From Mesostigma viride (Eukaryota; Streptophyta; Mesostigmatophyceae; Mesostigmatales; Mesostigmataceae), in the NCBI GenBank assembly GCA_009746045.1, contig RPFO01000253.1, positions 2,961,475 to 3,025,474 on the forward strand: a DNA stretch of 64,000 nt, read 5' to 3'. This document shows positions 1 to 64,000 of the stretch, piece by piece. Position 1 is the stretch's first letter, and every line of letters begins with the position of its first letter. A program made the position numbers and the translations under genes. The notes beneath the pieces were generated by a model that did no database searches, was not told where the DNA came from, and was given only the letters and a program-made list of their open reading frames with translations.

Positions 1-7
1 GGCCAGC

Positions 8-1855
8 GTGCCGGTCTCATGCTTCAGTTCTTCAGCCGGGGCTGCACGCCTCAACCCTTCCGCGGCTGCGGGCGTGGTGGAGGTCAGCATGGTGGAGGTA
101 CGGGCGGCGGGCTCATCGGCGTGGGACAAGCATCGGACGGTGCTGCCCCAGCCAACGGCGAGCATTGCCAAGATGCGCACGCAGTGGTCGCTGGATGCTG
201 TGACGTCCACGCGGCAGCTGGCTATGCGCAAGCGGGTAACTGAAGCCGTCATCACCATTCCTCAGATGGCCAGCCATGGCCTCACTTTGCTGCAACCGGG
301 TGTCTCGGAGGCCCAAGGTAATTTTTCTGCTGCAATCTTACCGCAGGCCCCTGATTTTGCCAAGGGTGCGGTAGTGTTGGAACTGTTTGCGGGGATCGGA
401 GGGGGCATTGCAGGCTTTTTGGCCGCAGGCGGCGTGTGCCGTAAACTCATCGCGGTAGAGCCATCGCACAAGGCGCGTCAGGTGTACTTCAGTCACTGTG
501 GCGTGTTGTCGCGAGAGTATCCCGCGCAGTTTCCGCCATCAGCATGGCGTGACCCGTTTGGGGAATGTCCTCAAGATATCCGAGCCATCGGTGAGGTGCA
601 GGTGCAGCAGTTGTTGCGCAGGCATCATGCCATCGACTTGGTAATTGCGGGTTGGGAGTGCCAGGGCCTGAGCCAGGCAGGGCAAGGGCGGGGGCTAGCC
701 GATCCGCGTAGCGCGCTGTTCTGGGAACTGTTGCGTGTGGTGGGACTGTTGCAGTCGCGTCAGCCCCATCCGCCTGCGTATCTGTTTGAGAACGTTGTGG
801 CGGGTGACAGCCCACATCAGGCGGTGCGGGAGGACTGGGCTACAATCGTGGCACTCCTGGGGGAGCCCATCGTGTGTGACAACGCAGGGCTGGGTGGGCT
901 CACGCATCGTTTGCGTGCCTATTGGACCAACGTGGCGTGTGCGACCGATGTGCAGGCGGTCTTGGGGGCCGTAGCAAGGCAGCATCCGAGTGTGTCTGCG
1001 GAGGTAGCATTGCCTTCCCACCTAGTCACGCAGAAGGTGGATAGCGAGGATCGCCCACCGTATGCACGCGTCAACCGGGTCGGGAGCCCCATGTGTGCAC
1101 TGCCGACCCTGGTCAGTTACCAAGGGTCGACAGCATACCGTGATCGGGGTAAGGGTCTCGTTTGGGACACTACCACCGGTCTGTTGGTGCAGCCACCCGC
1201 AGAATTTCGTGAGGCCAGCATGGGTTTTCATGTCGGGGCCTCGGCGCTGCCGGGCGTGCTCGAGAGTGAGCGCTGGTCTTTGATAGGCCAGGCTATGTCG
1301 GTGTTGCAGGTCGGGTATGTGCTGCTTGCATCGGTTGCCGTGCGCCAGTCTGGGGGGGCGTCCCCAGCCAATCCGCCTCAGCAGGTTGAGGCGCGCGCAG
1401 CCAAACTGAAGCGCCCTGCAGCGACGGGGACTTCATCAGCATGGGGGTGGCGTCTGCGACAGGTGTGGACTATCATTCTCATGACCGCCCTGCTGACCAG
1501 CACCGTGCTGGCCGGCGAGCCCACGCTGCATCGGGTAATACACCGTGCGGCACGCGAGGCTCCGGCGGTGGGTGTCACACCAGGCGTGGCAGCCTTTTCC
1601 TTGTTCCACGACGATGCGGCTAGGGCGCCGCATCTTGAGGCACATGCGGTAGCTGTGGGTGATCCCGCGGATACGCACCCCTGGGCTATTGGCGAACACC
1701 TTTCTGATGCGCAGCGCTCAGCCATGCTAAAGTGGCTAGGCACTGCAAGGGGGGCCTTCGCTTTCACAAGTGATGAACTGGGGTGTTTCAATGGTGGGAC
1801 CATGCGTGTTCCATTGGACACTGACACCCTTTGTTCCGACGCCAGCATCGCCTGA
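8..1855 (+). CDS. Retrotransposon polyprotein, N-terminal part: C5 cytosine-specific DNA methyltransferase
   Basis: The frame is open back to base 2, so the true start is outside the window. Predicted activity is transfer of methyl from S-adenosylmethionine to C5 of cytosine. Visible motifs: I, LELFAGIGGG near residue 124; III, DIRAI near 190; IV, ECQGLS with candidate nucleophile Cys218; VI, FENV near 260; VIII, RLRAYW near 301; a target-recognition region; and an IGQAM motif X near 430. Motif IV reads ECQ instead of the usual PCQ. Residues from about 485 include a short hydrophobic stretch, and the last 70 residues resemble the segment preceding Ty3 reverse transcriptase. The frame stops at 1855 while the match continues in the -1 frame. 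Fusion to a retroelement is supported by this continuity; activity is inferred. Confidence 0.82.
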   Translation: MPVSCFSSSAGAARLNPSAAAGVVEVSMVEVRAAGSSAWDKHRTVLPQPTASIAKMRTQWSLDAVTSTRQLAMRKRVTEAVITIPQMASHGLTLLQPGVSEAQGNFSAAILPQAPDFAKGAVVLELFAGIGGGIAGFLAAGGVCRKLIAVEPSHKARQVYFSHCGVLSREYPAQFPPSAWRDPFGECPQDIRAIGEVQVQQLLRRHHAIDLVIAGWECQGLSQAGQGRGLADPRSALFWELLRVVGLLQSRQPHPPAYLFENVVAGDSPHQAVREDWATIVALLGEPIVCDNAGLGGLTHRLRAYWTNVACATDVQAVLGAVARQHPSVSAEVALPSHLVTQKVDSEDRPPYARVNRVGSPMCALPTLVSYQGSTAYRDRGKGLVWDTTTGLLVQPPAEFREASMGFHVGASALPGVLESERWSLIGQAMSVLQVGYVLLASVAVRQSGGASPANPPQQVEARAAKLKRPAATGTSSAWGWRLRQVWTIILMTALLTSTVLAGEPTLHRVIHRAAREAPAVGVTPGVAAFSLFHDDAARAPHLEAHAVAVGDPADTHPWAIGEHLSDAQRSAMLKWLGTARGAFAFTSDELGCFNGGTMRVPLDTDTLCSDASIA

Positions 1856-4800
1856 GTCAGGCCGAGTTGGATTTTGTAGCCGAGCAATGCAAGGAGTTAG
1901 AGGATGCCGGTATCATCAGGCAATCTTCCTCCAGCTATGCCGCTGCCGTTGTCGTTGCGCCCAAGAAGGACGCTATCACCGGGGCATGGACGGGTATGCG
2001 CATGGCCACCGATCTGCGGTTGCTGAATGCACACACACCCGTGGACCGTTACCCCATGCCACGTGTGGATGATGTCCTGGATAAGATATCTCCTCATGTG
2101 AAGTTTGTGTCCTCGCTGGACCTGCGTAGCGGCTTTCATCAGATCGCAGTTGCGCCGGAGGATCAGCGGAAGCTTGCATTCTGGGGGGGCGGCAATTTGT
2201 ATGAGTGGGTGCGCATGCCCTTTGGGCACCGCAACGCTAGTGCTGTTTTCCAACGAGCTATGGACAAAGTGCTTGCAGGTCTTCCTTTCGCCGCTTGTTA
2301 CATTGATGATGTAATCGTCTTTAGCGCGACATTTGAGGAGCACCTGGCGCACTTGGAGCAGGTTCGCTTGGCTCTCGAGGAGCATAATATGCGGCTGCAC
2401 CCTGAGAAGTGCAAGTTCGCCCAGCGGACCCTCTCATTCCTTGGTCATCAGATTGTGCCGGGTGGCCGGACGCCTGATGCCGCCAAGGTCGAATCCATTG
2501 TGCAGGCCGCCGTACCCACGGATGTCTCAGGGGTGCGGGCGTATTTGGGTTTGGCTGGCTATTACCGAGGTTACATTGAGAACTTCAGCAGCAAGGTGAA
2601 GCCCTTGACCGAGTTACTCAAGAAGGGGTGCGTGTGGGCGTGGGGTCCCGCACAGCAACGCGCCATCGAGACAATCAAGCAGGAGCTCACGTCGGCCCCG
2701 ATTCTGCGCGCCCCTGACTATGCTTTGCCGTTTGTGTTATATACCGACTGGTCCAAGGTAGGACTGGGTGCGGTCTTGGCGCAAAAGGATGGTGATGGGC
2801 GCGAGCACGTTATTGCTTATGCTAGTCGCAGCAACAACCCAGCGGAGAGCCGGTATTCTTCCTATGAGGGGGAGGCACTGGCTGTGGTGTGGGCCATCAA
2901 GCACTTTCGCCCGTATTTAGTTGGGCGCGTGTTTACTCTGGTGACAGACCACCAGCCGCTTCAGTGGCTAATGACCAACACCAACCTGACGGGTAAGCTC
3001 GCCCGATGGGCCATGATTATCCAGGAGTACCACATGACCATTGTGCATCGGGCCGGCAAGGACCATGTCAACGCCGATGTGCTATCCCGATACGCCATGC
3101 CTACCACTGTTGACCACACTGGAGCCCGGGCCATGGGTGCCGAGGGCTCGTCGGGTTCTGTGGTCTTTGTGAACGCTGCTGGGTATGCGGCCGACGATGA
3201 GGAGGAGGCGTGGTGGCGCAGTGTCGAGTACTCTGTGGCGGACTTCGGCATCAGCGACGACCCGGTGCGGCCGTCGCCATTCACGCCATCCAAAGCTGTG
3301 TGCGCTATGGAAGAGGGTAGGTCTCTGTCCTTTGACATTGATCCTTCTCTGCAGCAGCTGATCGCTGTGCAGGCTCTCTTAGCGCGTAGCTCTCTTGCTG
3401 ATTGCTACACCGCTGATATCTGGCTAGATGGTCGAGTTTTGGAGCAAGTGCAGGGTGCTGTCTTGACTCCTACTCCAGTCGATTGGACTCCTGCTCAGAA
3501 GGCGACGGAGTTGAACAGGGTGCAGCACAGGGCTGCAACCTATGGTTGGGAAGATGGGGTTTTGTACAAGCTGTTGGGCAAGCGTAGGGTGGTCGTCCCA
3601 CCGCCTGACAAGCGCGTTGCTATAGTGCAGGCGTACCACGAGCGGTATGGTCACTTGGGTGGCAATCGCACGCTCAGCCTCGTACGGACCAGCTATTGGT
3701 GGAATAACATGCGACACACAGTGGCCCAGGTAGTGGCCAGCTGTGTCCCGTGTGCTCGAACCAAGGCTAACTTTAGCGCAGATCATGGTGCCAAGGAGCT
3801 GATGTCGCTTCCCATCAAGGGCTTGTTTTATCGCTGGCACGTCGATCTGTGCGGGCCGTTTCAGGAGAGCCCTGACGGCAACCTCTATGTCATGGTATGC
3901 GTGGAGAGCTTTAGCAAATGGGTTGAGTTGATCCCCATTGCTGACAAGCATGCCGCTACCACAGCGAAGCATTTTGCAGACATCATCACCAGGTTTGGGG
4001 CTCCCGCGGAGGTAGTCACGGACCAGGGTGGTGAGTTCAGGGGTGAGTTCCAGGAGTTGCTGGATGGATGTCTTATTGATCACCGTCGCACTTCTCGGGA
4101 GCATCCTCAGGCCAATGGTTTGGCTGAGAGATTGGTGCAGACCGTCAAGCAGGCGCTGCGCAAGTGGAGCCTGCAGGTGCCGGAGTCGGCCAGGTGGGAT
4201 CGCGAGTTGGCATGGATTGCCATGGGTTATCGCATGTCTCCCCAGGAGTCTCTCGCTACCTTCTCCCCGTATTTCCTTCTGTTCGGGCGTAATCCTCTTT
4301 TGCCTACGGAGGCACAGGTTGCGCACCCCGAACCCATGGCCTTCGACAACGCTCAGCAATTTTTGGTTGAGGTGCTGGCCAGGGCAGAGACTTTTAAGAA
4401 GGTCATGCCCATCGCGATGAACAACTTGTTCATTGCTCAGCACAGGGACTCCCTGCGTTACGCTCAGCGCCGGGGGGGCGCATACATGGCTCGCCAGCTG
4501 CGGTTTAGGCCAGGGCAGTATGTTTTCCTGCGCACTCAGCTGAAGCACACTTTGGATGTGGAGGCGGGGCCCACCATTTTGCGCATTGTGGCTATCAAAC
4601 CATCGGGAGTGGCAATTTTGGAGGGCGCCGACGGGAGCCGTACGACAGACAACCTCAGCAATCTCAGTCCCTGCTCACTGCCCAATTTGGTCCACGACCT
4701 CCAACCGCACACATCTCGCCGAGTCAAGGACGCCCAGTGTCAGGTTTGTCACCGGGTCGATCAGGCGGAGTCCATGTTATTGTGTGATCAGTGTAACTGT

Positions 4801-4950
4801 GGTTGGCACATGCAGTGCTTGCAGCCCGTGGTCACCAGCATTCCGGAGGGGGATTGGTTTTGTCCAGTGTGCACCGCTGCGCAGTTTACCTCCCGCAGCT
4901 TGACTGCGGTCACCGCTGCCCTTGTCTTGGTACGATCGCTGTCTTCGTGA
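1831..4950 (+). CDS. pol: Ty3/gypsy Pol: reverse transcriptase, RNase H, integrase, C-terminal PHD finger
   Basis: About 1039 residues, entered from the methyltransferase frame by a -1 displacement near 1828; no ATG precedes the first RT residues. RT catalytic motif YIDDVIVF lies at about residue 156. RNase H follows near 300, with TDWSK where many relatives have TDASK, and a later TDHQPLQW. The integrase HHCC zinc region is near 605-645, and the DDE residues lie in HVDLCGPF (about 670), VVTDQGGEF (728) and NGLAERL (763). Residues 969-1024 form a C4HC3 PHD finger (CQVC, LLCDQC, GWHMQC, FCPVC), occupying the place where chromoviruses carry a chromodomain. PHD fingers bind histone H3 tails, so a role in targeting integration is plausible but inferred. 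The frame ends 31 bases before the 3' LTR. Confidence 0.9.
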   Translation: MFRRQHRLSQAELDFVAEQCKELEDAGIIRQSSSSYAAAVVVAPKKDAITGAWTGMRMATDLRLLNAHTPVDRYPMPRVDDVLDKISPHVKFVSSLDLRSGFHQIAVAPEDQRKLAFWGGGNLYEWVRMPFGHRNASAVFQRAMDKVLAGLPFAACYIDDVIVFSATFEEHLAHLEQVRLALEEHNMRLHPEKCKFAQRTLSFLGHQIVPGGRTPDAAKVESIVQAAVPTDVSGVRAYLGLAGYYRGYIENFSSKVKPLTELLKKGCVWAWGPAQQRAIETIKQELTSAPILRAPDYALPFVLYTDWSKVGLGAVLAQKDGDGREHVIAYASRSNNPAESRYSSYEGEALAVVWAIKHFRPYLVGRVFTLVTDHQPLQWLMTNTNLTGKLARWAMIIQEYHMTIVHRAGKDHVNADVLSRYAMPTTVDHTGARAMGAEGSSGSVVFVNAAGYAADDEEEAWWRSVEYSVADFGISDDPVRPSPFTPSKAVCAMEEGRSLSFDIDPSLQQLIAVQALLARSSLADCYTADIWLDGRVLEQVQGAVLTPTPVDWTPAQKATELNRVQHRAATYGWEDGVLYKLLGKRRVVVPPPDKRVAIVQAYHERYGHLGGNRTLSLVRTSYWWNNMRHTVAQVVASCVPCARTKANFSADHGAKELMSLPIKGLFYRWHVDLCGPFQESPDGNLYVMVCVESFSKWVELIPIADKHAATTAKHFADIITRFGAPAEVVTDQGGEFRGEFQELLDGCLIDHRRTSREHPQANGLAERLVQTVKQALRKWSLQVPESARWDRELAWIAMGYRMSPQESLATFSPYFLLFGRNPLLPTEAQVAHPEPMAFDNAQQFLVEVLARAETFKKVMPIAMNNLFIAQHRDSLRYAQRRGGAYMARQLRFRPGQYVFLRTQLKHTLDVEAGPTILRIVAIKPSGVAILEGADGSRTTDNLSNLSPCSLPNLVHDLQPHTSRRVKDAQCQVCHRVDQAESMLLCDQCNCGWHMQCLQPVVTSIPEGDWFCPVCTAAQFTSRSLTAVTAALVLVRSLSS

Positions 4951-4967
4951 TGGGGCCGGTCGCCAGC

Positions 4968-4978
4968 GAGGGGGGGAA
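4968..4978 (+). other. Polypurine tract of the methyltransferase Ty3 element
   Basis: An uninterrupted purine run, GAGGGGGGGAA, lies a few bases before the TGGGACAGG start of the LTR. This is the expected position of the plus-strand primer. Confidence 0.65.
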
Positions 4979-4981
4979 TCA

Positions 4982-6261
4982 TGGGACAGGTCCTCGCCCA
5001 CCCCACAGGGCATGCAGTTAAGGCAGGCACATCAGCTCAGCTCATTTGGGTTTTACCAAATTAAGCTGAGTGGCCAGCCGCCATGGTGGCGCCGGAGATT
5101 GTGGCACGCAGACGCGACAGCTGTCACGGACGCGCGCTATGTCATCCGGGCGCCCACTATGCACAAGACCGGTGACGTGCGCAAGGAATTTGTCTTCTAC
5201 GCATTTTCGACAAAGGCTAGTGACCGGGGGGGACACTAGCACTTGCAGCATAAGAGCGGACGAAAGTGTACGTGCACGCGCGCCGGGCCAGGCACAGCTG
5301 GGCGCGCAGCACTGACTTGAGCGGACGGCAGCACAAGTGTGCAGCGTCGAGAGGATCATACGCGTGTTAGTGGACAGCTGGAGCTGAAGCTGGACTGCTG
5401 GACTTCAACAGCGCCGAGGCTATTGACAGGCCAGGTGTCTTTGTGGTGTAGAATAGCGGGTCAACGTTATGAGGACTGGACAGAAAATGGAAAAGGACAA
5501 TTTGCGGTGCGGAGCCAGATCGCTGGAATGAATGCGAAATCGCTGGCAGCCCTAAAAAGGGATTTCTTCTAGAAAGGAACGATTAGACGCAATGTTTGCT
5601 GGGCCACTCACACGCAAGGTGTGAGCGTGCAGATTGTCTGAAGGATATTATGCTTCGACCTTGCTGGACGTGACTCAATGTCGGACATTCCCAGGGACAG
5701 AAATGCCGGAGCCTCTAGGAGATGAGATCGGCAACAGGGTAGCAATTTAGATTTGTCGGGATGCCTTCCTGCTTTTGTTGGCATGTGTGGTAGAAAGCCA
5801 GGACGGCAACTGGAATGCGGTTTCTATTCGCATGGTTCAGGCAGCAAGATAGTTTTGGCATTCCTGGCTGGACTGACAAGTGTGGCGTGTGTCATGCGTG
5901 TGGCATGACGAATGGTTTGGTTCATAGTCGAAGAGGACTCTCACGCAGCGTGTAGTCTCTTCGAGTCTCTCGTTAGTGGCCTTCGTGTTTCTCCCTTTCC
6001 TTGGGAGCAAGGCCGGTAGCATGTCATGGAGCGCTGCCTAACTGCGGGCTCGTGAGCATGGAGTGCATCGATATTGAGACTATCAACGTGTTGTAATTGT
6101 ATTAACTTTCTCAATAAACTCCGCATGTGCGGCTTCATCATCAGACTGTGCAAAGTGTGTGTTTTGAAAGCATTATTCTATAGCAGGGGAGGCAATAAGG
6201 TGGTTATCAGGCACGAGGGACAGTTCCTTGTCCTCGGCTGAGAGCCCTCCTTTCTTTAATC
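4982..6261 (+). repeat. 3' LTR of the methyltransferase Ty3 element (1280 bp)
   Basis: Starts TGGGACAGG right after the polypurine tract and ends in CA at 6261, where the identical start sequence begins again. That spacing defines a 1280-bp TG...CA unit. An AATAAA signal near 6113 could serve in transcript 3'-end formation. No coding sequence is seen. The boundaries rest on the repeated start sequence because the 5' LTR is outside the window. Confidence 0.65.
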
Positions 6262-6400
6262 ATGGGACAGGTCCTCGCCCACCCCACAGGGCATGCAGTT
6301 AAGGCAGGCACATCAGCTCAGCTCATTTGGGTTTTACCAAATTAAGCTGAGTGGCCAGCCGCCATGGTGGCGCCGGAGATTGTGGCACGCAGACGCGACA
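6262..6400 (+). repeat. Truncated second LTR copy abutting the first
   Basis: These 139 bases repeat the first 139 bases of the LTR with no visible difference (TGGGACAGG through GCAGACGCGACAG). They are then cut off where family 1 non-LTR sequence begins. The two LTR units touch with no spacer, like a two-LTR junction. Confidence 0.75.
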
Positions 6401-9400
6401 GGGTGTACTCCATTCACGGGCGCGCTCAGCACGCGCGCGCCTGTGTTGCTCAACGGCCCCTCAACCGGCCAGCAGTCCCGGCCCCCTCCCCCCCTCCCGC
6501 CTCGGCTCCCACCGGCTCCCAGCCCCCGCCGCCCGACTACTCGGCCAGTTGGCGTTGGCTTGACACGGTTCCCTGGGATGCATGCGCCATCAACCCGACG
6601 TCTACCCTGACCGACCTCCCCCACCGCGCGCGTAGCCTTTTCGCGCAATGTGCAATCGCTTCTCTCCGGCGCATGCACGCCGCTCCGGACGACCCGCTTG
6701 GCTTTAAACTGCACATGGTGACCCCCCGCCTGCTCCTCACCCCTCTCGGGCGTGGTGTGCGCGGCCTCCAGGGTGCGGTTATTGCCCGTTGCCGACGCTT
6801 TCTGCAGGGGGACTGGGAGGGGCTGTTTGACGTGCCGCCCCCGCGCACGGCCCGGCTGTCGGGGGAGGTCAACTTCGAGCGGGTGGCCGCCGACGTCATC
6901 CGCCTCGTCCGCGAGGGGCAGCTCAGCCGGGCCATGACCCGCTTGGAAATGGCCAAGCTGGCCCCCGCCAATGCGGCTACCCTGGCGGCCTTGGAGGCTC
7001 TTCACCCTGCGGAGCCCGGATTCCAGCTGCCCGTGCCGGACCCCCTGCCGGCCCCCCTCCGGCTGGACCGCGACTGCTTCCTGGAGGTGATGCGTGCGGT
7101 CCCGCGGGCTTCCTCTACCGGGCCGTCGGGCTGGCGCTACGAGCACTTGGAGGTCCTGGTGGGGCATGGGGGCGAGGACATTCTCTTTGACACCCTCATT
7201 GACCTGGCGGCTGGTCGCGTTCCTCCCGCTGCGCGCGAGTGGTTAGCGGGCGCTCGCCTCCTCGCTCTGCTCAAGGGTGTCTTGCCCCCCCCGAGGGCAA
7301 GGTGCGCCCGATCGCCTGCGGTGAGGTGCTCCGCAAGCTCGTGGGCAAAGTGATCTGCCGCCAAAAGGCGCCCGAGCTCCGTGCCTTTTTCTGCCCGCCC
7401 CTCGCAGCGGGTGAGACCTCGGTGGCGGCCCAGCTGGGGGTGACGACTCCAGGCGGGGCGGATATCCTCATCCATTCGGTGCAGGCCTACCTCGAGGCCC
7501 ACCCCACCCACGCTGTCGTCAAGGTCGACTGCCACAACGCGTTCAACAGTCTGTCCCGCGCCAGCATGTTTGCGGCCGTCATGGAGTCCTTCGAGGACTT
7601 GTACGCTTGGACAGCCGTGTGCTACGGCCAGCCCGGCCAACTGGTTCACATCATGGAGGACGGCACTCGCGGCGGCCTGCTGTCGCGGACGGGCACCCAG
7701 CAAGGGGACCCCCTGGGACCCCTGTACTTTGCCGCCCCCCTCCAGGGTTGCCTCCAAGCGGTCCATGCTGCCCACCCGGCGGTCGCTATTCAGGCCTACT
7801 TGGATGATATCTACCTTCTGGGCCCTGTGCCGGACACCACCGCGGCTCTGCTGGCACTGCAGACCGCGGTGGCCGACATCAACCTCCAGTTGACCCTGGC
7901 CAAGTGCGCGGTGTACTCGCCCCAAGGTGATTGCTCCGGCTTTCCGCCCCAGCTCTTGGGCCGGGACGAGCGCCTCCATGGGTTGGATGTCCTCGGCGTT
8001 CCGGTTGGCGACCCCGCGTTTGTCATCGATGCTCTGCGGGCCGCCCTCGAGGCACGCACTGAGGTACTGCCCTTGATTGCGCGCCTTCATGATTCGCAGA
8101 CCAAGGGTCTGCTTCTGTGGTTTTGCGCTTACCCTCGCGTCGTTCACTGGCTCTGGGGCGCTCTTCCCGGGCTCAGGTCCGGCTGGCCGCCGAGGGCCAC
8201 GACGAACGCATCCAGTCGGCCTTGGCGCAGCTGGTCCCGGGCCCCGACCTCCCGCCACATGCTATTCGCATTGCCTCCCTGCCTGCACGGATGGGTGGCT
8301 GTGGTCTGACTCGTGCCGCCCGGCTGGCCCCAGCAGCATTTTTGGGCTCCGTCGCTCAGTCGTGGGCGGAAAGCTGCCGGCTCCTGCCCCTTTTGGCAAC
8401 GGCAGCGCCTGACCTCCTGGACCCCAGCAACCCCTTGCCCTTCGTCACTGCCATCCAGGAGGCCTATGCTGAGATCCAGCAGGCCTGTTCTCCCGTCCGT
8501 GCCGCTCAGGCGGTACAGCGCCACCTCCCTCGCGGCACTCCCTCGGTCGCCTCCGTTCAATCTCCCGCCGCATTCCCTGCTCGCGTCATCGATAAACACC
8601 AGAAAACCTACGCGGGTATTCTTCTGCACACGGCTGATTGGATTGCTCTTTTCGCGGACCTCAACGCCCAGGGACGTGCGTGGCTGTTCTCGCTTTCCTT
8701 GCGGAGTGTGGGCTCGGCGTACCTTCATGCTCTTCCCATGGCCCCCCCATTCGCCTTGGCTCCCAGCCACTATACTCGGTGGCGCTCCGGCACCAGCTAT
8801 TTGCCCCGCAGCCTCTTGTTCCGGCCGGGCGGCCTTGTGGTAGCTGTGGGCAGCCGCTGGATCCCACGGGGACTCACTACCTTTCCTGCATGGGGGGCCA
8901 ACAGAATCAGAATTGGTATTTGTATTTGCACACTGTCCTCCTGACGGTGGTGCTCGCCATGATTCGGTCGGTTTTCCCCCACGCGAACATCCGGTCCGAG
9001 GATGCGGATGGCGCTGCCTTCTATTCCCCCAACCACCGGCCTGACATCGTGGTGCTGGACTTTGAGGGGGTGGCCGGCATCTGCTTATCGACGTTTCGGT
9101 GGCGCGGCCCTTGGCTCTTAGCCACGTGGCTGGGGCCTCCCTCACGGCAGGTTACACGGCGGACCGGGCGGAGCGGGCCAAGCTCCTGGCCTACGGCGAC
9201 GTCGGGCACCATCGTGTGGTGCCCTTTGTCCTGGAGGAGTTTGGGGCTATGGGGCCCCTGACCTCCGCCTTCTTCAAGGAGTGTTGCCGGCTCCGGGAGG
9301 ACCGGCTGGACCTGGAGGGCCAGCGGGCCTCATGGTCGGCGCGGACCTGGACGTCATATTGGCGTCAGCGCTTGTCGGTGGCGCTGACTCGGGCCATGGC

Positions 9401-9588
9401 TGACATCATGCTCCGCCGTACGCGGGCTGATTTTGCGGTGCAGCAGGGTTATTAGGTTCCTCCCGTTAGGCGTTTCCATTGGTCTTATCGTAGTATAGAG
9501 ATTTGACATGGCTCTGTATAGAGGTTTATAGCTGGGCGTTTGCTTTGGTTTGAGTGATTTCACTCTGCTGTAAGTAATTATATTATTA
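6401..9588 (+). mobile_element. Family 1 non-LTR retrotransposon copy A, 5'-truncated and frameshifted
   Basis: Plus-strand relic starting inside the second N-terminal zinc finger (VYSIHGRAQ) and running through RT (RPIACGEVL, VDCHNAFNS, GTQQGDPLGP, AYLDDIYLL), the CCHC knuckle and the endonuclease (RPDIVVLDF). The frame stops at 9455 and a 3' UTR of about 130 bases follows. Compared with the copy at 47460-52563 it has several indels (for example near 8165, 8625 and 9068) that break the frame, so it is a dead copy. The 5' junction lies in LTR sequence and shares a base or two with it, as expected for 5' truncation during target-primed reverse transcription or for a later deletion. Confidence 0.85.
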
Positions 9589-9599
9589 AATATATATAT

Positions 9600-11049
9600 T
9601 AAAAATATAATTACTTACAGCAGAGTGAAATCACTCAAACCAAAGCAAACGCCCAGCTATAAACCTATATACAGAGACATGTCAAAGCTCTATACTACGA
9701 TAAGACCAATGGAAACGCCTAACGGGAGGAACCTAATAGCCCTGCTGCACCGCAAAATCAGCCCGCGTACGGCGGAGCATGATGTCAGCCATGGCCCGCG
9801 TCAGCGCCACCGACAAGCGCTGACGCCAATATGACGTCCAGGTCCGCGCCGACCATGGGGCCCGCTGGCCCTCCAGGTCCAGCCGGTCCTCGATCCCGGA
9901 GCCGGCAACACTCCTTGAAGAAGGCGGAGGTCAGGGGCCCCATGGCCCCAAACTCCTCCAGGACAAAGGGCACCACACGATGGTGCCCGACGTCGCCGTA
10001 GGCCAGGAGCTTGGCCCGCTCCGCCCGGTCCGCCGTGTAACCTGCCGTGAGGGAGGCCCCAGCCACGTGGCTAAGAGCCAAGGGCCGCGCCACCGAAACG
10101 TCAATAAGCAGATGCCGGCCACCCCCCTCAAAGTCCAGCACCACGATGTCAGGCCGGTGGTTGGGGGAATAGAAGGCAGCGCCATCCGCATCCTCGGACC
10201 GGATGTTCGCGTGGGGGAAAACCGACCGAATCATGGCGAGCACCACCGTCAGGAGGACAGTGTGCAAATACAAATACCAATTCTGATTCTGTTGGCCCCC
10301 CATGCAGGAAAGGTAGTGAGTCCCCGTGGGATCCAGCGGCTGCCCACAGCTACCACAAGGCCGCCCGGCCGGAACAAGAGGCTGCGGGGCAAATAGCTGG
10401 TGCCAGAGCGCCACCGAGTAGTGGCTGGGAGCCAAGGCGAATGGGGGGGCCATGGGAAGAGCACGAAGGTACGCCGAGCCCACACTCCGCAAGGAAAGCG
10501 AGAACAGCCACGCACGTCCCTGGGCGTTGAGGTCCGCGAAAAGAGCAATCCAATCAGCCGTGTGCAGAATACCCGCGTAGGTTTTCTGGTGTTTATCGAT
10601 GACGCGAGCAGGGAATGCGGCGGGAGATTGAACGGAGGCGACCGAGGGAGTGCCGCGAGGGAGGTGGCGCTGGACCGCCTGAGCGGCACGGACGGGAGAA
10701 CAGGCCTGCTGGATCTCAGCATAGGCCTCCTGGATGGCGGTGACGAAGGGCAAAGGGCTGCTGGGGTCCAGGAGGTCAGGCGCTGCCGTTGCCAAAAGGG
10801 GCAGGAGCCGGCAGCGACTTTCCGCCCACGACTGAGCGACGGAGCCCAAAAAGGCTGCTGGGGCCAGCCGGGCGGCACGAGTCAGACCGCAGCCACCCAT
10901 CCGTGCAGGCAGGGAGGCAATGCGAATAGCATGTGGCGGGAGGTCGGGGCCCGGGACCAGCTGCGCCAAGGCCGACTGGATGCGTTCGTCGTGGCCCTCG
11001 GCGGCCAGCCGGACCTGAGCCGGAAGAGCGCCCCGGAGCCAGTGAACGA
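9600..11049 (-). mobile_element. Family 1 non-LTR retrotransposon copy B, 5'-truncated, inverted relative to A
   Basis: Minus-strand copy of the family 1 C-terminal part: end of RT, CCHC knuckle, restriction-like endonuclease and 3' UTR. Its 3' end (complement of TAAAAATATAATTAC) faces the 3' end of copy A across 9589-9599, AATATATATAT. The 5' end is truncated at 11049 and is directly followed by (AT)n. Small indels disrupt the endonuclease frame near its end (9893-9900). A second, weaker reason to treat it as inactive is that it lacks all RT catalytic motifs. Confidence 0.85.
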
Positions 11050-13170
11050 ATATATATATATAGCTTGAATCTGGTCACGTGCGTAACTTTTGCTTCACTG
11101 TATTTCAGCTGCACAACCGATGATACTGGCGGCTGCGTAAGTAAGTGCATCGAATGCATACAAGTGATCTGACTGATCGAATTTGGGGCTCAGACGCAAA
11201 AGTTTTGAGTGCCGCCGTCAGCGAGGCGCGCCGTCATCAGCCATTGTACTGCATCGGCGAGTCTTAGTAGCCATCGCTTAGCCATGTATCAATAAAAGCA
11301 GGTCGAGTAGGTGACGATCGAAGGATCTGAATCAAACCGATTGGAACAAAGCCGATGCACAATGATGGGCAGCGCGCAGTTTCACATAGCAGCGTATGCC
11401 GACCAGGGGTAGGGTTCTGTCGTGAGGGTATAGGAACGCAGCGCATCTAGCACGCACGCAAGGCACGAAAAGTGTGCACATGGAAGGAAAAAAGACGCTG
11501 CTGTCACAATCGCCTCCACTGTAATCTCAAACCACAACAAGGAATCCCTACCATAATAACTATAACACAGATCAGCTCAGTCGTAAAATGCATGCGTAGG
11601 AAAGAGGCTTGCTATATCTACATGAGGGCTTCCGCTGTGAGCGGGTCTAATGCCTTGTGAGGGGTGCGCGCATGTCCTGGAATGCAGGCAGCACCTACTC
11701 TACAAGCTCGCCGGCGACCCGACCATTACCTTGCGAAAAAGCTAAACTGTCTCCGTTGCTCTGATGTCGCGTCCGTGATCTATCACGTCCGCAATTCAGA
11801 TTTTAGCGTAATTCTGACGTCCGCAGCCTTGTGCGGGTTGCTATACCGCGGCCCGGTACTGACGCCGCGGATCTCAGTTGTACTCACGCGCCAAGTCCGC
11901 TGAATTTGCTGACGGAACTTTTGGGCGGACCTGAATTTCACTGACATTCGTCACAAGGGCAGTTTGCCGAATGCTGGTACACAGCAAGCCGGGGAGGCAC
12001 TGAGCAGATGTGCAATTTCAGGATTTTAACGTGGGACACCAGACACAATTAATGCAAGGAAGCCCCAGGCGGTGCCTGGCATAGCCGATAGATTTGCCCT
12101 TGTATATTTGTGTTCGCTTGACAGATAAAGCTTGAAGTTTAGCTTGTCGGAAATTAGACAATGTTATGATTGGCTGATGTCTAAAGTGGCGCTAGTGGCG
12201 CCAGCCGCCAGGCTTGAGCTTTGAGCAGTATAGAAGGATGAGCAACGAACCATGGTGGTCGTTGTTCGTCCATTTCTCTCCCTCACAACTGGTTTGTTGT
12301 CTTCATGGGGTGAAATAGTTCGAGCAGCCCGGAGCAGCCCCCGTGAGTGGTTGCATGCAGTCAGTTGCCATGAGGATGGACTGACGGATATGACAATGTA
12401 TTGGTTTTGTTAAGAATGTGTGTAAGACTGAGAACGAGACAAGGGACAGGGCCTTCGGGCACCCTGGTCGTCGTTGGCAAGAATGCCAGTAGGAACTAGG
12501 TCGGGAACACATGCACTGCCGCCACAAGGGGCCTGCAGTGGCGTAACCCAAGGGGCCTCACAGCTGCTCTTATAACTACAACATTACAACTCGACAGTCT
12601 TTGTAATTCGTCATGTATCTCATTGGAATTGAAAGCTAGGTCTTTTGGTTGCTTTGATGATAAAGCATTATCTCAAGAATCGGCTGATTGGGCCGGATTG
12701 CCTGTCATGAAGGTGGCGGTGCCGTAAAGGACCGCACCTTTCATTCTCATTTTAGGTGGCATATCTCACACATGATTACTGCTGATAGTGGATGCATTCC
12801 AAGTAGCGGTAATCACCAGTCCAGGATGATATGGCACGTCGCAAACGCGACACTGATGAGTCACGGAAAGTCAACAATCCCGGGATTAAGTCAAAACAAA
12901 AACCAAACGGGTTGTCGTGCAGAGGATTGTTGTCGTGGCTCGCTACTCGATCTCAACCCTAAACCTAATAAACCTCCAGAACCATTGTTATGTACGCCGT
13001 GTTTCTTCCCATGCAGCTGCCGCCTCGACCTCTACATACCTAACCACTGTGTTCCACGTTTAATAACTGCATGCATGTACCTAAACTAGTCAAGCCAGAT
13101 GAGGAGCTACCTTGAGATGCAAAAGATCTACGAGACCGGACTCAGATGTCAATGCATTGACGTACGTAAT

Positions 13171-13325
13171 ATCAAGGAGACAACCAGCGCAGGCCAGAAA
13201 TCGGGAGAATCGGGACCATGGTAGCTCGAGCCTAGCTGCCGTTGTCTTGTCCGTGTTTTCGAGTCGTTCAGGATGATGATTATGAATGGAGATGGGAATG
13301 TGTAGCCTTGTGCATGCATTGAAAT
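13171..13325 (+). repeat. Dispersed repeat copy 1
   Basis: This sequence recurs inverted at 30304-30457 and as a shorter copy at 63688-63770. The conserved core includes ACCATGGTAGCTCGAGCCT and GAGACAACC. No terminal repeats or coding capacity are visible. Confidence 0.7.
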
Positions 13326-14993
13326 TATGGCTGGCTTATACGTGTAGCTCTAGCAACTAGATGACCTAGACTTAGACAGCGAGGCCAGAAACAGCTTGCT
13401 TGATCAGGGCATGTGTTTTGAGCCTATACTAACTGGCCGGGAGTGTCTAGTGGTGAGCACCATTGCTGCGATCGTACGTAATATAACCAATGGTACTGGC
13501 CATTAACCAAATCAACTCAAAACATAATTTGAAGGCAATCTGTCTCACCTAACTAAATAAACCATGACCCTAGCTAATTTCTGTTACAAATCCATAACAC
13601 ACGCTGTGCAGTGAATTAATTCACTCGGCGCGGCGTGTGTGATGCATTTGTAAGAGATATTCGAAGTGGATAACGAGGGGTACATTGGCGGCATTGCCAG
13701 GACGATGGATAAATGATCACCCACCTTCGTGCATGCTCGGGCCGACTTTGAACCTCGCAGGACCACTTTTTTCTACACAAACGATAAATAAGGATCGACA
13801 TGGCACCTTGTGGCCATCAGCTTGCGCCTTAGCTGACGTCTTGAGCCCACCTCACCTTTGTAGCATAAGCTATGCGTCAGCCTACCTATGGTATTGCACT
13901 GGTTGTATTGCACCCACAGTGTACGTTGCGCCCCGGCATACACCATGCTGTGGAGAGACTAGCGCTCTGTTGTGGCCTGCCCACTTGCGGCAGTGAGAGA
14001 AGCTAGGGCGCCCTCCCTCCTTCTCGCTGTGTATAGGGTTGAAGGTTCCTTTACTCTGTATTGGCACCCACGTGACGCAGTCACGTGCTTATTAATTAAG
14101 GATCCACATTCCTGGCGCCCGGCCAGCTATGAAGTATGCAGTGCGGTGCGACTGTACCGACTCAAAGTACCACACATGCAACCGCGGCACGCCACAGGAC
14201 CGGGTATAACATCCGGTTGGAAAGTCCTAACTACAGTCATTGGCGTAGGCAAAGCCTACGAACATAAGGGCGAATTTATGGCATGACTATAATACCGCAG
14301 TATTAATTAATAATAACCACGTGTCTGCGTAATTAATTAACGCAGTAAGTTACGTGCCGTAATAGCTGCATGGCCGCCAGTACACCAGCTGGGGCTTCTT
14401 TGGGCTCAGTACGTCTTGTGGCGGATGTAGTCCGGCCACCGGATCGCGGCGGGCGCTGCTGCTGTGCTGGGCCAGGCTGCGGCGTCATGGGTCGATCGGT
14501 GAGACAGGATCAAACCGGTGTCGCGAGATACAATGTCGTGATGAGCACTGGATGGGGCCCAGCCTCATGTCGATCCCGTGAGTGCACTTCCATGGGGCAG
14601 GCAGTGGGTGCCCTGCAGTATCATTCATTGCAGCTCCATGCGCGCCAATTGAGCCATGGTTCCTGCATGGGATCGACGTACGTGTGGTCGACTGTCGAGG
14701 GATCGATCGAAGAGAGTCTGGCCGGGGTCTCCCCCAGCTGCATATGTTGAACTAGCGCCAGAAAATGACCCTAAGCAGCAGCGCGGCGGTCGCGGTCGAC
14801 AGCGACCTCGCGGCGCTTGTCCTCCAGCTCCTGTAGCTAATCGGTCAGTGGTGATCAGCGGTGGTGGCAGAGCTACTAGGACAATGTCTGCCGCTCTTGA
14901 GCTGCATGCCAGGTCCGCCCAGGGTCATCGCTGCATAGCAGAATTTGGGCGGCGATCAAGTACAGTCATGACCGTTGCGTTTTTAAAGGTTGG

Positions 14994-15091
14994 GTTACTG
15001 CGTTAAGTTGCGACGCCAAAGTTTGGGCAGCGACCGCCACTGAAGCATCGGCATGCCATCGCAACTTAACTCGAGCTAACGCGGTAATGAC
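14994..15091. repeat. Small fold-back element, copy 1
   Basis: The left arm GTTACTGCGTTAAGTTGCGA is matched by an imperfect inverted right arm ending GCGGTAATGAC. Inner GTTAAGTTGCGA and TCGCAACTTAAC pair exactly. A related element lies at 15666-15732. It is MITE-like but has no recognised target duplication. Confidence 0.55.
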
Positions 15092-15665
15092 TCAATTTGT
15101 AGGTGTCAGGCCATTTTTTGCCGTGCAGGAGGCCACTTTTTGCCAAGTCTGGAGTCCGGACTCCGGACCCGCTAATAATGTGGCTTTGGGCGGCAAAATA
15201 CGCAATTATAAAGCTCCACTGGCGCGCAGACGTCGATCCCCGCCTCCCGGCAATTATCATAAGTGAAACTAGCGCGAATGATGCAACCTTGCAATTTCCA
15301 ATTAATTTGCAGCCTGCGGGCTCAGTGCGGTACATAGCATGCAGGGCGCACATGTGGACGGCACAAATTTCACATGGTATCAGTAAAACACAGGCACTCA
15401 CGCGCTGTGTGGCTGGCTGGCTACACCCGGGCGGCGTGTCGTAAGTACTGCGGCAGCGCGCCTTTCTCACATGACTAACTCATGAGAAGATACCTGGTAT
15501 GGGAAAACAGGAAAATGGACTTTGGGCGGCTTTGATCATGCTGGAGCTAGCTGGGCCGGCTTGACGAGAGCTCAGTGTCGAACTGAATGCATGCCGTATA
15601 GAAGTCCGTGATCGAGAGGAGGAGGGGGCGGGATGCTATAGCCTATCATTTTACCGTTAAGTTGC

Positions 15666-15732
15666 ATTACTGCGTTAAGTTGCGACGCGGAATTTTAGGC
15701 GTACGTCGATCGCAACTTACCGCGGTAATGAC
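15666..15732. repeat. Small fold-back element, copy 2
   Basis: Shares ATTACTGCGTTAAGTTGCGA and the terminal CGCGGTAATGAC with the element at 14994-15091 but has a much shorter loop. The arms are able to form a hairpin of about 20 base pairs. Confidence 0.55.
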
Positions 15733-15978
15733 TGTATAGCCCCGCGCGTCCGCTTGGCGATCTCGCGCGGGGACCTCAGTGCGTGCCGGCCAGTCTGAGC
15801 GTCTGCCGTCTTCCTTGCATGGTATATGTAGCAACTGCCTCGATCGATGCAGCATCACGATCCCTTGGCCAACTTGGCCTTCCACCTGCATGAGTGGCCA
15901 AGCCGGCCCTCGTGGGCGAAAAGCAGCCCGCGTGGCGACAAATTGCTTTCCGCACTCGGGTTCAGTGAGGAAAGCGGC

Positions 15979-16550
15979 TGTTACGTCGCGTAACAATTCG
16001 TGTAGTTACGGACGTAAATTAGGTCTTTTGCCTCGGTTGTCCCTAGGTTTACGTTTAGGCTCCTACCGGGACATTATTGTCTTCGTAACAGTACTGTGGT
16101 ACATTGGGTGCCGTTGGGCGCCGCGCCGCGTACTTTACTAGTGGTCCTGATCCTGTGGTAGAATGTAGTGGACCAGCGTGCACCAGTAGATGTAGTGGAC
16201 CAGCGTGCATCTGTAGGCGAGGGCCATGTCGGCCCGAGCGTGTTGGACCGTTGGTGACCATTTATGCGCGTTCTACCCCTTGTGTGTGCACTCGGCGTGT
16301 GTTAAGTGAATTGACACATTTAGGCTTGGGTCACGGCAGTGTAGTTGTGTTTCCTTCCTCTATTCCTGGAGTAAACGGGTTTTGGTAAATGGTTGTATGG
16401 CGTATTATAGCAACACTTACGTTAATGCATTGAGATCAGCTCCGTCACGTTCGTCTTTCGCCAGAGGGTTAAGTAGAGGAGGCCTGACCAGTTTAGGTAG
16501 TATCAGGCCCATTAGAGGTAGAGGTGGAGGTAGATATCCGCGGCGTAACA
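15979..16550 (+). repeat. 5' LTR of the chromovirus
   Basis: Begins TGTTACGTCGCGTAACA and ends CGGCGTAACA, so the ends are the usual TG...CA with an extended inverted match TGTTACG/CGTAACA. The base after the LTR starts ATGGTTCCGG, a TGG-containing candidate primer-binding site. Confidence 0.92.
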
Positions 16551-17083
16551 ATGGTTCCGGAGGAACTTCAGTAGGTAGTGAACGAGACGACTATCCCTTG
16601 CCACATACACCTTTTCAAGACCCCTTCCGCGTCCAGGAACAAGAAGTCGACACTTCCTTGATAGGTAATGGGCGGGTCGCCTTCAAGCTAGGAGCGTCGT
16701 GCTGCCCGTTTCGGGACACGCTTTACCTAGAAGCTAGACCTGCTCACAGCGGATAAATCCTTTCGTAGTTAGCCTGTCCTTCGCCTTGTTTTCCTGCTTA
16801 CGGTTGTTTCCTGCCTTAGATCGGGGAGTATTACTGTTCGGAGACGATTAGCGTCGCCGTACCTACACCTTTTTCCTTGTGCTGCTGCTTTATTAGACGG
16901 CCGCACCCGCAGAGTTACGGGGCGCTGTGTTAGGACGAGCGCTGGGATATCCGGCCGCTGACTTAGGACGAGAGCTGGAAACTCCCGCCCTCCTTCTTCT
17001 TTCGGTGATCCAGATCGTCAAGCTAAGTCGCCTACCCCTACCTCGTCTAGCTTGACATCACAAGACACGCCAGGTGAGTTATC

Positions 17084-17476
17084 ATGAGTCAACGTCGTGT
17101 TTTTACTGCGCCTTCCCATTCATCTAGTGATAATAGTTTAGCTAAGTATTACGTAGTTATTACCCCTCAATGGTCAGCCATTTTCCTCTCTTGGTCAGAT
17201 GCTAGGAAGATAGTGCAAAACCGTACATATAATGTAATTAGGTATAAGAAATTTGTTACCTTCGAGGAAGCTCAACAATTCCTTATAGACCATAGCGTAT
17301 CAGATCTAGGCCTACACGTACGTTCTACTCCTCATGGTCGCCCTCCTGTAGAAGCTCTAGATTTTGCTACCCCTCCTTCGTCTCCCCCTAAGAGGGCTGC
17401 ATCCTCATCTAGCTTAGATACTCCTCTCACCTTGGAATTCGGTTCCCTATCCATTACTGTTGTTAAAAAGGACTGA
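17084..17476 (+). CDS. Small ORF with RNase H1 N-terminal / Cauli_VI-like hybrid-binding domain
   Basis: 130 residues starting at an ATG after the leader and before gag. Residues about 22-66 carry the signature of the RNase H1 N-terminal / caulimovirus P6-type domain: YYVVITPQW, then FLSWSDARKIV, then VIRYKKFVTFEEAQQFL. In RNase H1 this fold binds RNA:DNA hybrids or double-stranded RNA. The remainder is serine/proline-rich and looks disordered. There is no RNase H catalytic domain in this ORF; the element's RNase H is in pol. The role could be nucleic-acid binding during reverse transcription or translation of the polycistronic RNA, both inferred. The domain call is from pattern recognition only. 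Confidence 0.68.
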   Translation: MSQRRVFTAPSHSSSDNSLAKYYVVITPQWSAIFLSWSDARKIVQNRTYNVIRYKKFVTFEEAQQFLIDHSVSDLGLHVRSTPHGRPPVEALDFATPPSSPPKRAASSSSLDTPLTLEFGSLSITVVKKD

Positions 17477-17600
17477 TTTAAATTGTTCCTTTCTTTTAAG
17501 CCATTAAAATCTTTTCCTTTTCTTTCCTTGCCTTATATTAGGCCTTGTCCTTTATCCTTGTTGCTTTCAGTTAGATTTTTGATCATTTACTTAAACAAAA

Positions 17601-19261
17601 ATGGATCCAATGGGTGGTAACCTGTCGCCTATACCTACCAATACTCCTACTATGAATAATAATAATAATAATAATAATAACAACCATAACAACAATCGGG
17701 GTAACCGACGGGACTCACTTGAAACGGTACACCATCTCACTCCTCAAGGTAATCTTCGTGCCTCACCTCCTTCTCCGCTTGCTGATGGTCGCCGTCGTCC
17801 CTCACTTACCCCTCCTACCTATGAACAACGTCAACGTATGCAAGTCAGATTTAGTGATGACCCTTCCCTTACCCTGAACCAGGCCCCTGCCCCTCCTGCA
17901 ACCTTGGCTCAACCCTCCAGCAGGTCCTCACTAACTAACAATGTTTTTAGGCCTCCTTCCCACCCTGTTCCTTCCATGCCTGCTCTTAACACGGGTCGTG
18001 CCTCTGCCCCTGTCGGTCCTTCTGGGCGCCCTAGTGCAGTTCCCTTTTACCCACCTGCTTCCTGGTCCTACCCTGAGACGGCCTATGAGGCAGCCCAGGT
18101 CCCTACCCGTGTGGCTGATTTAGAAGTTAATAGTGATTTCAGCACCATGCCCTTAGATGACAGAAATTATGATCATTTTGCCTATTCCTCTCTTCGTGAG
18201 CAATATACTGTCCCCTTCTCTTATGGGCACCAGCCTGAAACGGTGGCCCCGTCTAGACCCCTACCCAAGACTTTTCCTCTTCCTTCCTTCTATCCCGCTT
18301 ATGTAGCAGTGGAAGCTAGTGGCCCTATGGGAAAAACTGACTCTTCTAATCCCCCTAAGCCCCCTGCTCTTCCCCTCTTTGCTAACCTTCCCAAGCTGGA
18401 TGTCAAGTCTACCCCTCAACAGTTTTTCACCTTTATTATGTTGCTTACACAGAACACGGAGTCGTGGCAGAATCATAATAGATGGCGTCTTTCTGATGCT
18501 GTATTAGTTCCTCACTATCTCACAACCTGTATTACTCCTGAGCTTGCTAACCTCATTCAGTGTGAGTCTTTGGCCTCTCATGCCTACCCTAACTCTGTAG
18601 CAGAATTGTTTAAGCGTTTAGAGAACCATTTAGTCCCTCCTGATTCAGATTGGCAGGATAGATTAGCCTTTGGTACCTTGCAGCAGGGTACTAAATCATT
18701 TAAGGAGTATATGAAAGAGTTTGATGCTCAGATGGTACGAATTAGGGATTTGTCGGGTGCAGAAGTACGTGCTCGCTTCCTCCAAGGCCTCAGTAGACCC
18801 TTATTACGTGAAGTCAAGCGCCAGTTCTCTGCCTACCGTTTTACTGATCTGCCCCTCAAGCATGTGCGCCAGCATCTCTTGCGTGTAGCAGATTTCTTCA
18901 CCACCCTTCTCTTCCTACCCGTTCCCGTATTAATAATATTATCCTTACCCCTGAGGAGGAGAACTCCTATGTAGAAGAATTAGATATCTGTGTTACTGAC
19001 CTTTCAGCCCTTGATGTCTCTCATATCACATGCTATCATTGTAAGGAAGTAGGTCATCTTAAACGTGAGTGCCCCAAGTTCCTTTCGGGTGCTCCCCCTC
19101 ATCCCGACGCTCGCCCTCCTCGTACCCCTCAGCGTGCTCCTATTCGTCCTACTTCAGGACGCATTCCTTCAGCTACCCCTAGTAGGCTGAATGCTGTGCA
19201 GACAGGATCCCCAGGGTTCCCCTATGATAATCAGGCTCCCGCACCCTCTTCTCCCTCGTGA
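17601..19261 (+). CDS. gag: Gag with CCHC zinc knuckle (frame displaced near 18900)
   Basis: Starts at ATG 17601. Near the N-terminus an AAT microsatellite encodes an asparagine run. Residues about 250-440 resemble a retrotransposon Gag core (FFTFIMLLTQN, LKHVRQHLLRVADFF). The original frame stops at 18974. The -1 frame continues without interruption through an acidic stretch and a CCHC zinc knuckle, CYHCKEVGHLKREC at 19031-19072, to a TGA at 19259-19261. The zinc knuckle must belong to Gag, so either one base was lost around 18900 or the ribosome slips. The knuckle would bind the element RNA in the virus-like particle. Confidence 0.82.
17654..17680 (+). repeat. (AAT)n microsatellite in gag
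   Basis: About nine AAT units followed by an AAC-rich tail. It encodes the asparagine tract near the Gag N-terminus. Confidence 0.85.
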
Positions 19262-19451
19262 CCCTCCAGCAGTGGCTTTTCCGCCAGGGTCTTCTTCGGG
19301 GTTAGTTCCTATGGATTTGGGGGGGAGGGGGAACAGTAGGCCTGTCAGCCGGGGGTAACCTGGACAGGTCCTTAGATAGTACCCCAGATAAAATTTTTGC
19401 CTGCCTGTTTTTATAACCTCTGTAGGAGCTGAATCTTCCCTACCACTACGT

Positions 19452-22400
19452 GTGCGTCCTCTTATGTTCTTGAATGGTGGTTTAACCGTCCCTCACACTG
19501 TTGTAGACCCCTTCTTGCATGCTGATGAACTCTTGAATGTCTCTGTGTTGGTAGATAGCGGTGCGGCTAGCTCCTTTGTGAGCGAGGCCCTAGTTAGACG
19601 TTTAGGACTAGTCCCTACCCCTCACACCAAACCCGTTACTGTTCATTATGCTGATGGTCGCACCAGTCATTCCCCGGGTACGGTGTCCCTTCCCATGGTT
19701 ATACAAGGACGTACTGTCAACCTGACGGCCACTATAGGCCCTATCACTACCGCTGATGTATTACTAGGATTAGATTGGCACCAGGATAATAAGATTACTA
19801 TTAATTATGATACCATGGTCATTTGGTTTCCAGATAGCTCTTACTGGGTACCTGAACGTCATTATAGATTGGAAAATTTATCCTTGGTAGATATTACTCC
19901 TCCTACACCTGTTGATCCTCCTGTAAGACCTATACCTGAAGTATTAATGTCAAATGACGAATTACGTTCTGAATTAAAGCAAAATGGATACCTATTATGT
20001 ATGTTCCTTCAGTTAGAAGTACAAGAGATACCTATCACTAATAATAGTGTGGATATAGATGTAAATACAGTGGATACAATAGGAGTAGGATTTACTGAAA
20101 ATGAAATAGTAAGATACATGGCTGTGATAGATTCCTCAAAAGTATTTGAAGAAAAGACTCCTTCTTATCCTCCTCCTCGTTCTGTTTTACACCGTGTAGT
20201 TATCAAGGACGGTGCAGTTCCTACGCACTCTCCGATGTATAGAATGGGCCCTACCGAGTTAAAGGAACTAAAACAGATTTTAGTGTCATTATTAGAAGCA
20301 GGATTGATAGAGCCTAGTAACTCCCCCTACTCAGCTGGTGTCCTGTTAGTTCCTAAGCCAAATGGCAAGTTTCGCCTAGTTACTGATTATAGGAAGTTGA
20401 ATGATATTACTGTGAAATCTAAATACCCTCTACCTCGTATTGATGATATATTTAATAAGGTTAAAGGTTCCACTTGTTTCACAGTACTGGATTGTGCGGA
20501 TGGTTTTTGGCAGTTGCGGATAGCTCCTGAGGATTGCCATAAAACCGCCTTTGCTACCCCTTTTGGTCATTACCAGTTTAGAGTAGCGGCTATGGGACTC
20601 TGTAACTCGCCTGCCTCTTTTCAAATGTTAATGAATGAAGTGCTTAGACCTGTTATGGGAAATTCTCATCTTCCTCAGGTGTCCTCTGATCTAAAGGATC
20701 CCTCCTTCTCCTCTGTTTCTTTATCTGAGCATGACCGTTCTTGTGCTCAAGCTTACTTAGATGATATTCTTATTTACTCTCCTGATTTTGAAACGCACCT
20801 ACGTGATTTAAAGAAAGTATTAGAAATAATGGCTGAAAATTCTTTGTGGGCGCGCCGTGCTAAAGTGCGTTCGGGTAGGAGTGTCCCATTTTTAGGGCAC
20901 GTTCTGTCAGATGCCGGGGTCGCTACCGACCCGGATAAAACTAAGTCAATTCAGGAATGGCCTACTCCTACCGACGTTAAAGGTGTACGTAGTTTCCTAG
21001 GAATTGCTTCTTACTATAGGCGTTTTATCCCGCGTTTCGCCACTATAGCAGCCCCTATTAATCATTTATTAAAGAAGGATATCCCCTTTGTTTGGAGTAG
21101 TGAGTGTCAGTCTGCTTTTCAGTGCCTAAAATCCCTACTCCTTTCCCCTCCTGTACTCATCCTACCGGATACTACTAAACCCTTTGTTGTGGCTACAGAT
21201 GCTAGTAAAGTAGCTATAGGTGGTGTCCTTCTCCAGGATCAGGGTCAGGGCTTACAGCCAATTGAGTATATCTCTAGGACAATGCTCCCTGCGGAGCGTA
21301 ACTATCCCGTCCACCAGCAGGAACTCTTAGCTGTGGTGTATTGTTGCCACGCGTGGCAGCACTTCCTTAAAGGTGCTCAATTTGATGTCTGCCTGAATGA
21401 ACCCTGTGAGCTAGATCCTTATAGGTTAGTTATCCAAACGGATCATCGTCCCCTTACCCATCTTCTCTCCCAACCCAACCTTACCCCTCGGCAAGCGCGC
21501 TGGATGGAATTTTTAGCACAGTTTTCCCCTTTTAAACTTCAGTATGTCAAGGGTGTAGATAACATAGTACCAGATGCACTCTCTCGTCGTGCAGACTATT
21601 CCTTCTTCGAGGACCTTGATGTTCTCAATACTACTCTAGTTCCTACTACTATGGGTGTAACCCCTTATGGTGAACTACCTGATGATGATTCCTATGCCTA
21701 CCTCTTTCATACAGCTGTTCGCATGCCTGATCTCCTTTCTCACGTAGGACTCTCTCTCCCGTGTGAGGCCCTTCCTGTGGCCTCGGTGGGGGGGAGGGGA
21801 AAAATAAAATTTCTATACCGCTTAGCCATATAGCGACTAGGTCAGGAAAGTCTTATGAAAACGTAGTCCCTAGGACCTCCCCTTCTCTTCGGCAAGGCGG
21901 TAGGAGATCTCTTTAAACCTGTTCTGGATACTTCTGTAGCGATGCCTACCTCTGATCTTGAACGCCTTATTAGTAGATTTACGGCCACTGAGCCGGAAGC
22001 ATTAGCTGCCATTGCTGCACATCCCCAACAATTAGGCAAGCACCCTTGTAAATTTGTAGGTGGGTTTTTATATGTGCAGATAGCAGATTCTCCCCCTCAA
22101 TGGCGCCTGTATGTCCCTCCTATCTGTCGCTCCTCCTTGCTCTTTGAGTTGCATGACTTAGCTGCTCACAGGGTGGTAAACGGGTACGGGACCTAGTAGC
22201 CCGCTCTTATTACTGGCCTTCCCTTTATAAGGATGTGGATGAGTATGTTAGAACTTGTCAATCTTGCCAGGAAATGAAACCCAATAATGTAGGACAGATA
22301 GCAGAACCTAGGACCTTGCCTGACCCTATCATGCCTTGGGATTCTATCATGATGGATTTTGTAGGACCTTTTAGAAAGAATGATAGGGGCAATGCCCAAA

Positions 22401-23467
22401 TCCTTGTGTTCATAGATCGTTTTACTCGTATGTGCCATCTTGTGCCGTGTCCTTTAGAACTCACCGCACGTGATTGCGCACGCCTATACCTCAATAATGT
22501 ATATAGATATCATGGATTGAGTAGGCAGTTTATTAGTGATAAGGATAAATTATTTACCTCAGATTTTTGGCAGCAGTTTTTCGCTGCCATCGGTACCAAG
22601 GTTACCTACGGTACTGCCTACCACTCCTCCTCCTCTCATTTAGTAGAGCGTCTTAATAGAGTAGTAGAAGAAGCGCTTAGGCACTATGTTAATGGCTCGG
22701 GTAGTGATTGGGAGGATTATTTATGTTTGGTAGAGTTCTCCCTCAACAATTGTCCCCAAGCTGCGCATGGATATACGCCCTTCTTCTTAGATACTGGGAG
22801 ACAGCCCCTTACCCCTACCTCTCTCTTAGCTAGTCCTCTACGGGACAAGGATGATGTGTCCCGAGATACTGTAGAAGGTGTACAGTCCTTACTAGATAGA
22901 ATGAAAACTGCTCATGACCACGCGATCTCAGGGTATCAAAAAGCTCAGGCTAAGTACCTTGCTAGGTTGCGTGCCTCCTTAGATAGACGAGCACCTGAGA
23001 TAGAAGTAGGAGATCTAGTATTAGTAGAAGGCCCCCGTGTTGGCCGTTTTGCTCATAAGTTTGAAGCAGAACTGAAGGTCAAACTTAGGCCTGCCTTCTT
23101 AGGACCCTTCCATGTGTTGTCTAGGGTAGGAAATTTCTTGTATAAAGTCGATATCCCTACCTCTTGGCAAACGCATTCAAACACCTTCCATAGGAGCCAG
23201 CTTAAACTGTACCACCCTAGTACGTTCGCTGGCAGGGAGTTAGCGCCTGCCCCTTTAGAGCATAATCCTGACACTGGGGAAGTAGAAGACGAAGTAGAAA
23301 GCATCGTGGCCCATCGAGATATCAAAAAGGGCCGCGGTACCCAGCGTCAGTATAAAGTGAAGTGGATGTATGCTCGTAGTGAAGTAGATAAGGTTTGGTA
23401 TACGGAGAGTGAGCTAGATGGGTGTAGTCGCCTGCTGCAGGAATATAAAACCCTGCACAAGCTCTAG
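19452..23467 (+). pseudogene. pol: Chromovirus Pol (protease, RT, RNase H, integrase, chromodomain), disrupted
   Basis: First frame 19452-21833: retropepsin motif VDSGAASSF with DVLLGLDW, RT motif YLDDILIYS near residue 433, RNase H motif ATDASKVAIGG near 577 and TDHRPLTHLL. The frame then meets stops at 21831 and 21872. It resumes in the same frame to 22196 with the first integrase zinc residues, and shifts by one base near 22170 into 22235-23467. That last part carries CQSCQE, the DDE residues (MMDFVGPF, FISDKDKL, LVERLNR) and a C-terminal chromodomain around residues 350-405 (EVESIVAHRD, YKVKWMY, ESELDGCS). Chromodomains direct chromovirus integration to marked chromatin. The stops and single-base loss imply an inactive pol in this copy. 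Confidence 0.88.
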
Positions 23468-23543
23468 TCGTAGGCCTTCTCCTCTCTTATGTTATGTCTG
23501 CTGTCGACGGGTGGTTGGTTGTCCCCTCCCCTCCGCAGCCGTC

Positions 23544-25836
23544 ATGACAGAGCCTACCCCTCCGGCTGAGAGCCCGCTGCCGTCCCTGCCCCTACCGGAC
23601 CCTGAGCTGTATTTCGAGGCCCTTCCGGGCCGTTGGGTGTCGCGATCATGTTACCGGGGTGGCGTTGTGCAGCCGGCCCTTCAGGCCCAACATGCGAGCT
23701 TAGTCAGGGCGGCCCTCTTCGGGGTCACGTGGTATGGTCCTTCCCCTAATGAGCCGCACCAGCTTGTCCTGCACGGTTCGACGATGCCGGACACTGTTTG
23801 TTGGGGTGTGGTTCTCGCTGTCCCGCCTTGGAACAGATAGATGCGGTTCTCCGGTGTTGCCGTGTGTTCTCCTACCTCTCTACCCCTGTGGGCCGTACCT
23901 GCCTACGGGAGGTGTTTCCTTGGCTTCCGGCTGAGGGTGATGCTGAGGTAGATGAGAACCCCTGCGACCTTTTACGGGCCGTAGAATTCATGGAGATAGC
24001 TGATCAGGCGGCGGGACTAGCGGTTGATGGTCCTGCCCCTTCGGGCGCCCCAGCCGAGGTACATTATACTCCAGATTATTCTGCCTCGAGCGCTGCGTCC
24101 GCCTCCTCGGCGTCTGTTCCTCCCTCTCCGGTCCCGTCGTCCCCTCGGTCGACCCGGGGTTGCAGTGGAGCCTACCCCTTCGGGTTTGCCTGATCCTCTT
24201 TCGGCGACGGTCTCGGCTATGCAGGCTCAGATCCAGTCCCTGACCACGGCGTTTGGGGCCTTCCTGGCGGCCCAGGCGCAGGTCCCGGCTACGCCAGCTG
24301 GATCCGCGCCTCCTACCCCTTCTGTTGCCCCGGCGACTACGGCTTCGCCCGCGCCCCCGCTGGCGCCCGCGGTCGCTGTGGTTCCGGCGGCTGCTGCGAC
24401 TCCTGCTGCCTCTGCGCCTGTGACCGCTGTACCTGCGCCTACGCGCGAGTCCCTGCCCCTGTGACCGCGCCCGCTGTCGCTGCTTCCGAGCCTCCACCAG
24501 CTCAGTCGCAGCCGTCGCGGGGCTTCTTTGGCGACACTAGCGGACTGCCCAGGCTTTGGGAGGGTGGTCCCCGCAGAGGATTCCGGTTCCTGACTGGAGC
24601 CTGGATGGTAGTCAATCTTATGCAGGACTGCCTGTCCCTACGGGCCCCATTTTTAACATGTGGCCTGAGGGTGCACCGGCCACGAGACCGGCGCGCCAGC
24701 TTCGGGGCGGGTCCGTCACGGCCCCTCTGGCTTCGGGTCCGGCGCGACCTCTGCTGTACCAGTGTCACCTGCGTCGGTGTCGGCTCCTGCCCCTGCTTCG
24801 GCCCCTGCCCCTTCGGCCTCTCTGTCCTTGGCTGCGGTTGTTCGGTCCACCGGTCAGGATCCTCGCGCTACCCGCGCTTCCGACTCCCTCCGGGAGTTGT
24901 CCCAGGGTGATCGGGACAGGGCTCCTTCTGTGGTGCATGCGACGCCGGAGTCGCGCGACACGCCCGTGCCTGGATGTGGTATGTCCGCACTCGCCTGCCG
25001 CCAGTGTGACCTGCCGCGCGCCTCCGCCGAGCTTGCCATCTCGCCCATGTCCTACGGGTTTTCCCAGGTGTGTCGGGCGCCTCGGGATCGTGGCCTACCC
25101 ATTGAGACTGATCGGCCTCCTTTCGACATGGTTATTTTAGCTGATCCTGTGTTCCAGGGTGAGATCCTGGTTCGGCGCGTTCTGTATCGCTGGGCTAGGC
25201 GCCACAACGACTTGGACACCTACGGTGGGTTCCAGTGGGCTTACCCTCCGCCTCTGGGCATTATGGCTTCGGATGCCCTTACGGTAGAGTTTCCTGCGGT
25301 GCCGGGTGTTACGTACACCACGGTCCTCCAGCCCATCCTCGAGTGGGATGCCCGGCGTCCGGCGCCCCTCCCGGGCCAGGGTCTAGACTCCCGCGGTCAC
25401 CCTCCTCCTCGGGCCAGCGACTACCTAGAGACATTCGGGTCGCGCCAGTGTACGCGTCGGTGGCGCTCCCGTGAGATTCGGCACATCCGGTTGTGGCCGT
25501 CCAACGTGGAGCCCCTGGTGGACCTGTTTTTCCCGACGGGTATGCGCCCTCGGATCCGGTATCATCGCCTCTCCTGCGGGCCTCTGCCTGATCGCGGTAG
25601 AGCCTTTCCTTCGCCTCTTTGCCTGTGGTTTCCTGGACTGGGCCCGTGGCCAGGTCGTTCTTACGCAGCATAGGTATTACTGGGCCTTTCTGGGCCTTTT
25701 TCCTGACGGCGTGTGGGCCGATGTTTTCCTCACTGTAGATAGGCATGACAATGTTGAGGATGTGGCCCACTACCAGGCCTACCTGGAGTCCTGCTGGCCT
25801 CCCGTGGTACCTACCAGACGGATGGCCATTAGATAG
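23544..25836 (+). pseudogene. GC-rich extra reading frame(s) downstream of pol, function unknown
   Basis: From ATG 23544 to 25836 all three plus-strand frames contain stretches of coding-like sequence that hand over from one to another (23544-23840, 23798-24193, 24024-24464, 24762-25673, 25471-25836). Together they suggest one protein of roughly 700 residues with frameshifts. The N-terminal 100 residues are compact (PDPELYFEALPGRWV). The middle is alanine/proline-rich with a possible coiled coil (ATVSAMQAQIQSLTTAFG). The C-terminal 250 residues look globular (GEILVRRVLYRWARRHNDL). The segment is clearly GC-richer than gag-pol and has no signal peptide or clear membrane anchor, so it is not an obvious env. 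I recognise no family. Confidence 0.5.
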
Positions 25837-26190
25837 AGGGCCTTAGGCCCGACCTGAGGGTGTTGTCCCTCCGGTATGTAGAGTCGCCCTCATATTCTGG
25901 CCAGTTGGTTGGCTGTTCTTGGTCCTTGGCGCTGATGTGTTTACTCTGTGTGTCCTGCCCAGTGCCGTCCCCCCCGGCCAGGACTCCGTTCCAGGCAGTT
26001 AGGGGAACCTACCACCAGGCTTGGTGCTGGCTAACCCTACACCACCCGGCGTGGTGGTGGAGACCGTGTGAACTATTGGTGCTTTGTATCTGGGATGGTC
26101 TATCGATTGTGTTGGTGTGTGCTGGGTGCATTAGGTTTTTCCTACCCCTTGGTTTCCTCCCTGTGCGTAGGGAGAGGGCTCCCTACCTTT
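25837..26190 (+). other. Non-coding 3' segment of the chromovirus
   Basis: Between the extra frame and the polypurine tract. I see no convincing coding sequence, only AT/GC-mixed sequence with short repeats of CCTACC and GGTGG. Confidence 0.4.
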
Positions 26191-26203
26191 GTGGGGGGGG
26201 AGG
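26191..26203 (+). other. Polypurine tract of the chromovirus
   Basis: The run GTGGGGGGGGAGG lies immediately before the TGTTACG start of the 3' LTR. This is the expected plus-strand primer site. Confidence 0.75.
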
Positions 26204-26776
26204 TGTTACGTCGCGTAACAATTCGTTGTAGTTACGGACGTAAATTAGGTCCTTTGCCTCGGTTGTCCCTAGGTTTACGTTTAGGCTCCTACCGGGACAT
26301 TATTGTCCTCGTAACAGTACTGTGGTACATTGGGTGCCGTTGGGCGCCGCGCCGCGTACTTTACTAGTGGTCCTGATCCTGTGGTAGAATGTAGTGGACC
26401 AGCGTGCATCAGTAGATTTAGTGGACCAGCGTGCATCTGTAGGCGAGGGCCATGTCGGCCCGAGCGTGTTGGACCGTTGGTGACCATTTATGCGCGTTCT
26501 ACCCCTTGTGTGTGCACTCGGCGTGTGTTAAGTGAATTGACACATTTAGGCTTGGGTCACGGCAGTGTAGTTGTGTTTCCTTCCTCTATTCCTGGAGTAA
26601 ACGGGTTTTGGTAAATGGTTGTATGGCGTATTATAGCAACACTTACGTTAATGCATTGAGATCAGCTCCGTCACGTTCGTCTTTCGCCAGAGGGTTAAGT
26701 AGAGGAGGCCTGACCAGTTTAGGTAGTATCAGGCCCATTAGAGGTAGAGGTGGAGGTAGATATCCGCGGCGTAACA
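26204..26776 (+). repeat. 3' LTR of the chromovirus
   Basis: 573 bp, matching the 5' LTR except for a one-base insertion (CGTTGTAG versus CGTGTAG) and a few substitutions. It is followed by the GCGGC target duplication. Confidence 0.92.
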
Positions 26777-26781
26777 GCGGC

Positions 26782-27351
26782 TTGTCCACTTTTTTAGCCC
26801 GGCCACGGATCGGAATCTAAGGATATTTGACAGATTTCGGTGATCTAAGAGATAGAATCTTCTCTGTAAGTCTTAGAATTCGCACTAACACAAGAGAATA
26901 TCAGTCGCCACTCAAAGAATCGGATCTACCCTGGATCTACTCAGGTTTGGAGCTCCGAAACATGGAAACGTAGTGTTTAGTGCCAGGTGGTTGGGGCGTA
27001 GTGAATCCCAGGTTATTGGGGCGCGACAGCCGTAGATTTCAGATCTTAATGACGGTTACGCAATCTTGACCTTAGCCTGCACCCTGACATCTCGTAGCGG
27101 GTCCTCAACGCTTCGCCGGCCTGGGCCTGCCGCTGCGATGGAGGATTCATGACCCAGGGATCCCGGATCTTCCTGAATAACCCACAGTTGTGTATCAACC
27201 TGTAGTTTGCGCGATTCCACAGGGACGTCTTCTGACAGGATCCAGGTATTCCGGTCTCGTAACTCCCCGGGCCTTGTTAGTTGGTCCACGTCACATTGCC
27301 CCGATAAGTACCACCGGTACTCAAATCCGCGGCTCCATGTATATACGGCCC
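26782..27351. other. Spacer between chromovirus and copia element
   Basis: About 570 bases with no reading frame or repeat that I can support. It is the pre-existing sequence between the two insertion sites. Confidence 0.5.
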
Positions 27352-27356
27352 CCGGC

Positions 27357-27720
27357 AGTTAGCCTCTAGTCGTGGACATAGGCTAAGTACCAGATAGCAA
27401 TGTGCTATCTGGGGTTTCGCACGTGTAGGCTCGGTCAGAAGTCCCGGCTATATGTGATTCGGCAGGCTAGACTATTCGATAGCCGAGTCCTGGTGACGGA
27501 CGCCAGTACCCAAGTAGGATTGGCGGTACGGCGTCGCCAGTACCCACTCGGGACTGACATTGAGGTGTCGGATGTTGGACTAAGGTCCTGAGAGTCTAGC
27601 AGTGGCGTCGCGCCACTCAGGCTGCACCACAGAGCCCAACGGCCACTGTCGGCTGCTCCAGACGTGGCAGCCAGGCAGAGCGTTGCTTGTCGACAATGCT
27701 AAATGCCCTTGTGCACGTTG
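27357..27720 (+). repeat. Copia 5' LTR, left piece
   Basis: 364 bases apparently identical to 41710-42073. The LTR continues at 31705-31783 after the CACTA insertion. Removing the transposon and one GTTG copy restores the 443-bp LTR length seen at the 3' end. Confidence 0.92.
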
Positions 27721-27737
27721 CACTAGGAACTCAGATT

Positions 27738-28075
27738 CTGAGAATTTTCTCAAAACCCTCAATTTTCTCACCCTTTGTGAGAATTTTTTGAGAAAATTGA
27801 GAAAAATCTCAATTTTTTTCCGCAAACGCTAGGCAAAAAATCTCACCAGGGTGAGATTTTGGTGAGAAAAAGGGGGTTTTGGTGAGATTGGGGTGAGAAA
27901 AAACCCTAAAGTGAGAAAAAAGGTGAGAATGGGTGAGAAAAAGTGAGAAAAATTGAGAAAATTGAGAAAATTGAGAAGTTTCTCACCAACACGAGAAAAA
28001 TCACTAACACGAGAAAAATCACAAGTCAACGTGGTGAGAAATTTCTCACCAAGAGTGTAACACGAGAAAAATCAT
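27738..28075. repeat. CACTA left subterminal repeat array
   Basis: Dense GTGAGAAAA/GGTGAGA motifs, many copies and mainly in one orientation, starting just inside the left terminus. The mirror-image array at 31336-31690 carries TTTTCTCAC. This symmetry fits transposase-binding subterminal repeats. Confidence 0.85.
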
Positions 28076-28515
28076 GAGCTTTATTTCATTAAGTCCTTAA
28101 CGTGAAAAAAAAACTCAACACCACTTTGATATGCATTATAGGGTGCACAAAGGTGCAATATAGGGTTGTCATACAATATAAAACAGCACATCATTCCATA
28201 AACAATGCTGTCATTGAATTGAATTGAATTGTAACATAACTCCGTTGGGAGTATATGTAGCACATAGCCCAGAGAAGGGGCATATGGCCTATCATACATT
28301 CTAAGCTACTTCCTGCAAGGGTGGGAATGTAAACAACACTTGCTCTAGGTGCACCAGGGGCACCTACACCCTCATGATCTTCACACTATGCCCAGCTAAG
28401 GGGGAGTATGTCATGTGGGGGAAGATCAACATGGCTATACAAGAGCTAGGGCATGGCTTCTCAGCAGGGCCACTACAAGGCCACTGTCTATCTATTCTAC
28501 TGCTGCTGTATTCCC

Positions 28516-29735
28516 CTAGGCTGGGGCTGCCGGAGTCGCTGGGGCCGCGGTGGTTGAGGGGGTCGCGTGCCAGGGCTTGTGGCCGACGTAGATGTCCGCC
28601 CCCTTCCAGTACACCGGCTGGCCCGCCTTGGTCTGCCGGAGCTGGAGGTAGGTCGGCCATAGCTCCCGTCGCCGTTGTTGCTGCGCCAGGGTCAAGTCGT
28701 CGTCCACGGTGAAGGGAGTGTTCTCGAGCCGCTTGCGGCGTCTGAGGAACGAAACCTTGTCCGCTGGGCTCTTAAAGATGAGAAGAAGCGGAGGCGCCCC
28801 TGCCTTACCCCGCGCGCGGGGGAGGCAGTGGGCGGTCAGCTTAATCTCACCAAGGAGGCCCATGCGTGCAAGGATTTTGCTCTCAAACGCACGTGCAAGC
28901 TTCTCGGAATTCTCACCTTCCACCAGGTCGAAGTTCTTGAGGATGGCGTTTAGGCTGCGCTTGGCGAGCTCGGCCTCCTCGCGGAGGTCAAGCGTCTGCC
29001 GCTGGAGCTGGGCTGCGACGGCGGAGGTGGTGGAGGTGGTATGTTGCTTAAGCATGTCCGCCCAGGTGGTGATGGGAGGAGCATCGCCGGCCAGGCCAGC
29101 CGGGGCTGGCTTGGCGGCAATGTCCTTCACCGCCTGGGCGGTGAGGCCTGCGGTGCTCTGCAGAACCTCGATAGCGATGGCGTTGTCCTTAAGACGCTGG
29201 TCGATGTCACGGAGCTGGGCGGTGATGCCGTCGGAGGTGGAGGTGGTGGCGGTGGAGGAGGCGAGGAGGGTGGAGGTGGCGGTGGAGATGGTGGAGGTGG
29301 CGGTGGAGATGGTGGAGGTGGCGGTGGAAGGAGGGGAAGCTCGGCAGTCAGCGTGCCGCCGATGGCCGCCACATCTGCAGCAATGGGGTCCACGTGCTCC
29401 TCGAGGGCCTCCTTAAGGAGTGAGCGGATGGAGGATTCGGTTAAGGTGGTGGTGAGAGGCTTGGGGGGCCAAAGCTCCCCGATGGAGCGTCCAAGGAGGG
29501 AAAAGAGAGCGACTTGCTGGAGGTAGGGGCGGTGGAGGCTGGGAATGGTGTCGAAACAGGAGATACGAATCAAGCGAGGGTCAAAGAGGCGACCTTGGTT
29601 GAAGAGCTGCTTGCATAGTGCAAGAAGCGAGGCGTGCGTTCCATGAAACACGCAGACCAGGATGCGTTCCGTGGTAAGCGTGTCAAGGAACCCGGGCTGG
29701 CTGGCTTCGGCGACAAAGTCGGCCGCTATCCAACT
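28516..29735 (-). pseudogene. ORF1-like protein of non-LTR type inside the CACTA element (one frameshift)
   Basis: Minus-strand gene in two frames. Upstream frame (29735 to about 29200): a globular segment (FHGTHASLLALCKQLF, FDPRLIRISCFDTI) and then a proline-rich run with repeated P6S units. Downstream frame, open from the end of that run to 28516: a coiled coil (QLRDIDQRLKDNAIAIE) and an RRM-like segment with VSFLRRRKRLENTPF and DDDLTLAQQQRR. The last segment resembles the RNA-binding domain of ORF1 proteins of L1-like elements. The two frames join in the proline-rich repeat, so one base was probably gained or lost there. An AATAAA at about 28080-28085 on this strand could end the transcript. 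It may be captured cargo. Confidence 0.5.
29215..29335 (+). repeat. GGTGGAGGTGGCGGTGGAGAT tandem repeat
   Basis: Three or more near-identical units of about 21-24 bp, followed and preceded by degenerate ones. They encode the proline-rich run of the minus-strand gene. Confidence 0.7.
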
Positions 29736-30303
29736 CGAAGACTAAAAAAGTAACATGCATTAATGGCCCGCATGCATAAAGGGCCTGAATTCTGATGCGG
29801 GCCCAACGGCAGCACCGCCAAAGCAGATAAGGGCCCGCAGTCTGATGCGGGCCCCACGGCACCACCGCCATAGCAGAGCTCGAAGGTCGTGGTGCGCGTG
29901 AAACGTACGTATGCCCTTTGTCGGTAGGTGCCGTTGGGGTCAAATTGGGTGCCGCCAAAAATCGGGCCGACGCGTCAATAGACTGAGGCCGTCGATGAGA
30001 GCCATCATGCGGCTTGGGGAACTTCAGCTAAGTTAACTTAACGCAAACCACTGGTCGCCCGCGTCGGGAACCGGCCCAACGGCTCTCCCGCAACAGAAAA
30101 TTACGCGGCATACTGCATAAGTCGTCGGATTGTTACATTTCGACGGTCAAGATTTCATGATGAGGTTTGCGTTCAATTTGCCGCAGTTTGCCGCCCAGAG
30201 AAAGTAGTTGTTGGACTCGTTGCCCACGATGAAACACAATCAAGCAAGCCGTTTCCGGCCCCACCGTGTAGGTCATGTAGTCGCTCTTCACGTCAGCCAG
30301 CCG

Positions 30304-30457
30304 TAATTTCAATGCACAAGGCTACACATTTCCATCTCCATTCATATTCATAATCCTGCACGACTCGAAAACGCGGACAAGATAACGGCAGGCTCGAGCT
30401 ACCATGGTCCGGATTCTCCCGATTTCTGGCCTGCGCTGGTTGTCTCCTTGATATTGG
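30304..30457 (-). repeat. Dispersed repeat copy 2
   Basis: Reverse complement of 13171-13325 with a few differences, located inside the CACTA element. The two share AATGGAGATGGGAATGTGTA-like and GCTCGAGCTACCATGG-like segments. Confidence 0.7.
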
Positions 30458-31014
30458 CAACTCTCTCCGGTAAGAGATTTTCCGCAGTTTGGCTGTTTCG
30501 AAACGTTAATTAAGTGAGATGCCTTCGGATCAGGAGACTCACACAGCCGCGAAATCATGCCAAAGGTCATATGTTCGATCCCTTGCTGGTAGCTTCTGAG
30601 CTTTCTTATTTTCTGTGTTCCGCGGAATCTCAGATTTGGGCCGCTAGCGTTTTCACGTTTGTTGCTTTCTGATCCGACGACAACGTTGTGCCTTGCTCGT
30701 GTGACATCTGGCGCATGGTGTGATTCATGTGTATGGTGCTGCCTTGCCACATGGGGCTGCTTTGCCATAAGAGTGAGTGTTGGGTTCTACACATTTGCTG
30801 CATGGACCGTCAGGTGCTGGTGAGCTCTTCCTTGTAGAATGGTGATGTCTATGTCAAGGATCTGATTTCTTTTGCTCTTGCGTATATTGTGTCGGTTTGC
30901 TTTATTTCTTGCAGGGACCACGAGAGTAAAATGCAAGCGGTTCCACTTTCAAGTCAGCATGTGACGCCCTGTCGACCGGCCCGCTTTGTTAGCTAGCTAC
31001 CATATAGTATTTGA

Positions 31015-31165
31015 TGATAGGCATTGAATGCGTAAGATGTCATAACGCCATAACAGACTGTGTTGAACAGGCATTGAATGCCAAAGATGTCATAACGCCA
31101 TAACAGACTGTGTTGAACAGGCATATTTGAATGCCGAAGATGTACATAACGCCATAACAGTGTTG
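31015..31165 (+). repeat. Tandem repeat, three units of about 50 bp
   Basis: The unit GGCATTGAATGC...AAGATGTCATAACGCCATAACAGACTGTGTTGAACA occurs three times with small changes, inside the CACTA element. Confidence 0.8.
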
Positions 31166-31335
31166 AATAGTTGAATCAACGGGTTCTTGCAGCTGTAAAC
31201 ATTAAAATTATTCAAACATTTAATGAAAAAATCATTATTGTTCGTGCTGTCTTGAACAGCGGTTGTTACTGGCACTGCATGCATGTGTCTGCTGCCAGCA
31301 TATTGCATTATGGGTGTGTTTTTCAGCGCTGTGTT

Positions 31336-31690
31336 TTCTCACTTTTCTCACGTCCTGTTTTTCTCACTTTTCTCACTTTTCTCACGTCCTGTTTTTCTCA
31401 CTTTTCTCACTTTTCTCACGTCCTGATTTTCTCACTTTTCTCACGTTTCACACCTCCCGTTTTTCTCACTTATCTCACGTCCTGTTTTTTGAGATTTTTC
31501 TCACGTTTTTCCCCTTTTTTCACCTTTTTGGGGCAATCTCACCCGGGTGAGAAACGTGTTTTCTCACCCATTCTCACCCCATTCTCACCCTTTTTTCTCA
31601 CCTTTCTCACCCATTCTCACCCATTTCTCACCCTTTTTCTCACCTTTCTCACCCTTTTTCTCACCATTTCTCACCCATTCTCAAAGCCGA
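31336..31690. repeat. CACTA right subterminal repeat array
   Basis: Repeated TTTTCTCAC, CTCACGTCCTG and CTCACCC motifs run up to the right terminus. This is the inverted counterpart of the left array. Confidence 0.85.
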
Positions 31691-31704
31691 GTTCCTAGTG
31701 GTTG

Positions 31705-31783
31705 GGTGCGGGGCTTGTGATTTATTGTAATAAACACATGCGTTAGGCCATTGAGCATTGAGAGGTCCATTCGTTTATTAACT
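31705..31783 (+). repeat. Copia 5' LTR, right piece
   Basis: Matches 42074-42152. It ends TTATTAACT, and the element leader begins immediately afterwards. Confidence 0.9.
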
Positions 31784-31814
31784 TGAATTAAAGTCGTTTA
31801 CCATAGACAAAATC

Positions 31815-34800
31815 ATGGGAGATCCTATTATGCCAGGCCTGAAATTCAAAAAGAAGCGGATAGATGATGCTGGCTGGCAGACGGTGCCAACAGTAGAGGA
31901 GAAGGCTGCGGCCAAGAAAATTAAAAAAGCAAGAAGGGCGCAGGCGGAGCAGGAACAGCTAGTGGCTAGGCAGCTAGCGACAGCAATGGCTCAGCAAAGC
32001 GTCAAGGCAGCCGCCCAAGAGCGGCAGCTGGCAGCCCTGCAAAAACAGGTAACCTCCTTGGCCGAACAGGCCGAAAAATCTGTTTTTTCTAGCCCAGCTA
32101 GCTCGCAAAAATCCGTAAGCAGTATGCGGTCCCCCAGCCCTCAGGCAAGCCCCGCTGACCTCCCCGCTAAGGCACCGTCCCAACCTCCTCAGGAGGAGGG
32201 CGGAATAGCCAAAAGCGGTGGAGAACAAGCGGGGGTGCCGATCGTCCCCTCATCCGCTCAGAAAGCGGGGGGGTACGAGAGGAAGCTGAAGAGGGACGCA
32301 TACATGTTCAAAATGCGGACCAAGAAGGTCCCAGGACCCGTCATCGGCAGCATTCAGCTGTCTGATGACGAGGTCACCCTCTCCCCAGGGGTTTCTGATG
32401 GGGAGATTGAGATGAATCCACTCAATCAGGCGGTCGAACAGGCCGCCGCCCAGTTTGTAGAGGCACGCCGTCTTGCACAGCAAGAGCGGGACCGCAAAAA
32501 GACAGCGGCCCGCAACATGACTGCTGAAAAGCAGCTGGCTGCCATGCAAGCTGGAGAGGTGCTCCATGAGCGCCTCTTCAATGAGCTGGTTGTTGCACAG
32601 GGGGACGAGGGGGTCACGCTAACAGCGGACCAACTCAATTCCCTCCTGTTGCAGCTGACCAAGCTGCAGGAGAAGATGCAGGCAACAGAAACGCCTGCAC
32701 TCCCTGCACATACCCTCCCCACCCCTGGCACTGATTTGAGCCAAAGGGTGGTTGGAGGGGCCGTGTCACCAAGGGTGCTGCAGGGCAAGAGCCAGGGCAC
32801 TGTCCCCAGCTCCCCCAGCAAACCCCCAAGTGACCCGGATGCCCAGGAGCTCCACCGCCGCAAGGTGGTGGAGAATAAACTCCTAGAGGCCATGATAGCC
32901 CGTGAGGGCGGCCTGGCAGCCCAAGCAGCAGCGCTGCAGCAGCTTGGCCAGGCCAAGGGTTTTCCTACCAGCAGTGGAGTAAGGCAAGGGGAACAAGACC
33001 CTGCGCCTGCAGCTGGAACACCACCAGCCACTGCACTAGCACAGCAAGCTGGAACACAACCACCTTCTGCGGAGGCCCAGCAGACTGCACCCACACCAGG
33101 GCAGTCAGATAAGAGCAAGGCGGTGGCAAAAGGGACCCCAGTGGACCCAACCCCACCCACCCTTAAGGGGGACGTCCAAGAGCTGCTTGCCATACTCACG
33201 GCACAGCTCAAGACCATGGCCACCAACCCCATGGACGACCTGTCGCGCACCCAGCTGGATGGCCTCCTGGCCAGTATCTCCCAGCTGGAAAGGGGCAGGG
33301 CGAACATGGAGGAGGCTGATCTTCAACAAGCAGTCAAGACTTTCTTGGCTGAAAAGAAGGACCCGGTCAAAGGTACGTTTAACCCAAAACAAAAAGAATC
33401 TAAAATAGAAATCCCTGGCTTACCTGAGGGTTACACCCAGGAACAGGCCAAGGAATTTTTGTTTAGCCTGAACTACTGTTTTGAGTCTCTGAATGTCCAG
33501 AACTGGTTCAGTGCCTTGCGTGCATCCACCACCATCCATAGGTCAGCCCCAGCCATTAAAACCTTGGTCCAGATTTACCAAGAAAAGGCTGGGACACCTA
33601 ACCTAGCAATTGCATTGTGGCCAGCCTTCATGGATGAGCTTAAGCACTTGCTGGTGGATAGGACACAGTTTGAATCCATCCGTGGTTTCAACTGGCTTAA
33701 TGCTTACCAGGTCAACAAGCAAGACTATGCCACTGATTGCAAGAATTATAGGTTGGCTGTAGAAAAGGACCCTGATCTCAGGGGTCTGCCTGCTAGCTAC
33801 CTGCTGTATTCATGGTTGTCAAATGCTAACCTGGACAAAGCTGTGTACGCCACTGTGGTTGCAGGTCTCAAACCTCTGTGGAACGATTTCCGGGCGGGGA
33901 TGAACCATATCCAAGACTGCCTGACTCCCCTGGCTATAGGTGCTCCGTCTGCAACCCCAACCCCCAAGGTCCAACAGACCCAAGGGAAGGGGCAAGGAAA
34001 AAAGCGCCAGCTAGGGGGGCAGCAGGGCGGCCAGTCCAAGAAGGCCAAGGGCAACCAGCCCCAAGGCCAGCCGGGACAGCCTGCTCAGCTCAAGCCAAAC
34101 CAGTGGAGGCGGCCCACCCCCCCCACACCTGCCCCACCCACCCCTGCACCCACTGCTCAGCCCCCCCATGCAGGTCCCAAGAACAAGTGCACCCGGTGTG
34201 GCACCAAGGGACACCAGCGGGCGGACTGCAAGTGGAACCCCGCAGTAGGCGACGTGGACCTCTGCTTCGGTTGCAAGCACCCCCGCCATCTGCCCCCCGG
34301 CACGTGGTGCGACCGGCAGGACAAGGCTCCAAAAGGATGTACGTCCTCACAGCACGCCTATGTGGATTTATATGATCTCATTATCATTGGGGATAAAGAC
34401 AAGGGACTGCTAGATTTTGAGGCAGCTCAGAAAATCTCCTCCACGTATAATGTGATACTGCCCTACCTCAAAGCTCTTACCCCAGCTGCTGTTGACACAG
34501 TAGACTTAAGGGAACTAGCAACCCAGCTCCACATAGCCATGGGTCATGAGGTGGTGGCAGAAAAGATTGCCAGAAGAGCAGGAGGTTCACGACTCAGGAA
34601 TGCTGTCAGGTTGGCTAGAAAACACTGCCAGCAATGTCAGTTCCATGGCCCAAAACCTCCCAAATGGCATGTCGCAACACCACCCACCCAAAGGGGAATA
34701 ATTGTGGGTGATGTCGTGCATATCGATGGTGAACAATATCTGATCCTAAAAGACACATGGTCCAGATTCACTGTCATGGAACCCCTACCTGGCATGGCTA

Positions 34801-35077
34801 AAGAGCAACTGCGTGCAGCACTTGTGATAGCATTGCCCAGATTCTACCCAGTTGACACTATACTGCTTGATCAACAGTTTAGCTGTCTGGCTGAGTGTGA
34901 AGGATGGGATGCTAATATTGAGATTGCTGGATTGCAAGATCATGAAGGGCAGGGTGTCATTGAAAGAACCATCAGGTCAGTCAAAACTTTAGTGGCGAAA
35001 TCCACTGACCTGAAAGCCACATCTGGAAGCTATGCTGACAGAGCACTGTGGTGCAGTGAAATCTGTGCTACACTTAA
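31815..35077 (+). pseudogene. Copia Gag and integrase, interrupted in the integrase
   Basis: ATG at 31815, 32 bases after the LTR. Residues about 30-100 are a lysine/alanine/glutamine-rich coiled coil; a long low-complexity region follows. Residues about 530-690 look like a Gag core (FLFSLNYCFESLN). A CCHC knuckle, CTRCGTKGHQRADC, lies near 792, and a second cysteine cluster (CFGCKHPRHLPPGTWC) near 820. From about 900 comes the integrase: HHCC zinc region (HIAMGH, CQQCQ), then VVHID, LLDQQFS and VIERTIR as candidate catalytic D, D, E. The second acidic motif is unusual (DQQ instead of DNG). No protease lies between Gag and integrase. The frame is cut at 35077 by the TTAA element. Confidence 0.85.
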
Positions 35078-36795
35078 CTCGTCGTCTGTCCCTGGTCCTC
35101 TACGGAGGACTGAGTTGAACTCAGTCCTCTCTAGAGGACCGAGTTTTTGGGTTTCGTAGAAAATTCGCCCCGGTCAGAATGTTTGACAAAAAAATTCTCT
35201 CAAAATTTATTCAAATACTACGTGAAAAGATCTTTCTTGGACATATTTTTGGGATTTTTTTGGATTTGGTATGCGCGGCTAACTGTACGGTCAAAGTACA
35301 GGTGGTAAGGGTACTTTTCCACGTGAAACGCGAGTTCCGGAAATGCACGACCTAGCCATGGCGGCTCGCGCCCATGCATGCAGTTTACGTTTGCGGACGA
35401 GTTAGCCGTCCAAACTCAGTAAATAGATTTAACATGCCCTAAAGATGATATAAATCAATTTTTAGCTCGCGGGGATGCGATTTACCCGGTGTCGGCACTG
35501 TTCTTGCTGGAAAAAACTGCGATAAGGCAGGTCGACGGAATTGATTACTGCGCTTGCTTTCCGGCGCAATTTCAATGGCTGATAGGTTTCTTTCTACATG
35601 TTAACATGAGTTGCATTAGAATATATTGAGTGACAGTATAGATTTGATGATCTCGACCATTCTGTCACGTCATGGTCTATGTGCCGCAAAGTGCCACTTT
35701 TGCGGGCACCGCCTGGGCCAAGGTAACGCCAGCCGTGCCAGGTAAAGCCGGATAATCGTTGCCTCTTCGTTCCTTGATGTTCGTACATGAGTTTAAGCTT
35801 GCGAGGCGTTGTCAGGTTCAAGTCTTGATGCTCTTTCTTGACCGTTGCCTGCCCCTCTCTAAAACCCCCTTTTCAGATGATGTTAGCAGGCATTTGCCTT
35901 AACCCAGTGTAGTTGTGCAGGGTTTTAGGAGCTGTGCAGGTTTAAACACCTTCATAGATGTTAGTTATTCTTTTGCTACGTTCATACTGCATGATTGTGT
36001 GGCCACGGGCTGCGTCAAGGGTGCATTCAAGCTTTTACGGGTGAGTGAAAAGTCTTGGTGACAAACCACTGCCATCATGTGCCAGCAACTATGTTGGCCA
36101 CATCATGGCAAGGCAAAACAGTTATAGCCATATCTATTGTTGTTTGAAACAATGGAAATATGCTTAACCTACCCATTATATTGGTGGTTGACACTTATAA
36201 CATAACCCTTTGTTGGTAGGTATCCAAGCCCATTCCCTACATGCATGCATAGGCTCTCACTACATGATAAGGCATGATATACCTGAAGTATGATGATGCA
36301 AGTGTGTTGTCCTGTAATGCTTGAAGGGAAATGAGTTGATTGGGATGGTTGGTGGCCACGGTGATGTAGTATGACCGCACTTACATGCTAGCAAAGTTAG
36401 CAAAAGCCCCATTCCTCTCCTGAGGACTGAGAGTTTTTTAATTGTTTCAGGCAGTTGCAGTGGCCAAATGGAGCCCAGTTTTTTGCCACGCTTCAAGAAC
36501 TATGTTGTTTACATGCCTATATTTTTTCTTCATGCACCAGGATTTGATTGAATTTTTCCCACTCGTTCTTATCCCGAAAAATGCAAATTCGCGAGGGGCG
36601 CCCAACGTCCGTGTAATTTTCAGGTGTTCGGGTCAAGTTTTCACATATGCAGTATTTTTGCCAACAAAATGATATCTAGTACACCCCAGATCCACATCAA
36701 AACATTTGGGATGGACCCCCCACCTAGTCGCTACACGCGGTTGAAAATTGTCAACTCAGTCCTCCTGTGAGGACTGAGTTGGGACAGACGACGAG
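35078..36795. mobile_element. TTAA-flanked, piggyBac-like non-autonomous element (1718 bp)
   Basis: Flanked by TTAA at 35074-35077 and 36796-36799. Terminal inverted repeats are CTCGTCGTCTGTCCC and its complement (15 bp, perfect). Just inside each end is a perfect or near-perfect palindrome built on GAGGACTGAGTT. Removing the element and one TTAA restores the copia integrase frame. TTAA target duplication is the signature of piggyBac transposases, although the termini lack the usual CCC start. No transposase ORF is present, so movement would be in trans. Confidence 0.8.
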
Positions 36796-38989
36796 TTAAC
36801 CTTAGACCTGTGTTGCATGCACCATGGGGGGAAATCCTTCCCATTGGCTTACAGGCAGGTGTGTACCCTCCAGAGGTATTAGCTCTGTATAACACAGTAA
36901 GAGCTAAAGTGGCTGATAAGCTAGCTGAAAAGGACATAACACACCCCAGAACAGTATTCCAACTGGGTGAACAAGTCCTATATTTCAAAGAAACCAAACA
37001 TGGCAAGACAGGCATGTGGTATGGTCCGTGCACTGTTCTAAGAATGACCAAAAAAGGAAAAAATATGGATATTCGAAGTTTGGAAACAGGGAGAAAACAC
37101 AGGGTGAGCAGTCATAGAGTTAAGAAGTATTTCCCTCCTTTGGCAGACGTGCCAGGGGAAGAGTCCTTGAACATGGATTCCCTCCTTAACTCTGGTGAGC
37201 AAGCAGAACCACCCAGCATTCCAACACCAGGAGCTGATGATGGCACTACCACACCCTCTGTCATTCCTCCACCCCTCAGTGAGGTACGTGTCACCCCACA
37301 ACCTGGTGTAAGTCCCTCTGGGCAGAGTTCAACCAGGCATGAGGTACCAGAGCAAAACAAAGGCAATCCAGCTGAGTTCAAATCCAAGCTAGAAAAAGCC
37401 CTGGCAGCTCTGCATAAGGCTCACAAGAGCAAGGCTAAACAAGCCTCAGGTTTGGCCAAGGTCTCTGCTGTGTGCTCCGATTATAGCCAGGAATCCTGCA
37501 TCCTAGCTGTGGACACTCAGGCACAGGTCAGTGTGATCAGTGCACAAGCCATTCCTGGTCTGCAACTTGCACCCTCACCATGGACACAGGTGCAAGATTT
37601 TTCAGGCAAAACAACCTTAGGTGTGTTGGGTCAAGTAATGATCCCCATACTTGGCATCCAGACACCTTTCCAGGTAGTGGAAGGGTACATGGGCAATGCT
37701 TTGTTGGGAGAACCCTTTATCTCTTACCCAGGTGTCACCATCACTGCTAGCCAGCTGCGTGTGACTGGGGTAGGAGCCATTCCCTTGGATCACTACAAGA
37801 TTCCATTGTCCCAACTGGTTCATGGATTAGATGCCTATATCAAGGCCATTAACATCAAATATGGGCCAGGTGAAATCCCTGACCTAGAGAAAAAGGTGCA
37901 CAATCAAAGGCCACACCCGCAGTCCTTTGGGGTTGGAAAGTGGGACTTAGCCATGCACTCTCCTCACAACTATGATGCTCTAATCCAACAATGCAAAACA
38001 CAAAAAGGGTTTCAAAAATGGATCCAAGCCATTAGGCACCAAGCCCGCGAAGAGTGGGTGCTGCCAAACCCTAAGCATCCTGACTATAAGCCACCTGTCA
38101 CTCCTGTCTGGGAAATTCCAGAAGGTGCCAAAAAGTTGAGACTCAAGTTTGTGCTAAAACACAAGGCACAGCCAGTAGGCTCACCTATATATCATGCTAG
38201 GCCATGTGTGACAGAATTAAAAGGCATGTCAAAACTGTCCAAGGGTGAACTCTACACTCCTGGGCTGCAGCAAACATCCCTCAGGATACTGCTCTCTGTC
38301 TTCCTCCACCATCTCAATGCTGGCCAAGATTATGCCTGCAAAGCTACTGATATCAAAAGGGCTTTCCTTAGAGGGGACCCTGATAAAGCGCAAGATGTGT
38401 GGAAGGGTCAGGTCTATGTGGTTCCCACCCCTGCTGCATGGGCACATGATATTGATGAGCCATATCTACTCCTAAATCTAGGGGTGGAAGGTTTGCAAAG
38501 TGCTCCCACTATCTTCAGAAAATCAGCAGAAGAGGTGTTCAAGAAACTTAATGCCACTTATGATGATCTGGACCCTTGTCTCTTTGCTGTGCCCACACCC
38601 TCTGGCTTGCTCCTGTTTGTGTGGCATGGTGATGACCAACTGATTTGTGGACCAAGAGCTGAAGTTGACAAGTTCATTCAGCAGGTTCAGCAGTCATATG
38701 AGATTGGAAAGCAGACAGAGCTGGGGCCAGAACCCCTACAGTTCTGTGGCATAATGCTAGCACTGGAAGAGCAACAGGAACAGTGGGTGTGTACTCTATC
38801 CCCGCCTGCCCAGTACTTAGAAGAATGCCTAGAGCTGCTTGATATTCCGTGCATTCCTGCTCACATGTGTGCTACTGTCAAAGGAAAATTAGGGTGGCTG
38901 AGTGCTATCTGTGCACCTCATCTGGCAGTGGTCAGCAGGATTGATGACACAGTATTACAAACCATGAAACCTAATGTTAAGCCTCCCAC
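36796..38989 (+). pseudogene. Copia integrase C-terminus, retropepsin-like domain and reverse transcriptase
   Basis: Same frame as the upstream part, beginning at the restored integrase junction. A basic integrase C-terminal domain is followed by proline-rich linker. A retropepsin-like segment comes next: LAVDTQAQVSVIS at about 37503-37541 and NALLGEPFI near 37696. The aspartyl motif is DTQA where DTGA is usual. Then comes copia RT: ATDIKRAFL near 38345 and WHGDDQL at 38622 in place of the common YVDD. Protease between integrase and RT departs from the standard copia order, in which protease precedes integrase. The frame runs into the next inserted element at 38990. Confidence 0.75.
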
Positions 38990-40729
38990 GGTCCTAAATT
39001 TAGGACTTTGTCCTAAATCGTCCTAGTGGTCACTATAACCGAGGTACCGGGGGGGGGGTCACTATATGGACCGTACCCCATGTCCACCGTACCCGGCATG
39101 ATGTACCCGACCCGTGGTACCGGCACATGGTACCCGGATTCCGTACCCGGGTACCGGGTATAATGGCGGGAAAGTAGGTACCTCGACCAAAAATATAACC
39201 GATTTTGGAGCGAAAAAGTGGGTGCGGGAATGAAGTGAGGTGGATATGGCGACCTGACAATCGTGGCCGGCGTTTTCACGTGCGTTTATCATTTCGGGCG
39301 CCCAGTAGCAAAAACGAAAGGTTGTTAGTTATGCTTAAAGGCTGTGAATATTTTCTGCGCAAGTTTTTATGTGTAGCGCTGTAGCACAGCGGCACAACAC
39401 AAATGGGTCGCAGATCGCCTGCTCGCGGAGGGTCGATTTTGGCACAAACATGTTAGTGTATTAGCAATGGTGGTGCGAATCAAGCCAGGAAATTTTTGTG
39501 GACGATTTTTATTATAGTCTGGAGTTTAGAAACGGAGTATTTGACATGGGAGCGCCTGGGCCGTGATATTCTTGCCCGATTTCCATTGTCGACCATGTTT
39601 TAGGGACGTTCAGGCTGGGCAGCGAGCGCACCTTATAGGTCTTCACTTTCGGTATTTCTTGGACCTAGAACGCAGCACAAGCGTGGTTTATATCATTGTC
39701 GAACCGGTTGGCCAGCTTTGGTGCGCTCAGCTCTCGGAAAGCTGACCTCGCTGCGGATTTCAGCGACTTTTTTGCAACCATCTGGAATGAGGCGACGTAA
39801 GTAGCAGGTACGTGCCGGGTTGTCCTAGATCATGAGTGCAACTGGCAACGCTGTCGTGGTGTTTTGAGTCAGCCAGCTATGCCTAAAAAGAGGGGACGCT
39901 CTCTGTGCACATAACTGTCACACATAGTTGGTTTACGTCATACAATTTTTTACGTCTCTATCTTCGTCGTCCGCTGCAGCTAAAACACACATGCGTAAGA
40001 GCAGTTTTACTCATGTGTTAGTTATAAACCATGGTCCTATGGCCTGCAGTCGTTCAGGGTGTTCTCAGACAGTATATACAGTATGGTTTACGTGTTACAT
40101 GCACCCTGAATTCGCTCACAAAGCGTTGCATGTTAGCACACCGTTGTTTTGTAACTTGATTTGGCTGCATTCATGTGTTAGTTGCAATGCAAATGCATTG
40201 TTTTTTCATCGCTGGGTGGTGGCCAGCATGTCCGTGATGTCAAAGAAGGTTTGGCATATGCTTAGAGAAAGTTTACCGCAAGGGGTGGGCCATGTTCAAG
40301 CCGGGCAACCTCAGCAACCATGCAACCGTATATTGCATTACCTGCACCATCTGTGACACCGTTAAGCACGCGTATATATAGAGGCAGCCACAGCAGGGTA
40401 TGGCCTTGTTATACGCTGCCCCGCCATCCCAAGGCCTCGTAGGGTCCCCTAGCGCTTGTAAGATGCTCAAGGGACCGTGTGGATAGCATGGTCATGCGTT
40501 GACACTAATTGGTCCTAATGGTCCTAAAACCCACATTTTGGCCAAATTCGCGCTTTGAGGTCTGGCAGGTGGCAGGGCCCATTCATGCACTAAATGTAAT
40601 TATTTGACCCCAGGTTTTTTATAGAAACTAAAAAAGTGTGTTATCTGTCATGGGCACGAATGCCAGGGTCAAATTTTAATGTTTGCATATATATATTGTA
40701 ATTCCACTTGGTCCTAAATTTAGGACTTT
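38990..40729. mobile_element. Palindrome-ended insertion in copia (about 1.7 kb), class uncertain
   Basis: The copia coding sequence is interrupted by non-coding sequence bounded by a 20-bp direct repeat, GGTCCTAAATTTAGGACTTT (38990-39009 and 40710-40729). Its core is a perfect 16-bp palindrome. Extra GTCCTAAAT and GGTCCTAA motifs lie just inside. The left part holds clustered GTACCCGG/GGTACCGG motifs (39040-39165). No transposase is seen. The exact target duplication is unresolved: excising between the direct repeats leaves the copia frame off by one base. Confidence 0.6.
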
Positions 40730-41336
40730 TACTGGGAAGATGGACACTAAGGATCTCCAGAAGCTACTAAAGGCTGGACCTTCCCTTGTCATTCATCCAC
40801 TCAACCTCATGGAAGATATTCACATCAACTGTCTGATGGACAGCTCCATGGAGAGTAGGGTCATAACAAAAATGGATGCCAGGGAGGCTGGGGTGTTCTT
40901 CCTTACCAACAAGGGAGACTATATGTCCATGGTGTCGTGGTACAGCAGATTGCATCGCAGAAAAGCTGTTGGCAGTAACTCTGCTGAGTGCCGTGCTGTG
41001 GTGTCTGCTGTGCAGCATGCTCGATCCCTTCAGCACATACTAACCTGGTTGCAAACTCAGGCTGGCAGCAAGGCTGATGTGCATGCTCACTTACACACTG
41101 ACAGTCAGTCAGTCATTAGTTTCCTTAACAAGAAATCTGTGACTGCTGCTGTGCATACTGATCTGGACTGGGTGATTTTGAAACAGGAAACAAGCTATTT
41201 TTCCAGCTGGCAGCATCTGCCAGACGAGGAGAACCTGGCTGACGCATTGACCAAGATTCCGTCATTAGCAGCAACCCAGTACCAGCTTCTGTGTGATGCA
41301 ATGAATCCCTATCTGTCTAGTCAGACAAATGGATGA
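40730..41336 (+). pseudogene. Copia RNase H, C-terminal end of the polyprotein
   Basis: Continues the copia polyprotein after the insertion. It shows the connection segment (KDLQKLLKAGPSLVIHPL), INCLMDSSMES as the first catalytic region, NSAECRAV with the catalytic Glu, HLHTDSQSVISFL with a catalytic Asp, and the copia-type ending DEENLADALTK. It stops at TGA 41334-41336. RNase H removes the RNA template during cDNA synthesis. Confidence 0.82.
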
Positions 41337-41665
41337 TGAAATAGGGCACTCCAGACTAATGGTGCAGACTATGGTCTTTCCCAGCTGGTGGCAACTTGGC
41401 AACAAACATAATAATTTCTTGATGTGCCCCCTGGTTTTTCCATAGCCACTCATCACTCCACTGACTTGTACAAACAGGGGATCCTAGGTTCAGAAACCTC
41501 AAAGACACTGTCAGATTTAAAGGCAATGGGGTCTGTGGGCGCTTTAATTCACAACGTCCATTGTGGTCTGATATGAGTTTTCCTGTACCAATGTCTTATT
41601 CATGATATTGCCAAGTACCTGAAAAAAACAAAAAGGAATAAAAACTGGAGGTGCAGCACTGATGC

Positions 41666-41668
<3 letters not shown>

Positions 41669-41699
<31 letters not shown>

Positions 41700-41709
41700 A
41701 TAAAACTGG
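41669..41709 (+). other. 29-A tract and purine-rich primer region before the copia 3' LTR
   Basis: A run of 29 A's, then GAATAAAACTGG and the LTR. A near-copy, AAGGAATAAAAACTGGAGG, occurs about 65 bp upstream. The position suits a polypurine tract; the long A run is unusual there. Confidence 0.6.
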
Positions 41710-42152
41710 AGTTAGCCTCTAGTCGTGGACATAGGCTAAGTACCAGATAGCAATGTGCTATCTGGGGTTTCGCACGTGTAGGCTCGGTCAGAAGTCCCGG
41801 CTATATGTGATTCGGCAGGCTAGACTATTCGATAGCCGAGTCCTGGTGACGGACGCCAGTACCCAAGTAGGATTGGCGGTACGGCGTCGCCAGTACCCAC
41901 TCGGGACTGACATTGAGGTGTCGGATGTTGGACTAAGGTCCTGAGAGTCTAGCAGTGGCGTCGCGCCACTCAGGCTGCACCACAGAGCCCAACGGCCACT
42001 GTCGGCTGCTCCAGACGTGGCAGCCAGGCAGAGCGTTGCTTGTCGACAATGCTAAATGCCCTTGTGCACGTTGGGTGCGGGGCTTGTGATTTATTGTAAT
42101 AAACACATGCGTTAGGCCATTGAGCATTGAGAGGTCCATTCGTTTATTAACT
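41710..42152 (+). repeat. Copia 3' LTR (443 bp)
   Basis: Begins AGTTAGCC, ends TTAACT, and is followed by the CCGGC target duplication. It appears identical to the two pieces of the 5' LTR. Confidence 0.93.
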
Positions 42153-42157
42153 CCGGC

Positions 42158-43421
42158 CACTATAGATTCTCTGCTGCCCATGAGCGGCGAATCCCAGGGA
42201 GTCCCCGGACTTATAGTAAGTCCCGAGGATACGAAAGATTCTGCGGTTGACAAGAACCTGGTGGAATCTTTCCGTATCCCGCTCCCGCTCCCGCGCCCAC
42301 ACAGCTGACTGACTGTAGCCGGTGCCCTAAATCCCCGGGTACATTTAAGTGTATGTAGCCAACTGTTGTAACGGAAGATTCCGCCGTTAACCAGAGGGAA
42401 TCGTTCCCGCTCCCGTGTGGGAACACCACTACAACAACAATAGATTCCGTCATGGATCCTGGCGGACGGAAGATTCCATCAGCGCTCCCAAAAAACTGCG
42501 ACGCCCAAAAACTGACAGCCGGAGCAGGGCCGGAGGAGGAAAAAAAAGAAAAAGCAGCGCAAAAAAAAAGCGCCCGCTAAACCCGTCGACGTTCCCCCCC
42601 CCCCCCTCGCTACGCTTGCCCGCCCGCCTCCCCAACTTCTCCGCGCCACTTGAAGCACCTCCGCTACCCATGGCCTCGTACTGGGTTTCTGGAGTCGACA
42701 TCGGACGGTGGAAAGTGTCATCCACGGCTGATAAATGGCGCGCGCCGAGTACAAACATTTCAAGGAAAGGCCAAACGTTTCAAGGAAACTTTTAGAACTT
42801 TAAAATTGGCATCTTACGGTTCAACATGGCGGGCCGAGATCTGGACGGTTGAAAATGCGCGTGCGACAAGCAATTTGTTCCCCCCGTGACAATAAACGAA
42901 ATGGCGCACTGCTTACCACCAAAAGTGGACAAGCTAGGCGGGAGGTCACAGTGGCTGTGGCCTCAGAGATCGACCTAGCTGGGCGGTGCCCAATGTGCTC
43001 TTTCGTGGCGGTAATCAAACTGGGGCTGCATGGACACATGGAGTTAAGTAATGCGATACGCATTACTTTTGCATTCTTGCAACTCAGCAATTAATTGTAT
43101 GCAAAAGTATTAATGCGTACTTTTTGATCTATGGAGCTTGTACGTGTACGTACGACTTTGGCTTGAAGGTTGTTGACCTAACTAATAGGCGGTGATGACC
43201 AGTTAACCAGTGTTGAGCGGGCCGTCCTATATAGGAGCATTCATGCAGGGGCGGCTGCGAGCTGCTCAGTGAATCGGCGCGCCAGCCGGCTGTTTCAATC
43301 TCCACGTACTGCGCATGCAGCTCGGATGGTGTCTGCCTGTCCGGGCTGCCTAGGGGATGCGCTCGATCTGCGAGAATGCTGCAGGTGCCCGTCGGAGCTG
43401 GTGTGCATGCACTGACGGTGG
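42158..43421. other. Spacer downstream of the copia element
   Basis: No supported gene. It contains repeated GGAAGATTCCGCCGTTAACC-like and TCCCGCTCCCG motifs around 42230-42470, suggesting remnants of another repeat. A C-rich tract lies at 42594-42606. Confidence 0.4.
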
Positions 43422-43716
43422 TAGTTAGCTCTAATAAATAGCGCCGGAGCCTTTTTCATCCTGCAGCAACAGGTCCGGAGCTACATAGCCGGCGATAGCC
43501 ACTCGCCGGTACACTCAAGTTAATTCCTCCTTCGGAAATATTAACTTGTCAGAGTACACTCAAGTAAATTCCTCCTTCGGAATTAACATGTCATGCAGAG
43601 TGTACCAGCGAGTGGGTTATCACGCGGCGCCGGCTATCTAACTCCGGACCTATATAGCTGTTGCCGCAGGCCGGTGGCAAAACGGCTCCGGCTAGTATTT
43701 AATTTAGAGCTAACTA
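43422..43716. repeat. Long imperfect hairpin (fold-back element)
   Basis: The left arm TAGTTAGCTCTAATAAATAG...GGTCCGGAGC...ATAGCCGGCG...CGGTACACTC is mirrored by an inverted right arm ending in GAGCTAACTA at 43716. Between the arms lie two direct copies of ACTCAAGT(T/A)AATTCCTCCTTCGGAA, each itself hairpin-forming. Arms are about 110-130 bases with mismatches. Confidence 0.7.
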
Positions 43717-43924
43717 ATCGACCTGCGCATCCTGGCCCGAATCCGCAGCTAGTGCATGAGACACGCGGGCGCCCAAGTGCGTGCTCAGTGGCCACATGCG
43801 GGCCGGGCAGTCGCCAGGTGAGGACAAAACGTCCGCGGGCTGCATGGCGGGGCTTGGTGCCAGTTATAGTATATAGATCTATCTGATGTGTCTACCTGAT
43901 CTGTGCGGGCCAGGTGCCCCGCTA

Positions 43925-44760
43925 TAGGCCCCTAGGCGCCTGTGCCTAAGAATGTGGGAAACATAGGGCAAATCAGGCCGTACAAATCGACCTCACGTTA
44001 CTAAGCACGTACTGTGCAAACCAACAATTAAAGGGGCCTTGCGCAGCATCTTGGTGACGTTGCCGTCGAGTCGTGTATCCAGCTCTTGCGTCAGTGTCCA
44101 GGTCTCGGCGCCGTAGGTTAAGACCGTCAGAATCAATGACCTTGAAGACGTCACGTTTGACGATCCGGGGTAGGGCGGGGTTGCTCCACCAGCGGCGGTG
44201 GTCATGGAGCTGCGCCCACACGGCACGCCATATGCCAATATTAGGTATATATCCGTGTCGTCAGGTCGTCCTCGCAGTCGGCAATTTATAAGGCAACTGC
44301 CGAGCAACTTGAAGCGGCCTGAACTAGGGTAACTGACCTCGGTGTCGTCTAAGAGGCGGAGTGGGGCCCGGCCAGGCCGAGAGCCAGGGCCTCCGTTTTG
44401 GGGCTGATTTCTAGTAGACCAATGTTCAGCCCGAGCCTCGAGCGCCAGGCAGTCCAGCCAAAGTGCGGCAGACTCTGGCTTCTCATCATGATGGGCGTAA
44501 TGTCGTCGCCTCGTCGTCATAAAATGAGGTCAGCTTGAAAATTCTGCCTGTTGGTCGGCCCCCATTCCCCAAGCTCGTTCGTGATCACCAGGCCTGGCAG
44601 AGGCACGGCCAGCGATGCGGGCACGTGCCTGGCACATAACATAATCCACTACAATGATAAACAGGAACTCGATCCCATGATTGCCTTCATCATGACTTTC
44701 ACTAGTCAAGAACAGCGCCCCAGCAGCGGTGCGCTGGCCGCCCTGGCCGTCCATGCAGTA
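43925..44760 (-). mobile_element. RTE/L1-like non-LTR relic, degenerate copy 1
   Basis: Minus-strand fragments match the relic at 57214-58369. Readable pieces include FLFIIVVDYVM near 44680, KPESAALWLDCLALEARA near 44470, and YGAETWTLTQELDTRLDG with KMLRKA near 44090. These are the RT palm and thumb and the C-terminal region of RTE/L1-type RT. Frameshifts and small indels break it throughout. Its upstream end is next to the family 2 copy at 44815-45640. Confidence 0.7.
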
Positions 44761-44814
44761 CGTTATGAACTAATGATCGCAATTATCATGAGAAGATATG
44801 TCTGCGAGATATAT

Positions 44815-45640
44815 TCATTGAGAATGATAATTTACGGAGGTGCATGATAATGGCAGGCAACATGTACGGAAATTAAACCGGCCCCGAAAATAAGAACCCT
44901 CAAGACAGTAAAAAGAATCCAAATCGGGAATCATTACAAGGATCAACTGCCTGGCAGCACAAGGTACAACCAACTACATTACACCAAACTACTACGACAC
45001 GCAGCAACACGTCTGCCGGCCCACGCACCAGGCGGGCCGGGGAAGTGAACTATACCGCCTGGGTCGCGACAAAGTCGGCCAGGACGCGGCGGAATAACAC
45101 ATCAGCTAGCCTTCATGCGAGTGAGGGCGATCGGGACAGGCGCTGCCGCCAATACTAGGACCATGTCCCGGCAGACCACGGGGCAGGACTTCTGACCCTC
45201 GAGGTCGAGGAGGTCTTCCCGCCGTTGGCAGCACTCGTGAAAAATCTCCGCCGTCTAATTGGGGTCCATGGCCCTGAACTCCTCAATTTAGGACGAAGGG
45301 GATTCAACCCGACGGGGCCCCAGGTTGCCATACCATAGGATCAGGCAAACTTGTCGCGCTCGCCGCTCGATCGGCCACAGCGGCAGTAGCCGGCCGGCAT
45401 AGAAACAGCCGCCCGGAGGAATCATGCACATGGTGACCGGAAAGCGGCCGAGCCACGGGGACATGCATCAATGAGCATGGTGGCAACCCTACCACCATAG
45501 ATAGTCCAGCACGTAATGTCGGGCCGGTGGTTGGGGGAATAAAGGGCGGCCGGCCCCATCCGCGTGGTCACACTTGATGGTGGAGTGGGGAAAGACCGAC
45601 CGAACCTTGTTGAGGCACACACCGCCCGTAGGAGAGCGGT
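44815..45640 (-). mobile_element. Family 2 endonuclease-type non-LTR copy J, degraded
   Basis: Minus-strand relic of the C-terminal endonuclease region, related to 56299-57036 and 58382-59481. Its 3' end is the complement of TCATTGAGAATGATA, preceded by TCTGCGAGATATAT. Readable pieces include SPNHRPDITCW. Many indels are present. Confidence 0.7.
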
Positions 45641-45717
45641 ATATATTAAAAAATATAATTAATTAGTTTACAGCATGAGTAAAGGCACCCATGCGAGAGC
45701 CGTATATATATTAAAAC
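45641..45717. repeat. TA-rich junction with decayed family 1 tail
   Basis: ATTAAAAAATATAATTAATTAGTTTACAGCA-type sequence resembles a diverged family 1 3' end, flanked on both sides by (TA)n. Confidence 0.4.
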
Positions 45718-46619
45718 GTTCTCGCTTTCCTTGCGGAGTGTGGGCTCGGCGTACCTTCGTGCTCTTCCCATGGCCCCCCCATTCGCCTTGGCTCCCAGCC
45801 ACTACTCGGTGGCGCTCCGGCACCAGCTATTTGCCCCGCAGCCTCTTGTTCCGGCCGGGCGGCCTTGTGGTAGCTGTGGGCAGCCGCTGGATCCCACGGG
45901 GACTCACTACCTTGCCTGCATGGGGGGCCAACAGAATCAGAATTGGTATTTGTATTTGCACACTGTCCTCCTGACGGTGGTGCTCGCCATGATTCGGTCG
46001 GTTTTCCCCCACGCGAACATCCGGTCCGAGGATGCGGATGGCGCTGCCTTCTATTCCCCCAACCACCGGCCTGACATCGTGGTGCTGGACTTTGAGGGGG
46101 GTGGCCGGCATCTGCTTATTGACGTTTCGGTGGCGCGGCCCTTGGCTCTTAGCCACGTGGCTGGGGCCTCCCTCACGGCAAGTTACACGGCGGACCGGGC
46201 GGAGCGGGCCAAGCTCCTGGCCTACGGCGACGTCGGGCACCATCGTGTGGTGCCCTTTGTCCTGGAGGAGTTTGGGGCCATGGGGCCCCTGACCTCCGCC
46301 TTCTTCAAGGAGTGTTGCCGGCTCCGGGAGGACCGGCTGGACCTGGAGGGCCAGCGGGCCCCATGGTCGGCGCGGACCTGGACGTCATATTGGCGTCAGC
46401 GCTTGTCGGTGGCGCTGACTCGGGCCATGGCTGACATCATGCTCCGCCGTACGCGGGCTGATTTTGCGGTGCAGCAGGGCTATTAGGTTCCTCCCGTTAG
46501 GCGTTTCCATTGGTCTTATCGTAGTATAGAGCTTTGACATGGCTCTGTATATAGGTTTATAGCTGGGCGTTTGCTTTGGTTTGAGTGATTTCACTCTGCT
46601 GTAAGTAATTATATTTTTA
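45718..46619 (+). mobile_element. Family 1 non-LTR copy C, 5'-truncated
   Basis: Plus-strand copy of the last part of family 1. The frame 45731-46486 is intact through the CCHC knuckle (CGSCGQPLDPTGTHYLAC) and endonuclease (NHRPDIVVLDF, LLIDVSV, AERAK) to TAG, then 3' UTR. It has no RT, so it cannot retrotranspose, but the endonuclease domain could in principle be expressed. Its 3' end faces copy D across ATATATAT (46620-46627). Confidence 0.85.
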
Positions 46620-46627
46620 ATATATAT

Positions 46628-47447
46628 TAAAAATATAATTACTTACAGCAGAGTGAAATCACTCAAACCAAAGCAAACGCCCAGCTATAAACCTATAAGC
46701 TCTATACTACGATAAGACCAATGGAAACGCCTAACGGGAGGAACCTAATAGCCCTGCTGCACCGCAAAATCAGCCCGCGTACGGCGGAGCATGATGATGT
46801 CAGCCATGGCCCGAGTCAGCGCCACCGACAAGCGCTGACGCCAATATGACGTCCAGGTCCGCGCCGACCATGGGGCCCGCTGGCCCTCCAGGTCCAGCCG
46901 GTCCTCCCGGAGCCGGCAACACTCCTTGAAGAAGGCGGAGGTCAGGGGCCCCATGGCCCCAAACTCCTCCAGGACAAAGGGCACCACACGATGGTGCCCG
47001 ACGTCGCCGTAGGCCAGGAGCTTGGCCCGCTCCGCCCCGGCGGTCCGCCGTGTAACCTGCCGTGAGGGAGGCCCCAGCCACGTGGCTAAGAGCCAAGGGC
47101 CGCGCCACCGAAACGTCAATAAGCAGATGCCGGCCACCCCCTCAAAGTCCAGCACCACGATGTCAGGCCGGTGGTTGGGGGAATAGAAGGCAGCGCCATC
47201 CGCATCCTCGGACCGGATGTTCGCGTGGGGGAAAACCGACCGAATCATGGCGAGCACCACCGTCAGGAGGACAGTGTGCAAATACAAATACCAATTCTGA
47301 TTCTGTTGGCCCCCCATGCAGGCAAGGTAGTGAGTCCCCGTGGGATCCAGCGGCTGCCCACAGCTACCACAAGGCCGCCCGGCCGGAACAAGAGGCTGCG
47401 GGGCAAATAGCTGGTGCCGGAGCGCCACCGAGTAGTGGCTGGGAGCC
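46628..47447 (-). mobile_element. Family 1 non-LTR copy D, 5'-truncated, inverted relative to C
   Basis: Minus-strand endonuclease region plus 3' UTR with a short internal deletion in the UTR. The 5' end at 47447 meets (TA)n that leads directly into the 3' end of copy E. Confidence 0.85.
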
Positions 47448-47592
47448 GTATATATATATTAAAAATATAATTACTTACAGCAGAGTGAAATCACTCAAAC
47501 CAAAGCAAACGCCCAGCTATAAACCTATATACAGAGCCATGTCAAAGCTCTATACTACGATAAGACCAATGGAAACGCCTAACGGGAGGAAC

Positions 47593-49806
47593 CTAATAGC
47601 CCCAGTGCTGCACCGCAAAATCAGCCCGCGTACGGCGGAGCATGATGTCAGCCATGGCCCGAGTCAGCGCCACCGACAGGCGCTGACGCCAATATGACGT
47701 CCAGGTCCGCGCCGACCATGGGGCCCGCTGGCCCTCCAGGTCCAGCCGGTCCTCCCGGAGCCGGCAACACTCCTTGAAGAAGGCGGAGGTCAGGGGCCCC
47801 ATGGCCCCAAACTCCTCCAGGACAAAGGGCACCACACGATGGTGCCCGACGTCGCCGTAGGCCAGGAGCTTGGCCCGCTCCGCCCGGTCCGCCGTGTAAC
47901 CTGCCGTGAGGGAGGCCCCAGCCACGTGGCTAAGAGCCAAGGGCCGCGCCACCGAAACGTCAATAAGCAGATGCCGGCCACCCCCCTCAAAGTCCAGCAC
48001 CACGATGTCAGGCCGGTGGTTGGGGGAATAGAAGGCAGCGCCATCCGCATCCTCGGACCGGATGTTCGCGTGGGGGAAAACCGACCGAATCATGGCGAGC
48101 ACCACCGTCAGGAGGACAGTGTGCAAATACAAATACCAATTCTGATTCTGTTGGCCCCCCATGCAGGCAAGGTAGTGAGTCCCCGTGGGATCCAGCGGCT
48201 GCCCACAGCTACCACAAGGCCGCCCGGCCGGAACAAGAGGCTGCGGGGCAAATAGCTGGTGCCGGAGCGCCACCGAGTAGTGGCTGGGAGCCAAGGCGAA
48301 TGGGGGGGCCATGGGAAGAGCACGAAGGTACGCCGAGCCCACACTCCGCAAGGAAAGCGAGAACAGCCACGCACGTCCCTGGGCGTTGAGGTCCGCGAAA
48401 AGAGCAATCCAATCAGCCGTGTGCAGAATACCCGCGTAGGTTTTCTGGTGTTTATCGATGACGCGAGCAGGGAATGCGGCGGGAGATTGAACGGAGGCGA
48501 CCGAGGGAGTGCCGCGAGGGAGGTGGCGCTGTACCGCCTGAGCGGCACGGACGGGAGAACAGGCCTGCTGGATCTCAGCATAGGCCTCCTGGATGGCGGT
48601 GACGAAGGGCAAAGGGCTGCTGGGGTCCAGGAGGTCAGGCGCTGCCGTTGCCAAAAGGGGCAGGAGCCGGCAGCTTTCCGCCCACGACTGAGCGACGGAG
48701 CCCAAAAAGGCTGCTGGGGCCAGCCGGGCGGCACGAGTCAGACCGCAGCCACCCATCCGTGCAGGCAGGGAGGCAATGCGAATAGCATGTGGCGGGAGGT
48801 CGGGGCCCGGGACCAGCTGCGCCAAGGCCGACTGGATGCGTTCGTCGTGGCCCTCGGCGGCCAGCCGGACCTGAGACGGAAGAGCGCCCCGGAGCCAGTG
48901 AACGACGCGAGGGTGAGCGCAAAACCACAGAAGCAGACCCTTGGTCTGCGAATCATGAAGGCGCGCAATCAAGGGCAGTACCTCAGTGCGTGCCTCGAGG
49001 GCGGCCCGCAGAGCATCGATGACAAACGCGGGGTCGCCAACCGGAACGCCGAGGACATCCAACCCATGGAGGCGCTCGTCCCGGCCCAAGAGCTGGGGCG
49101 GAAAGCCGGAGCAATCACCTTGGGGCGAGTACACCGCGCACTTGGCAAGGGTCAACTGGAGGTTGATGTCGGCCACCGCGGTCTGCAGTGCCAGCAGAGC
49201 CGCGGTGGTGTCCGGCACAGGGCCCAGAAGGTAGATATCATCCAAGTAGGCCTGAATAGCGACCGCCGGGTGGGCAGCATGGACCGCTTGGAGGCAACCC
49301 TGGAGGGGGGCGGCAAAGTACAGGGGTCCCAGGGGGTCCCCTTGCTGGGTGCCCGACCGCGACAGCAGGCCGCCGCGAGTGCCGTCCTCCATGATGTGAA
49401 CCAGTTGGCCGGGCTGGCCGTAGCACACGGCTGTCCAAGCGTACAAGTCCTCGAAGGACTCCATGACGGCCGCAAACATGCTGGCGCGGGACAGACTGTT
49501 GAACGCGTTGTGGCAGTCGACCTTGACGACAGCGTGGGTGGGGTGGGCCTCGAGGTAGGCCTGCACCGAATGGATGAGGATATCCGCCCCGCCTGGAGTC
49601 GTCACCCCCAGCTGGGCCGCCACCGAGGTCTCACCCGCTGCGAGGGGCGGGCAGAAAAAGGCACGGAGCTCGGGCGCCTTTTGGCGGCAGATCACTTTGC
49701 CCACGAGCTTGCGGAGCACCTCACCGCAGGCGATCGGGCGCACCTTGCCCTCGGGGGGGGCAAGACACCCTTGAGCAGAGCGAGGAGGCGAGCGCCCGCT
49801 AACCAC
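47593..49806 (-). CDS. Family 1 ORF, C-terminal part: RT, CCHC knuckle, restriction-like endonuclease
   Basis: About 730 residues, continuous with the preceding part through a -1 frame change. RT motifs: GKVRPIACGEVLRK, VVKVDCHNAFNS (catalytic Asp), GTQQGDPLGPLYF, IQAYLDDIYLL (YLDD). A CCHC knuckle, CGSCGQPLDPTGTHYLAC, precedes a PD-(D/E)xK-type nuclease with NHRPDIVVLDF, HLLIDVSV and AERAKLL. The nuclease nicks target DNA and the RT primes on the nick (established for R2). Copy G shares the same sequence almost base for base. A few bases are inserted just before the stop codon in this copy. Confidence 0.88.
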   Translation of the reverse strand: MVSGRSPPRSAQGCLAPPEGKVRPIACGEVLRKLVGKVICRQKAPELRAFFCPPLAAGETSVAAQLGVTTPGGADILIHSVQAYLEAHPTHAVVKVDCHNAFNSLSRASMFAAVMESFEDLYAWTAVCYGQPGQLVHIMEDGTRGGLLSRSGTQQGDPLGPLYFAAPLQGCLQAVHAAHPAVAIQAYLDDIYLLGPVPDTTAALLALQTAVADINLQLTLAKCAVYSPQGDCSGFPPQLLGRDERLHGLDVLGVPVGDPAFVIDALRAALEARTEVLPLIARLHDSQTKGLLLWFCAHPRVVHWLRGALPSQVRLAAEGHDERIQSALAQLVPGPDLPPHAIRIASLPARMGGCGLTRAARLAPAAFLGSVAQSWAESCRLLPLLATAAPDLLDPSSPLPFVTAIQEAYAEIQQACSPVRAAQAVQRHLPRGTPSVASVQSPAAFPARVIDKHQKTYAGILHTADWIALFADLNAQGRAWLFSLSLRSVGSAYLRALPMAPPFALAPSHYSVALRHQLFAPQPLVPAGRPCGSCGQPLDPTGTHYLACMGGQQNQNWYLYLHTVLLTVVLAMIRSVFPHANIRSEDADGAAFYSPNHRPDIVVLDFEGGGRHLLIDVSVARPLALSHVAGASLTAGYTADRAERAKLLAYGDVGHHRVVPFVLEEFGAMGPLTSAFFKECCRLREDRLDLEGQRAPWSARTWTSYWRQRLSVALTRAMADIMLRRTRADFAVQHWGY

Positions 49807-51935
49807 TCGCGCGCAGCGGGAGGAACGCGACCAGCCGCCAGGTCAATGAGGGTGTCAAAGAGAATGTCCTCGCCCCCATGCCCCACCAGGACCTCCAAGT
49901 GCTCGTAGCGCCAGCCCGACGGCCCGGTAGAGGAAGCCCGCGGGACCGCACGCATCACCTCCAGGAAGCAGTCGCGGTCCAGCCGGAGGGGGGCCGGCAG
50001 GGGGTCCGGCACGGGCAGCTGGAATCCGGGCTCCGCAGGGTGAAGAGCCTCCAAGGCCGCCAGGGTAGCCGCATTGGCGGGGGCGAGCTTGGCCATTTCC
50101 AAGCGGGTCATGGCCCGGCTGAGCTGCCCCTCGCGGACGAGGCGGATGACGTCGGCGGCCACCCGCTCGAAGTTGACCTCCCCCGACAGCCGGGCCGTGC
50201 GCGGGGGCGGCACGCCAAACAGCCCCTCCCAGTCCCCCTGCAGAAAGCGTCGGCAACGGGCAATAACCGCACCCTGGAGGCCGCGCACACCACGCCCGAG
50301 AGGGGTGAGGAGCAGGCGGGGGGTCACCATGTGCAGTTTAAAGCCCAGCGGGTCGTCCGGAGCGGCGTGCATGCGCCGGAGAGAAACGATTGCACATTGC
50401 GCGAAAAGGCTACGCGCGCGGTGGGGGAGGTCGGTCAGGGTAGACGTCGGGTTGATGGCGCATGCATCCCAGGGAACCGTGTCAAGCCAACGCCAACTGG
50501 CCGAGTAGTCGGGCGGCGGGGGCTGGGAGCCGGTGGGAGCCGAGGCGGGAGGGGGGGAGGGGGCCGGGACTGCTGGCCGGTTGAGGGGCCGTTGAGCAAC
50601 ACAGGCGCGCGCGTGCTGAGCGCGCCCGTGAATGGAGTACACCCGCTGGCAGTGAGCTTCCGGGCACCGGTAACAGCTCATGGCCTGCAGATCCGCCGCG
50701 CCGAGATCGGGGTGCACAGCGCGAAGGTGCTGGCAGAGGAGGTTACGGTTGTGGAACACACCCGCACACGGGGACCCCGTGGGAAGCAGCACGGCACACC
50801 GGTGAAGGCCGTCGGCGGGCGCTGAGTGGCGGGGAGCGGCGCCAGCAAAGGCAGGACGTGGGGCCTGCGGCGTCTCCCCAGCCGGGCCGGCAGGCGCGCG
50901 CACCACGACCCGACCAGCGCCCGGCAGGCCCGCCGGGGCCACGGAGGAGGCAGTGCCCACCGGGGAGACCCCCAGCGGAGGGGGATCGAGAACGCCGGCG
51001 CCCCTCCCAGGGGGACTCGCCAGCGCGCCCGCGACCACCCCAGGCCCCGGCAACGAGGCCGGGGGCGGAGGCCGAGGGGTCGGGGAGGCAGCTGGCCCCG
51101 GGGCCCGGTGGGGACCCGGCAGGGGACCCAGCGAGACCGGGGGCGGGCCGAGAGGAAGCGCAGTCCCAGGGGGCGGCACAACAGCCCGGCACAACGGGCA
51201 GCGCGGCACGGAGTGGAGCAAGCTGCGCGCGATGCACGCTTGATGGAATGTGTGGCCGCACGCGGGCAGGCGACACAAGCCATCCCCCGGCCGGAAGGGC
51301 TCAAGGCAGATGGCACAGGAGCCCGACTCGGGGTCGTCCCCCTCCAGAAGGGACCGGACATGAGGGGGGGGCGGGTCCCAGCCGGCCTCCCAGCAACCCG
51401 GGAGAGCGGCAATCTGGGCGCGCGAGAGGATGCCGACCGGTTGGTCAGCCGCGGGGTGCCATTCGTGCGGGATGCCTGCCAACTCCAGGATGTCGTGGAG
51501 GAAGGCAGAAACAGGCGTCCCCGCGGTTAGGGGCTGGGCGCGCCCGGCCGAGTCCACCAAGATGGCCTGGCCGCCCTGAACCGCGATGGGGGCCCCGAAC
51601 TCCACACGCAGCATGGCGGCCTGCGCCAGGCTGAGGGAGGTGATGAGAAAGCCCCCACTGGCAACCGGGCCGGGAGGCGGGGCCTGGGCGTCCAAGAAGA
51701 GGCGAAGCTGCCGCGGGGACATGAGGCCCAGGTCGGCGCCGCCCGCGAGGTAGGCCGCCCGCACCGAGACCTGTGCGTCTCGAGCCACCGCCGTGACGAA
51801 CTCGACCACCTCCTGACCCACCCGCTCGTCCAGGGAAAGCAGCTCTTCCTGCCGGGCGGCCGGGAGATGCCACGGCAGCCGGCAGCCGGCGTGATATCCT
51901 TCCAAGACATACCCCCAAAGAGTCGAGGCCGTCAC
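49692..51935 (-). CDS. Family 1 ORF, N-terminal part: RING-H2, CCHH fingers and start of RT
   Basis: 747 residues as read. RING-H2 at about 207-249 (CAICLEPF, CGHTFHQAC, CPLC), an E3-ligase-type fold. CCHH fingers at about 375-450 (CAGVF...HLRAVH and CYRCPEAHC...HARAC), the DNA-binding kind seen at the N-termini of R2-like elements. The last 250 residues are the RT N-terminal extension and approach the first RT motif. The frame is lost at a run of eight Cs (49753-49760 on the plus strand); the match continues in the -1 frame. A PHD finger lies further upstream in a different frame (52563-52470). No ATG start is evident at 51935, so this is part of a longer protein. Confidence 0.8.
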   Translation of the reverse strand: MTASTLWGYVLEGYHAGCRLPWHLPAARQEELLSLDERVGQEVVEFVTAVARDAQVSVRAAYLAGGADLGLMSPRQLRLFLDAQAPPPGPVASGGFLITSLSLAQAAMLRVEFGAPIAVQGGQAILVDSAGRAQPLTAGTPVSAFLHDILELAGIPHEWHPAADQPVGILSRAQIAALPGCWEAGWDPPPPHVRSLLEGDDPESGSCAICLEPFRPGDGLCRLPACGHTFHQACIARSLLHSVPRCPLCRAVVPPPGTALPLGPPPVSLGPLPGPHRAPGPAASPTPRPPPPASLPGPGVVAGALASPPGRGAGVLDPPPLGVSPVGTASSVAPAGLPGAGRVVVRAPAGPAGETPQAPRPAFAGAAPRHSAPADGLHRCAVLLPTGSPCAGVFHNRNLLCQHLRAVHPDLGAADLQAMSCYRCPEAHCQRVYSIHGRAQHARACVAQRPLNRPAVPAPSPPPASAPTGSQPPPPDYSASWRWLDTVPWDACAINPTSTLTDLPHRARSLFAQCAIVSLRRMHAAPDDPLGFKLHMVTPRLLLTPLGRGVRGLQGAVIARCRRFLQGDWEGLFGVPPPRTARLSGEVNFERVAADVIRLVREGQLSRAMTRLEMAKLAPANAATLAALEALHPAEPGFQLPVPDPLPAPLRLDRDCFLEVMRAVPRASSTGPSGWRYEHLEVLVGHGGEDILFDTLIDLAAGRVPPAAREWLAGARLLALLKGVLPPPRARCARSPAVRCSASSWAK

Positions 51936-52577
51936 CGGGGGGCGGCGGAAAGAAATGTCGCCCGCACCTGCGCAACTAGGGCCAGGAAGGCCGGGGGCCT
52001 AGGGAGCGAGGGGAAGGCGGCCTGGAGCCCGACCGCGTCCAGCAACAAAGGGCAGTACGCCCAAGAAAAGGTGGCGCGGCCCACCACGCCGACAATGTGC
52101 GAGGGCGGCCACGAGGTGAACGCGTGGGCCCGGGGGCCGCCGTCCCACGCGGCAAGGACGGGGGTGGCGGCTGGGTGGCCAACCGCGGCCGGGGGAAGGG
52201 AGGCCAGAGCGTCGGGGAGCGAGGGGCCGGGGGCGGGCGCCGGGGTCGCCAGGCCCGCCGGGGGTCGGCCGGGCCCAGCCCAGGCGACAGCGCCGCGCCC
52301 CCGTCGGCGGGGCCAGGCGACGGGTGGGGCCCCGGGGCCGAGGGCGCCAGGGCCCGAGCAACGGCGGCCCCATCGGGCAGGCCACGGCCCGCCCCGAGGG
52401 CCTCGGCAGGGGGGCACACGGGGCAGGGGGCTTGAGCACCCAGCGGGGAGGGCAGCCCGGGGGCCCGCCGGGGGGGACAGCGCGGGCACGTCCAGGAGCC
52501 CGGCGGGACCCGGTAGAGCCGGGGAGTAAGACACTGCAAGTGCCACCCGGAATTGCAAGCAGAATCCATATATAAAT

Positions 52578-52746
52578 TAAAAATATAATTACTTACAGCA
52601 GAGTGAAATCACTCAAACCAAAGCAAACGCCCAGCTATAAACCTATATACAGAGCCATGTCAAAGCTCTATACTACGATAAGACCAATGGAAACGCCTAA
52701 CGGGAGGAACCTAATAGCCCTGCTGCACCGCAAAATCAGCCCGCGT
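52578..52746 (-). mobile_element. Family 1 non-LTR copy F, 3' fragment only
   Basis: About 170 bases: the last codons of the endonuclease and the 3' UTR, truncated at CCCGCGTA. It lies between copies E and G in the same orientation. Confidence 0.85.
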
Positions 52747-52766
52747 ATCCATACCGCTATATATGT

Positions 52767-52781
52767 AATCCATATATATAT
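52767..52781. other. Target-site duplication of copy G, 3' side
   Basis: AATCCATATATATAT, identical to 56284-56298 on the other side of copy G. Confidence 0.85.
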
Positions 52782-55700
52782 TAAAAATATAATTACTTAC
52801 AGCAGAGTGAAATCACTCAAACCAAAGCAAACGCCCAGCTATAAACCTATATACAGAGCCATGTCAAAGCTCTATACTACGATAAGACCAATGGAAACGC
52901 CTAACGGGAGGAACCTAATAGCCCTGCTGCACCGCAAAATCAGCCCGCGTACGGCGGAGCATGATGTCAGCCATGGCCCGAGTCAGCGCCACCGACAAGC
53001 GCTGACGCCAATATGACGTCCAGGTCCGCGCCGACCATGGGGCCCGCTGGCCCTCCAGGTCCAGCCGGTCCTCCCGGAGCCGGCAACACTCCTTGAAGAA
53101 GGCGGAGGTCAGGGGCCCCATGGCCCCAAACTCCTCCAGGACAAAGGGCACCACACGATGGTGCCCGACGTCGCCGTAGGCCAGGAGCTTGGCCCGCTCC
53201 GCCCGGTCCGCCGTGTAACCTGCCGTGAGGGAGGCCCCAGCCACGTGGCTAAGAGCCAAGGGCCGCGCCACCGAAACGTCAATAAGCAGATGCCGGCCAC
53301 CCCCCTCAAAGTCCAGCACCACGATGTCAGGCCGGTGGTTGGGGGAATAGAAGGCAGCGCCATCCGCATCCTCGGACCGGATGTTCGCGTGGGGGAAAAC
53401 CGACCGAATCATGGCGAGCACCACCGTCAGGAGGACAGTGTGCAAATACAAATACCAATTCTGATTCTGTTGGCCCCCCATGCAGGCAAGGTAGTGAGTC
53501 CCCGTGGGATCCAGCGGCTGCCCACAGCTACCACAAGGCCGCCCGGCCGGAACAAGAGGCTGCGGGGCAAATAGCTGGTGCCGGAGCGCCACCGAGTAGT
53601 GGCTGGGAGCCAAGGCGAATGGGGGGGCCATGGGAAGAGCACGAAGGTACGCCGAGCCCACACTCCGCAAGGAAAGCGAGAACAGCCACGCACGTCCCTG
53701 GGCGTTGAGGTCCGCGAAAAGAGCAATCCAATCAGCCGTGTGCAGAATACCCGCGTAGGTTTTCTGGTGTTTATCGATGACGCGAGCAGGGAATGCGGCG
53801 GGAGATTGAACGGAGGCGACCGAGGGAGTGCCGCGAGGGAGGTGGCGCTGTACCGCCTGAGCGGCACGGACGGGAGAACAGGCCTGCTGGATCTCAGCAT
53901 AGGCCTCCTGGATGGCGGTGACGAAGGGCAAAGGGCTGCTGGGGTCCAGGAGGTCAGGCGCTGCCGTTGCCAAAAGGGGCAGGAGCCGGCAGCTTTCCGC
54001 CCACGACTGAGCGACGGAGCCCAAAAAGGCTGCTGGGGCCAGCCGGGCGGCACGAGTCAGACCGCAGCCACCCATCCGTGCAGGCAGGGAGGCAATGCGA
54101 ATAGCATGTGGCGGGAGGTCGGGGCCCGGGACCAGCTGCGCCAAGGCCGACTGGATGCGTTCGTCGTGGCCCTCGGCGGCCAGCCGGACCTGAGACGGAA
54201 GAGCGCCCCGGAGCCAGTGAACGACGCGAGGGTGAGCGCAAAACCACAGAAGCAGACCCTTGGTCTGCGAATCATGAAGGCGCGCAATCAAGGGCAGTAC
54301 CTCAGTGCGTGCCTCGAGGGCGGCCCGCAGAGCATCGATGACAAACGCGGGGTCGCCAACCGGAACGCCGAGGACATCCAACCCATGGAGGCGCTCGTCC
54401 CGGCCCAAGAGCTGGGGCGGAAAGCCGGAGCAATCACCTTGGGGCGAGTACACCGCGCACTTGGCAAGGGTCAACTGGAGGTTGATGTCGGCCACCGCGG
54501 TCTGCAGTGCCAGCAGAGCCGCGGTGGTGTCCGGCACAGGGCCCAGCAGGTAGATATCATCCAAGTAGGCCTGAATAGCGACCGCCGGGTGGGCAGCATG
54601 GACCGCTTGGAGGCAACCCTGGAGGGGGGCGGCAAAGTACAGGGGTCCCAGGGGGTCCCCTTGCTGGGTGCCCGACCGCGACAGCAGGCCGCCGCGAGTG
54701 CCGTCCTCCATGATGTGAACCAGTTGGCCGGGCTGGCCGTAGCACACGGCTGTCCAAGCGTACAAGTCCTCGAAGGACTCCATGACGGCCGCAAACATGC
54801 TGGCGCGGGACAGACTGTTGAACGCGTTGTGGCAGTCGACCTTGACGACAGCGTGGGTGGGGTGGGCCTCGAGGTAGGCCTGCACCGAATGGATGAGGAT
54901 ATCCGCCCCGCCTGGAGTCGTCACCCCCAGCTGGGCCGCCACCGAGGTCTCACCCGCTGCGAGGGGCGGGCAGAAAAAGGCACGGAGCTCGGGCGCCTTT
55001 TGGCGGCAGATCACTTTGCCCACGAGCTTGCGGAGCACCTCACCGCAGGCGATCGGGCGCACCTTGCCCTCGGGGGGGGCAAGACACCCTTGAGCAGAGC
55101 GAGGAGGCGAGCGCCCGCTAACCACTCGCGCGCAGCGGGAGGAACGCGACCAGCCGCCAGGTCAATGAGGGTGTCAAAGAGAATGTCCTCGCCCCCATGC
55201 CCCACCAGGACCTCCAAGTGCTCGTAGCGCCAGCCCGACGGCCCGGTAGAGGAAGCCCGCGGGACCTCACGCATCACCTCCAGGAAGCAGTCGCGGTCCA
55301 GCCGGAGGGGGGCCGGCAGGGGGTCCGGCACGGGCAGCTGGAATCCGGGCTCCGCAGGGTGAAGAGCCTCCAAGGCCGCCAGGGTAGCCGCATTGGCGGG
55401 GGCGAGCTTGGCCATTTCCAAGCGGGTCATGGCCCGGCTGAGCTGCCCCTCGCGGACGAGGCGGATGACGTCGGCGGCCACCCGCTCGAAGTTGACCTCC
55501 CCCGACAGCCGGGCCGTGCGCGGGGGCGGCACGCCAAACAGCCCCTCCCAGTCCCCCTGCAGAAAGCGTCGGCAACGGGCAATAACCGCACCCTGGAGGC
55601 CGCGCACACCACGCCCGAGAGGGGTGAGGAGCAGGCGGGGGGTCACCATGTGCAGTTTAAAGCCCAGCGGGTCGTCCGGAGCGGCGTGCATGCGCCGGAG

Positions 55701-56283
55701 AGAAACGATTGCACATTGCGCGAAAAGGCTACGCGCGCGGTGGGGGAGGTCGGTCAGGGTAGACGTCGGGTTGATGGCGCATGCATCCCAGGGACCGTGT
55801 CAAGCCAACGCCAACTGGCCGAGTAGTCGGGCGGCGGGGGCTGGGAGCCGGGGGAGCCGAGGCGGGAGGGGGGAGGGGGCCGGGACTGCTGGCCGGTTGA
55901 GGGGCCGTTGAGCAACACAGGCGCGCGCGTGCTGAGCGCGCCCGTGAATGGAGTACACCCGCTGGCAGTGAGCTTCCGGGCACCGGTAACAGCTCATGGC
56001 CTGCAGATCCGCCGCGCCGAGATCGGGGTGCACAGCGCGAAGGTGCTGGCAGAGGAGGTTACGGTTGTGGAACACACCCGCACACGGGGACCCCGTGGGA
56101 AGCAGCACGGCACACCGGTGAAGGCCGTCGGCGGGCGCTGAGTGGCGGGGAGCGGCGCCAGCAAAGGCAGGACGTGGGGCCTGCGGCGTCTCCCCAGCCG
56201 GGCCGGCAGGCGCGCGCACCACGACCCGACCAGCGCCCGGCAGGCCCGCCGGGGCCACGGAGGAGGCAGTGCCCACCGGGGAG
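52782..56283 (-). mobile_element. Family 1 non-LTR copy G, 5'-truncated (3.5 kb)
   Basis: Starts inside the region between the RING and CCHH fingers and runs through RT and endonuclease to the 3' UTR. Almost identical to copy E, including the eight-C run at 55072-55079. A few single-base losses near 55790-55870 break the N-terminal frame. It is flanked by a perfect 15-bp duplication, so it is a genuine insertion. Confidence 0.9.
52915..55125 (-). CDS. Copy G RT, CCHC knuckle and endonuclease frame
   Basis: 736 residues, matching the frame in copy E with only a handful of differences and no internal stop. All catalytic motifs are present: VDCHNAFNS, AYLDDIYLL, the CCHC knuckle and NHRPDIVVLDF/LLIDVSV. 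It is entered from the upstream frame (55691-55011) only by a -1 shift at the eight-C run. The copy lacks the PHD and RING regions, so it is probably not autonomous. Confidence 0.85.
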   Translation of the reverse strand: MVSGRSPPRSAQGCLAPPEGKVRPIACGEVLRKLVGKVICRQKAPELRAFFCPPLAAGETSVAAQLGVTTPGGADILIHSVQAYLEAHPTHAVVKVDCHNAFNSLSRASMFAAVMESFEDLYAWTAVCYGQPGQLVHIMEDGTRGGLLSRSGTQQGDPLGPLYFAAPLQGCLQAVHAAHPAVAIQAYLDDIYLLGPVPDTTAALLALQTAVADINLQLTLAKCAVYSPQGDCSGFPPQLLGRDERLHGLDVLGVPVGDPAFVIDALRAALEARTEVLPLIARLHDSQTKGLLLWFCAHPRVVHWLRGALPSQVRLAAEGHDERIQSALAQLVPGPDLPPHAIRIASLPARMGGCGLTRAARLAPAAFLGSVAQSWAESCRLLPLLATAAPDLLDPSSPLPFVTAIQEAYAEIQQACSPVRAAQAVQRHLPRGTPSVASVQSPAAFPARVIDKHQKTYAGILHTADWIALFADLNAQGRAWLFSLSLRSVGSAYLRALPMAPPFALAPSHYSVALRHQLFAPQPLVPAGRPCGSCGQPLDPTGTHYLACMGGQQNQNWYLYLHTVLLTVVLAMIRSVFPHANIRSEDADGAAFYSPNHRPDIVVLDFEGGGRHLLIDVSVARPLALSHVAGASLTAGYTADRAERAKLLAYGDVGHHRVVPFVLEEFGAMGPLTSAFFKECCRLREDRLDLEGQRAPWSARTWTSYWRQRLSVALTRAMADIMLRRTRADFAVQQGY

Positions 56284-56298
56284 AATCCATATATATAT
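56284..56298. other. Target-site duplication of copy G, 5' side
   Basis: AATCCATATATATAT, the partner of 52767-52781. Confidence 0.85.
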
Positions 56299-57036
56299 CC
56301 ATACCGCTCTCCTCCGGGTGGTGTGTGCCATGGTTCGGTCGGTCTTTCCCCACTCCACCATCAAGTGCGAGGACGCGGATGGGGCCGCCCTCTACTCACC
56401 CAACCATCGCCCCGATATTACCGTGCTTGACTACGACGGGCAGGGTTGCCACCTGCTCATCGATGTCTCCGTGGCTCGGCCGCTTTCCGGTCGCCACATC
56501 CTCCGGGCGGCTGTGGATGCCGGCGCTGCTGCCGCTGTGGCTGAGCGCGACAAGTTTGCCTCCTACGGCAATGTGGGGCCCCACCGGGTCATCCCCTTTG
56601 TCCTTGAGGAGTTCGGGGCCATGGGCCCCAAGACAGCGGAGTTTTTCCACGAGTGCTGCCAGCGCCGTGAAGACCGCCTCGACCTCGAGGGTCAGACCGC
56701 CCCGTGGTCGGCCCGCACGTGGTCCTCGTATTGGCGGCAGCGTCTGTCACTCGCCCTCACTCGCACCGTGGCTGATGTGTTATTCCGCCGCACCCGGGCC
56801 GACTTTGTCGCGACCCATGCGGTCTAGATCCCTTCCAGGCCTGCATGGTGGGCCGGCAGCGCTGTTGCTGCGTGTAGTTTTGTGATGTATAGTTAGTTGT
56901 ACCTTGTGCCGCTGGCGTGATCCTTGGATGTCTGTGTCAGATTACTATTAATTTCTTCAGGGTTATTCTCCCAGTTATCGGGTTTTTCCTTATGTTGCAT
57001 GCCTATCTCACCTCCGTAATCTATCATTCTCAATGA
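56299..57036 (+). mobile_element. Family 2 endonuclease-type non-LTR copy H, 5'-truncated
   Basis: Plus-strand copy of a relative of family 1. It starts at CCATACCGCTCTCC within the segment after the CCHC knuckle. The endonuclease frame is intact to TAG at 56825-56827 (NHRPDITVLDY, LLIDVSV, ERDKFASY), then a 3' UTR of about 210 bases ending CTCAATGA followed by (TA)n. Family 2 has a distinct 3' end from family 1 (ACCTCCGTAATCTATCATTC). It has no RT. Confidence 0.82.
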
Positions 57037-57213
57037 ATATATATGGAGATATAGAGGAACCAGTTTGATATACTGCGAGATATTTATTATAATTAATTAA
57101 TAGACACATGACTGCGTCACGTGAGCTCAGTGGGAGGGGAACATGGGATGGAATGGATGGTGTAAGCTATCTAGGTCCTAGTTACAGGGTTGTGGGCACC
57201 GCGGCCCGAATCG
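57037..57213. other. TA-rich junction
   Basis: Includes a roughly 20-base piece, GGAGATATAGAGGAACCAGT, that resembles family 2 sequence in the opposite orientation, and CTGCGAGATATTTAT, close to the family 2 target sequence. No gene. Confidence 0.4.
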
Positions 57214-58369
57214 CTATGAATGCCATACGGCGGTCACACGCGGAGCCCCCACAGACTTGGGGGTGGTCTCCTTCATCACTACTTGCCATCTAGCTATCCT
57301 TGCGTACCATCTGCCTCCATGTGACAGACAAACCAGGAGGCTGCCCGGGTGTGAGCCCGTCACGTCTAGTGTATAGCACATGTCCATGCCGAGTCGTTCA
57401 CGAAAAGTCCACGCCGGGGTGCATGGCGGCCCTGGGCACCGCGTGCGGCCTGGGGCACGCCAGGTGAGGACATATCGCCTAGGCTGGGCGGGCTTGGTGC
57501 CAGCTAGTCTATCTGATGTGTCTACCTGATCTGTGCGGGCCAGGTGCCCGGCTAGGCCCAGGCGCCTGTGCCTAATAATGTGGGAAACATAGGGCAAATC
57601 AGCGTACGAATCCTCATTACTAATGTGCAAACCAAAGCTAGGGGATGTTGAGGGCCTTGCGCAGCATCTTGGTGACGTTGCCGTCGAGTCGTTGCTCCAG
57701 CTCCTGCGTCAGTGTCCAGGTTTCGGCGCCGTAGGTCAGGCCTCGTCAGAATGACGACCTTGAAGAGGTCACGCTTGACGATCCGGGGTAGGGCGGGGTT
57801 GCTCGATCCACCAGCGGCGGTGGCCATGGAGTTGCGCCCACGCTATGCCGATCTGTGTCGTCAGGTCGTCCTCGCAGTCGGGAAGCCAACTGCCGAGCAG
57901 CTTGAAGCGGCCTGAAGTAGGGTAGTTGACCTCGGTGTCGTCTAACGGTCTAATAAGAGGCGGAGTGTGGGTGGGGGCCCTGCCATGCCGAGGGCCAGGG
58001 CCTCCGTTTTGGGGCTGATTTCTAGACCAACCGCCCGAGCCTCGAACGCCAGGCATTCCAGCCAAAGTTGGGCAGACTCCGGCTTCTCGATGAGCGTGAT
58101 GTCGTCGGCATACATAAATGAGGTCAGCTAGTAAATTCTGCTTGTTAGTCGCCCCCCCTTCTCCAAGCTCGTTCGTGATCGCTAGGCCAGGGGCACGGCC
58201 TGCAATGCTAGCAAAGCGAGCACGTGCCTGGCGCATATAGCATAATCCACTACAATAATAAACAGGTACGGCGACAGGACGCAACAACCCTGCCAGACGC
58301 CGGTCTGCAGTGGGCATGGCGGGGTAAAGCCGTGTTCAGTGCGCACCGAAGTGGTCGACCCCTCGTTTG
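57214..58369 (-). mobile_element. RTE/L1-like non-LTR relic, copy 2
   Basis: Minus-strand RT remains. Around 58260-58310 it reads GVWQGCCVLSPYLF (RT motif B), and at about 58100 a YADDITL motif C. KPESAQLWLECLAFEARA follows, then the thumb and ETWTL-type region near 57700, and VSHIIRHRRLGLAGHLAR near 57560. Several frameshifts break it. The 5' part is missing, ending where family 2 copy I was inserted. It is clearly better preserved than the copy at 43925-44760. Confidence 0.78.
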
Positions 58370-58381
58370 TGCGAGATATAT
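58370..58381. other. Target-site duplication of copy I, 3' side
   Basis: TGCGAGATATAT, repeated at 59482-59493. Confidence 0.7.
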
Positions 58382-59481
58382 TCATTGAGAATGATAGATT
58401 ACGGAGGTGAGATCATGGGCATGCGACATGAGGAAAAACCCGAAAAGGAGAAGAACACTGAAGAAATTAATAGGAATCTGACACGGACAGCCAAGCTGGA
58501 TCACGCCAGCTGCACAAGGTACAACTAACTACATCATGCACAAAACTACGACACGCAGCAACATCGCTGCCGGCCCACCATGCAGGCCTGGGAGGGATCT
58601 AGACCGCATGGGTCGCGACAAAGTCGGCCCGGGTGCGGCGGAATAACACATCAGCCACGGTGCGAGTGAGGGCGAGTGACGGGCGCTGCCGCCAATATAC
58701 GAGGACCACGTGCGGGCAGACCACGGGGCGGTCTGACCCTCGAGGTCCGCGAGGCGGTCTACACGGCGCTGGCAGCACTCGTGGAAAAACTCCGCTGTCT
58801 TTGGGCCCATGGCCCCAAACTCCTCAAGGACAAAGGGGATGACCCGGTGGGGCCCCACATTGCCGTAGGAGGCAAACTTGTCGCCCTCAGCCACAGCGGC
58901 AGCAGCGCCGGCACTCACAGCCGCCCGGAGGATGAGGCGACCGGAGAGCGGCCGAGCCACGGAGACATCGATGAGCAGGTGGCAACTGGCAACCCTGCTC
59001 GTCGTAGTCAAGCACGGTAAATATGTCGGGGCGGTGGTTGGGTGGGTAGAGGGCGGCCCCATCCGCGTCCTCGCACTTGATGGTGGAGTGGGGAAAGACC
59101 GACCAGACCATGGCACATGCACACCACCCCGAGGCAAGCGGTATGGAGATAGAGGAACCAGTTCTGGTTCTGCTGGCCACCCATGCATGCGATGTAGTGC
59201 GTCCCAGAAGTATCGAGAGCAAGCCCGCAGCTGCCGCAGGACGCACCCGCCGTGATGAGCTAGAGGATGCGGGGCATACAGCTGGTGGCGGAGAGCGATG
59301 GCGTAATTAAAGGGCCGGAACCAGCGTGAACAAAGGGCTCATGGGAAGGGCGCGCAGGAATGCGGACCCCACGCTCCCCTCAAGGGAAAGGGAGTGAAGC
59401 CAAGCCTTCCCCTGATCGTTCAAGCTCGCATGCATGCAGACCCATCCAGTCGGCACAGTGTAGTACATACCCGCGTAGGTC
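58382..59481 (-). mobile_element. Family 2 endonuclease-type non-LTR copy I, 5'-truncated
   Basis: Minus-strand copy covering the region before the CCHC knuckle, the knuckle, the endonuclease (RPDIFTVLDYDEQG) and the 3' UTR. Frameshifts break it in at least three places. It is flanked by TGCGAGATATAT on both sides, supporting a true insertion. Confidence 0.78.
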
Positions 59482-59493
59482 TGCGAGATATAT
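59482..59493. other. Target-site duplication of copy I, 5' side
   Basis: TGCGAGATATAT, the partner of 58370-58381. Confidence 0.7.
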
Positions 59494-60422
59494 ACTGTAA
59501 CGGAACTGGGCTAATATCTGTGATTATGGTACCGGGCCCATCACATGAGTGGCCGGGGTGGAACATCCCAGACACTCAGATTTGGTTTTAATTGTTAGCT
59601 TAGATCAAACTTTCTTGGGCGGCGGGAGAGATCCCGGAGGTTCTTGGTTGTGGTGGACATTCAGCGGACTTCTGTCGGTAACTTCCTGTAAGTGCAGACA
59701 ATCTGTTACTAATTGTGTAGATGACTGGATTGTCGTGCCTACACTCGATCTCTGTGATCGACACTCTCTTCATTGTAAATCATTCAAGTTATAATATCAG
59801 GCGCATCAATTGTGGTTGTGACATATACATTATGAAAGTCGACAGGGACGTGCTCGCCAATTAGGGCGGTTGCTGAGGCACAACGCTCCCTTTGCTTTCT
59901 CTTTCATAAGTAATTAAAGTGATTATCATAGGGAACCTGTTGCACAATTCCCCACTAGCGCCTGCGCCCAAATAGCTATACGTCTCGAGCCTTCAGGGTA
60001 GTCCACTGAGGTAGGGAGTGTGCTTGAAACTGGCAACAGCCTAACTAACTGCGAATTGTAGCTGGGGCAAACTAAGAATGCCAGCTAACTACCCGCATCA
60101 AGAATGGCTCCGGCCTTTGTAGTTCTAGTGAGCCGCACGTACTGCTCCCATAATATGTGTCATTAATTGATTATTGCAGTCACCAAATTCTATCAATCTT
60201 ACAAATCCAAATTCCACCAACCATAAACCATGCAAGCATGATGAACAACAAATCTCAGTTGCAGCACAGGTCTCCCAATTAGAAAATACCCCTGTCTAAT
60301 ATCCTTTCTTGCATGCATCCCCAATGATCCCTGGCAAGTGGCAGGTCGCATCTGGTTGTATGGATGGTCATTTGGCTGACTTGATCAGAATGTCAACTAT
60401 CACAGTGTGCCATCACACACTG
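59494..60422. other. Spacer, AT-rich
   Basis: No element or gene that I can support. It may contain the 3' flank of the minus-strand gene that follows. Confidence 0.45.
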
Positions 60423-61292
60423 TCACTGTCGAGATTCCTTCGGCAGCGCCGCCTGGTACTCCCGACAAAATGCCAGGTAGTCTCGGAGGAACAACTCCTC
60501 GTCAACGTTGCGGACAACAACCGCCAGGATGGAAGACACGATCGACTCTCCAAGCATGCGAATAAAGCTTGCAGGCAAGAGCCCGAATGCGTTTATTTTA
60601 GATTTGAGCAACTGCACGTTAGTCCCCAGCCTCACATTAAGCGACGGCGGCGAACCACGCTCTCGCAGGCAGTAAACGACACCTTCCACCGCCAGGTCAA
60701 ACTCAGCTGCCGTCAAAGCATCCGCCAGATCCCTGCCGAGATCACACTGGGTGGCCAAAAATCGCAGCGACGAATCGTTACCTCCTTTGCCTTCTTCCAG
60801 CACCGCTTCGATGTCAATAACGGGTTTAACGTCAAACAAGAGCGGAATACTGATGCCTTGCTTTCCACCCAACTGGACGCGCCATTTGTCTTCCGCAATC
60901 TTCTGGCTTAAATTTCGATCAGGAAAAATGATATAGAACAATCTGTCAGATTGTGCAATATACCGAGACACCGGCACGGGCTCGACGTCCAAATCCACAG
61001 AGACATTAACTGCCCCCTGGAACGTCACCTTGTCAGAATTACGAACACTGCTGCACGCTGTTGTCCTGTCCAAACTCCCACGACCCCTGGCTCCCGACAG
61101 TTGGCCATGATGAGATGCCCATTTCCCCCGCGTACTGGGCTCTGCCACAAGGCAAGAAAGCTTTGCGGACTGCTTTTGCCGGATTCCGGACGTCTGCGCA
61201 GGATGCTGATGCACTAGCAAACCGTGCAAACCGCAAGGCGGGAGTCGACAAGGAACCGCCACGCTTGCGGTACGGCAGGCACAAGCGGCCAT
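60423..61292 (-). CDS. Probable plastid-targeted DUF1997-like protein (host gene)
   Basis: 289 residues on the minus strand from ATG at 61290-61292, intronless as read. The first 85 residues or so are rich in Ala, Ser, Arg, Cys and Gln and poor in acidic residues, like a chloroplast transit peptide. From about residue 95 comes a compact domain: VSVDLDVEPVPVSRYI, then SDRLFYIIFPDRNLSQ, KWRVQL, VKPVIDIEAVLEE, FDLAVEGVVYCL, and a C-terminal helix-rich end with SFIRMLGESIVSSIL and FLRDYLAF. This layout resembles DUF1997 proteins of cyanobacteria and plants, whose function is not established. It is the only non-mobile gene in the window with this quality of coding sequence. The family assignment is by memory of the pattern and uncertain. 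Confidence 0.55.
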   Translation of the reverse strand: MAACACRTASVAVPCRLPPCGLHGLLVHQHPAQTSGIRQKQSAKLSCLVAEPSTRGKWASHHGQLSGARGRGSLDRTTACSSVRNSDKVTFQGAVNVSVDLDVEPVPVSRYIAQSDRLFYIIFPDRNLSQKIAEDKWRVQLGGKQGISIPLLFDVKPVIDIEAVLEEGKGGNDSSLRFLATQCDLGRDLADALTAAEFDLAVEGVVYCLRERGSPPSLNVRLGTNVQLLKSKINAFGLLPASFIRMLGESIVSSILAVVVRNVDEELFLRDYLAFCREYQAALPKESRQ

Positions 61293-61904
61293 GTTTGCTG
61301 CCTGTCGCTCCGTGCGTGGATGCGTCCCTCAGAGCAGTGTCTTGGCCTCATGGTAGCGATGCGACCCGACAAGATCGTTGCTTTACCAACGTCAGAAAAG
61401 TGCTCGACTGAGCTTGTAAAATTTTCCGCTGCCAACGTGGCGCATACTGAGCACACATGAACGTGGCCAGCGCATGGACGTGGCCAGGACAGGTGACACG
61501 AGGAGATGGACTCATTCACTGTGCGCTCGTTGGAGAACCCGTGGACTGCGGAGCCGGTGACTCATCCGCCCCGAGTCACGTGTCCTTGTTTGGCTGTGCA
61601 GTGTGCACTGCCACAGACTGCCACAGACTGCCACTGCACTGCCTGCTACTTCCTGCCTGGCGCGCCGCGCGCGGGCTGTGTACTGCTGTGACGACCGCCA
61701 GACTGCTGACCTGCAACTTCAAGCCACGTGGCAGTGCGTTGCCCATTTCCCGCAGAGAGCAAAAAACTCGGACATCCAGTTGTGACCGGTTATGCCAGCC
61801 AATCCAACTCCGACGCCGGTCCCCGTGCAGGCCTGCGGTTGTGGCTGGCGTTACTCTAGAGACTAGTTCCCCATCAGCACGGATTGTAATCGATGAACAA
61901 TGCA

Positions 61905-62217
61905 GGTAAAAGTTATAATGATTTATTATATTTTCCCAACCATTGTACAGTTCCAGTCGATACTTCAGACCTTTTACTCTGATAGTCTGTTTGACCAGCA
62001 TTGAAAGCAGCGTACGTAGTATGCTCTGCAAACGCAGAATCCTGCGTGCAACCAACGTCTGTGCACGTTCGTACTCTTCTAGGTAAAACTCATCCACAGG
62101 CAAGCATGCCGCCACTTCAGTTGGCCGGAGGCGAGACGTGTCAATGACCCGCGACCAGGCATGCTGCTGAAAAATTTTGCAGCGAAAAGGGGCAGGTTTT
62201 CCTGTTTTCCAATACAA
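61905..62217 (-). CDS. Possible exon or short ORF, unknown
   Basis: A minus-strand frame of about 100 codons with plausible protein composition (RVIDTSRLRPTEVAACLPVD, EEYERAQTLVARRILRL). It is followed by AT-rich sequence where the composition no longer looks coding, although the frame formally stays open to 61576. I recognise no family. It lies about 600 bases upstream of the DUF1997-like gene on the same strand. Confidence 0.2.
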
Positions 62218-63064
62218 CTCGCGTTTATGGATGGAAGAAAAGGGCGCATATAGGATTCTTCGCTGGTTTACTTTCCCGTTCCTCGCAGCCTTTGGCGTAT
62301 TGCTGGGCCTTTTCCTGAAAATGCAGCCGGTCGCGCCGGGGATCTATCGGCGGAAACCTGGATCTAGGCGATGGACTGCGTGTGAGAACAACGCGAGCAT
62401 GGACTTCCTCATGAAGATTTTTGCCGCGCTGAGAAAAGGAGACACGGCTACAGAAGGGGACCGTCACCGGATTAGCTTCAAAGCAGTTTCAAAATTCCTA
62501 CCGTCTGAAGTCTCTGCTCTCCGAAATGATCTGTTGATAGTATATGAACCCCTATCTTCCAAGACAGGCAGCAACTGCAGCGTCCAGCGTGAATTACGGT
62601 GCAGCAGCGTTCGTCGACCGCGAGTGGGGGAGCTTAAGCGGCTGGTTGGTGAAAGATGACACGATTGTTTTGGCGCAAAATATATTTAACGACCTCCGTT
62701 CATTTGCTTGATGATGCCAGCTGGAGACATTCCCTGGGCATTGTACCACATGAGTCATGCTGTCACCCTCACTTAGCTTTTGCAGGTCGTACGCGAGGGG
62801 GCTCCTTTTCTCTGCTGATGTCATGAGAAATATGCCGCAGCACATAGCATTGGTTTAAAATGCTGCGTGGGCAAGGCATGGGTAGAATGTTCTCGTGGGG
62901 CAATTTTATCCAAGTGTGTCTTTTCATGTTAGCTGGCAGCCTTCTTTATGTGCAAGCGAGTTGATAACCTGCCACCAGCCAAGGAGGCATCCAAGGTGGT
63001 GCTACTTTCGGTGCATCACTGGGCAGCTATCGCAATGAGCAAGCACTTACATGATAACAAGGTA
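62218..63064. other. Region without a supported gene
   Basis: A plus-strand frame (62177-62659) contains a hydrophobic stretch (FPFLAAFGVLLGLFL) that could be membrane-spanning. There is no family match, and it overlaps the minus-strand candidate. I leave it uncalled. Confidence 0.3.
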
Positions 63065-63337
63065 CAGTCATTCACGCTTAAGTTGGGTTGGCTTAAGTTG
63101 TGTTCACGCCTTAAGTTGGGTCGAATAGGATTTCGGCATTGTGAGTTCAACGTATTTCAGAGTGTTATGTTTTAGTATCTTTAGTTCAACTTATAGTAAA
63201 ATTTTGTAGAGCCTTTAACGCCTTCAGTTGGGTTCACGTCTTCTTATGTTATAGCTTTCTTGGCGATGGAAAGCTTATTAATTAAGTTGGGTTGACCTGA
63301 GTAAAACCTTGAACCCAACCTAAGGCGTGAATGACTG
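63065..63337. mobile_element. Tc1/mariner-type MITE (273 bp)
   Basis: Terminal inverted repeats CAGTCATTCACGC(C)TTA(A/G)GTTGGGTT run about 27 bp with a few mismatches, and TA dinucleotides flank both ends (63063-63064, 63338-63339). CAGT termini and TA flanks are typical of Tc1/mariner. CTTAAGTTGGGTT recurs internally. No transposase. Confidence 0.75.
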
Positions 63338-63687
63338 TAACCAAAAAAAGTTGGGATGGATGCAGCACCGACCAGCAAATTGCTGCATGGAAACATGTGC
63401 GCTGTCCTAGTCAGTTCGAATACTGCATGGCTTCAGACGTTAAAATATTGCATGGCTTCAAAGGTGCACTCTAGGGACCCAGGTATGGTATACTTCATGA
63501 ATAGGAGGATTACCACCAACGTGTGGCTGCCCACCCCTTGTTCAGCTCCACAGCTACGCACAAAAGCTGACCTTCAGTTGTCTGTATGTTGCTACAAAAT
63601 TTGCTCTGGTTCCTTGGCTTCCTTCCCAGTGAGTCGATTCCCCCCCCCCTCCGTTCCTTTGTATCTGTCATCTACAGCCTTCGTATC

Positions 63688-63770
63688 ATTGAGACAACCG
63701 GCGCATGCCAGAAATCTGGAGAATGCGGACCATGGTAGCTCGAGCCTGCCGTTATCTTATCCGCGTTTGT
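63688..63770 (+). repeat. Dispersed repeat copy 3 (short)
   Basis: Carries the same core as 13171-13325 (GAGACAACC, CCAGAAATC, GGACCATGGTAGCTCGAGCC) but is shorter and more diverged. Confidence 0.65.
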
Positions 63771-64000
63771 CTTCTGACTTATCATCATGGTGATGCATGC
63801 GCCCTGCCCACGTGGCTGCGTGCACACACAAAGTGTTGCCTTGGAACATGGATGCAGGATGAAGCAGCCGGCAGTGGTTTGTACGCTACCCGGTTCTGCC
63901 TCGGCGCTTTCGAAAATCATGCATGGTCCTCGTCGAGCTCTTCCGCTTGCATAAGTAACAACCTGCCCCCACACGTGTGTGCACGCGCACTGTCACACAG
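63771..64000. other. Window end, nothing supported
   Basis: Short open frames only; no repeat or gene recognised. Confidence 0.4.

Follow-up and report, generated by a model that had tools for sequence, protein, structure and literature searches.

DNA methyltransferases are usually silencing enzymes, and why a genomic parasite would carry one is a question that was posed in print in 2018. Among the closest described systems is KnitGypsy-Dnmt3 of Klebsormidium nitens, in which a Dnmt3-type methyltransferase (MTase) under purifying selection forms part of a Gypsy Pol frame and, according to the legend of Fig. 4c, the repeats have a DIRS-type arrangement (de Mendoza et al. 2018, PMC5890265); a PHD finger goes unmentioned in the main text of that paper, as do target duplications in its text. 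The same work describes SymbioDIRS-Dnmt3, whose Pol includes a Dnmt3 and whose repeats follow the order A-coding-B-A-B, and SymbioLINE-Dnmt, where the MTase is carried by another kind of retroelement, a LINE (PMC5890265). Split direct repeats of the form A-int-B-A-B are the layout of DIRS/PAT elements (PMC8969392). Ectocarpus Gypsy elements bear a C-terminal chromatin reader on Pol (Tudor or chromodomain) and, in one lineage, an extra enzyme domain (NADAR) in the N-terminal part of Pol, with no C5 MTase in Pol described in section 5 of the source (PMC12477816). A chromatin reader after the integrase is likewise found in chromoviruses, i.e., Ty3 elements with a chromodomain and ordinary LTRs.

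Here we describe an element family, F1, from Mesostigma viride, one copy of which extends from ~9 kb before the window (the whole 64-kb stretch of DNA analysed) to position 6400. Likened to KnitGypsy-Dnmt3 by its published description, F1 is an element of the same kind, having a MTase that scores as DNMT3-type in a Gypsy Pol and DIRS-like repeats together with Gypsy domains, and relative to that description it adds the PHD finger, target duplications and the inheritance of the repeats. Its DDE integrase and Ty3 Pol set it apart from SymbioDIRS-Dnmt3, which has a tyrosine recombinase, and from SymbioLINE-Dnmt, its PHD and split repeats from the chromoviruses, and both its reader and its enzyme from the Ectocarpus elements.

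All coding features of the window copy lie on the forward strand. The Pol segment at 2..1822, which continues from upstream and comprises MTase, spacer and pre-RT linker, belongs to a frame (2-1852, terminating at 1855 past a break in the linker) matching Pfam DNA_methylase (PF00145, E 6.7e-12), while the frame 1825-4947 matches RVT_1, RNase H, Integrase_H2C2, rve and PHD (E 4.7e-9 for PHD). The predicted DNMT3-like C5 DNA methyltransferase domain (338..1369; Pfam, motifs, F1+F2 profile and conservation) is followed by the pre-RT linker of Ty3 Pol (1601..1860), the reverse transcriptase (RVT_1, 1960..2454), RNase H (RT_RNaseH and RT_RNaseH_2, 2641..3030), the zinc-binding domain and core of the integrase (3598..4129), whose acidic DDE triad is encoded by codons 3844, 4021 and 4126, the second and third residues being 34 residues apart from end to end of the gap, and the PHD finger at the C-terminus of Pol (4738..4872). 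The initial annotation had Pol begin with the MTase, which needs correction, as a zinc knuckle and a protease-like stretch, both scoring under the Pfam cut-offs, precede it in the same frame upstream of the window (L032:7727-8998); the coding order in Pol is zinc knuckle, protease-like stretch, MTase, RT, RNase H, DDE integrase, PHD. The Pfam scan gave no match for gag. The RT-RNase H-integrase order with gypsy-type domains was recovered by Pfam in both the window copy and the second family described below, and by these domains and their order F1 is assigned to the Ty3/gypsy lineage. No chromodomain was matched by Pfam in the window element, the PHD being present instead. The window also contains another Ty3 element, whose integrase is followed by a chromodomain and whose LTRs are of the ordinary kind.

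Searching with the MTase retrieved F1 copies that were scored at 112 places, at 100% identity after rounding. A single open frame of 2074 aa is present in 39 of the 112, and a 1042-aa open frame in 21, the window copy among these. A second family, found at 29 places, has the same coding order, and its MTase through PHD form one 1642-aa frame; the observation goes beyond chance because 112 near-identical places are joined by a diverged family with identical order. The copies are nearly identical, which indicates that F1 spread very recently. Two defects disable the window copy, ~4.7 kb of extra DNA near the start of gag and a one-base frame displacement inside the pre-RT linker. The earlier description of a MTase frame running into Ty3 RT-RH-IN with a one-base shift holds insofar as this frame does reach the linker, but the shift is a defect common to one subfamily. 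Programmed frameshifting between MTase and RT was set aside in view of the single-frame copies and of the second family, which is unbroken there, a verdict that does not extend to the break-bearing subfamily.

The repeats, which the initial annotation had missed, are arranged as A-int-B-A-B in the window element as well as in the second family. On the forward strand, a polypurine tract (GAGGGGGGG, 4968..4976), similar to one in the second family, stands directly before repeat B1 (4977..5119), after which come A2 (5122..6257), whose partner A1 lies upstream of the window (L032:6-1143), and B2 (6258..6400), the right end of the element (...GACA). The B1/A2 junction is palindromic (5117..5124, core of GACA-GC-TGTC, assigned to neither strand), and the second family has a longer palindrome. 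The 4-bp target duplication GGGT is found left of A1 and at 6401..6404 (forward strand), where a LINE resumes. Among the 15 copies having both outer ends, 13 show A-int-B-A-B (11 of them flanked, beyond A1 and B2, by target duplications) and 13 have 4-bp target duplications, the copies C998 and C1646 being without; the ends are TG...CA, and a clean empty site was found for the insertion. F1 combines split A-int-B-A-B repeats with TG...CA ends and 4-bp target duplications, the latter two being, like its DDE integrase, traits of Ty3/gypsy (Metaviridae).

Over most of their length A1 and A2 are separate lineages, with alleles confined to A1 in 26/26 cases (six columns up to 712). The homogenised part of A is not clean, because the far 3' columns are concordant in just 13/23 cases. 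Dating of insertions from A1-A2 differences was dropped, since A1 and A2 are not made alike at insertion. Two copies have the form A-int-B (C1912 and C224), and the A of C1912 mixes one A1-type with one A2-type allele; they are not claimed as proof of circle integration, as recombination between B1 and B2 yields the same form.

If MTase and RT were separate insertions, or genes abutting by chance, the frame displacement of the window copy would be accounted for, but the probability of this is negligible in light of the 2074-aa single frame and of the MTase-to-PHD frame of the second family. Continuity of the linker, the single-frame copies and the order common to the two families place MTase and RT in one Pol, as proposed at the outset; neither a copy without the MTase nor a MTase-RT junction was seen among the copies found, all retrieved by the MTase query. 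An ordinary LTR element with an LTR of B+A (1281 bp), in which nesting or truncation removed the 5' B and left a surplus 3' B, would explain the polypurine tract directly before B1, a normal transcript R-U5...B1-R and the 144-bp repeat with its spacing of 1281 bp; it is nevertheless most improbable, being contradicted by the empty site and disfavoured by the layout and duplications of the two-ended copies, by the same layout in the second family and by the unlikeness of A1 and A2, so that two like LTRs, one per end, are not what F1 has. DIRS/PAT elements are not known to make target duplications on insertion. That F1 is a true DIRS/PAT element, with a gypsy-like Pol and insertion by tyrosine recombinase, is suggested by the split direct repeats and yet very unlikely, given a DDE integrase with its triad, the target duplications, and the lack of any tyrosine recombinase match in the coding frames scanned in both families, downstream of the 5' leader. 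Circle intermediates could still be common to F1 and DIRS.

Within the MTase, the stretches at 371-406, 632-673, 779-799, 902-931, 1205-1243 and 1271-1297 are what we take to be motifs I, IV, VI, VIII, IX and X, respectively; those named initially (I, IV, VI, VIII, X) are present, together with the Pfam match, which spans residues 125-265, i.e., the first part of the motif set only. Motif IV reads ECQ (Glu-Cys) in both families, while a proline is usual in DNMT3 methyltransferases (PCQ, Pro-Cys). The F1+F2 MTase profile scored best with DNMT3A (E 4.2e-6), followed by 4onj (1.2e-5), presumably a plant DRM, HhaI (3.6e-5) and DNMT2 (0.71), which makes a DNMT3-like class plausible, with a narrow lead over HhaI. 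Modelling the MTase structure with two input sequences gave a mean pLDDT of 33.8, and the model was set aside. The PHD is complete, as had been stated, with all C4HC3 zinc ligands present and conserved in the second family. Two positions ahead of the zinc His it has Gly where a Trp would contribute to an H3K4me3 cage, and its predicted ligand is unmodified H3. Both MTase and PHD are conserved in the two diverged families, at 66% identity and pN/pS 0.31 for the MTase core and 74% and 0.21 for the PHD; the N-terminal part, spacer and tail have pN/pS 0.57-0.65, the flanks not being conserved, and the catalytic Cys, ENV and the remaining MTase motifs are kept across families in which synonymous sites are saturated.

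We favour, with a probability of about 0.5, a reading that joins the Ty3-lineage element with split repeats to the following replication route, MTase activity and PHD target, all three inferred from sequence. Transcription would begin at the first base of A1, or close to it, and terminate in A2, beyond A 992. Fifteen nucleotides at 5952..5966 (A 831-845, forward strand), whose complement directly follows A1 (L032:1143-1157), may prime minus-strand DNA, and such self-priming would lead to only the 3' part of A being copied from A1 to A2. Tf1-type self-primed elements use the 5' end of their RNA as primer; like them, F1 has sequence beside the 5' repeat complementary to its own transcript, but the complement would lie well inside that transcript. 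The integrase might cut the palindromic B-GC-A junction of circular or joined cDNA, thereby inserting the A...B form, although no circles were observed. The MTase could methylate cytosines of the new cDNA or the fresh insertion, which would pass as native or quiet DNA, and the PHD, at the position of the chromodomain in chromoviruses, may tether the integration complex to H3 tails and steer insertion. The complete mixed life cycle, with an RNA starting at A1, self-primed cDNA, separate A lineages, B-GC-A cutting by a DDE integrase with 4-bp duplications, a DNMT3 that marks the copy and a PHD that chooses the chromatin, is a tentative possibility and rather doubtful as a whole; if true, it would unite a writer, a reader and a novel integration route within one Pol.

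For the MTase, a role without DNA methylation, either as a passenger or as an inactive module that binds DNA or RNA (e.g., one handling the RNA of the element), would agree with ECQ replacing PCQ in both families and with the absence of CpG depletion. Depletion was looked for in the element and none was seen; decay from methylation is not visible because its CpG o/e (0.81) is close to that of the LINE (0.86), and CpG C>T accounts for just one of the three singleton substitutions. When the enzymes of KnitGypsy and SymbioLINE were tried in yeast, no methylation resulted, an outcome that the authors call inconclusive (PMC5890265). We consider such a role somewhat unlikely, as the catalytic Cys, ENV and other motifs persist between families despite saturated synonymous sites. 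Still less probable is restraint, an option raised in PMC5890265, whereby the element silences its own copies and spares the host and thereby itself; the conserved MTase fits this, but the very recent spread of the family does not. The favoured reading, a Ty3-lineage element whose MTase marks new copies and whose PHD guides them, concerns an enzyme and a histone-reader-type PHD in one Pol, conserved in two diverged families, and with such near-identical recent copies, new insertions could serve to test both self-marking and the choice of targets. The pairing of split repeats with a DDE integrase that makes target duplications, and the separate descent of the two repeats, are at odds with the textbook LTR cycle, which is directly testable.

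Among viral contigs the MTase frame had a single weak match (L001) and the RT-PHD frame none; phage records gave 239 matches, with 24.8-38.7% identity among the 40 listed, and plasmids gave 1. Rfam and tRNA scans of the 64-kb window returned no match. A DUF1997 gene, from a plastid-related family, also lies within the window.

The Pol of the element cut by the window edge (window: C667:2961475-3025474 in the 440-Mb assembly G000) lies in two frames. The first, 2-1852, encodes a C5 DNA methyltransferase (PF00145, E 6.7e-12), the motif stretches of which were located by reading within 371-1297, and the second, 1825-4947, holds Pfam matches to RT, RNase H, an integrase zinc finger and core and, as the initial annotation had stated, a terminal PHD finger (E 4.7e-9). 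The integrase acidic triad occupies codons 3844, 4021, and 4126, separated by 58 and 34 intervening residues. The rest of this copy is situated upstream, in the stretch L032, where a frame without Pfam match was taken for gag by its position. A frame overlapping it has a zinc knuckle, scoring 19.8 bits against a Pfam cut-off of 20.8, together with a protease-like stretch at 16.4 bits against 28.2, in which DSG and ALLGVD were seen by eye. As this frame continues into window frame 2, the zinc knuckle and then the protease-like stretch precede the methyltransferase in Pol, and RT, RNase H, integrase, and PHD follow it in this order, so that Pol does not start with the methyltransferase, contrary to what had been proposed. 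Compared with nine other copies, the window copy has by subtraction ~4.7 kb extra between its first repeat (A1) and L032:6790, which is, to judge from the sequence, an insertion near the gag start.

At least 112 places in G000 matched the whole 363-aa query of this family (F1) with a rounded identity of 100% and no stop; copy counts are lower bounds, as the best 112 of 534 candidate places were scored and older copies may be absent. The open frame measures 2074 aa in 39 of these copies, 1042 aa in 21 (including the window copy), 1195 aa in 10, and has other lengths in 42. The one-base frame displacement previously described between methyltransferase and RT is thus present in the window copy and absent from the 39 unbroken ones. 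The break of the window copy is located in the pre-RT linker, a Pol-specific sequence, and is therefore a later defect rather than an old gene border; the sharing of the 1042-aa state by 21 copies would suggest either mobilisation of broken copies in trans or read-through of the break. The F1 element is real and has recently spread. A comparison of 30 loci (119 kb; the window copy included, best-scoring copies by choice) gave singletons in the form of 3 substitutions and 14 indels, besides 9 shared variants relative to the window copy. The CpG o/e of the element (0.81) bears no sign of CpG decay, for which it may be too young; the values were 0.78 for the Pol of a second, diverged family (F2), 0.86 for the LINE, 0.73 for the chromovirus, and 0.12 for a Copia-type RT remnant (36771-39023), the last value pointing to CpG methylation of this genome in the past.

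F2 came up in the PF00145 search of G000 (best 123 of 415 candidates scored). In the copy L076, the gag end and zinc knuckle share one frame, and methyltransferase, RT, RNase H, integrase, and PHD share another of 1642 aa. Among the matches scored (best 117 of 514 candidates), at least 29 F2 places were found at 86–100% identity, six with the 1642-aa frame and four with stops, and F1 followed at 66% with none in between. Between F1 and one F2 copy, identity and pN/pS were 84% and 0.14 for RT-RNase H, 76% and 0.22 for the integrase, 74% and 0.21 for the PHD, 66% and 0.31 for the methyltransferase core, 56% and 0.33 for the pre-RT linker, 46% and 0.53 for the connector, 37% and 0.57 for the spacer, 33% and 0.62 for the N-terminal part, and 32% and 0.65 for the tail; since synonymous sites are saturated, pN/pS serves only to rank the parts. 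On this ranking, methyltransferase and PHD are islands of constraint.

The joint F1 and F2 methyltransferase profile retrieved DNMT3A first (4.2e-6), followed by 4onj (1.2e-5; listed as a DNA methyltransferase and, we assume, plant DRM), HhaI (3.6e-5), DNMT3C (6.6e-5), DNMT3B (1.4e-4), DRM2 (2.3e-4), and DNMT2 (0.71). With three phage enzymes added, which pull the profile, the order was DNMT3A, 3C, 3B, HhaI, HaeIII, and DRM2, and a single F1 sequence had 4onj first (4.9e-5). The scores favour a DNMT3-like enzyme by a narrow margin; motif IV is ECQ in both families. For the PHD, the first matches to solved structures were BAZ2B (9.5e-16), Lid, CHD4, BAZ2A, and ATXR5 (ranking from the best 60 of 97 sequences below 1e-3). 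The F1 finger has Gly two residues before the zinc His, where an H3K4me3 cage presumably needs Trp, so our guess for the predicted ligand would be unmodified H3.

The element has repeat A (~1136 bp) at both ends and repeat B (143 bp) on either side of the 3′ A, i.e., A1-int-B1-A2-B2 (int, internal part). The ends of 20 F1 copies were inspected (10 including the window copy, plus 10 further), and both outer ends were recovered in all except C887, C1a, C2000a, C2000b, and C1215. Thirteen of these 15 are arranged A-int-B-A-B and two (C1912, C224) A-int-B; flanking tetramers were identical in 11/13 and 2/2, thus in 13/15, C998 and C1646 being without them. The outer ends read TGTC...GACA, and the same ends abut at the B1/A2 junction with two bases between (GACA-GC-TGTC). 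The window copy was inserted in a LINE with GGGT on either side. Its joined flanks are spanned, as an empty site, by a LINE copy at window 50347-50693 with 99.1% identity and no gap, and by another at 55666-56009 with 98.3% identity and 3 gap positions; 53 bases of the left flank are covered, and farther left the flank matches other LINE parts. F2 has the palindrome CGCGACAGCTGTCGCG at the B1/A2 place, and a purine tract preceding B1; B2 follows 1264 bp farther along, represented by its first 65 nt at the end of the stretch analysed. By coordinates, A flanks the methyltransferase on both sides at no fewer than six F2 loci (C1690, C1613, C2100, C2156, C2200, C69; best 40 of 119 candidates scored). 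As a control, the Ty3 chromovirus in the window (15979-26776; 573-bp LTRs, gag, protease, RT, integrase, chromodomain) has ordinary LTRs (15979-16550 and 26204-26776, 99.1% alike).

In an alignment of 33 A sequences, with both A1 and A2 present for 13 copies, the minor allele at columns 14, 76, 99, 108, 276, and 712 was A1-only in 26/26 copy-by-column cases (12 supplied by column 108, a G-run of 8 vs 7), and the same A1 alleles were found again in different copies. C1646 alone among the 13 has the short G-run in both A1 and A2, and columns 829, 882, 957, and 988 have one discordant copy each. Farther 3′, A1 equalled A2 in 13/23 cases (column 1004, 5/7, two with gaps; 1040, 2/4; 1042, 4/4; 1047, 1/5; 1049, 0/1; 1090, 1/2). 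Hence, A is not homogenised upstream of ~880 and partly homogenised after ~1000. In the textbook LTR cycle, one template is used for remaking both repeats. The pattern would fit an RNA running from the front of A1 to A2 past AATAAA (A 992), copying across being confined to the far 3′ part of A. In L058-L061 (C2000:177700-214200), neighbouring copies have private variants in common between the A1 of the one and the A2 of the other that follows, as though a single element had been divided, or two fused, through recombination. Directly after A1 lies a 15-nt complement of A 831-845, a possible self-priming site; 0/2000 Markov shuffles reached 15, and the pairing is present in the minimum-energy fold of the stretch (z -2.24; 2/100 shuffles fold as well).

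From the observed anatomy, conservation, ends, and repeat inheritance we propose a mechanism with the predicted transcript ends and self-priming, in which the integrase would cut the B-GC-A junction, the PHD would tether, and the methyltransferase would methylate the new copy; it is weakest where it relies on the putative circular or joined cDNA and on the predicted activity of a methyltransferase with ECQ in motif IV. KnitGypsy-Dnmt3 likewise combines a Dnmt3 within a Gypsy Pol with DIRS-like repeats; the main text of its description makes no mention of a PHD, and the enzyme gave no methylation in yeast, a result its authors deem inconclusive (PMC5890265). Some DNMT3s are reported to lie within retrotransposons (PMC12344493), Gypsy elements are reported with chromodomain and Tudor readers, the Tudor element being termed the first TE reported with that domain (PMC12477816), and split direct repeats are defined in PMC8969392. 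Of interest here are the pairing of a writer with a reader within a single Pol and the presence of a DDE integrase alongside split repeats; among the open-access papers listed by the searches, we recognised none on a Ty3 Pol with a PHD or on the latter combination.

The PF00145 search also yielded full-score C5 methyltransferases (140–161 bits, open frames of 309–364 aa, sets of identical score; best 123 of 415), e.g., C35:17404-18288, C67:20746-21285, C1579:8868612-8869151, and C1912:2785958-2786497; many are on contigs of unstated small size and some on large ones, and they may stem from a virus, from contamination or from a further mobile element. Elsewhere in the window, numerous near-identical, often inverted LINE pieces occupy 6401-11049 and ~45700-56800, including a LINE RVT_1 (47596-49842, minus) with a RING finger in the neighbouring frame (49695-51998, minus). 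A gene for a DUF1997 protein (60426-61328, minus) indicates that the host is probably an alga. Arrays of TTTCTCAC-like repeats (31334-31683) and a 1125-aa open frame without Pfam match (31782-35156, CpG o/e 0.39) were also present.
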